Source: Methylomonas sp.
GTDB taxonomy: Bacteria; Pseudomonadota; Gammaproteobacteria; Methylococcales; Methylomonadaceae
DNA: 32,346 bases
NCBI GenBank assembly: GCA_002928965.1
Contig: PERU01000039.1
Coordinates: forward strand, 1 to 32,346
Reading direction: 5' to 3'
Both the position numbers and the translations under genes were made by a program. The notes below the pieces were generated by a model, which was not told the origin of the DNA, searched no databases, and worked only from the letters and a program-made list of their open reading frames with translations. This document shows positions 1 through 32,346 of the stretch, piece after piece; within the stretch, counting starts at the first letter, position 1; every line of letters begins with the position of its first letter.

Positions 1-506
1 CATTTTTAAACGATTCAACCGGATTTTGCACAAAACGTCGCGATTAAAAAGCATGAGCCATTCTGATTTCCAACCCTAGAATGCAACTAGCCTTTAAAAC
101 CTCACGGTAATAGAACAACAGATTCGTTGATCAGAAACCGGCTGTGTTGATTTGAGCATCGGCGCAGGCAATCCACCGAAGTCCACAAACCAAAGGGCCG
201 GATGACGTTATGGTTGAAGCAACTTTAAATCAGGACTTTTTAAAATCGTTGGTTGCTGCTGACAGCCTTACAGACCTCGGTGCTATGTGCCTGGGCATGG
301 TGTGTTTTAGGCGGTGTTAAAAAATGCATGATTCCCGATGATGCGCCTGTGCAGTTGTTTGGTGTGAACGGCCCAATTTTTGTCGGACGAACTTGGCTTT
401 GTAGTCTATTAATGGGTATTTCAAGCGCGGTGCCTGCTATTGGTTCTCAATAATTTGGTAACCTGAGATAATGCGCTTGGATTTCAACATAATTTTTTAG
501 CCAACG
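1..506. other. Region without a recognisable gene
   Basis: No convincing gene is visible before the efflux operon. A 66-codon frame at 253-453 begins with TTG, has no ribosome binding site and resembles no family I know. The promoter of the efflux operon probably lies here, but I cannot assign -35 and -10 boxes with confidence. Confidence 0.5.
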
Positions 507-1709
507 ATGACCATTACAAACAACAGGACGTTTTTTTACAAGCGCTGGCTATGGTTGGTTTTTGTATTGCTGCTAGGGCTTGTAGCCGGCCATCAATGGC
601 TAGAGCATGCGGCGCAGACCGATCAAGAAGCTCAGCCAACAATGGAAGTGTTTATAGGTGATATCGAAGAAAATGTCACCGCACAAGGTAAATTGGAACC
701 CAAAGAATATGTCGATGTTGGGGCCCAAGTGACAGGGCAATTGCAAAAGCTGTATGTGGATATTGGTGACAATGTATCTGCTGGCCAGTTGTTAGTGGAA
801 ATTGATCCTCGTGTCTACGCAGCCAGAGTGCAAGCGAATGAGGCCAATATCAAAAATCTACAGGCCCAATTGGCCGGACAGATGGCCCAAGAGGTGTTTG
901 CCCGCCAGCAATTTGAGCGTAATCGTGAACTGATGAAGAGTAAAGGCGTCAGTGAACAGGATTTTCAAAATAGCGAATTTAATTTTAAAAAAGCAGTTGC
1001 TACCGCCGATTCCATTCGCGCGCAAATTGAGCAAGTGCAATCGACTCTTAGTGGTGATCGCGCCAATTTAGGGTTTACCAAAATTTATGCACCCATGGAT
1101 GGCACCGTCGTTACTCGAACTGCACGGGTTGGACAAACCCTCAATGCCAATCAAACCACACCGATGATTTTGCAATTGGCCAAGCTGGATGCAATGACAG
1201 TCCGCGCCCAGGTGGCGGAAGCCGATGTGATGCGCTTAAAACCCAATCTTCCGGTGTATTTCACTACCTTGGGCGCTGGTGAGCGGCGCTGGTACGGCAC
1301 GATCAGGCAAATCATGCCTTCACCGGAAGTTGTTAATAACGTGGTGTTGTATAACGTATTGGTCGATGTAGACAACCGCGACCGTCAGTTGATGTCCGGC
1401 ATGAGTACCCAGATGTTTTTTGTGTTGGGTAGTGCCAAGCAGGTACCACTGCTGTCTATTGCTGCCCTGGGCCCCCGTTTGCCGGAAGCCGATAACGAAA
1501 AAGGTCGGGCGTATCGCGTAAAATTATGGAGTGGCGATGGTGTGCAAGAAACCATAGTGCATGTCGGTTTGCTGAACCGGCGTTTTGCTGAAATTCGTGA
1601 CGGGGTCAGTGTTGGGACCAAGTTACAGCCGCTGCTCAAGTTAGAAGACAAAGCCAGTGGCAAAAAAAAGGATAAAGGCTATCCAACTGCGGGTGTGCCA
1701 CGCTTATGA
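507..1709 (+). CDS. macA: MacA-like periplasmic adaptor (membrane fusion protein) of an ABC efflux pump
   Basis: This 400-aa HlyD/RND-type adaptor links an inner-membrane ABC transporter to an outer-membrane channel. Residues about 13-33 form one hydrophobic N-terminal anchor (RWLWLVFVLLLGLVAG), followed by a biotinyl-lipoyl half-motif (VGAQVTGQLQKLYVDIGDNV), a long coiled-coil hairpin (about 110-185), the second lipoyl half (IYAPMDGTVVTR) and beta-barrel/membrane-proximal domains. The length fits MacA. The stop overlaps the next start (ATGA at 1706-1709), so the two are translationally coupled. The ATG at 507 is the only start that gives a proper membrane anchor, although its Shine-Dalgarno sequence is poor. 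The substrate cannot be read from sequence; MacAB pumps export macrolides, peptides or lipid-like compounds. Confidence 0.9.
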   Translation: MTITNNRTFFYKRWLWLVFVLLLGLVAGHQWLEHAAQTDQEAQPTMEVFIGDIEENVTAQGKLEPKEYVDVGAQVTGQLQKLYVDIGDNVSAGQLLVEIDPRVYAARVQANEANIKNLQAQLAGQMAQEVFARQQFERNRELMKSKGVSEQDFQNSEFNFKKAVATADSIRAQIEQVQSTLSGDRANLGFTKIYAPMDGTVVTRTARVGQTLNANQTTPMILQLAKLDAMTVRAQVAEADVMRLKPNLPVYFTTLGAGERRWYGTIRQIMPSPEVVNNVVLYNVLVDVDNRDRQLMSGMSTQMFFVLGSAKQVPLLSIAALGPRLPEADNEKGRAYRVKLWSGDGVQETIVHVGLLNRRFAEIRDGVSVGTKLQPLLKLEDKASGKKKDKGYPTAGVPRL

Positions 1710-3664
1710 GTTCAGAGGCATTGCCAGCAGCAACTACGCCCTTACTCCGGCTTGAGCATATCCAACGGTTTTACCCCAACGGCGACACTGTGGTTAAGGC
1801 ATTGAACGATGTGTCTTTGACCATTTGGCCGGGTGAGTTTGTGGCTATTGTCGGTCAATCCGGTTCGGGTAAATCCACCTTGATGAACCTGATTGGTTGT
1901 CTGGATAAGCCCGATAGTGGACAGTACCGGGTGTTACATCGTGAGGTGGCGGATTTGGATGCCGATCAACTGGCTGGTTTGCGTCGCGAAACCTTCGGGT
2001 TTGTGTTTCAACGCTACAACCTGTTGAACACCGCGTCCGCCGCTGAAAACATAGAAATTCCCGCACTGTACGCCGGAATGCCGAAACATGAGCGCGAACG
2101 TCGCGCGCTAGAGTTGTTAGGCCAGCTTGGATTGGCTGAGCGTAGTGGTCACCGGCCCATGCAGATGTCCGGTGGGCAGCAGCAACGGGTGGCAATCGCC
2201 AGGGCGTTGATGAACAACCCACCCATTATCTTGGCCGATGAGCCCACCGGCGCGCTTGATAGTCAAAGTGGCAAGGACGTCATGAATTTGTTACGTGAAT
2301 TACATCAGCGTGGCCGCACCATTTTGTTGATTACTCATGACGAGCATGTGGCTGCGCATGCGCAACGGATTATCAATATTTGCGATGGTCGTATTGTCAG
2401 TGATACGGGTGAAAATCGCAGTCAGACCCTGGCTCAAGTGCCGGAACATCATGAGATTGATGCAATCGGGCTGATAGCGGAATTGCTGGAAGCCTCCAAA
2501 ACCGCCTTGCGCTCACTGCGGGTAAATCTGTTTCGCACCGCCCTGACCTTATTAGGGATCATTATCGGTGTTGCTGCAGTGGTGACCATGATGGCGGTAG
2601 GTGAGGGCAGCCAAAAGAAAGTGATGGATCAAATGAAAGCGATGGGTACCAATGTATTGTCAGTTCGCCCCGGTGCGCCGGGGTTGCGCGGTAATACCGA
2701 TGTGGCGACTTTGATTCCGGCTGATGCCGATGCTATTGCCGAACTGGATAATGTTGAATGGGCTTCCGCTGAACGTAACTCGCGATTGACATTGCGATAC
2801 GGCAATATCGATTATGCCAGTAGCGTACAGGGTGTTGCGCCCAGTATGACTATCGTTAGAGATTGGCCAGTGGCCTCTGGCGATTTTTTTACAGACGAAG
2901 ATATGCGGCGTTATGCACCGGTAGCTGTGCTGGGACAGACTGTTGCCAAGATTTTATTTCCCGAAGGTGTCGATCCATTGGGGCGCTACGTTCTGTTGCA
3001 GAATATTCCATTTGAAGTGATTGGTGTCATGTCCGTTAAAGGTGCGTCAGTGATGGGTTCGGATCAGGATGACACTGTTTTGGTGCCGCTGACTACCGGA
3101 TTGATTCGATTGTTTGGGCAGAATTACTTGCATGGCATTACGGTGCGGGTTGCGGATGTGAAGAAAATTGAAACCACGCAGCAGGCGATTAATGATTTAT
3201 TACTGGCGCGGCATCAAACCGAGGATTTTAGAATTCGTAATATGGCCTCCATTCTGGAAACTGCCGAACAGACCCAAACTACATTCACCATGATGTTGGG
3301 TATCGTGGCGGCTATTTCGTTGCTGGTGGGCGGCATCGGCGTAATGAACATCATGCTGGTCAGTGTCACTGAGCGAACCCGTGAAATTGGTATCCGGATG
3401 GCGACGGGGGCAAGGCGTCGGGATATTTTGTTGCAATTCAATACCGAGGCCGCAGTGGTTTGCACGCTGGGTGGTTTGATGGGGGTGGTGCTGGGTTTAT
3501 TGCTTGGCTTGTTGTTGCGTTATTTCGAGATGGCGGTGGTATTTTCGCCGTTACCTGCCATATTGGCGTTTTCCTGCGCGTTTGGTACGGGTTTGTTGTT
3601 TGGCTATTTGCCAGCGCGAAAAGCCGCATATCTGGACCCGGTTGTGGCATTGGCGGCGGAATGA
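1706..3664 (+). CDS. macB: MacB-like ABC transporter, fused ATPase and permease
   Basis: This 652-aa inner-membrane protein of the MacB family powers export through the periplasm. The N-terminal ATPase has Walker [10 protein letters not shown] (about 50-58), signature [15 protein letters not shown] (about 153-167) and Walker [13 protein letters not shown] (about 175-186). An FtsX-type permease follows: TM1 near 275-297, a large periplasmic domain (about 300-520), then three C-terminal membrane segments, including a glycine-rich one near 530-553 and the conserved [17 protein letters not shown] coupling region. It overlaps macA upstream (ATGA) and the outer-membrane gene downstream (ATGA at 3661-3664), so the three form one tripartite transcription unit. 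Size and domain order are normal for MacB. Confidence 0.93.
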
Positions 3665-5016
3665 CCAAAAATATTGAAACCGTCGTTTGGATAGTTTCGC
3701 TGGTATTGACGGGATGTAATCTGGTGCCGACGTTTCAGTCTCCAAGCGTCGAAATTCCTGAGCAGTGGCGCAGGCAAACTGTTGCTGATAAAGCAAATGA
3801 CATTGACCCCCAATGGTGGACCACTTTCGGTAGTGCCGCGCTGAATAATCTGATTGAACGGGCACTTGCCTATAACAACGATTTAGCGGCAGCCGGTCAG
3901 CGGGTGGAGCAGGCCAGGGCGCAAGCAAAAATTGCCGGCGCTGAACTGTGGCCCGCTATTGGATTGGCAGGCAATTTTAATAGTACCCATAATGATCTGG
4001 GCCAAACCCAAAGAGAGACCGGCCAGCTTTCCGTGGGGTATGAAGTGGACTTGTGGGGCGCAAACCGCGCCAAACGGGATGCAGGTCAGGCCAGATTGCT
4101 TAGCGAAGTGTTTGCGCGCGATGCCCTGCAATTGGTTTTGATGGCGGATGTGGCGCAAGCCTATTTTAATCTTTTGGCGATACAGGAACGGAAACGGATT
4201 GCCAGTGAGTTTTTGCAAAACGTCGATGACGTTTTGGCTATTGTGGAGGCACGGTTTCAGGCAGGGGCTATTTCCGCAGTCGATGTGGCTCAACAACGAA
4301 CTGAACGCGCCAGTGCCCGTGCCAGCCTGGATTTGGTGATTCAGCAGCAAATGTTGGCTGAAAATACCTTGGCTATTTTATTGGGAGAGTCGCCGCAGGA
4401 GTGGTCAGAAACTGCAGGTTTATTAACTGAACTGCAGATGCCGCTGATCAATCCGCAACAACCGTCCAGTTTGCTGCAGCGTCGTCCAGATGTGCGACAA
4501 ATTGAAATGCAGTTACAGGCTGCCAATGCTGATGTTGGTATAGCGCTGGCAGGGTTTTATCCAAAATTGCAACTTAATCTGGATACCATTTTGGCTAATC
4601 CGCAGCCAGCGGGTCTGGCATTGGCCATGGCGGCTAATCTGGCCCAGCCCTTGTTTCAAGGTGGTCGGCTGGAAGGCGGTTTGGAAAATGCCAGGGCTCG
4701 CAATGCCGAGTTGGTCGAAATCTATCAGCAAACCCTGCTAACCGCTTTTAAAGACGTAGAGGATGCCAGTGCCATCAGGCGCCAGGCTAATTTGCGGTTG
4801 CAGGCTTTGGCGGAAGCAGTTGGTAAAGCCAATGAAGCCTACCAGCTTGCCCAAGATCAATATCGTGTTGGTGCGATTGACTATCAAACGTTATTGAATA
4901 CGCAGCGTACCCTGTTGACAGCTAAAAATAATCGAGTCCAAGCGCATTTGGATTTGCTGGTAGCGTTAGCCCAACTTTATAAGGCGTTGGGCGGTGGCTG
5001 GATGGCGGCAAGGTGA
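3661..5016 (+). CDS. NodT/TolC-family outer-membrane efflux lipoprotein
   Basis: This 451-aa outer-membrane factor completes the MacAB-type pump. I start it at ATG 3661, inside the macB stop, rather than at the longer in-frame opening at 3460, because 3661 gives a lipoprotein signal: a short hydrophobic stretch ending in lipobox LTGC with Cys19. After it come DPQWWTTFG (the usual NodT-family entry motif) and two TolC-like repeats of long helices and beta hairpins, e.g. SVGYEVDLWGANRAKRDAG in the first and LAQPLFQGGRLEGGLENARA in the second. Cargo is unknown. It ends 19 bp from a convergent gene; no clear terminator is seen between them. Confidence 0.9.
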   Translation: MTKNIETVVWIVSLVLTGCNLVPTFQSPSVEIPEQWRRQTVADKANDIDPQWWTTFGSAALNNLIERALAYNNDLAAAGQRVEQARAQAKIAGAELWPAIGLAGNFNSTHNDLGQTQRETGQLSVGYEVDLWGANRAKRDAGQARLLSEVFARDALQLVLMADVAQAYFNLLAIQERKRIASEFLQNVDDVLAIVEARFQAGAISAVDVAQQRTERASARASLDLVIQQQMLAENTLAILLGESPQEWSETAGLLTELQMPLINPQQPSSLLQRRPDVRQIEMQLQAANADVGIALAGFYPKLQLNLDTILANPQPAGLALAMAANLAQPLFQGGRLEGGLENARARNAELVEIYQQTLLTAFKDVEDASAIRRQANLRLQALAEAVGKANEAYQLAQDQYRVGAIDYQTLLNTQRTLLTAKNNRVQAHLDLLVALAQLYKALGGGWMAAR

Positions 5017-5035
5017 TTGCCGGTCAGGGATGGCA

Positions 5036-5521
5036 TCAAGGTTTAATCTGGGCAATCAGCGCTTCGAACTCATCTATTCTCAAGGCACCACTTTTGGCTG
5101 TCCTGTTACCGGTGGCATTATAAAAATAAGTTCTTGGCAATTCGCCATACCAGCTCGGATCAATTTCATAGCGCAATTTCTGCGCGTCAACCGTGCCGAA
5201 AATCCAGTTTTCCACATCAATTAAACCATTGCGGGCCAGAATGCCTTTCACCGCCAGCATTGCAGTGGGTTCGTCTGTGGATAGCATGATCAGTTTTAAC
5301 TCGGGGTGTTTTTGACGTATCTCGTTTATTACCACCATGTCTTTAAGACAAGACGGGCAATCGACAGACCAGATAGCCAACACAAAGGGTTGCGCAGCAT
5401 TTTCACGCAGAATTTGTTGCAAACTGCCCGGATTGAAGGTTTGAATAAACCCTTCCTGTGCTTGAGTAATGCCAGCGGAGCAAATCAGTAAAGTAGCCAC
5501 CAAAAAGTTTTTAATTGTCAT
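5036..5521 (-). CDS. Secreted thioredoxin-fold (TlpA-like) protein
   Basis: This 161-aa protein has an N-terminal signal peptide (MTIKNFLVATLLICSAG) with likely cleavage after TQA, residue 21, so it should work in the periplasm. A thioredoxin-like fold follows, with redox motif CPSC at 55-58 (context WSVDCPSCLKDM) and a probable cis-proline loop in GELPRTYFY. It is smaller than a typical TlpA/ResA protein with anchor and may be a thiol reductase or a peroxiredoxin-like electron carrier; the substrate cannot be told. It lies 89 bp downstream of the heme-type chemoreceptor on the same strand, so they may be cotranscribed. If so, a role in keeping the receptor's heme-site cysteines reduced is possible but speculative. 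Confidence 0.8.
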   Translation of the reverse strand: MTIKNFLVATLLICSAGITQAQEGFIQTFNPGSLQQILRENAAQPFVLAIWSVDCPSCLKDMVVINEIRQKHPELKLIMLSTDEPTAMLAVKGILARNGLIDVENWIFGTVDAQKLRYEIDPSWYGELPRTYFYNATGNRTAKSGALRIDEFEALIAQIKP

Positions 5522-5554
5522 GTGTTTCTGTTATTCCAAAATAATTTAGGATTA

Positions 5555-5574
5555 AGCCAGTCCTTCGACTGGCT
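5555..5574. repeat. Perfect 8-bp-stem hairpin, part of a CCTTCGAC-type dispersed repeat
   Basis: AGCCAGTC and GACTGGCT form a perfect stem around a CTTC loop between the chemoreceptor stop (5611) and the thioredoxin-fold start (5521). The motif continues as GGCTCAGGAGCAACGG, which resembles the CCTTCGACAAGCTCAGG-type intergenic repeat common in proteobacteria (recalled, not searched). On the minus strand it could also attenuate transcription, but the following bases are AT-rich rather than a clean T run. Confidence 0.6.
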
Positions 5575-5610
5575 CAGGAGCAACGGCCATCATGGTAATT
5601 TGTCAGCGAT

Positions 5611-7365
5611 TCAGGTTCTGAAGTTACCCACAGTAGAGCGAAGTTGATTGGCCAATTCAAGTAATTCATTGCACGCATCAGCGGTATTTTTTGCACCAAT
5701 CGAGGTTTCTTCGGATACATGGCTAATGTTGCTGATATTGCGGTTGATTTCTTCAGCAACTGCGGTTTGTTCTTCCGCAGCATTGGCAATCTGATTATTC
5801 ATGTCGTTAATAGTATCGATTCTTTGACTGATCAAAGTGATTGAACCCCCTGCCGATGCGGCTTGTTCTACACTGGATGCCGCGCGTTTACGGCCATTTT
5901 CCATAACCGATACTGCCTGCTTGGCCCGATCTTGCAAGCGTTCTATGGTTTGCTGAATCTCCAGGGTGGAGTTTTGAGTCCGGCTAGCCAAGGTTCTCAC
6001 TTCATCAGCTACCACAGCAAAGCCACGACCTTGCTCACCGGCTCTGGCCGCTTCGATGGCAGCGTTCAAGGCCAGTAAATTGGTTTGTTCTGCAATGCCC
6101 TGAATAACACCTAACACTTCGCCAATACTGTTGCTGTCATTTTCCAGTTCATGGATGACGTTGGCGGCATTTTCGACTTCTGTTGCCAGACTGTTAATGC
6201 CATTGACAGCATCGTTAACAATGTTTTTACCACTGGTGGCTTCGTGATCGGCTGTTTCGGCTGCTTCAGATGCTTTAACAGCATTTCGGGCAACTTCCTG
6301 GACTGTGGAGGTCATTTGCTTCATGGCATTGGCCACCAGAGTGGTTTCCTGCAATTGACGTTCAACCCCTTTTTGAGTGGTTTGAGTGATGGTGGCCAGT
6401 TTGTGCGAGGCTTTGGCCAATTGTTCGAGGGTAACGCTGATTTCATCAACTGTTTTGGCAATTTTCTTCACAAAGGAGTTAAAGCTGCCTGCTACCCAGG
6501 CAAACTCGGATTTGCCTTTGGCATTCAACCGCGCTCTCAAGTCGCCACTGCCGCTGCAAATTTGCTGTAAGCTCAGGGCTAATTCAGTCAATGGGGTGAT
6601 GATGATTGAGTTCATCACAAAGTAACCGGTAAAGCCGATTATAAGCAGGCTGATCAATAAAAAACCTATTGCGTAATAGATCTCTGTTTTATAACTGGTC
6701 AGGGCTACATCAAATGGCGTAATAATTTCGAAGGCGCCATGCAGATCGCCGGCACGACGATTTTCCATTGTGTATCCGAGCAAGTCTTTGCCTTGGTCAT
6801 TATTCCAGATGGCTTGTGATGTCGCTGGGTCACCATGGCAAACTTCGCATTGCTTCACCAGTTTGACCGGTCTGAAGTATCTTATTTGTTTGTTATCTTC
6901 ATCGACAATGCTGTATTCAGTCAGTGAGGGATTGTTTTGGAAAATTTCCAACACCTTGCCTTCTGTTTCATCCGGTGTATTGCGGCTAGGATTGCGTGGA
7001 TTAAATGCCGGCGCTTTAAAACGAAATCCGCCTTCCTTGGCTTTGGTTTCAATTACATCCCATGCATTGGCAGTAGGTACTGTTTGGATAACAAATTGAC
7101 GGGCAAGGGCAGGGGATTTGTTTTGGATGGATTGCAGTAAGCTTTCTGGCGAATAAAGCCCGTCTTCCCATTTTTTTACCACATTGTCGCGGATGGATTC
7201 GGATACTATTAATAATTGGCGTGAAGCTTCTATCTTGCGTTCGATCAGGTTCTGTTTTTGCACATTTGTAAATACGATCAAAACCCCGATTCCAACGATA
7301 GTCAGCATGGTCATGGTTATGGCAACCACTTTTACACCCACTGAATGCCAATTCATAATAAACAT
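5611..7365 (-). CDS. Methyl-accepting chemotaxis protein with DUF3365-like c-heme sensor domain
   Basis: This transmembrane chemoreceptor is 584 aa from the chosen ATG at 7365, which has AAGGAG six bases upstream; a TTG two codons earlier is less likely. TM1 lies near 9-32, the periplasmic sensor at about 33-228 and TM2 near 229-252, followed by HAMP and a cytoplasmic MCP domain with the conserved tip [20 protein letters not shown] and [18 protein letters not shown]. The sensor holds a CEVCH motif (Cys173, Cys176, His177 in this numbering) preceded by [10 protein letters not shown], typical of DUF3365/Tll0287-like domains that bind covalent c-type heme. The receptor probably reports redox state, O2 or NO to the flagellar or other che system. 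It is transcribed away from the main che operon. Confidence 0.9.
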
Positions 7366-8214
7366 CCCCAACTCCTTAATTGACCTTAAAAGATGTGCCT
7401 ATACATTTATTTGCACTGAATCCGTACAGTTTCACGTAAGACATGCCGCAAAAATTATAGCTTACAATCTATCGACGACTATTTTTAAAACTTTACAAGA
7501 TATGCGGAAAATCAAAGTTTAATTGGTTTTTACGAGTAAATTCGGGCATACATTTCATGATTTGCCTATCAACCTGTGATGAGTCGGGTCAAATTAGGCT
7601 AATTTTGCCCATCCCCGCTATTACCCAATTCAATAAGGGCTGTTACGTTTGCCGAGTGCACAAGGGGCTATCGGCTACTTTTGAGGCATGGTTGATATAA
7701 ATGTTTATGTCTTATGGCTGGACAATCTACGCGACATTCCTATTCTCGTACAGGCTCCTAGCTTAACGTTTGCCGCCACAACTGTCGTAAACTATTAAAA
7801 ATAAAGAATGGTCATAAAACTTCTTGACGCTATCCCATGGCCGAAAAATTTAGTTTGGATTTTGACTTGAAGATTTAGGTTTCCCCGCTATTCAACCAGA
7901 TTGAATTGCCTTTTATAGTGAGTGTATTCCAATGAATGCCCTCCCAGAACAAGAGTTCCAGCCTGAGCAAGAAGCTGCTAACCGCTGGAATGGCAATTTC
8001 AGTCGAAATTACATTTTTGACTACAGTCTTCGATAGTTTAAAACTGTATATGCCATCGCAAAAATTCAACCTTTAGCATTTTCGAAGCTTGTCGCTATTT
8101 GTATTTTGATCCGAATCAACATAAGTTAGATAGACCCAACTAGAATTTAAACAGACGCTTTTGCCTGCGTTGTGATCTAAGCTCAATCTAAAACTAAATC
8201 ATGGAGAATTTCCT
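7366..8214. other. 849-bp gene-free region between divergent chemoreceptor genes
   Basis: No plausible protein or RNA gene was found. It must contain two divergent control regions: the minus-strand receptor reads left and the che operon right. At the right end, GGAG at 8203-8206 lies eight bases before the 8215 ATG and is a good ribosome binding site. I could not place a convincing sigma-70, sigma-28 or sigma-54 promoter. A 64-codon minus-strand frame at 7875-8069 has no RBS or family resemblance and is not called. The gap is long for so tightly packed a neighbourhood. Confidence 0.5.
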
Positions 8215-10134
8215 ATGGCTCTTGTGAAAAAACCAACCAATTCATCTGCAACAGCCCAAGCAGGAGGCAATACATCTGCAGCTGCCGCAGCTCGTGAAGC
8301 AGAAGCACAACGCAAAAAAGCTCGTACATTGGGCAAACAGCAACAGGCCGCTGAACGAATTGCCGCTGCGACTGGGCAACTATCTTCCGGCATCAACGAA
8401 GCAGCCTCCGCTGCCGAAGAATTAAAACGTGCCGCCGATCAAATTGCTACGGGGGCGGAAGAAGCCTCTGGCGCTGCCCAAGAATCGCTATCGGCATTCA
8501 AACTAGTCGGTGACTCCATTACTAGGCAATTGCAAAATGCCGATATCAGTCAAACCAAATCCGAAGCCGTACAAACCTTGGTCGCTAAAACCAGTGGTGA
8601 CATCGGGTTATTGGTTACCAACGTCGGCATTGCAGCGCAACGTCAGGCCGCTTCCGTGGTGATGGTCGCTGAACTGGAAAAGCAGGCCGCCAGCATTGGC
8701 GACATCGTCAAAGCGGTGGCCCGTATCGCCGATCAAACTAATCTATTGGCATTAAACGCTGCGATTGAAGCGGCGCGTGCCGGTCGACACGGCAAAGGGT
8801 TTGCTGTGGTCGCTGACGAAGTCAGGACCTTGGCGGAAACCTCGGAAAAAAGTGCCAAGCAGATTCAGGACTTGGTCGGGCAAATTCAAAAAGAAGTCAA
8901 AGTGATTGCCGAAGGCATTGGTGATTCTGCCAAAGCCGTGGAAAGTGAAGTAGAAAACGGCAAAACCATTACTCAACAACTCGAACAAATTCGCATCGAT
9001 ACCATCGACATTGTTAAAGGCATCCAGGAAATAGCCACCGGCGCATCTCAATCCGATATCGCTAGCAAACAAGCCCTAAAAGGCTCGGAAGATGTGGCGG
9101 CGGCGGCCGAAGAGCAATCTGCAGCCGCAGAAGAAGCCGCAAAAACCGTGGCCGAACAAGCTGAAGCCCTGGCGGAATGCGAACAGACCGCACAAAACCT
9201 GTCTGAACTGGCGGAAGATCTTAAAAACTCCACAGATGTAGCCAAAAGCGCCGAAGAAGTCGCCTCAGCCGCTGAAGAACTGTCTTCCGCCGTGCAGGAA
9301 ATCAATCGATCCGGCGCACAAATCATGGCGGCAATCGAACAAATTCGTAAAGGGGCTGAAGTACAAGCCGCCAGCACCGAAGAATCTTCCGCTGCGGTCA
9401 CTCAAATCGAAAAAGGCGTCGAATTGGCGCAACTAAGAGCCACCGCTGGCGGTGAAAAACTGTTGGCGATCAAAAACCTGTTAGGGGTCAATAAAGCCGC
9501 TGTTGATGGTCTGATTTCCGGTATTTCCGACGCGGCTAATGCTTCACGTGCCAGTATCAAACAGATTAAGGATCTGGAGTTAGTTTCCCGACGCATTGAT
9601 AAAATCGTCGACGCCATTACCACGGTATCCATACAAACCAATATGCTGGCGGTCAATGGCTCAATCGAGGCGGCTAGAGCGGGTGATTTTGGCAAAGGCT
9701 TTGTCGTGGTGGCTACTGATATTCGTAACCTGGCACACGATTCTGCTGAGAATGCCGATCGAATCAAAGACCTGGTGAAAGCGGTGCAAGATCAAATTGG
9801 CGTGGTCGGTCGCGATTTGGATGAAATTGTCGCTGCGGCTGCTGCAGAAGTCGAAAAGGCCAAAGTATCCACCAACAACCTGGTTATTATCGAAGCCGAT
9901 ATCCTGGACGTGGAAAAAGGATCTAACGAAATTTTGGCCGCCTCCAATGAAATTGCCGCAGCCATCGGTCAAGTAAAAAAAGGCATCGAACAAATTTCCG
10001 CAGCTGCCCAGGAAGCTGACAAAGCTGCGACCGAAGCCGCTTCGGCAGCCAGTCAGCAGGCTCAGGGTGCAGAGGAACTGGCGGCCGCGATCGAGGAAAT
10101 CGCCTCACTCGCGGACGAACTGCAAAGCGCCTGA
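8215..10134 (+). CDS. Cytoplasmic chemoreceptor with two tandem MCP signalling domains
   Basis: This 639-aa protein has no signal peptide or membrane segment and is almost all Ala/Glu-rich heptad helix. It contains two complete receptor tips: one around 168-207 ([20 protein letters not shown] at 171-190, then [16 protein letters not shown]) and one around 468-507 ([10 protein letters not shown] at 481-490, then [15 protein letters not shown]). The matching tip residues are exactly 300 positions apart. Candidate methylation helices rich in AAEEL/SAAEE patterns flank each tip (about 62-92, 290-320, 345-400, 590-635). No PAS, GAF, globin or other sensor domain is visible. DosM of Vibrio cholerae, also a double-signalling-domain receptor, stabilises cytoplasmic arrays; a similar role is inferred. 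It is the first gene of the che operon, 13 bp before the triple CheW. Confidence 0.9.
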
Positions 10135-10147
10135 TAGGGGGGGCATC

Positions 10148-11728
10148 ATGACAACAATTACCGAGGAACCGAAAGCAGCGCAAGCTGATGATGCCTTGCA
10201 AATTGAAGATGGTATCCTCGATCAGGATGAGTCAGATACCCGTCAATTTGTTACCTTCATCATTGCCGATGAAGTGTTTGCCGTGGATATGGCGCCGGTA
10301 CAGGAAATTATTCGCGTGCCAGATGTAGTTCGTGTGCCGCTGGCACCGAGCACTTTGGATGGTTTGGCGAATTTGCGTGGCAAGGTATTGCCTATCATTT
10401 CTTTGCGTCGCATTTTTACTTTTGCTGAGCTGGAGCACGATGATGCCACCCGCGCCCTGGTGATCGATATTGGTCAACCCTTGGGCTTTGTGGTGGATCG
10501 CGTTGCCAGTGTGGTGGGCGTCGAGCCAGAAAAAATCGAAAGTGTCGATTCGATTCGCAGTACCGTCAACACCGATTTGCTGTCCGGTATGATCAAAGAC
10601 GTCGGTGGACATGCCATGATCATGGTACTGGATTTTGAAAAACTGATCGCTCAGGAGTTCAGCGAAATCGCCAGTTTGGCCAGAACCGCCAGCATGACCA
10701 GCGGCTTGTCTGCCAGCAGCATTAGTGACGATGACGAAGATAACAGCGATGAATTGCAACTGGTCAGTTTTGATGTAGCTGGACAGGAATATGCGATAGC
10801 GATTGAAGATGTACAAGAGATTGTGCAGGTTCCCGAGCAGATCATTCATGTGCCACATTCAGAATCGCATGTGCTGGGTGTCATGACGCTGCGCAACCGT
10901 TTATTGCCTTTGGTGTCTTTGCGCAGGATGTTTGACCTGCCGCCGCAGGATGCTGACGAACGCAGTCGCATCGTGGTGGTTTCGCTGGGTAGCGCGTCGG
11001 TAGGCATCGTCATGGACAATGTCAACGAAGTGTTACGGGTATCTAAATCTGTTGTGGATGCCATGCCAGCTTTGCTGGCTCGGGATGGTGATCTGGCCGA
11101 TATTGCTGAAATTTGTCGATTGGAAGACGGTAAGCGTTTGGTTTCCATTATTTCCGCTCAGCACTTATTTAATCATTCCAGTGTCAAGGAGGCTTTGACC
11201 AACGTGGATAACTTAGAAGACGACAATCCTAACGCTATCGGCGCGGATATTGACGATGAGAATTCCGATGACGACGAACAAGTCGTAGTCTTTCGCCTGG
11301 ATCGTGAAGAATACGGCGTACCCATTGAAAGCGTCCAGGAAATTGTTCGAGTACCTGATGAACTGACGCATGTACCCAAAGCACCGGTATTTGTCGAGGG
11401 GGTTATTAATTTACGCGGTGCGGTATTGCCGGTCATTGATTTGCGTCGTCGTTTGGGGTTGGCGTCGGTTGAACGCTCAGAAGGGCAGCGGGTGATGGTA
11501 TTTCTGATTCAGGGAGCTCGAACCGGTTTTATTGTGGATTCAGTTGCCGAAGTGTTGAAAATTCACAAGTCAGCTATCGAGCCAGCGCCAAAATTATCCA
11601 GTGAACAATCCACTTTGTTGTCGAGGATGGCCAATCTGGAAAAACAAAAACGCATGGTGCAGTTGATCGAACCGGCTCATCTGCTGGAAGGCGCTGATAT
11701 TGCCGCCTTAGCAGGTATAACCGAATAA
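10148..11728 (+). CDS. Triple-domain CheW-type coupling protein
   Basis: This 526-aa protein consists of three CheW (SH3-like pair) domains in a row, at about 32-171, 202-343 and 377-515. Each has the typical core: FAVDMAPVQEIIRVPDVVRV, YAIAIEDVQEIVQVPEQI and YGVPIESVQEIVRVPDEL, followed by LRG/LRN-x-LLP/VLP-x-x-LRR. Very acidic linkers (around 192-202 and 354-377) separate them. I chose ATG 10148 because it follows a G-rich Shine-Dalgarno sequence and lies after the previous stop; the longer in-frame opening from 10067 overlaps the receptor and adds basic residues unlike a CheW. CheW normally has one domain of about 150-170 aa and links receptors to CheA, so three tethered copies suggest a baseplate cross-linker. 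Confidence 0.9.
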   Translation: MTTITEEPKAAQADDALQIEDGILDQDESDTRQFVTFIIADEVFAVDMAPVQEIIRVPDVVRVPLAPSTLDGLANLRGKVLPIISLRRIFTFAELEHDDATRALVIDIGQPLGFVVDRVASVVGVEPEKIESVDSIRSTVNTDLLSGMIKDVGGHAMIMVLDFEKLIAQEFSEIASLARTASMTSGLSASSISDDDEDNSDELQLVSFDVAGQEYAIAIEDVQEIVQVPEQIIHVPHSESHVLGVMTLRNRLLPLVSLRRMFDLPPQDADERSRIVVVSLGSASVGIVMDNVNEVLRVSKSVVDAMPALLARDGDLADIAEICRLEDGKRLVSIISAQHLFNHSSVKEALTNVDNLEDDNPNAIGADIDDENSDDDEQVVVFRLDREEYGVPIESVQEIVRVPDELTHVPKAPVFVEGVINLRGAVLPVIDLRRRLGLASVERSEGQRVMVFLIQGARTGFIVDSVAEVLKIHKSAIEPAPKLSSEQSTLLSRMANLEKQKRMVQLIEPAHLLEGADIAALAGITE

Positions 11729-11740
11729 TCGGTTACAGAT

Positions 11741-12811
11741 ATGATTAAACTGTTGATTGTGGATGATTCGGCGCTGATGCGGCGTCAATTGACCAGTATG
11801 TTTCAGGAGGAAGGCGGTTTTGAAATACGGCAAGCCCGTAATGGCAAAGAAGCCGTCGATGAAAATCGTGACTTCCAGCCTGATGTCATCAGTCTGGACA
11901 TTAACATGCCGGAAATGGACGGCATCACTGCCTTGTCTTTAATTATGGCCGAACGCCCGGTGCCAGTGGTGATGGTGTCATCGCTGACTGAAAAGGGTGC
12001 ATTAGCTACTTTTGAAGCACTCAATTTGGGTGCCGTAGATTATATCGCCAAGCCCGATGGTACTATCTCCTTGAGCATAGGTCAGATCAAGGATGAACTG
12101 ATAGCTAAAGTTCGTGCCGCGGCTAAAGCTCGCATCAAACCCAAGGGGTCTGGGGTGAAGGGGCTTGCGCAACGATTAAGAGAGGAACGCGAGAAACCCA
12201 TCGCCCGCCCCGTTGCTGTCAGGCGGGGTGTAGCCGGTGAAGGCTTGGTAATCATTGGCGTTTCTACCGGTGGCCCTCGCACCTTGGAGGAAATTTTGCC
12301 ACTGTTGCCAGCTGATTTTCCCTGGCCGGTCTTAGTCGCCCAACACATGCCAGCGGCATTTACCCGCTCTTTTGCGGATAGACTTAACGCAATGTGCTCA
12401 TTACAGGTCGTTGAAGCCGCTTCGCCAACGCCGATTACACCGGGGACTATTTATATCGGCAAAGGCGGAGCAGACATGGTGCTTGGACAACGTGGCGGCA
12501 AATTGACCATCATTCCAAAACCGGAAAGTCGCGAGTACCTATGGCATCCTTCAGTGGAGTTGTTGGGACGTTCTGTGCTGGAGCATTGTGATCCATCAAG
12601 AGTGGTGGCTGTGATGTTGACCGGCATGGGGTATGACGGTGCGGATGCCTTTACCGAAATCAAGAAACGCGGTGGCCGCACAATTGCCGAGTCCAAAGCA
12701 ACGGCCGTAGTGTTTGGCATGCCTGCCGAATTAATCGACAGGGGCGGCGCTACTTTAGTGTTGCCAGCCGAAAAAGTGGCGGCCCAGATGAATGTTTGGG
12801 CCGGCAGATAA
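11741..12811 (+). CDS. cheB: CheB: chemotaxis response regulator / protein-glutamate methylesterase
   Basis: This 356-aa two-domain enzyme removes methyl groups from receptor glutamates and thereby resets sensitivity. The N-terminal receiver has Asp8/Asp9 and phosphorylation site Asp53 (SLDINMPEMDG) plus the conserved Lys in YIAKPDG. The C-terminal methylesterase begins near residue 170 and shows the catalytic triad Ser175 (GVSTGGP), His202 (VAQHMPAAFT) and Asp299 (MLTGMGYDGADAF). Length and layout are standard for CheB. It pairs with CheR two genes downstream, so the operon has a complete methylation-adaptation loop. It starts 12 bp after the CheW stop. Confidence 0.95.
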   Translation: MIKLLIVDDSALMRRQLTSMFQEEGGFEIRQARNGKEAVDENRDFQPDVISLDINMPEMDGITALSLIMAERPVPVVMVSSLTEKGALATFEALNLGAVDYIAKPDGTISLSIGQIKDELIAKVRAAAKARIKPKGSGVKGLAQRLREEREKPIARPVAVRRGVAGEGLVIIGVSTGGPRTLEEILPLLPADFPWPVLVAQHMPAAFTRSFADRLNAMCSLQVVEAASPTPITPGTIYIGKGGADMVLGQRGGKLTIIPKPESREYLWHPSVELLGRSVLEHCDPSRVVAVMLTGMGYDGADAFTEIKKRGGRTIAESKATAVVFGMPAELIDRGGATLVLPAEKVAAQMNVWAGR

Positions 12812-12823
12812 TCAGGAGTATTT

Positions 12824-13447
12824 ATGGCCTTTATCAAGAAACAGACCAGTGAGTCGATTAACGAAGACGAACGAACCCAGCCCAGGGATTGCGAAAATCT
12901 GGTGATTCAGCTGGATAGCCCTGATCCGGTAGCTAGACGCTGGGCGGCTCGAGATTTGGCTGATTGTCCGGAAGCGTCATCAGCTCTGGTATCAAGGTTA
13001 AATCGCGAGAGCGACATATCTGTTCGCGAATTGATTCTCAGCTCACTCACCAGTCTGGGTGATGAGGTGGCTGTGGCTGGTCTGATTGAATGCCTGCGCA
13101 GTGAAGATGTCGGTTTGCGAAATGAATCAATTGAAGTGATGAAACACCTGCCTGACGAGGTGTCACCCATCATGCAAAATTTGTTGGTTGATGACAATGT
13201 CGATGTGCGCATCTTTGCGGTCAATATACTAGAATCATTGCGACACCCCGATGTCGAGTCTTGGTTGATCGAGGTCATTGAACATGACCAAAACGTCAAT
13301 GTTTGCGCGACAGCCCTGGATTTGTTGGTGGAGGTGGGCTCTAAAGATGCCGAGCAACCCATCACTCGATTGAAAGCCCGTTTTACTGAAGAACCCTTCA
13401 TCCAGTTTGCCGCTGATCTGGCCCTGAAACGTATCACTGAGGCCTAA
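12824..13447 (+). CDS. HEAT-repeat protein in the chemosensory operon
   Basis: This 207-aa soluble protein has about five tandem helical HEAT-like repeats from residue 25 to the end. Repeat units are recognisable by D-x-x-V/VR-x-x-A patterns: SPDPVARRWAARDLADC, ESDISVRELILSSLTSLGD, SEDVGLRNESIEVMKHLPD, DDNVDVRIFAVNILESLRHP and DQNVNVCATALDLLVEVG. There is no catalytic motif, signal or membrane segment. Such repeats form curved scaffolds for protein contacts. Placement between cheB and cheR, with AGGAG before the start and short spacers, suggests it binds a che component, perhaps CheB, CheR or the double receptor. The partner is inference only. Confidence 0.85.
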   Translation: MAFIKKQTSESINEDERTQPRDCENLVIQLDSPDPVARRWAARDLADCPEASSALVSRLNRESDISVRELILSSLTSLGDEVAVAGLIECLRSEDVGLRNESIEVMKHLPDEVSPIMQNLLVDDNVDVRIFAVNILESLRHPDVESWLIEVIEHDQNVNVCATALDLLVEVGSKDAEQPITRLKARFTEEPFIQFAADLALKRITEA

Positions 13448-13454
13448 CCACTCA

Positions 13455-14297
13455 ATGACCGACATCACCATTAGCGATGAGGATTTCCAAAAATTTCGGG
13501 AATTCTTTTATCGCAAAACCGGAATTCAGTTCGAGTCAACCAAGCGTTATTTTGTCGACAAACGGTTAGTCGAGCGTATTGTCGAGACGGGTAACGAAAA
13601 CTTTCGCGGTTATTTCACCTTATTACGTTTTCAGGCATCCGGCGAAGAGTTGCAGCAGTTGACCAATTTGATGACGGTTAACGAAACCTATTTTTTCCGC
13701 GAGGAATATCAATTCAAGTGCCTTGTGGAATCGATATTGCCGGAAATCACCACACGCAAAACCGACCACAGTCCTTTAAGGGTTTGGATCATGCCGTCAT
13801 CATCCGGCGAAGAGGCGTATTCGGTGGCCATTTACCTGCTGGAATACTGGGCGGGCATCAATGATTGGGATATCGAGATTATTTCCTCGGATATTGACAC
13901 ACGTATTCTGACCCATGCCCGCAAAGGGCTGTATTCTGCTCGTTCGGTGCAGGAATTGCCCGCTAAATTCCTATTACGCTACTTCAAGCGCACGGAAGAA
14001 GGCTATCAGATCAACGAAGACTTACGCCAGTCCGTGGAGTTTACCCGAGTTAACTTGGTAGAACGGGCCGATACTCGCGCCTACCGTAATTTTGATGTTA
14101 TTTTTTGCCGAAATTTACTGATATATTTTGACGATATTTCCCGCAAAGCCGCTGCGGAAACCTTCTACGATGCACTGAAACCCGGGGGGTACATTTGTCT
14201 TGGTCACTCGGAATCTATGAGTCGTATTTCTTCTTTGTACAAAGTACGTAAATTTCCAGAAGCTATCGTTTATCAAAAACCCATGGAGAATCGATGA
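13455..14297 (+). CDS. cheR: CheR: chemotaxis protein-glutamate O-methyltransferase
   Basis: This 280-aa SAM-dependent methyltransferase methylates receptor glutamates. The N-terminal helical domain (about 1-85) contains TVNETYFFREEYQF, the CheR hallmark. The Rossmann domain follows with SSGEEAYSVAIYL (SAM-binding loop; the usual C-STGEEPYS form is here PSSSGEEAYS), ISSDIDTRILTHARKGLYS and VIFCRNLLIYFD. The acidic residue at the end of beta2 that contacts SAM is retained. The C-terminus lacks the pentapeptide-binding extension or TPR of some CheR proteins. Its stop overlaps the cheY start (ATGA at 14294-14297). Confidence 0.94.
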   Translation: MTDITISDEDFQKFREFFYRKTGIQFESTKRYFVDKRLVERIVETGNENFRGYFTLLRFQASGEELQQLTNLMTVNETYFFREEYQFKCLVESILPEITTRKTDHSPLRVWIMPSSSGEEAYSVAIYLLEYWAGINDWDIEIISSDIDTRILTHARKGLYSARSVQELPAKFLLRYFKRTEEGYQINEDLRQSVEFTRVNLVERADTRAYRNFDVIFCRNLLIYFDDISRKAAAETFYDALKPGGYICLGHSESMSRISSLYKVRKFPEAIVYQKPMENR

Positions 14298-14665
14298 AAC
14301 GTATACTCATAGTCGATGATGCCGCCACGGTTAGAATGTTCCACCGTACCATCTTGGAAAAGGCCGGTTATGCCGTTGAAGAAGCAGTTAACGGTATCGA
14401 GGCACTGGAAAAGTGTCTACAAACACCCTTTGATCTTTATCTGGTTGACGTCAATATGCCCAAGCTGGACGGTTATGGCTTTTTACAGGAGCTTCGAGGC
14501 CTGGATATTCCACAAGCACCCGCCGTGATGATTTCGACTGAAGCGGAAGACAGTGATAGAAACCGGGCTTATGCCGCCGGTGCAAACGCTTACTTGATCA
14601 AACCTTCCAAGCCCGATCAACTGCTATTGCAAGTACGTCTGATGCTAGGGGAATCTTTGTCATGA
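14294..14665 (+). CDS. cheY: CheY-like single-domain response regulator (first copy)
   Basis: This 123-aa receiver domain has no output module. Acidic pocket Asp8/Asp9 (ILIVDDAATVR), phospho-acceptor Asp52 (YLVDVNMPKLDG), the switch Ser/Thr in MISTEAED and conserved Lys in YLIKPSKPDQ are all present. CheA should phosphorylate it. A good GGAG precedes the start, which overlaps cheR; its own stop overlaps the cheA start (ATGA at 14662-14665). A second CheY lies 3.1 kb downstream, so one may act on the output and the other as a phosphate sink; the sequence does not say which. Confidence 0.92.
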   Translation: MKRILIVDDAATVRMFHRTILEKAGYAVEEAVNGIEALEKCLQTPFDLYLVDVNMPKLDGYGFLQELRGLDIPQAPAVMISTEAEDSDRNRAYAAGANAYLIKPSKPDQLLLQVRLMLGESLS

Positions 14666-17448
14666 ATCCCTTACTGCAACAGTTTTTGTCGGAAGCCAGA
14701 GATTTCCTACAAGGCATCGGCGAAAAGCTGATGCAATTGGAAAAAGCGCCAACCGATGCGAGCTTGATGACCGAATTGTTCCGCTATGTCCATACCCTGA
14801 AAGGCAATAGCGGTCTGTTCGAATTTCCAGAGATGACCCGGGTATTACACGCCGGTGAAGACCTATTGGACGCCGTCCGGAATGGTCGAGTACGTTATTC
14901 TCAGGAGTTGGCGGATCGACTACTGGATGCCATGGATTTTGTCGGCATGTTATGCGATGAAATTGAACAAAATGGTGCTATCGGTGCTGTTTACGCCAAC
15001 GATTCGGCTCGGTTGGGTGAGAGTTTAAGAAAATTGAATGTCAGCGCTCATCATCCGGTTGAGGATAAAGCCAATCACAGTGATAACCCCGTTGAAACAA
15101 CTGAAAATCTGACCTCTGCACCCGCACGGCCCGAAACCGCGATTCCCGTAGAGCCACCGCCTGCTGCCTTGGCCGATATTCCGGAAGCCTTGCGCATGAA
15201 GGCCTATGCCATTGCTCAAGCCGGTACGCCGTTGTGTTGGTTGGTCTATACACCTGACGAGCAATGTTTTTTTCAAGGCCAAGATCCGTTTTTCCTAGCA
15301 CGACAAACTCCCGAATTTTTGTGGGGTGGTATCGTGTCTCGAGAAGACTGGCCCAAACTGGCCGAGATGGATGCCTATCGTTGTCTACTGGATTTTCATC
15401 TGCTGACTTCAGCTCCTCATACCACGCTGGATGAGCATTTTCGGTATGTAGCTGATCAAATCAAGATACAACCGTTATCGCCACTATCTTTCATCATCCC
15501 CGTTGGCGATACCAATGGCGGGCCAGTTTATGAAGACTTTGTTGGCGATGCGCTAGAATTTCTGGAAACCGGTAATTTTGGTGGACTTGAGCGCGCGGCA
15601 CTAACCATGCTGGAGCTTTCCAGTCCAGATTTGTGGTTTTCTTCGGCTTTACGTTGGCTGTTGCTGGTACTGGAACACGATCCCGATAATCGGCCGGTAT
15701 TAAGTGGTATTGTCGAGTCCCTGCGGAATCTAGATCAGCCCGAATGGCTTGATTTGCAAAGTCAATGGCAGGATCAAACAGTACTAACACCCACTATACC
15801 AGCGGCGGTATCCATCGAAAGCACCGAAACAGCTTTACCCTCAGGTATTGTTTCATTATCTTCGATCGATGATTTTGTTTTGTCGCTACTAGCGATCCAA
15901 AGACAGATTCTGTTGTTGCCCATTACAGAATCCTGGCAGCTTGGGCGCATAAAATCCGTAGCGGCCACGTTGCAGGGTTGCTTGAAAGCAATCGGTGAAT
16001 TTGATCAGTTAGCGAGCTTGGCATTCGCTGCCGAACAATCCTTAGTCCAATCTGCCGCAGTTCCTTTATTAAGCTGGCTTGATGAGCAGTTTCATATGCC
16101 CGGCAAAATGGCTGTACAACCCCTTGGATCCCAATCGATTGAACCATCCAAGCCAGCAGAAACCGTTGAAACCCAACCGGCCAAAACAGCCGTAGCCCAT
16201 GAAATATCAACCACGGCTGATATTGATGGTGAGATTAAATTTGGTCGAAGGGCTGAAGATGTTACCGCCGTGGGTGCTAAAAGTCTCAAGGTTGATCAGG
16301 CCAAGATCGATCGATTGATGAATCTGATCGGTGAAATGGTGGTTTCCAAAAATGCCTTGCCCTATCTGGCGGGTCGCGCCGAAGCGGTATTTGGCGTCAG
16401 GGATCTTTCCCGAGAGATTAAGGCTCAATATGCGGTGATCAATCGCATCGCTGAAGAAATGCAGGATGCGATCATGCAAGTTCGGATGATGCCGGTGTCA
16501 TTTGTATTTCAGCGTTTTCCGCGCCTGGTACGCGATACCGCACGCAAGTTGGGCAAGGACATCAATCTGATCATGGAAGGTGAAGATACCGAAGCCGACA
16601 AAAACATCATCGAATCGTTAGGCGACCCGCTGATTCACATCGTCAGAAACAGCCTTGATCATGGGTTTGAATTGCCGGAAATTCGCCGCGCCATTGGCAA
16701 ACCAATGGTCGGCACGTTAATCATCCGTGCTACCCAGGAATCGGATCGAGTGATCATTGAAATTATCGATGACGGTAAGGGCATCGATCCAGAAGTGATT
16801 AAACGAAAGGCCTATGAAAAAGGCATACTCGATGAAATGGCGTTAGAGCGTATCAGCGATCAAGAGGCTGTTAATCTGGTGTTTGCCCCCGGATTTTCCA
16901 CCGCCGACGTGATTTCGGATTTATCCGGTCGCGGCGTGGGTATGGATGTGGTGAAAACCGCTATTGAGAAGGTCAATGGGGCTATTTCGCTGGTCAGCGA
17001 AAAAGGCAAGGGCACCAAGATCCAATTGTCGTTGCCATTGTCGATGGCTGTCACCAATGTGATGATTATCGAATCCGATGGACAATTGTTTGGCATACCC
17101 ATGGATAGTGTGGTGGAAACCGTGCGGGTACCACGGGCTGATATTCGCATGATCAAACATAGTTTGGCTACCGTGTTACGCGGTCGCATCGTACCATTAA
17201 AACCGATCAACACCTTGCTCGAGATTTCTGCCCCTCCGCTAGCCAATGACGATGACGAACTGGCCGTATTGGTGGTACGTCTGGGCGAAGAGTCAGTGGG
17301 ATTACTGGTGGATGATTTTCGGGAAACCGTTGATATTATCCTTAAGCCGATGTCTGGGGTTCTGGCCCAAATATCGGCTTATGCCGGTTCTGCATTATTG
17401 GGAGATGGTTCGGTATTAATGGTGCTGAATATTAAGGAGATGTTCTAA
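14662..17448 (+). CDS. cheA: CheA histidine kinase with an unusual large middle region
   Basis: This 928-aa kinase phosphorylates CheY and CheB in response to the receptors. P1 (Hpt) lies at about 1-110 with phospho-acceptor His44 in RYVHTLKGNSG. From about 540 the classic core follows: P3 dimerisation (LKVDQAKIDRLMNLIGEMVV), P4 ATPase with N box HIVRNSLDHGFE (near 659), G1 DDGKGID (near 703), F box FAPGFSTA and G2 GRGVGMDVV (near 757), and P5 CheW-like regulatory domain (about 795-928). Between, instead of an obvious P2, lie a Pro-rich linker (about 130-175), an unassigned globular stretch (about 178-290) and helical segments (about 295-370 and 415-500). There is no C-terminal receiver. Neighbours: cheY upstream, STAS-like gene one base downstream (TAATG). 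Confidence 0.93.
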   Translation: MNPLLQQFLSEARDFLQGIGEKLMQLEKAPTDASLMTELFRYVHTLKGNSGLFEFPEMTRVLHAGEDLLDAVRNGRVRYSQELADRLLDAMDFVGMLCDEIEQNGAIGAVYANDSARLGESLRKLNVSAHHPVEDKANHSDNPVETTENLTSAPARPETAIPVEPPPAALADIPEALRMKAYAIAQAGTPLCWLVYTPDEQCFFQGQDPFFLARQTPEFLWGGIVSREDWPKLAEMDAYRCLLDFHLLTSAPHTTLDEHFRYVADQIKIQPLSPLSFIIPVGDTNGGPVYEDFVGDALEFLETGNFGGLERAALTMLELSSPDLWFSSALRWLLLVLEHDPDNRPVLSGIVESLRNLDQPEWLDLQSQWQDQTVLTPTIPAAVSIESTETALPSGIVSLSSIDDFVLSLLAIQRQILLLPITESWQLGRIKSVAATLQGCLKAIGEFDQLASLAFAAEQSLVQSAAVPLLSWLDEQFHMPGKMAVQPLGSQSIEPSKPAETVETQPAKTAVAHEISTTADIDGEIKFGRRAEDVTAVGAKSLKVDQAKIDRLMNLIGEMVVSKNALPYLAGRAEAVFGVRDLSREIKAQYAVINRIAEEMQDAIMQVRMMPVSFVFQRFPRLVRDTARKLGKDINLIMEGEDTEADKNIIESLGDPLIHIVRNSLDHGFELPEIRRAIGKPMVGTLIIRATQESDRVIIEIIDDGKGIDPEVIKRKAYEKGILDEMALERISDQEAVNLVFAPGFSTADVISDLSGRGVGMDVVKTAIEKVNGAISLVSEKGKGTKIQLSLPLSMAVTNVMIIESDGQLFGIPMDSVVETVRVPRADIRMIKHSLATVLRGRIVPLKPINTLLEISAPPLANDDDELAVLVVRLGEESVGLLVDDFRETVDIILKPMSGVLAQISAYAGSALLGDGSVLMVLNIKEMF

Positions 17449-17687
17449 TGACTATTGAGTTTAAAAAAAATCAGGTGTTTTTCAAAAATGAAGTGGGTGT
17501 AGAAGAGGCTGAGTTGTTACTGGAATGGTTACAGAAAAAAACTGCGCCCAAAGCCGATTTTTCGGCTTGTACTCATTTGCACGCGGCCAATTTACAGGTA
17601 TTAATGGCGACCACGCTAACAATTACTGCTTGGCCTGTCGACGAAACACTCACCGTTTGGTTACAGTCGGCACTAGGTGTATCTTAG
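17448..17687 (+). CDS. Small STAS-like protein
   Basis: This 79-aa protein directly follows cheA (stop and start share TAATG). Its middle resembles the STAS/SpoIIAA signature: DFSACTHLHAANLQVLMA aligns with the D-L-S-x-V-T-x-I-D-S-S-G-L family pattern. The phosphorylatable Ser of the DSSG loop is replaced (HAAN), and the protein is about 20-30 residues shorter than a typical STAS domain. It is therefore likely a non-phosphorylated binding module in this chemosensory complex. Family assignment is tentative because similarity is limited to this motif and the overall pattern. Confidence 0.65.
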   Translation: MTIEFKKNQVFFKNEVGVEEAELLLEWLQKKTAPKADFSACTHLHAANLQVLMATTLTITAWPVDETLTVWLQSALGVS

Positions 17688-17808
17688 AATTTAGGTAAAA
17701 TGACTTTTCAAGGCCATGTGGCGGTAATTTGAATCATCCGGCACGACCTGCCCAAATTGGCAAGACTCCTTTAACACTATTTTTATTTTCGATTCATCGA
17801 GAACGACC
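17688..17808. promoter_or_regulatory. 121-bp spacer inside the che operon, possible internal promoter
   Basis: This is the only sizeable gap in the otherwise packed che operon. It is AT-rich towards the end (TTTAACACTATTTTTATTTT) and leads into the second cheY, so a secondary promoter or an mRNA processing site is plausible. No clear promoter boxes or strong hairpin were identified. Confidence 0.3.
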
Positions 17809-18183
17809 ATGGCCAAAACAATTCTGATTGTAGATGACTCCGCAACCATGCTAATGAGCGTTAAATCCAACCTTGAAATGAATGGTTTCAAAGTGGAAAC
17901 CGCAAGTGATGGTGTACAGGCTTTAAACAAACTTAAGTCTGGCACCAAGCCAGATTTAATTATTACTGATATTAATATGCCCAACATGGGCGGACTGGAG
18001 TTGATCCAAAACGTGCGCGCGTTGCCAGGTTTTCGATTCGTGCCAATTCTGACCCTTACAACTGAAAGTCAGGCTGCTAAGCGCGATGAAGGCAAGAAAC
18101 TGGGTGCTACCGGCTGGCTGGTGAAGCCGATTGATGGCGCAGACCTTATTAAAGTGATTAAGCAAGTAGTGCCTGGAGCATAG
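17809..18183 (+). CDS. cheY: CheY-like single-domain response regulator (second copy)
   Basis: This 124-aa receiver domain has Asp9/Asp10 (ILIVDDSATM), phospho-acceptor Asp54 (IITDINMPNMGG), a T-T-E switch region (LTLTTESQ) and conserved Lys in WLVKPIDGADL. It resembles the CheY that usually precedes cheA in beta- and gammaproteobacterial che clusters. It lies 9 bp before the membrane MCP-like gene, whose C-terminus may hold a CheY phosphatase motif, so the two could be functional partners (inference). It differs clearly from the first copy and is not a recent duplicate. Confidence 0.93.
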   Translation: MAKTILIVDDSATMLMSVKSNLEMNGFKVETASDGVQALNKLKSGTKPDLIITDINMPNMGGLELIQNVRALPGFRFVPILTLTTESQAAKRDEGKKLGATGWLVKPIDGADLIKVIKQVVPGA

Positions 18184-18192
18184 GAGGGATTT

Positions 18193-19539
18193 ATGAACTC
18201 CGATTCAGAGGCTATGGCTAAAGCCTGTTTAGCCTGTCCGAAATACCGTGATCCTGAAGAAGCTGACCTTATTTTAACCCCCAATCATAAACTTCGTGTT
18301 TTGGGTGGTATTTTGGTGTCAATTATGGTGAATTTGATATTTGCCTACACCTTTGTGCCATGGTGGCAAGATACCTTTGTACACCCTTATAAATTAGAGC
18401 CACACTTTGAAGTATTAGTGGAAACTTTGTGGACCACCACCTTGTTTGTGCCACTATTGCTGCTTTGTATATGGCCTTTTTTTCGAGAAGAACTCAACGC
18501 CCTCCGCGGCATGATTAAGTCAAGAAACTGCCGAATTACTGCCAAAAAAGCCAAACAAAGAGCTGTTGCCGAGGAAATTCAGCACGCATCACCTTACCTT
18601 AATCTGATGTGCCAGCAGTTGGAAGGCGCTTTGAAGGATACAGAGTCTGGCGTACTCGCCGTAATAGAATGCCTTAATAAAGTGCATAATGTTTCCAGCA
18701 GTCAGGTGGAACGTATCACTGAATCCATGAATAACGGCATGATGCTGACAGAAATCATTCGTGAGCAATCTAGTCACAACAAGGATGTGGTAAATATTTT
18801 AGGCGGTCATGTCGAAGACCAGATGGATGAACTGAGTCGCAATCTTGACCGGGTGCAGAGCCTGGCTGAACAGGTTGTGGAATTGTCACCCTTGGTGGGG
18901 GTGATTTCCGAAATTGCCAAACAAACCAATTTATTGGCACTTAATGCTGCAATCGAAGCCGCCAGAGCGGGTGAAGCAGGTCGAGGTTTTGCCGTGGTCG
19001 CTGACGAAGTCCGCAAGCTATCCACCCAAACAGCCAGTGCGGCCGCCAACATTGAACTCAAAATCCGAATGGCCACCCAGGGCGCTGAAGCGGAACTCGC
19101 TGCAGCCAAGGAAGCTCTGAATAACCACACGTCCAATTCCAACTTAATAAAAATCATTGATGACCTGGAGACCGTTGAGAGTCGTTTTAATCAAGGCAGT
19201 ACGATGTTGCTGGATATGATTTTTGCAGTGGATGCAGGCAACAAAGAAGTCATTAACCGTTTGTCTGAAGCACTGGGCTTTCTGCAGTTTCAGGATGTAT
19301 TAAGACAACGTGTTGAGCAAGTTGAAACAGCCATCAAAGAGCTGGATGAACACTTTCTGGCGGTTGCTAACCGCCTCCCGGATCCCGAGTGGGATGGTAA
19401 TGTAACTCCTACGTTGAAGCAGCGTATGGAAGGCCACCTGGATCGTTATGTGATGACCAGTCAACGCGATACCCATAGAGCAGTAACCGGCTCAGTTACT
19501 TCCAACGATGATAATAGGCCTCAAATTGAGTTGTTTTAA
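18193..19539 (+). CDS. Short membrane MCP-like protein with N-terminal CxxC and CheZ-like C-terminal motif
   Basis: This 448-aa protein follows GGAGG at ideal spacing. The N-terminus has Cys12-x-x-Cys15 ([11 protein letters not shown]). Two membrane helices (about 34-55 and 79-97) leave a loop of only about 23 residues, so there is no periplasmic sensor domain. A cytoplasmic helical region leads to a full MCP tip near 240-270 ([35 protein letters not shown]). Downstream at 363-376 comes [14 protein letters not shown]: Asp368 and Gln372 have the D-x3-Q spacing of the CheZ active helix (FQDLTGQ). No canonical methylation-site pattern is seen and the C-terminal pentapeptide is absent. It may be a receptor-like scaffold with phosphatase activity rather than a ligand receptor. 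Confidence 0.85.
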
Positions 19540-19545
19540 GTCGCC

Positions 19546-20322
19546 ATGTCTGCCATTACATTAGTTGTTACGAATCGTAAGGGTGGTTCCGGAAAAACTT
19601 CGACTGCTGTCAATGTTGCAGCTGAACTCGCGTTTCTCGGACAACGGGTATTACTAATCGATTTGGATACCCAGAGTCATTGTGCATTGGGATTGGGTGT
19701 AAAACTAACCAAAAGCACACCAACCATTCATGGTTTCTTTGCCGGAAAGCATGCCCTAACTCCTGCTATACAGTCTACTCAATGGGAGAATCTAAACTTA
19801 ATTCCTGCCGATCCATTGTTCGAGCATGGATCTGGAATTAAGGACGACTTTTTATTACGTACCGCTCTGACATCTGAAGGTATATTGGAACAATACGATA
19901 TTTTGATTCTCGATACCCCTCCCTCATTAGATACCTTGTTACTGAATGCGCTCTATTCTGCAGACCGAGTCCTAGTACCGTTTTTACCGCATTTTCTAGC
20001 GGGAGAAGGCGTCCGTCAGCTGGCCAGAGTATTGTTTCGGGTGGGCAGCAATCGCGCCAATGAGGGCGTACGCATGCTGGTTGGCTATGTGCCGATCATG
20101 ATAGACAAGCGTATTGGGCAACATAAACAAGTCTCTGGCAATGTATCCAGTCAGTTTGGCGCGACACGGATGTTACCTGGCGTTCGCAATGATATTCGAG
20201 TAGCAGAATCCTTCGCCGTTGGTATGCCAGTACGTTACTACGCACCCAAAACCCGTGCGACCTTAGATTACCGAAGCTTGACTCTGTCCCTTCGACATTT
20301 ACTGGATGGCACGGACAAATAG
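19546..20322 (+). CDS. ParA/MinD-type ATPase of the chemosensory operon
   Basis: This 258-aa deviant-Walker ATPase has P-loop NRKGGSGKTST at 10-20, signature Lys in KGG, and the Walker A' region LLIDLDTQSHCALGLG; DTPPSLDTLLLNAL is the Walker B/switch region. It is not next to parB or a partition site but closes the che operon, 6 bp after the MCP-like gene. ParA homologues in this setting (ParC in Vibrio, PpfA in Rhodobacter sphaeroides) position or segregate chemoreceptor clusters. Given the cytoplasmic double receptor at the start of the operon, a PpfA-like role is a reasonable inference. No dedicated ParP-type partner was recognised, but the triple CheW could serve. Confidence 0.9.
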   Translation: MSAITLVVTNRKGGSGKTSTAVNVAAELAFLGQRVLLIDLDTQSHCALGLGVKLTKSTPTIHGFFAGKHALTPAIQSTQWENLNLIPADPLFEHGSGIKDDFLLRTALTSEGILEQYDILILDTPPSLDTLLLNALYSADRVLVPFLPHFLAGEGVRQLARVLFRVGSNRANEGVRMLVGYVPIMIDKRIGQHKQVSGNVSSQFGATRMLPGVRNDIRVAESFAVGMPVRYYAPKTRATLDYRSLTLSLRHLLDGTDK

Positions 20323-20743
20323 AGAATAGCTTTAAACAACCCGCTTCGTATGATTCTATTACTGCTTTGCCAAGACCGATAACCCGTATTGCGGATCAAA
20401 ACACCGTCGTTGTCACCGAGAATGTTTACAACGCGCAAGATAGACCGGCCTTACTTGGTTCGTCCTGAGTTTATAGTGGGTGCCCATGGGTTATCCATGC
20501 GCTGGTTGCGATCTCATCAAGTCCAGTTCAAGCAACTTAAAGCAATCGGGCTGCCAGTCAACTTAGAAACCCAGGCGCAATTACTCCAGTTGTAAAACGC
20601 AGCCAGTGGTTTGGATATCCATCCAATGGCCGGCGACGCTATTGCGCAACATTAGCACTGACGTGAAGCATTCATGGCATGAACAGACAGAAATCGCCTA
20701 AAATTTTATTTTTATATTTCAATTATAGTTGTATAGTAATAAC
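20323..20743. other. 421-bp spacer between che and ars operons, possible decayed coding remnant
   Basis: Reading on in the parA frame past its TAG gives an open stretch to about 20468 that looks protein-like (ALPRPITRIADQNTVVVTEN) but has no ATG. A second frame, 20389-20595, reads on with an equally protein-like tail (RPEFIVGAHGLSMRWLRSHQ) and no RBS. The two could be one small gene broken by a frameshift, or chance. At 20671-20683 TTCATG-G-CATGAA is a perfect 13-bp palindrome that could be an operator. No clear terminator after parA was found. Confidence 0.35.
20701..20743 (+). promoter_or_regulatory. Probable arsR promoter/operator
   Basis: This is a very AT-rich stretch directly before arsR. 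TATAGT (about 20732-20737) is a possible -10 box, and the ATTATAGTTGTATAGTAAT segment is imperfectly symmetric, as expected for an ArsR-dimer site overlapping its own promoter. No Shine-Dalgarno sequence is seen, so the mRNA may be nearly leaderless. Assignment rests on position and composition. Confidence 0.4.
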
Positions 20744-21082
20744 ATGAATAAAGAACTTGCCACATCCCTCTTTGAATCTCTGTCTTCCGGCATTCGCCTG
20801 GATGTGTTCCGATTATTGGTCAAACACGCGCCGACCGGTCTGGTTGCTGGTGAAATTGCCAGCGAATTGACTTTGCCGCCGACCAATTTGTCCTTTCATC
20901 TGAAGGCGATGACACATGCCGGCCTAGTCAACGTCACTCAAGAAGGACGCTATTTACGTTACCGAGCCAATTTAACCGTCATGCAATCGTTGATCGATTA
21001 TCTGACGGCGGAGTGCTGCACGGGTCATCCCGAACTTTGTCTCGATGCCGGTGAGGTTTCGGCGTGTTGCAACAGCGACTAA
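20744..21082 (+). CDS. arsR: ArsR-family As(III)-responsive repressor
   Basis: This 112-aa winged-helix repressor should shut the ars operon until As(III) binds. The DNA-reading helix region is LPPTNLSFHLKAMTHAGLV and the wing VTQEGRYLRYRAN. A C-terminal cysteine group, Cys91-Cys92 and Cys99 (AECCTGHPELC), resembles the Acidithiobacillus ferrooxidans type, which uses C-terminal cysteines, rather than the E. coli type with cysteines in the DNA-binding helix; a further CC pair sits near the end. I start it at ATG 20744; an upstream in-frame TTG would add five residues and is less likely. It is the first gene of the arsenic operon and probably autoregulates. Confidence 0.93.
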   Translation: MNKELATSLFESLSSGIRLDVFRLLVKHAPTGLVAGEIASELTLPPTNLSFHLKAMTHAGLVNVTQEGRYLRYRANLTVMQSLIDYLTAECCTGHPELCLDAGEVSACCNSD

Positions 21083-21114
21083 TTTTTTCCATCCACAACT
21101 CAGCACTATTTACT

Positions 21115-21594
21115 ATGAATGTTTTATTTCTTTGTACCGGTAACTCTTGCCGTTCTTTGATGGGCGAGGCCACGTTCAACCATCTGGCGCCCGAAGGCTG
21201 GCACGCCATCAGTGCCGGCAGCAAGCCCATTGGTCGGTTAAACAGCGGGGCCGTGGCTTTGCTGCAAGAAAAAGGGATCTCCATCGAAGGCTATTACAGC
21301 AAATCCTGGAACGATTTACCGGTGACGCCGGACATCGTCATCAGCGTTTGCGGCAACGCCGCCAACGAAACCTGTCCAGCCTATCTCGGTCCGGTCATGC
21401 GCGCTCATTGGGGCGTCGAAGACCCTGCGCACGCGGAAGGCACGGAAGCTGAAATCAAAGCGGCTTTCGAAACTGCGTTCAGCATTTTGCGTCACCGCAT
21501 CGAAACCTTTCTGGCCTTGCCGCTGGACGAATTAAAGAACGATTCAACGCGCCTGAAAGCTGAACTGGATCGTATCGGCACGTTAATGCCTTAA
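21115..21594 (+). CDS. arsC: Arsenate reductase, low-molecular-weight phosphatase family (first copy)
   Basis: This 159-aa enzyme reduces arsenate to arsenite for export. The N-terminal P-loop FLCTGNSCRS gives the C-x5-R motif (Cys7 to Arg13). Further cysteines in ISVCGNAANETCP match the relay cysteines of thioredoxin-type ArsC, and WGVEDPAHAEGTE supplies the general-acid Asp-Pro. ATG 21115 is chosen because it starts right at the beta-strand before the P-loop; the upstream in-frame start at 21064 overlaps arsR and adds unrelated residues. It sits 32 bp after arsR. A second, different arsC lies after arsA. Confidence 0.92.
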   Translation: MNVLFLCTGNSCRSLMGEATFNHLAPEGWHAISAGSKPIGRLNSGAVALLQEKGISIEGYYSKSWNDLPVTPDIVISVCGNAANETCPAYLGPVMRAHWGVEDPAHAEGTEAEIKAAFETAFSILRHRIETFLALPLDELKNDSTRLKAELDRIGTLMP

Positions 21595-21610
21595 TTATTG
21601 GGAGTATGTC

Positions 21611-21967
21611 ATGAGCACTATTCAAATTTTCGATCCCGCCTTGTGCTGTAGCACCGGTGTCTGCGTCGTGGATGTTGACCAACAATTGGTGGATTTTTCT
21701 GCTGACGTGGATTGGGCCAAGCAAAATGGTGCACAAATCGAGCGTTTCAACTTGGCGCAAGAGCCGATGGTGTTTGCGGAAAACCCGGTCGTCAAAGGCT
21801 TTTTGGAACGTTCCGGCGCGGAAGCCTTACCGTTGATTCTGGTCGATGGCGAAGTGGCTCTGGCCGGTCGCTATCCCAATCGCAATGAACTGACACGCTG
21901 GGCTGCTATCAATGTAATCGAAGAGAAGGACGCGTCCAGCTGTTGCAGCGGCAGTAAATGCTGCTAA
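21611..21967 (+). CDS. arsD: ArsD arsenic metallochaperone
   Basis: This 118-aa thioredoxin-fold chaperone passes As(III) to the ArsA ATPase. The essential cysteines are at the canonical positions Cys12, Cys13 and Cys18 (FDPALCCSTGVC), and two further vicinal pairs close the protein (SSCCSGSKCC), as in the full-length plasmid-type ArsD. A good GGGAG ribosome binding site precedes ATG 21611. It lies directly upstream of arsA, its partner, with a 125-bp spacer that contains a cloverleaf-like repeat. Confidence 0.95.
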   Translation: MSTIQIFDPALCCSTGVCVVDVDQQLVDFSADVDWAKQNGAQIERFNLAQEPMVFAENPVVKGFLERSGAEALPLILVDGEVALAGRYPNRNELTRWAAINVIEEKDASSCCSGSKCC

Positions 21968-22002
21968 GGAATACAAATAATATAACTTGTGCAAGCGCTC
22001 AG

Positions 22003-22049
22003 TGTAGGTGCGGATTTATCCGCACAATGCGAATGAATTCGCACCTACA
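22003..22049. repeat. Cloverleaf-like palindromic repeat (REP-type) between arsD and arsA
   Basis: Outer arms TGTAGGTGCG and CGCACCTACA form a perfect 10-bp inverted repeat. Inside are two perfect small hairpins, GCGGAT-TT-ATCCGC (22010-22023) and GCGAAT-GA-ATTCGC (22029-22042). The whole could fold as a three-way junction. Such GTAGGTGCG-type elements occur as dispersed repeats in proteobacteria (recalled, not searched). Confidence 0.85.
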
Positions 22050-22092
22050 TCTGACGAACTTGTTTCACGCGTGTTCCTAAAGGACTCAGCTC

Positions 22093-23850
22093 ATGAAATT
22101 CCTCGATCAGCCACCACGCTTTTTGTTCTTTACCGGCAAAGGCGGTGTCGGCAAGACTTCGATCGCCTGCGCCACAGCCATTCGCTTGGCCGATGCCGGT
22201 CGCAAAGTGCTATTGGTCAGCACCGACCCGGCCTCCAACGTCGGCCAGGTGTTCGGCATCAGCATCGGCAACCGGATCACTGAAATAGCTACGGTACTGG
22301 GTTTGGCCGCTTTGGAGATCGACCCGCAAGCTGCCGCTCAGGCCTATCGCGATCGCATCGTCGGCCCGGTGCGCGGCTTGTTGCCGGAAACGGTCGTCAA
22401 AGGTATCGAAGAACAGCTTTCCGGCGCTTGCACAACCGAAATAGCGGCCTTCGACGAATTTACCGCACTGTTAACCGATAGCGCGCTGACGGCGGACTAC
22501 GATCATATCGTATTCGATACCGCGCCGACTGGCCACACCATTCGCTTGCTGCAGCTGCCCGGTGCCTGGAGCGGTTTTCTTGAAGCCGGCAAGGGCGATG
22601 CGTCCTGCCTGGGGCCTTTAGCAGGCCTTGAAAAACAGCGTGAACACTACAAAGCCGCTGTCGACGCTTTGGCTGACCCTCAACGCACCCGGTTAATTTT
22701 AGTCGCCCGCGCCCAGCAAGCTACCTTACGCGAAGTAGCCCGCACCCATGAAGAACTGGCGACGATTGGTTTAACGCAACAATATCTGGTCATCAACGGC
22801 ATCCTGCCAGACAGTGAAACCGAGACCGATCCTTTGGCCTTAGCCATTCATAAGCGCGAACAAGCCGCACTGCAGGCTATTCCTGCCGTTTTACAAACAT
22901 TGCCGCGTGATCTGGTCATGCTCAAGCCTTTCAATATGGTCGGCCTTACCGCACTGCAGCATTTATTCGACGACACAGCCCCGACCAATACAGTTGCCGT
23001 CGATTCGCCACTGGAACTCAATGAACCCAACCTATCCGACTTGGTCGACGAGATTGCCAAAGACGAACAGGGTTTGATTATGCTGATGGGTAAAGGTGGC
23101 GTCGGTAAAACCACCCTGGCCGCGGCTATCGCTGTGGAACTGGCTCACAGAGGCCTGCCGGTTCATCTCACCACATCGGACCCGGCCGCTCATTTGAGCG
23201 AAACCTTGAATGGCGCCCTGGACAATTTGACCGTCAGCCGCATTGATCCGCACCAGGAAACCGAACGATATCGCCAACAGGTGCTAGAGACAAAAGGTGC
23301 CAAGCTGGATGACAAAGGCCGTGCCTTATTGGAAGAAGACTTGCGTTCCCCTTGCACCGAAGAAATAGCGGTATTCCAGGCCTTTTCCGCCATCATCCGT
23401 GAAGCAGGCAGCAAGTTCGTGGTGATGGACACCGCACCCACCGGTCATACCCTGCTGCTACTGGATGCCACTGGTGCCTATCACCGGGAAATCAGCAGGC
23501 AGATGGATACGACCGGCCTGCACTACAGCACCCCGTTGATGCAGCTGCAAGACCCGAAACACACCAAAGTGCTGATCGTGACCCTGGCAGAAACCACGCC
23601 GGTACTGGAAGCTGCAAACCTCCAAGCCGATCTTAAACGCGCTGGCATCGAAGCCTGGGCTTGGATCGTCAATTCCAGCGTGGCGGCAAGTCGAACCCGT
23701 TCGCCCTTGTTGCGGCAGCGGGCCGCCAATGAACTGCGGGAAATCAAAGCTGTCGCCCGTCAGCATGCCCAGCGTTATGCCGTAGCACCCTTGCTACAAC
23801 TAGAGCCGATAGGCGTTGAGCGCTTGCGGGCTCTGGTCAGTCATCAGTAG
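22093..23850 (+). CDS. arsA: ArsA arsenite-stimulated ATPase
   Basis: This 585-aa protein has two homologous ATPase halves that energise As(III) export. The P-loops are FTGKGGVGKTS (about 13-23) and MGKGGVGKTT (about 332-341); the DTAPTGHT signal-transduction motif is present in both halves. All three As(III)-binding cysteines of the E. coli enzyme are kept, in LSGACTTEIAAFDEF, DASCLGPLAGLEK and RSPCTEEIAVFQAF. AAAGGA precedes the ATG. It belongs with arsD just upstream and with Acr3 as the membrane channel; ArsA working with Acr3 rather than ArsB is known in several bacteria. Confidence 0.96.
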   Translation: MKFLDQPPRFLFFTGKGGVGKTSIACATAIRLADAGRKVLLVSTDPASNVGQVFGISIGNRITEIATVLGLAALEIDPQAAAQAYRDRIVGPVRGLLPETVVKGIEEQLSGACTTEIAAFDEFTALLTDSALTADYDHIVFDTAPTGHTIRLLQLPGAWSGFLEAGKGDASCLGPLAGLEKQREHYKAAVDALADPQRTRLILVARAQQATLREVARTHEELATIGLTQQYLVINGILPDSETETDPLALAIHKREQAALQAIPAVLQTLPRDLVMLKPFNMVGLTALQHLFDDTAPTNTVAVDSPLELNEPNLSDLVDEIAKDEQGLIMLMGKGGVGKTTLAAAIAVELAHRGLPVHLTTSDPAAHLSETLNGALDNLTVSRIDPHQETERYRQQVLETKGAKLDDKGRALLEEDLRSPCTEEIAVFQAFSAIIREAGSKFVVMDTAPTGHTLLLLDATGAYHREISRQMDTTGLHYSTPLMQLQDPKHTKVLIVTLAETTPVLEAANLQADLKRAGIEAWAWIVNSSVAASRTRSPLLRQRAANELREIKAVARQHAQRYAVAPLLQLEPIGVERLRALVSHQ

Positions 23851-23869
23851 ATTAAATTCGAGCAGTGAG

Positions 23870-24418
23870 ATGATGAACAAAACCTATCCGGTTTTATTTA
23901 TCTGCAGCGGTAATTCGGCGCGCAGTATCATGGCTGAAGCGATACTGAACCAAATCGGCAACGACCGCTTTGTCGCCTACAGCGCCGGCAGTCATCCCGC
24001 CGGAAAAGTGCACCCCATGGCACTCCAGCTATTGCAAGGCCTCTATCACGATACAACGTCACTGAGAAGTAAGTCGTGGGATGAATTCACCGGCACGGAT
24101 GCGCCGCGTTTCGATTTTGTATTTACCGTCTGCGACAAAGCGGCAGGCGAACCCTGCCCAGTCTGGCCCGGCCAGCCGATGCGCGCGCATTGGGGTGTGG
24201 CAGATCCTGCACTGCTGTATGCCGACCAAGAGCGGGTCCAAAAACTGTTTTTTGATACCTATTTGTCGCTGAAACGGCGTATCGAGCTGTTCTGCAACCT
24301 GCCGGTGGATAAACTGGATGCCATCACCCTGAAACACCGACTAGACACTATCGGTCAGACTCAAATGAGGCCGATGCCTTATCACTATAATTTCGACTCC
24401 GAGGAAGCCACATCGTGA
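23870..24418 (+). CDS. arsC: Arsenate reductase-like, low-molecular-weight phosphatase family (second copy)
   Basis: This 182-aa protein has P-loop FICSGNSARS (C-x5-R, Cys12 to Arg18), TVCDKAAGEPCP and WGVADPALLYADQE. Compared with the first ArsC, the second cysteine of the P-loop is Ala (NSARS against NSCRS), which is common in this branch. Start choice lies between the adjacent ATGs 23870 and 23873, both after GTGAG; the longer in-frame opening at 23816 overlaps arsA. Its stop overlaps the GTG of the next gene. The two copies are divergent, not a recent duplication, and may use different thiol partners. Confidence 0.88.
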   Translation: MMNKTYPVLFICSGNSARSIMAEAILNQIGNDRFVAYSAGSHPAGKVHPMALQLLQGLYHDTTSLRSKSWDEFTGTDAPRFDFVFTVCDKAAGEPCPVWPGQPMRAHWGVADPALLYADQERVQKLFFDTYLSLKRRIELFCNLPVDKLDAITLKHRLDTIGQTQMRPMPYHYNFDSEEATS

Positions 24419-24858
24419 AACGCCTGCATATTCACATTGCTGTCGACGATCTTGAAAAAAACATTCATTTTTACAGCGCCTTGTTTAAAAGCCAACCTAC
24501 GGTGTTGGAATACGATTACGCTAAATGGCAACTTGACGACCCGCGCATGAATTTCGCCATTTCCAATCGTGGGCGCACGCCTGGATTGGATCATCTGGGG
24601 ATTCAAGTAGACTCCGCTGCAGAGTTGGATGCTGTGCAACAAGGTTTGGCCGATGCTGCTTTACCCATTGCCGCGCAAAAGCAGGCTGCCTGCTGTTATG
24701 CCCAGTCCGACAAATACTGGAGCGTCGACCCGCAGGGTATTCCTTGGGAGGCTTTCCATTCCCTGAGCTCGATACCGATGTTCGGCGATGATCAGGTGAT
24801 GGAACTGGAGCAGGTTTCGGCTTGCTGCAAACCGTCGGCTACCGGCAATGCACGCTAA
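24415..24858 (+). CDS. arsI: ArsI/CadI-family dioxygenase, probable C-As lyase
   Basis: This 147-aa vicinal-oxygen-chelate protein starts at GTG 24415, overlapping the previous stop (GTGA). In known ArsI, Fe(II) is held by two His and one Glu and a vicinal cysteine pair binds the trivalent organoarsenical. Here His5 or His7 (LHIHIAVDD), His60 (GLDHLGIQVD), Glu112 (PWEAFHS) and Cys93-Cys94 (AACCYAQSDKYW) fall at the matching places. It should break the carbon-arsenic bond of methyl- or aryl-As(III), giving As(III) for Acr3 to export. The CadI name is used for close relatives, so the substrate needs testing. A further CC pair sits near the C-terminus. Confidence 0.85.
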   Translation: MKRLHIHIAVDDLEKNIHFYSALFKSQPTVLEYDYAKWQLDDPRMNFAISNRGRTPGLDHLGIQVDSAAELDAVQQGLADAALPIAAQKQAACCYAQSDKYWSVDPQGIPWEAFHSLSSIPMFGDDQVMELEQVSACCKPSATGNAR

Positions 24859-24895
24859 GCGAGTGCAGCGACCCGAAACATAAAACACAATCGTT

Positions 24896-24953
24896 TGGGA
24901 GCGACGCCGCCGTCGGAATGATTACCCCTAAGGGCAAAAAGGCGAGGCTCCCA
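24896..24953. repeat. Second cloverleaf-like palindromic repeat, between arsI and acr3
   Basis: Outer arms TGGGAGC (24896-24902) and GCTCCCA (24947-24953) are a perfect inverted repeat. Inside are GACG-CCGC-CGTC (24903-24914) and CCC-CTAA-GGG (near 24926-24935), giving the same outer-stem-plus-two-hairpins plan as the arsD-arsA element but with unrelated sequence. Confidence 0.75.
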
Positions 24954-24993
24954 TCTTAATTTTAAGAATAAATAAAGCAATGAGGCCAACAGC

Positions 24994-26166
24994 ATGACAG
25001 CCAAACAACACGACATGGGCATTTTCGAACGCTACCTGACCCTCTGGGTAGGCTTGTGTATCGCCGGCGGCATTCTGCTGGGGGCTTATGCGCCGGATTT
25101 TGCCAAGACGCTGGATAGCATGAGTATCAATGTCAACGGTGCGCCGGTCGTCTCCATCCCAATCGCCATCTGCTTGTTTTTAATGATGTATCCCATCATG
25201 GTCAAGATCGATTTTGCCGAAGTGGTCAAGGCCGGCAAAAGCATCAAACCGGTCAGCCTGACATTGATCGTTAATTGGGCCATCAAACCGTTCACGATGT
25301 ACGGCATCGCCTATTTATTCTTGGGCGTGTTGTTTCAATCGTTGCTGGGCGCCGACGCAGTAGACTTGGTGAAGATGCCCTTCGGTCTGGACTTGCCGGT
25401 CGGCAGTGAATACGGGGCTGGTACGGTTATTTTTCAAGACGGCGTCAAAATGCTGCAAGTACCGTTATGGCGCAGTTATCTGGCCGGCTGTATTTTACTA
25501 GGGGTTGCCCCGTGTACCGCGATGGTGCTGGTGTGGGGGTATCTGGCCAAGGGCAATGCCGGCCATACTCTGGTAATGGTGGCGATCAATTCATTGGCGA
25601 TGCTGTTTTTGTATGGCCTGATCGGCGGCTTTTTGTTGGGTGTAGGCCAGTTGCCGGTGCCCTGGGAAGCCTTGCTGTTGTCCATCGGCATCTACGTCGC
25701 TTTGCCATTGGTCGCTGGATTTTATTCGCGGCAATGGATTATTGCTCATAAAGGCCTGGATTGGTTCGAGCAAAAATTCCTGCATGTATTGACCCCGATC
25801 ACCATCATCGCCTTACTGTTGACGCTGGTGCTGCTGTTCTCCTTTAAAGGCGAAGTCATCACCGCCAATCCGCTGACGATAGTGTGGATTGCTATTCCCT
25901 TGGCGATACAAACCATCCTGATTTTCGCCATCACCTATTTGGCTGCCAAACTGTGGGGCTTTTCTTACGAAAACGCTGCGCCATCCGCCATGATAGGTGC
26001 ATCCAATCATTTCGAAGTCGCCATCGCCACGGCCGTGATGTTGTTCGGCCTGTCGTCCGGCGCTGCGCTGGCTACCGTGGTTGGGGTACTGATCGAAGTG
26101 CCGTTGATGCTGGCGCTGGTCGGTTTTTGCAAACGCACGCAACACTGGTTTAGTGAAGAGCGTTGA
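24994..26166 (+). CDS. acr3: Acr3-family arsenite efflux permease
   Basis: This 390-aa inner-membrane carrier of the ACR3 family has about ten hydrophobic helices along its whole length. Family hallmarks include [19 protein letters not shown] at the N-terminus, the [19 protein letters not shown] segment with the essential cysteine, and [16 protein letters not shown] near the C-terminus. GAGG precedes the ATG. It is the last gene of the ars operon and should export the arsenite made by the two ArsC proteins and ArsI, perhaps energised by ArsA. The 135-bp spacer before it holds the second palindromic repeat. Confidence 0.95.
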
Positions 26167-26289
26167 TGACTTTACATCAGCCGGCCAATATAGCCGCAAT
26201 CACTTTTTAGGTCCCTGTCGATCATTTTGCCTATCGTCAGTCGTTCAGTAAAACATCGAATGTCACTATTTAAACAACCACTTTTGTTT

Positions 26290-27270
26290 TCAATGCAGCC
26301 GTATCGGGTTTTGACCGGGTTCTGAACCTAAGAGGATTAATAATTCATTGGCCAAGGGCTCAGGATTCGAAAGCGTGATCAACACCAGACGGCTACGCCT
26401 ATCCTGATTCGGGCGTTCCGGCAATGACACGGGCGGATACAAATGACCGGCGACCGCATGTACCGCAAAGGGAGCCGTGGACTCGGAAAAATAAACCACC
26501 CCTTTGATACGAATCACGTCATCGGTATGGTTTTCCAACAAGGTTTGCAAAGTAGCTTGCAACTGCGGCCAACGTGGCGTGTGTTCCAGATAAAGCGACA
26601 CACTGCGAAAGCCATGTTCAGGCAAGGCTTGGCCGGAAGGAACTCGCCGGAAAGGCGGTGGTGTCTTGCTTTGCAAACTGCAGGAATCAAACAAATCACG
26701 CGTAGCCATCAGCCTTGGTGTAGCCGGTGCCTGACGCTTAAAGTAGTCGATCAGTTCCGCGTGTTGTGCGGCGTCGACCAAATCGGCGTGAGTCAATAGC
26801 AATAGGTCGGCCCAAGCCATTTGCGCACGGGCTTCGGCGTGGCGTTCCAGTTGGGCAATGGCGGACGGTATCGCCAGGGTGGTGATGATTTGTTGCAACC
26901 GATAGCGTTTGGACAACCAGGGTTCGCGCAGTAGTGTGTCTAAAATGGGTTCCGGACTGGCAACGCCGCTGGTTTCGATAATGATGCGTTCGAACGGTTT
27001 GGTTTCTGTCTTATTCCAGGCCATCCACAAGTTCTTCAAAGTCGGTGCCAACACGCCTTTGATCTGACAACACAAGCAGCCGCCCGATAATACGGTCATC
27101 GGGATATCCTGATTCAGCAGCAAATCCTGATCAATGGGTGTGGCCCCGAACTCGTTGATCACCACTGCCGTTTTCACCCCGTCCGCCAACAAACGGTTTA
27201 ACAGGGTGGTTTTGCCACTACCTAGAAAGCCGGTGATCACGATAACGGGGATTTTGGTGAATTCCATCAT
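26290..27270 (-). CDS. COG0523 (CobW/YjiA-like) GTPase, putative metal chaperone
   Basis: This 326-aa protein has Walker A GFLGSGKTT (14-22) and the COG0523 metal site GGCLCC (Cys65, Cys67, Cys68), followed by the C-terminal domain typical of the family (residues about 230-315). These GTPases deliver or insert metals, often Zn. One oddity: the usual guanine-recognition NKxD/TKxD reads THAD (LLLLTHADLVDA), lacking the Lys, so nucleotide preference may be altered. It converges on acr3 across 123 bp with no clear terminator. A link to arsenic is by position only. The ATGs at 27270 and 27267 are both possible starts; no strong RBS. Confidence 0.85.
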   Translation of the reverse strand: MMEFTKIPVIVITGFLGSGKTTLLNRLLADGVKTAVVINEFGATPIDQDLLLNQDIPMTVLSGGCLCCQIKGVLAPTLKNLWMAWNKTETKPFERIIIETSGVASPEPILDTLLREPWLSKRYRLQQIITTLAIPSAIAQLERHAEARAQMAWADLLLLTHADLVDAAQHAELIDYFKRQAPATPRLMATRDLFDSCSLQSKTPPPFRRVPSGQALPEHGFRSVSLYLEHTPRWPQLQATLQTLLENHTDDVIRIKGVVYFSESTAPFAVHAVAGHLYPPVSLPERPNQDRRSRLVLITLSNPEPLANELLILLGSEPGQNPIRLH

Positions 27271-27319
27271 AAGTTGCTGCAGAAAAGGTTCATGAACGCG
27301 GTTTAGCAGTTCTCTATAA

Positions 27320-28297
27320 CGTCGGGCTAAGCTCGCAGGGTTAAATGTATCAGAAATCGAGGCTAGGATAAACGCTCTTGGCGCTTCTCCTTGGTCAAAG
27401 CATCTTGAATCAGTAAAGCCAAAGGTGGCCGCCTGCGGTCATCAGATTGGCTTTAAACACTATTACACCGTTGGTAAGGTTCGGCTTACCTCTGCAAATT
27501 TCTGTAAAAATCACCTTCTCTGCCCATTGTGCGCCATTAGGCGTGGTTCTAAGACCCTTGAAGCGTACTTGAAGCGCTACGAGGTCATACATTCCGAGAA
27601 TCCCGGCCTTCGGTTCTCAATGCTCAATTTGACGGTTAAAAACGGCCCTGATTTGGCCGAACGTTTCCAGCATCTAAAAAAATCGTTAAGCCTTATGCTT
27701 GAATGGAGGCGTAAAACCCTATCCGGCAAAGCCGGTTATCATTCTGAGTTTTCCAAAATTGCCGCTCTTGTTGGTTCTATCGAGATTACCAAAGATGGCG
27801 CCCTTGATGGCTCCGCCTCTGGGTGGCACCCTCACGCCCATATTATCGTTTTGCACTCTGAACGCTTTGACTTCAAGGATCTTCAAGCCGAATGGCTCAA
27901 GATTACCGGCGATAGTCACGTTTTGAAGGTTCTGGACGCTCAACACCCAGATGACCCGGCGCAAGATTTTCTTGAGGTTTTCAAGTACGCCTTGAAATTC
28001 TCCGAGCTTTCACCCTCTGATAATCTCGAAGCTTACGAGGTCATGAGGGGTAAACACCTGCTTTTTCAAGCTGGGCTTTTTCGTGGTGTTGATGTTCCGG
28101 AAGACCTTACAGACACCCCACTTGACCAGCTCCCCTATATCGAGTTGTTTTATAAATACATAGACGGCTCAGGCTACAACCTGACAGAAACCCGCGATTC
28201 CGAAGAGTTGGAGGCGGCCCCCGAATACCTTAGCTGTAGCGGCTTGCAATCGAAAACCTACAAACCAGCAATCAGCGCAATTTTCGACCGGAATTAA
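27320..28297 (+). pseudogene. rep: Rolling-circle replication initiator (Rep_1-type), probably 5'-truncated
   Basis: The frame is open from 27320. The only start-like codon before the conserved part is GTG 27425, giving 290 aa, but protein-like sequence (SEIEARINALGASPWSKHLE) precedes it without any ATG, GTG, TTG or CTG, suggesting a lost 5' end. From the GTG: a Cys cluster (Cys27, Cys33, Cys36 in FCKNHLLCPLC), motif 1 FSMLNLTVKN (64-73), HUH motif 2 WHPHAHII with His135, His137 and His139, and motif 3 EVFKYALK with nicking Tyr188 and Lys191. It would nick a plasmid origin to start rolling-circle replication. No origin or mobilisation gene is nearby. Its last codons overlap the first transposon-end repeat (28287-28307), so the 3' end may also be altered. 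Confidence 0.7.
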
Positions 28298-28401
28298 TTG
28301 CAACTGACGGTCTCTCAAACCGAGATTATCTGCAACTGAACCTGCAATCATTCGTACCAACCTGCAATCATCCAACGCAAACCGACATTATTTGCAACTG
28401 A
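28287..28401. repeat. Probable transposon end with three 21-bp direct repeats
   Basis: Three related 21-mers start at 28287, 28319 and 28381, all ending in TGCAACTGA: ACCGGAATTAATTGCAACTGA, ACCGAGATTATCTGCAACTGA and ACCGACATTATTTGCAACTGA without their last base. Steps of 32 and 62 bp are close to 3 and 6 helical turns. Between the second and third, AACCTGCAATCAT occurs twice, 20 bp apart (28339 and 28359). Such arrays are typical transposase-binding ends of Tn7/Tn402/Tn552/Mu-like elements. The matching other end was not found. Confidence 0.7.
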
Positions 28402-28414
28402 AACCATAGCGGAT

Positions 28415-29386
28415 TCAGATCGGTAATCCAGCCAGGCGCATACGATCCCGTAGCTCGCTGGCACGGATTGGATCAAGCTGGTTGGCGAACAGCGCTCTGA
28501 TTTCTGCCGGTTTTGCATCGAAGTTCTGCACCAATTCCCGCAGACCATAGCCTTGCCGGGTGATGGTGGCCTCCATATCGTCCAAATGCTTGGATAGAAC
28601 CGTTTCGACCAATTCAGCATCTACCGGTAATTCGCCTGATTGATAACCGGCTTCAAACGCCTGAGTGAGATGCCATTCGATCTGTAAAGCTGTCCGTAAT
28701 CGGCTGGCTAAGAGATCGATGGCATCGGCGGTCATCAATGCCTCTATGCCTTCCTGGCGTCCGGTACAGGTAGTGAGCAACCATCGAATGTATTCACGCT
28801 GGCTGCCAGTGATACCATCCAGTGAGAACATATCGGTACGTAAGCCGATTTCTTCCAATTTGGGGCGGCGCAAATCATTACGCAGCTTGGGCCAACCGGC
28901 AAGGACTACTGACAAACATCCGCCATCGCTTTCAATCACTTCCATAAGCCGTTTGATGCCGGTTAGGGCCTCATCTTTTAGGGCATGGGCATCGTCGATA
29001 AATAAAGCCACCGGGCGTTTGCCCTTTTTGACCAACTCCTGTAATTCCCGTTCGCGGTCCTCTGATCGGGAAGGTACCCTGACTTTCTTTCCGGTGGAAA
29101 GATCGTAGAACAGCGCCGCCATCAGTGTGTTCAGTTTAACGTTGTGCTTTTCCACCGCTTGCGAGCGGGAGACGGTGACTTTATTTTCATCTTTCAATTG
29201 TTGCTGCAATCGGCGTAATGTGACGGTTTTGCCGCTACCGATGACGCCGTAGAGAACGATAATCCGGCCTTCATGGATAGCGCTGCGAATATTCTTGAAC
29301 AATTGGCTGTGATGTTCGGTTTCGTAATAACCGGCTCGATTCAGTGGCTTGGTCAGCCCAAAATAGTCCATCACTTCAACCCGCAT
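28415..29386 (-). CDS. TniB/ExeA-like AAA+ ATPase of the transposon
   Basis: This 323-aa protein starts at ATG 29386, chosen because AAGGGGG lies five bases upstream; nine more codons from 29413 are possible. Walker A GVIGSGKT lies at 47-54 and Walker B VALFIDDAHAL at about 126-136 with Asp131-Asp132, followed by sensor-like LAGWPKLRNDL. In MuB/TniB/TnsC-type systems this ATPase selects target DNA and activates the transposase. A C-terminal helical region (about 240-323) may contact the transposase. The start overlaps the transposase stop (29371), so the genes are coupled. Confidence 0.88.
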   Translation of the reverse strand: MRVEVMDYFGLTKPLNRAGYYETEHHSQLFKNIRSAIHEGRIIVLYGVIGSGKTVTLRRLQQQLKDENKVTVSRSQAVEKHNVKLNTLMAALFYDLSTGKKVRVPSRSEDRERELQELVKKGKRPVALFIDDAHALKDEALTGIKRLMEVIESDGGCLSVVLAGWPKLRNDLRRPKLEEIGLRTDMFSLDGITGSQREYIRWLLTTCTGRQEGIEALMTADAIDLLASRLRTALQIEWHLTQAFEAGYQSGELPVDAELVETVLSKHLDDMEATITRQGYGLRELVQNFDAKPAEIRALFANQLDPIRASELRDRMRLAGLPI

Positions 29387-30912
29387 GTTGACCCCCCTTG
29401 GGTTTCTTGGCATCTAAAATATTCTCGAATGCGTGCCAGCACAACGCTGCGTTCGAGAGTTTCGGCAAGTACGCTGTCGATAAAAGCACGATCATTGGGC
29501 GTGAGCTTGGCTAACGGCTTCGCAATGTCATCGGCGATAGCCAGCCCGAGTTGATCGGCCAGTTGCCGGATGCGATCAGCCTTTTCGTCTATCGCCGTTT
29601 TCTTGAACGCCCGATACCGATTAAGGGGAATGGGGCCTGAAATAGGAGCATATGGCCCGGAGCGTTCGCCATCGTATTCGACATAGAGTTCGGTGTCGAA
29701 TAACCCCCATAGCAGCAATACGGTTTCGCCGGCCAGTTCCGGTGCGACCTCATAGGCGGTGCCATCCACTGAAACTCGTGCATCGGGTCCGACCTTGTGC
29801 CGCTTTGGCTCCCGAGCAAACCGGCAGAACTGTTCCCAGGAACACATTTCGCGAAAACCCTTTGCCGGCAAGTTGGTGAGCCAATCTTCCAGCCGTGTGT
29901 GAGGTTCGCTCCGGTGCGGCTTCCGGTTGTAGTCCAACAAATAATTTTGCAACCACAAGTTGGCTTCGGCCTCATTCTGCGGCTGATGGAAATGATACAG
30001 GGTTTCATGTACCTCTTTCACGGTACGAAACGGCCGTTCTACTTTGCCGGTAGCGCGAGCAGTCACCCGCCGACCATCTTTCCCGGCTGGCATGTGTGTC
30101 TGCCAAATAATACCCAAGGCATCCATCACATTCTGGAATACCCGGCTCTTGGATACCGGGCCACAATCCATGTAGATCATGTCCGGAATGCCTTGAAACG
30201 GAAAATCCGGCATGTAGGGTTTGGGCGCCATGGCATTGAACAAAAACCGCAAGGCCGATTCAGCATCTTCACCGTAGACACAGCGATATTCCTCATACCC
30301 TGTGCCACTGCGGTCATCGACGATGCTGTATAGCATCAGGGTTGGCGCACCTCGGGTGGGTTCTATCCACAATGGCGCTTTAACATGTTTAAGCTCGGAA
30401 GGCGACATATCGAATTGCCAGCAAGCGTTGCTCAATTCGGCCTGGAAGCGCACCGCCGGCGGTTGTCTGGTCAATCGCGGTTGATCGAGTTTCCAGTAGC
30501 TCAGGTAATAATTTACTGTACTGGCACTTAATAAACCTTTGGGAACACGGATCAATCCTTGTGGGGTTTCCAGGCCATATTTTTCCATTAGTTCGATGGC
30601 CCGGCGAGTGGAAACATGGCGACCTTTCTTGTTAGTCGTCCGCAGTTTCAATGCCGCGATCAGCTCGCAGTAGTGCTCCAGTTCTGCTTTCGGCAGCACA
30701 CGCGGTTTGCCACGGTCGCCGCGCTGGGCGGCCTTGGGTTTGTGTAAATCCCGGAGTGCGCGATAAACCGTGTCGGTGGAAACGGCGTAGAGTTCGGCGA
30801 TGGATTTGACCTGGGTAGCTCGTTCCGGACTTTTTGGGGGCAATCGATCCAGCCGTTGGCGTAAGGCCAACAGCGAGTCAGTTGGAATGGGGCTATGCCG
30901 CGTCGCGGGCAT
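29371..30912 (-). CDS. Mu/TniA-like DDE transposase
   Basis: This 513-aa transposase is read from ATG 30912, inside the recombinase 3' end; the longer opening from 31077 lies entirely over the recombinase in another frame and is rejected. An N-terminal helix-turn-helix (SIAELYAVSTDTVYRALRDL) is followed by a second DNA-binding domain with GRHVSTRRAIELMEKYGLE, then the RNase H-fold core: Asp168 (WQFDMSPSE), Asp249 (IYMDCGPVS), Glu292 (TGKVERPFRTVKE), and a Mu-type C-terminal beta-barrel (about 375-445). It cuts and joins transposon ends, probably by replicative transposition resolved by the adjacent recombinase. No frameshift or stop is seen, so it may be active. Confidence 0.92.
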   Translation of the reverse strand: MPATRHSPIPTDSLLALRQRLDRLPPKSPERATQVKSIAELYAVSTDTVYRALRDLHKPKAAQRGDRGKPRVLPKAELEHYCELIAALKLRTTNKKGRHVSTRRAIELMEKYGLETPQGLIRVPKGLLSASTVNYYLSYWKLDQPRLTRQPPAVRFQAELSNACWQFDMSPSELKHVKAPLWIEPTRGAPTLMLYSIVDDRSGTGYEEYRCVYGEDAESALRFLFNAMAPKPYMPDFPFQGIPDMIYMDCGPVSKSRVFQNVMDALGIIWQTHMPAGKDGRRVTARATGKVERPFRTVKEVHETLYHFHQPQNEAEANLWLQNYLLDYNRKPHRSEPHTRLEDWLTNLPAKGFREMCSWEQFCRFAREPKRHKVGPDARVSVDGTAYEVAPELAGETVLLLWGLFDTELYVEYDGERSGPYAPISGPIPLNRYRAFKKTAIDEKADRIRQLADQLGLAIADDIAKPLAKLTPNDRAFIDSVLAETLERSVVLARIREYFRCQETQGGSTCGLK

Positions 30913-31468
30913 TGACACCCTGCTCCGCGAGATAGTTATACAGAGTGCTTTTGGAAATCCCCATGATTTGGCAGATTTCCACGATGCTGTGTTGGCGTTC
31001 CTTATAAAGGCGTAACGCAAGCTCGCGTTTTTTCGGATCAAGTAGCTTTGGCCGACCGCCTTGCCGTCCTCGCGCACGCGCTGCCGACAATCCTGCCTGG
31101 GTGCGTTCGCGAATGAGGTTGCGTTCGAACTCTGCTAAAGCGCCGAATAGATGAAACACCAACCGGCCACCACTGGTGGTGGTATCAATATTCTCTTGCA
31201 GGCTTCGGAGTCCGATACCTTGCTGTTCCAGTTTTTCAACCAGGTGGATCAGATGTTTCAAGGAGCGGCCCAGTCGATCCAGTCGCCAAACCACCAACGT
31301 GTCACCTGAGCGGGCTATTTCCAGAACACCGGCCAGACCAAGTCGATCAGTGCTCGCGCCGCTTTGTTGATCGGTGTAAATCTTTTCGCAACCCTCCTTT
31401 TCAAGCGCATCCCGTTGCAAGTCCAGATTCTGATCATCAGTGGATACCCTGGCATAACCAATCAACAT
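30893..31468 (-). CDS. Serine recombinase (resolvase/invertase family)
   Basis: This 191-aa site-specific recombinase starts at ATG 31468 giving the canonical MLIGYARVST with nucleophile Ser9; AAAGGA lies about ten bases upstream. The catalytic core continues with VVWRLDRLGRSLKHLI and FGALAEFERNLIRERTQAGL, the long E helix, GRQGGRPKLLD, and a C-terminal helix-turn-helix (SIVEICQIMGISKSTLYNYL). It probably resolves cointegrates at a res site, expected in the 222-bp divergent spacer 31469-31690. Its 3' end overlaps the transposase start by 20 bp. Confidence 0.93.
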   Translation of the reverse strand: MLIGYARVSTDDQNLDLQRDALEKEGCEKIYTDQQSGASTDRLGLAGVLEIARSGDTLVVWRLDRLGRSLKHLIHLVEKLEQQGIGLRSLQENIDTTTSGGRLVFHLFGALAEFERNLIRERTQAGLSAARARGRQGGRPKLLDPKKRELALRLYKERQHSIVEICQIMGISKSTLYNYLAEQGVNARDAA

Positions 31469-31602
31469 TTTTTGTTTGTCCTTTAGTCCAATAAGTCTCA
31501 AGGGCAGAGTATATCTGGAATTTGTTTTGTGGAATAGATTTATGGACTCTGGAAGCCTTATAAAACGGCGTCAGAAATTGAAAGGTTAACAAGTACAGAA
31601 AA

Positions 31603-31619
31603 CGTCCGTTTTTTGGACG
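31603..31619. repeat. Inverted repeat in the recombinase/antitoxin spacer
   Basis: CGTCC and GGACG flank a GTTTTTT loop between the divergent recombinase and ParD-like genes. It could be part of a res site or an operator; the stem is short, so the call is weak. Confidence 0.35.
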
Positions 31620-31636
31620 CTGTATTTTATTTTATG

Positions 31637-31669
31637 TGGTGCAAAATTGGTGCTATATTGGTGTATAAC
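31637..31669 (+). promoter_or_regulatory. Three 11-bp-spaced direct repeats upstream of parD, probable operator/promoter
   Basis: TGGTGC (31637), TGGTGC (31648) and TGGTGT (31659) recur every 11 bp, about one helical turn, so they present on one DNA face. TATAAC (31664-31669) just after could be the -10 box. A ribbon-helix-helix antitoxin binding repeats next to its own promoter is the usual autoregulation of such modules. Confidence 0.55.
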
Positions 31670-31690
31670 ATATTTTTGAAAGGTCAGACA

Positions 31691-31942
31691 ATGGTAAGAC
31701 AAAGCATATCCGTATCGGAACCCAACGACGAATGGTTGAAGGCTCAAGTCGCCAGTGCAGAGTACAGCAGTAAAAGCGAAGCGATTAACGACTTAATTAG
31801 ACAAGCGCGGCGGCGGCAGCTTGAAATAGAGCACATTCGCTCTGAACTGATTAAAGCGGAACAGAGTGGTTTTATCGACGAGCAGCCGGAAGATTTATTG
31901 GCTAACTTCAAGGAAGAAGCACGGCAAGATGGGCTCTTATAA
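31691..31942 (+). CDS. parD: ParD-like ribbon-helix-helix antitoxin
   Basis: This 83-aa protein starts at ATG 31691 with AAAGG eight bases upstream; the longer frame from 31613 runs through the operator repeats and is rejected. Its N-terminal ribbon-helix-helix (MVRQSISVSEPNDEWLKAQV, then SSKSEAINDLIRQARRR) should bind DNA as a dimer, and the acidic C-terminal tail (about 60-83) should wrap and neutralise the toxin. It overlaps the toxin gene by 14 bp. It is divergent from the transposon recombinase. Confidence 0.9.
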   Translation: MVRQSISVSEPNDEWLKAQVASAEYSSKSEAINDLIRQARRRQLEIEHIRSELIKAEQSGFIDEQPEDLLANFKEEARQDGLL

Positions 31943-32216
31943 ACTTTCGAAAAAAGCCCGCACCGATTTGAAGAGAATCTGGTTATACGGCGTTAAAACG
32001 CACGGAAATCAGAGAGCCGATCAATATCATCAAGGGATGCTTGATCGTTTTGCACTAATTGCAGAACAGCCTTATTTATATCAGGCCGTTGACTATATCC
32101 GTGCAGGGTATAGGCGAAGTGTGTATGGCACCGACAGCATTTATTACCAGATCAATGGCGGTATAGTCGAAATCATGACTATCTTAGGCCATCAGGATAC
32201 TGAAGACTGGCTATAA
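31929..32216 (+). CDS. parE: ParE-like toxin of the RelE superfamily
   Basis: This 95-aa protein starts at ATG 31929 inside the antitoxin 3' end; that start gives the standard MGSYKLSKKARTDLKRIWLY opening. Further ParE-family features are RADQYHQGMLDRFALIAEQP, AGYRRSVYGTDSIYYQ and the C-terminal IMTILGHQD. ParE toxins usually poison DNA gyrase; RelE relatives cleave mRNA at the ribosome, and the sequence favours ParE. With parD it forms a type II module that would stabilise the neighbouring mobile DNA. Confidence 0.9.
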   Translation: MGSYKLSKKARTDLKRIWLYGVKTHGNQRADQYHQGMLDRFALIAEQPYLYQAVDYIRAGYRRSVYGTDSIYYQINGGIVEIMTILGHQDTEDWL

Positions 32217-32254
32217 CAAGCAGTCGTGTTACCAGCCGCCATTTTAATCTGTGG

Positions 32255-32295
32255 AAAGTCCGGTGCTATGCCTTTACGGACACTGGACTTTTCTG
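32255..32295 (+). terminator. Possible terminator hairpin after parE
   Basis: AAAGTCCGGTG (32255-32265) pairs with CACTGGACTTT (32281-32291) at 10 of 11 positions around a 15-nt loop, and the right arm ends in TTTTC. It lies about 40 bp past the toxin stop. The short T run and long loop make it a weak candidate. Confidence 0.4.
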
Positions 32296-32346
32296 AAAGC
32301 CGACGTTCCGAAATGACTGTTTTCATGCTCCGCGAATCACTGCTGA

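Follow-up and report, generated by a model that had tools for sequence, protein, structure and literature searches.

F9 arrays are membrane-free chemoreceptor lattices, characterised for the class as two-layered and cytoplasmic with an interlayer distance of about 35 nm, and the locus described here raises the question of how their double-headed receptor DosM, one chain with two different tips, is built into such a lattice. The build of DosM decides whether the layers are covalently bridged or not and equivalent or not, and also whether one chain with two different tips can be a receptor 'dimer'. The function of F9 arrays is given as unknown or poorly understood in the accessible parts of the published accounts (PMC7184735, PMC7534058). 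The DNA analysed (called the window, 32,346 nucleotides from Methylomonas sp.) carries the following genes, with dosM at their head.

8215..10134, + strand: dosM, soluble double-signalling-domain receptor, 639 aa (open reading frame, Pfam, 394 homologs)
10148..11728, + strand: cheW3, three CheW domains in three PF01584 stretches (frame open from 10067, ATG 10148 taken as the probable start)
11741..12811, + strand: cheB (Pfam)
12824..13447, + strand: HEAT-repeat protein, starting with MAFIKK (Pfam)
13455..14297, + strand: cheR (Pfam)
14294..14665, + strand: cheY-like response regulator 1 (Pfam)
14662..17448, + strand: cheA with Hpt, dimerisation, ATPase and CheW domains (Pfam)
17448..17687, + strand: 79-aa open reading frame, family unassigned, conserved after cheA (locus comparison)
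17809..18183, + strand: cheY-like response regulator 2 (Pfam)
18193..19539, + strand: MCP with two predicted membrane segments (Pfam and segment prediction)
19546..20322, + strand: ParA-family ATPase (domain search)

Tandem signalling domains, a triple CheW, a CheA/CheY/CheB/CheR set and a receptor free of sensor and membrane segment were all found in the window. According to the available portion of PMC9321776, tandem double signalling domains (DosM) and the triple CheW (CheW3) are unique to the F9 class, which is represented by full clusters in 64/2781 species and by partial clusters in eight, with frequent horizontal transfer. Because the double-signalling receptor, the triple CheW and the che set stand in one operon, the window holds, as judged from its two signature genes, a full F9 operon with a predicted DosM scaffold receptor at its head, and the comparison with DosM drawn in an earlier, sequence-only reading of this DNA is supported by the triple-CheW gene. 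That reading had also regarded a sensor-less double receptor at the head of a che operon as unusual, which does not hold: 98% of DosM homologs are without sensory domains in the part of PMC9321776 available, and cheW3 follows dosM in 74/74 loci.

This last count comes from a genome scan for dosM, which returned 80 loci. At loci with sufficient room the downstream order was fixed, with cheW3 in 74/74, cheB in 72/72, the HEAT gene in 69/69, cheR in 69/69, cheY in 68/68 and cheA in 58/58, followed by the second cheY in 55/57, the MCP in 51/57 and ParA in 30/57 within the searched stretch. Eight loci were dropped because their dosM frames were truncated or poorly trimmed, and locus L083 because its frame was broken, so that the extended alignment comprised 71 loci and the window; L083 is still counted in two earlier tallies of 73. 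The dosM gene was present on 24 plasmid records, and among seven plasmid-borne loci three (Agrobacterium, Novosphingobium, Rhizobium) carried CheX and PAS proteins without an annotated HEAT gene. Distribution among relatives of the host was patchy (3/61 genomes, host included and all of the host genus, with the best 20 candidates per genome scored). The 79-aa frame overlaps the end of cheA and was present in 66/87 loci searched and in every genome-scan locus with enough sequence; it gave no match in Pfam and appears STAS-like by eye only. By analogy with PpfA in Rhodobacter, the ParA-family ATPase closing the operon may position the array.

The host genome contains FliM/FliN-type genes, four CheA-type genes and 19 MCPsignal matches, two of them within DosM. 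Elsewhere in the genome, L007:1147-2271 and L011:1108-2235 encode MCPs that are free of membrane segments and carry a CZB zinc-binding domain at the C terminus; both are candidate partners of the cytoplasmic array. Upstream of dosM, 5611-7371 (− strand) encodes a divergent membrane MCP whose domains include a Tll0287-like sensor and a HAMP domain. Elsewhere in the window, HlyD-type, MacB-type and outer-membrane efflux genes at 507-5016 probably form a tripartite exporter, and the stretch 21064-26166 resembles an arsenic resistance cluster with two low-molecular-weight phosphatases (arsenate-reductase-like), a tandem ArsA ATPase, a glyoxalase-like protein and an SBF-family transporter.

The DosM chain was divided as follows.

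8323..9228, + strand: domain 1, first MCP hairpin, residues 37-338 (Pfam, self-comparison, model)
9229..10131, + strand: domain 2, second MCP hairpin, residues 339-639 (Pfam, self-comparison, models)
8710..8850, + strand: tip 1, residues 166-212 (homolog alignment)
9610..9750, + strand: tip 2, residues 466-512, a fixed variant with NGS and TDI (homolog alignment)

Pfam matched MCPsignal twice on the 639-aa product (E 5.2e-63), and at a threshold of E 0.001 families other than MCPsignal were absent. When the chain was compared with itself at offsets from 285 to 319, 100/339 positions were identical at offset 300 and 61/346 at the runner-up, 293; BLASTP of one half against the other gave a gap-free alignment with 78/240 identities (E 2e-24). 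The two hairpins would be the product of a tandem duplication, joined linker-free. No membrane segment was found in DosM by hydropathy scan (top 19-residue mean 1.19), and its sole proline is residue 7. Over 67 aligned DosM sequences, that of the window included, no sensor domain was found, and Pfam returned one marginal NET2A_C match (E 0.00088) in one sequence besides MCPsignal. The sequence-only reading was borne out in its observation of two full MCP tips exactly 300 residues apart (tip asparagines N181 and N481), no membrane segment and no sensor domain; its view that sensing is located elsewhere is supported by the 67 aligned sequences.

Tip statistics were compiled from 394 homologs, a single protein having been left out of the initial 395 for a length outside 600-700 aa; merging of identical rows gave 382. 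The tip-to-tip spacing was 300 in 391/394 homologs and 299, 304 and 305 in the other three, and between residues 41 and 637 insertions occurred in three sequences and deletions at four sites, in one sequence each. At tip 1, D173, A182, E202 and V203 were each present in 382/382, D201 in 381/382 and H192 in 378/382. Tip 2 had its own constants (G482, D502 and I503 each in 382/382, T501 in 378/382, I473 in 369/382, S483 in 330/382) and restricted alternatives, with E or D at position 491 in 382/382 and F or Y at position 492 in 379/382. Common to both tips were R188/R488, E185/E485 and F196/F496, with H188 as the single exception. Even homologs at 42-50% identity retain G482 and D502-I503 in tip 2, N481 being replaced by S; the second tip is accordingly a variant under maintenance and shows no decay. 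The view that it is degenerate (NGSI, TDI) was mistaken, since G482, D502 and I503 are invariant in 382/382 unique homologs.

DosM contained seven methylation-type motifs, counted with a pattern that we take to describe such sites, against a mean of 0.5 and a maximum of 4 in 1000 shuffles. The first half contains four of these motifs and the second half three; each was retained in 57 to 77 of 79 sequences, and 5/7 sit 101-110 residues from the hairpin centre. Conservation of the motifs in both halves, together with cheR and cheB in the operon, suggests that adaptation acts on DosM, probably by methylation. A purely structural role, as assumed at first reading, is unsupported by these motifs, and DosM is probably more than a scaffold.

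The relative position of the two domains was analysed by mean-field direct coupling analysis of the 382 unique homologs (effective number 237), for which 412/604 positions were used and low-entropy ones left out. Intradomain antiparallel lines appeared as expected at i+j near 383 and 984 (mean scores 0.315 and 0.323). Interdomain lines of comparable narrowness were present between helix 1 and helix 4 (N1-C2, i+j 681, mean score 0.228), between helix 2 and helix 3 (C1-N2, i+j about 680, mean score 0.297, restricted to i<310 and j>372 and so clear of the junction) and between helix 1 and helix 3 (N1-N2, j-i 300, mean score 0.212), the weakest being that between helix 2 and helix 4 (C1-C2, mean score 0.159). 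The line centres 681 and 300 had been fixed beforehand, and 383, 984 and 680 after the first covariation result. In each of six blocks 0/122 shifted lines reached the observed mean, and in site-independent tree simulations 0/11 and 0/17 (28 in total) attained the observed line means in any block. As the interdomain lines rise above both the shifted-line and the simulation controls, domains 1 and 2 very probably pack together side by side, level with respect to the tips, and on these couplings we regard a mixed pairing of domain 1 with domain 2 as highly likely.

The strongest covarying pair overall, 280-401, is interdomain. Of the top 60 pairs, intradomain lines account for 8 and interdomain lines for another 8, both counted to a distance of 5, and the remaining 44 fall on no line of either kind. 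A scan of about 160 line positions with the full set gave maxima at 681, 679 and 301, and at 324 for helix 2-helix 4; this blind scan was modest, with a robust z of 2.4-3.6 for the interdomain lines. Several blocks had their peak elsewhere, often on short edge lines, when mutual information was used or when either of two subsets (119 and 263 sequences) was analysed. When the top 20 pairs were removed all four interdomain lines held, and after removal of the methylation zone (80-115 residues from the tips) the first three were still above all shifted lines, while the helix 2-helix 4 line was matched by 6/122. Between the halves no gene conversion was seen, the same-residue rate at offset 300 being 0.3195 against 0.3190 expected. 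Instead of contact, the interdomain signal could also reflect a common partner or an effect of the method: the methylation zone is close to several top pairs (280-401, 293-387, 294-385), the effective sequence number is modest, and most of the top 60 pairs fall on no line. Such an origin is nevertheless distinctly improbable, as three of the four lines survive removal of the zone at the geometrically expected places and the lines are absent from the 28 tree simulations.

The same couplings bear on a parallel extended rod, in which tip 1 would pair with tip 1' and tip 2 with tip 2', one end per baseplate. This arrangement is compatible with the picture of V. cholerae DosM in PMC7534058, whose accessible text leaves parallel or antiparallel unstated, and with the conservation of two complete tips. 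It would however place residues 280 and 401 about 18 nm apart on a continuous helix, although they form the strongest covarying pair, and it has to contend with interdomain lines that neither the 122 shifted lines nor the 28 simulations reach; we consider it unlikely. Covariation is blind to the difference between a chain folded back on itself and an antiparallel dimer. The two domains meet at the following junction.

9223..9249, + strand: domain junction, residues 337-345, K-N-S-T-D-V-A-K-S (residues 339-341 modelled as non-helical both times)

Two AlphaFold2 monomer models were calculated, one per alignment (A1, 67 of 72 full-length sequences; A2, 140 diversity-chosen sequences), with pLDDT 89.3 and 90.5 and pTM 0.62 and 0.72. 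Both models had a helix break at 339-341, and the first had no helix break at the tips. In structural searches one model matched the single-chain four-helix bundle 5vju (196/196 at 2.3 Å, 139..542) and the other the single-chain four-helix bundle 8d9o (194/194 at 2.0 Å, 139..540), each match spanning both tips. As judged from alignment end points, not from coordinates, the predicted monomers look folded back with adjacent tips. The sequence-only reading had proposed structure prediction of the dimer and had named a folded-back hairpin as the outcome that would speak against it; the monomer (not dimer) models look folded back with the tips side by side. A monomer model is silent on dimers, and homologous hairpins may be placed together by habit. 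At the junction the heptad phase is shifted, indels are almost absent, and helix propensity at 337-341 ranks 41st worst among 610 windows; helix 1 is modelled from residue 22.

Taken together, the covariation, the helix break and the bundle matches disfavour a simple parallel rod, so that a folded-back chain or an antiparallel rod remain. In the latter, two chains would lie head to tail with helix 2 running straight into helix 3, giving a rod of roughly 45 nm in which either end combines tip 1 of one chain with tip 2 of its partner; both baseplates would then meet an identical mixed tip and DosM would bridge the layers. The domain 1-domain 2 contacts predicted by this arrangement are identical to those of a folded-back chain, it agrees with the extended rod depicted in the available part of PMC7534058, and the spacing of 300 in 391/394 homologs is in its favour. 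Against it stand the break at 339-341 in both monomer models and the phase shift of the heptads, and helix 1, beginning at residue 22 beyond the midplane, would presumably run into the end of helix 4. We hold the antiparallel rod for a tenable but tentative alternative, short of even odds. Bridging by oppositely directed tips, as first proposed, has become doubtful in view of the fold-back-like models and the interdomain covariation, although an antiparallel rod would still bridge.

The best explanation in our view, with a probability of roughly 0.45, is a DosM scaffold whose single chain would fold back at residues 339-341 and whose two hairpins would pack as one mixed four-helix bundle with tip 1 adjoining tip 2, one DosM replacing the usual receptor dimer. 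Several points speak against it: according to the review PMC7534058 (accessible text), DosM appears in cryo-tomography of V. cholerae as an extended rod tipped at both ends; the junction is nearly indel-free, which a loose turn would not need, and its helix propensity is only 41st worst; the first model lacks a helix break at the tips; and the helix 2-helix 4 line is weak, the blind scan modest and 44/60 of the top pairs off all lines. No statement on the polarity of DosM, parallel or antiparallel, was found in the accessible portions of the literature. A mixed-tip receptor in either form, as a single-chain stand-in for the dimer or as an antiparallel bridging rod, is likely, and the published rod picture would then have to be revised or given a polarity.

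In the folded-back bundle the N terminus would come to lie at the base, and its first residues recur in the operon.

8215..8232, + strand: conserved N-terminal peptide MALVKK of DosM (start comparison)

The HEAT protein has a counterpart, MAFIKK, at 12824-12841. With starts as placed by us, the pattern M-[AGPST]-[LIFM]-[VIL]-[KR] was present in 72/78 DosM and 60/71 HEAT proteins and in none of the starts selected for seven other F9 genes; 16/75 membrane MCPs had it, at least ten of them as MALVKK or MALVKR, and in these a dosM was probably taken for the MCP as its paralog. The background was 115/2696 open frames, DosM and HEAT included. A whole-genome DNA pattern of the start with the second lysine occurred at seven places, against two for the reversed control, and only dosM and the HEAT gene had long frames there, the others being of 16-66 codons. 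Among four distant annotated HEAT proteins the pattern was found in one (Azospirillum, MALVKA) and was absent in three. The peptide common to DosM and the HEAT protein is a possible docking signal, to go by this start comparison. A literature search for a link of HEAT repeats with chemotaxis, CheW and the chemoreceptor array returned none, and this search was limited, so that absence is unproven.

In the folded-back arrangement, the CheA/CheW3 baseplate would see two different fixed tips of DosM, and sites for CheR/CheB methylation would be kept in both halves. The basic N-terminal helix and the MALVKK peptide at the bundle base would lie midway between the two layers of the array, in a position to tie the layers together or dock a partner, and sensing would be left to other receptors of the same array. 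The analysis shows the family signature, the operon, the spacing and asymmetry of the tips, the covariation between the domains and a monomer model resembling a fold-back; we infer that the chain folds back in the cell, that it is methylated, and the part played by its N terminus as well as membership of the array. If the mixed tips are true, every DosM-bearing array site would present two permanently different tips to the kinase layer; if the domain pairing is true, the picture of double-layered sensory arrays could change. The peptide with which both DosM and the HEAT protein begin gives a second lead, to the positioning or linking of arrays.

The receptor family as such is known (F9 DosM), and what appears new is the pairing of domain 1 with domain 2 suggested by covariation. 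The closest known system is cluster I of V. cholerae, likewise F9, in which DosM (VC1403) has two signalling domains and is accompanied by a triple CheW neighbour, CheA and a membrane MCP, as given in the accessible text of PMC7534058; DosM homologs are nearly all sensor-less in the part of PMC9321776 available. Over a plain rod in which like tips pair, covariation and models here favour pairing of domain 1 with domain 2, VC1403 having been compared by its description only. The cytoplasmic cluster of Rhodobacter sphaeroides (TlpT, PpfA) shares cytoplasmic receptors and a ParA-like ATPase in the che operon, but differs from the window in being described, in the accessible parts of PMC2829493 and PMC3964821, without a double-tipped receptor or a triple CheW. 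Each half of DosM is similar to the cytoplasmic domains of single-tip MCPs such as Thermotoga 2ch7 and E. coli Tsr (for 2ch7_B the match to model residues 337..639 covers 303 residues at 3.0 Å), whereas DosM, unlike these, has two hairpins per chain and fixed differences between its tips.
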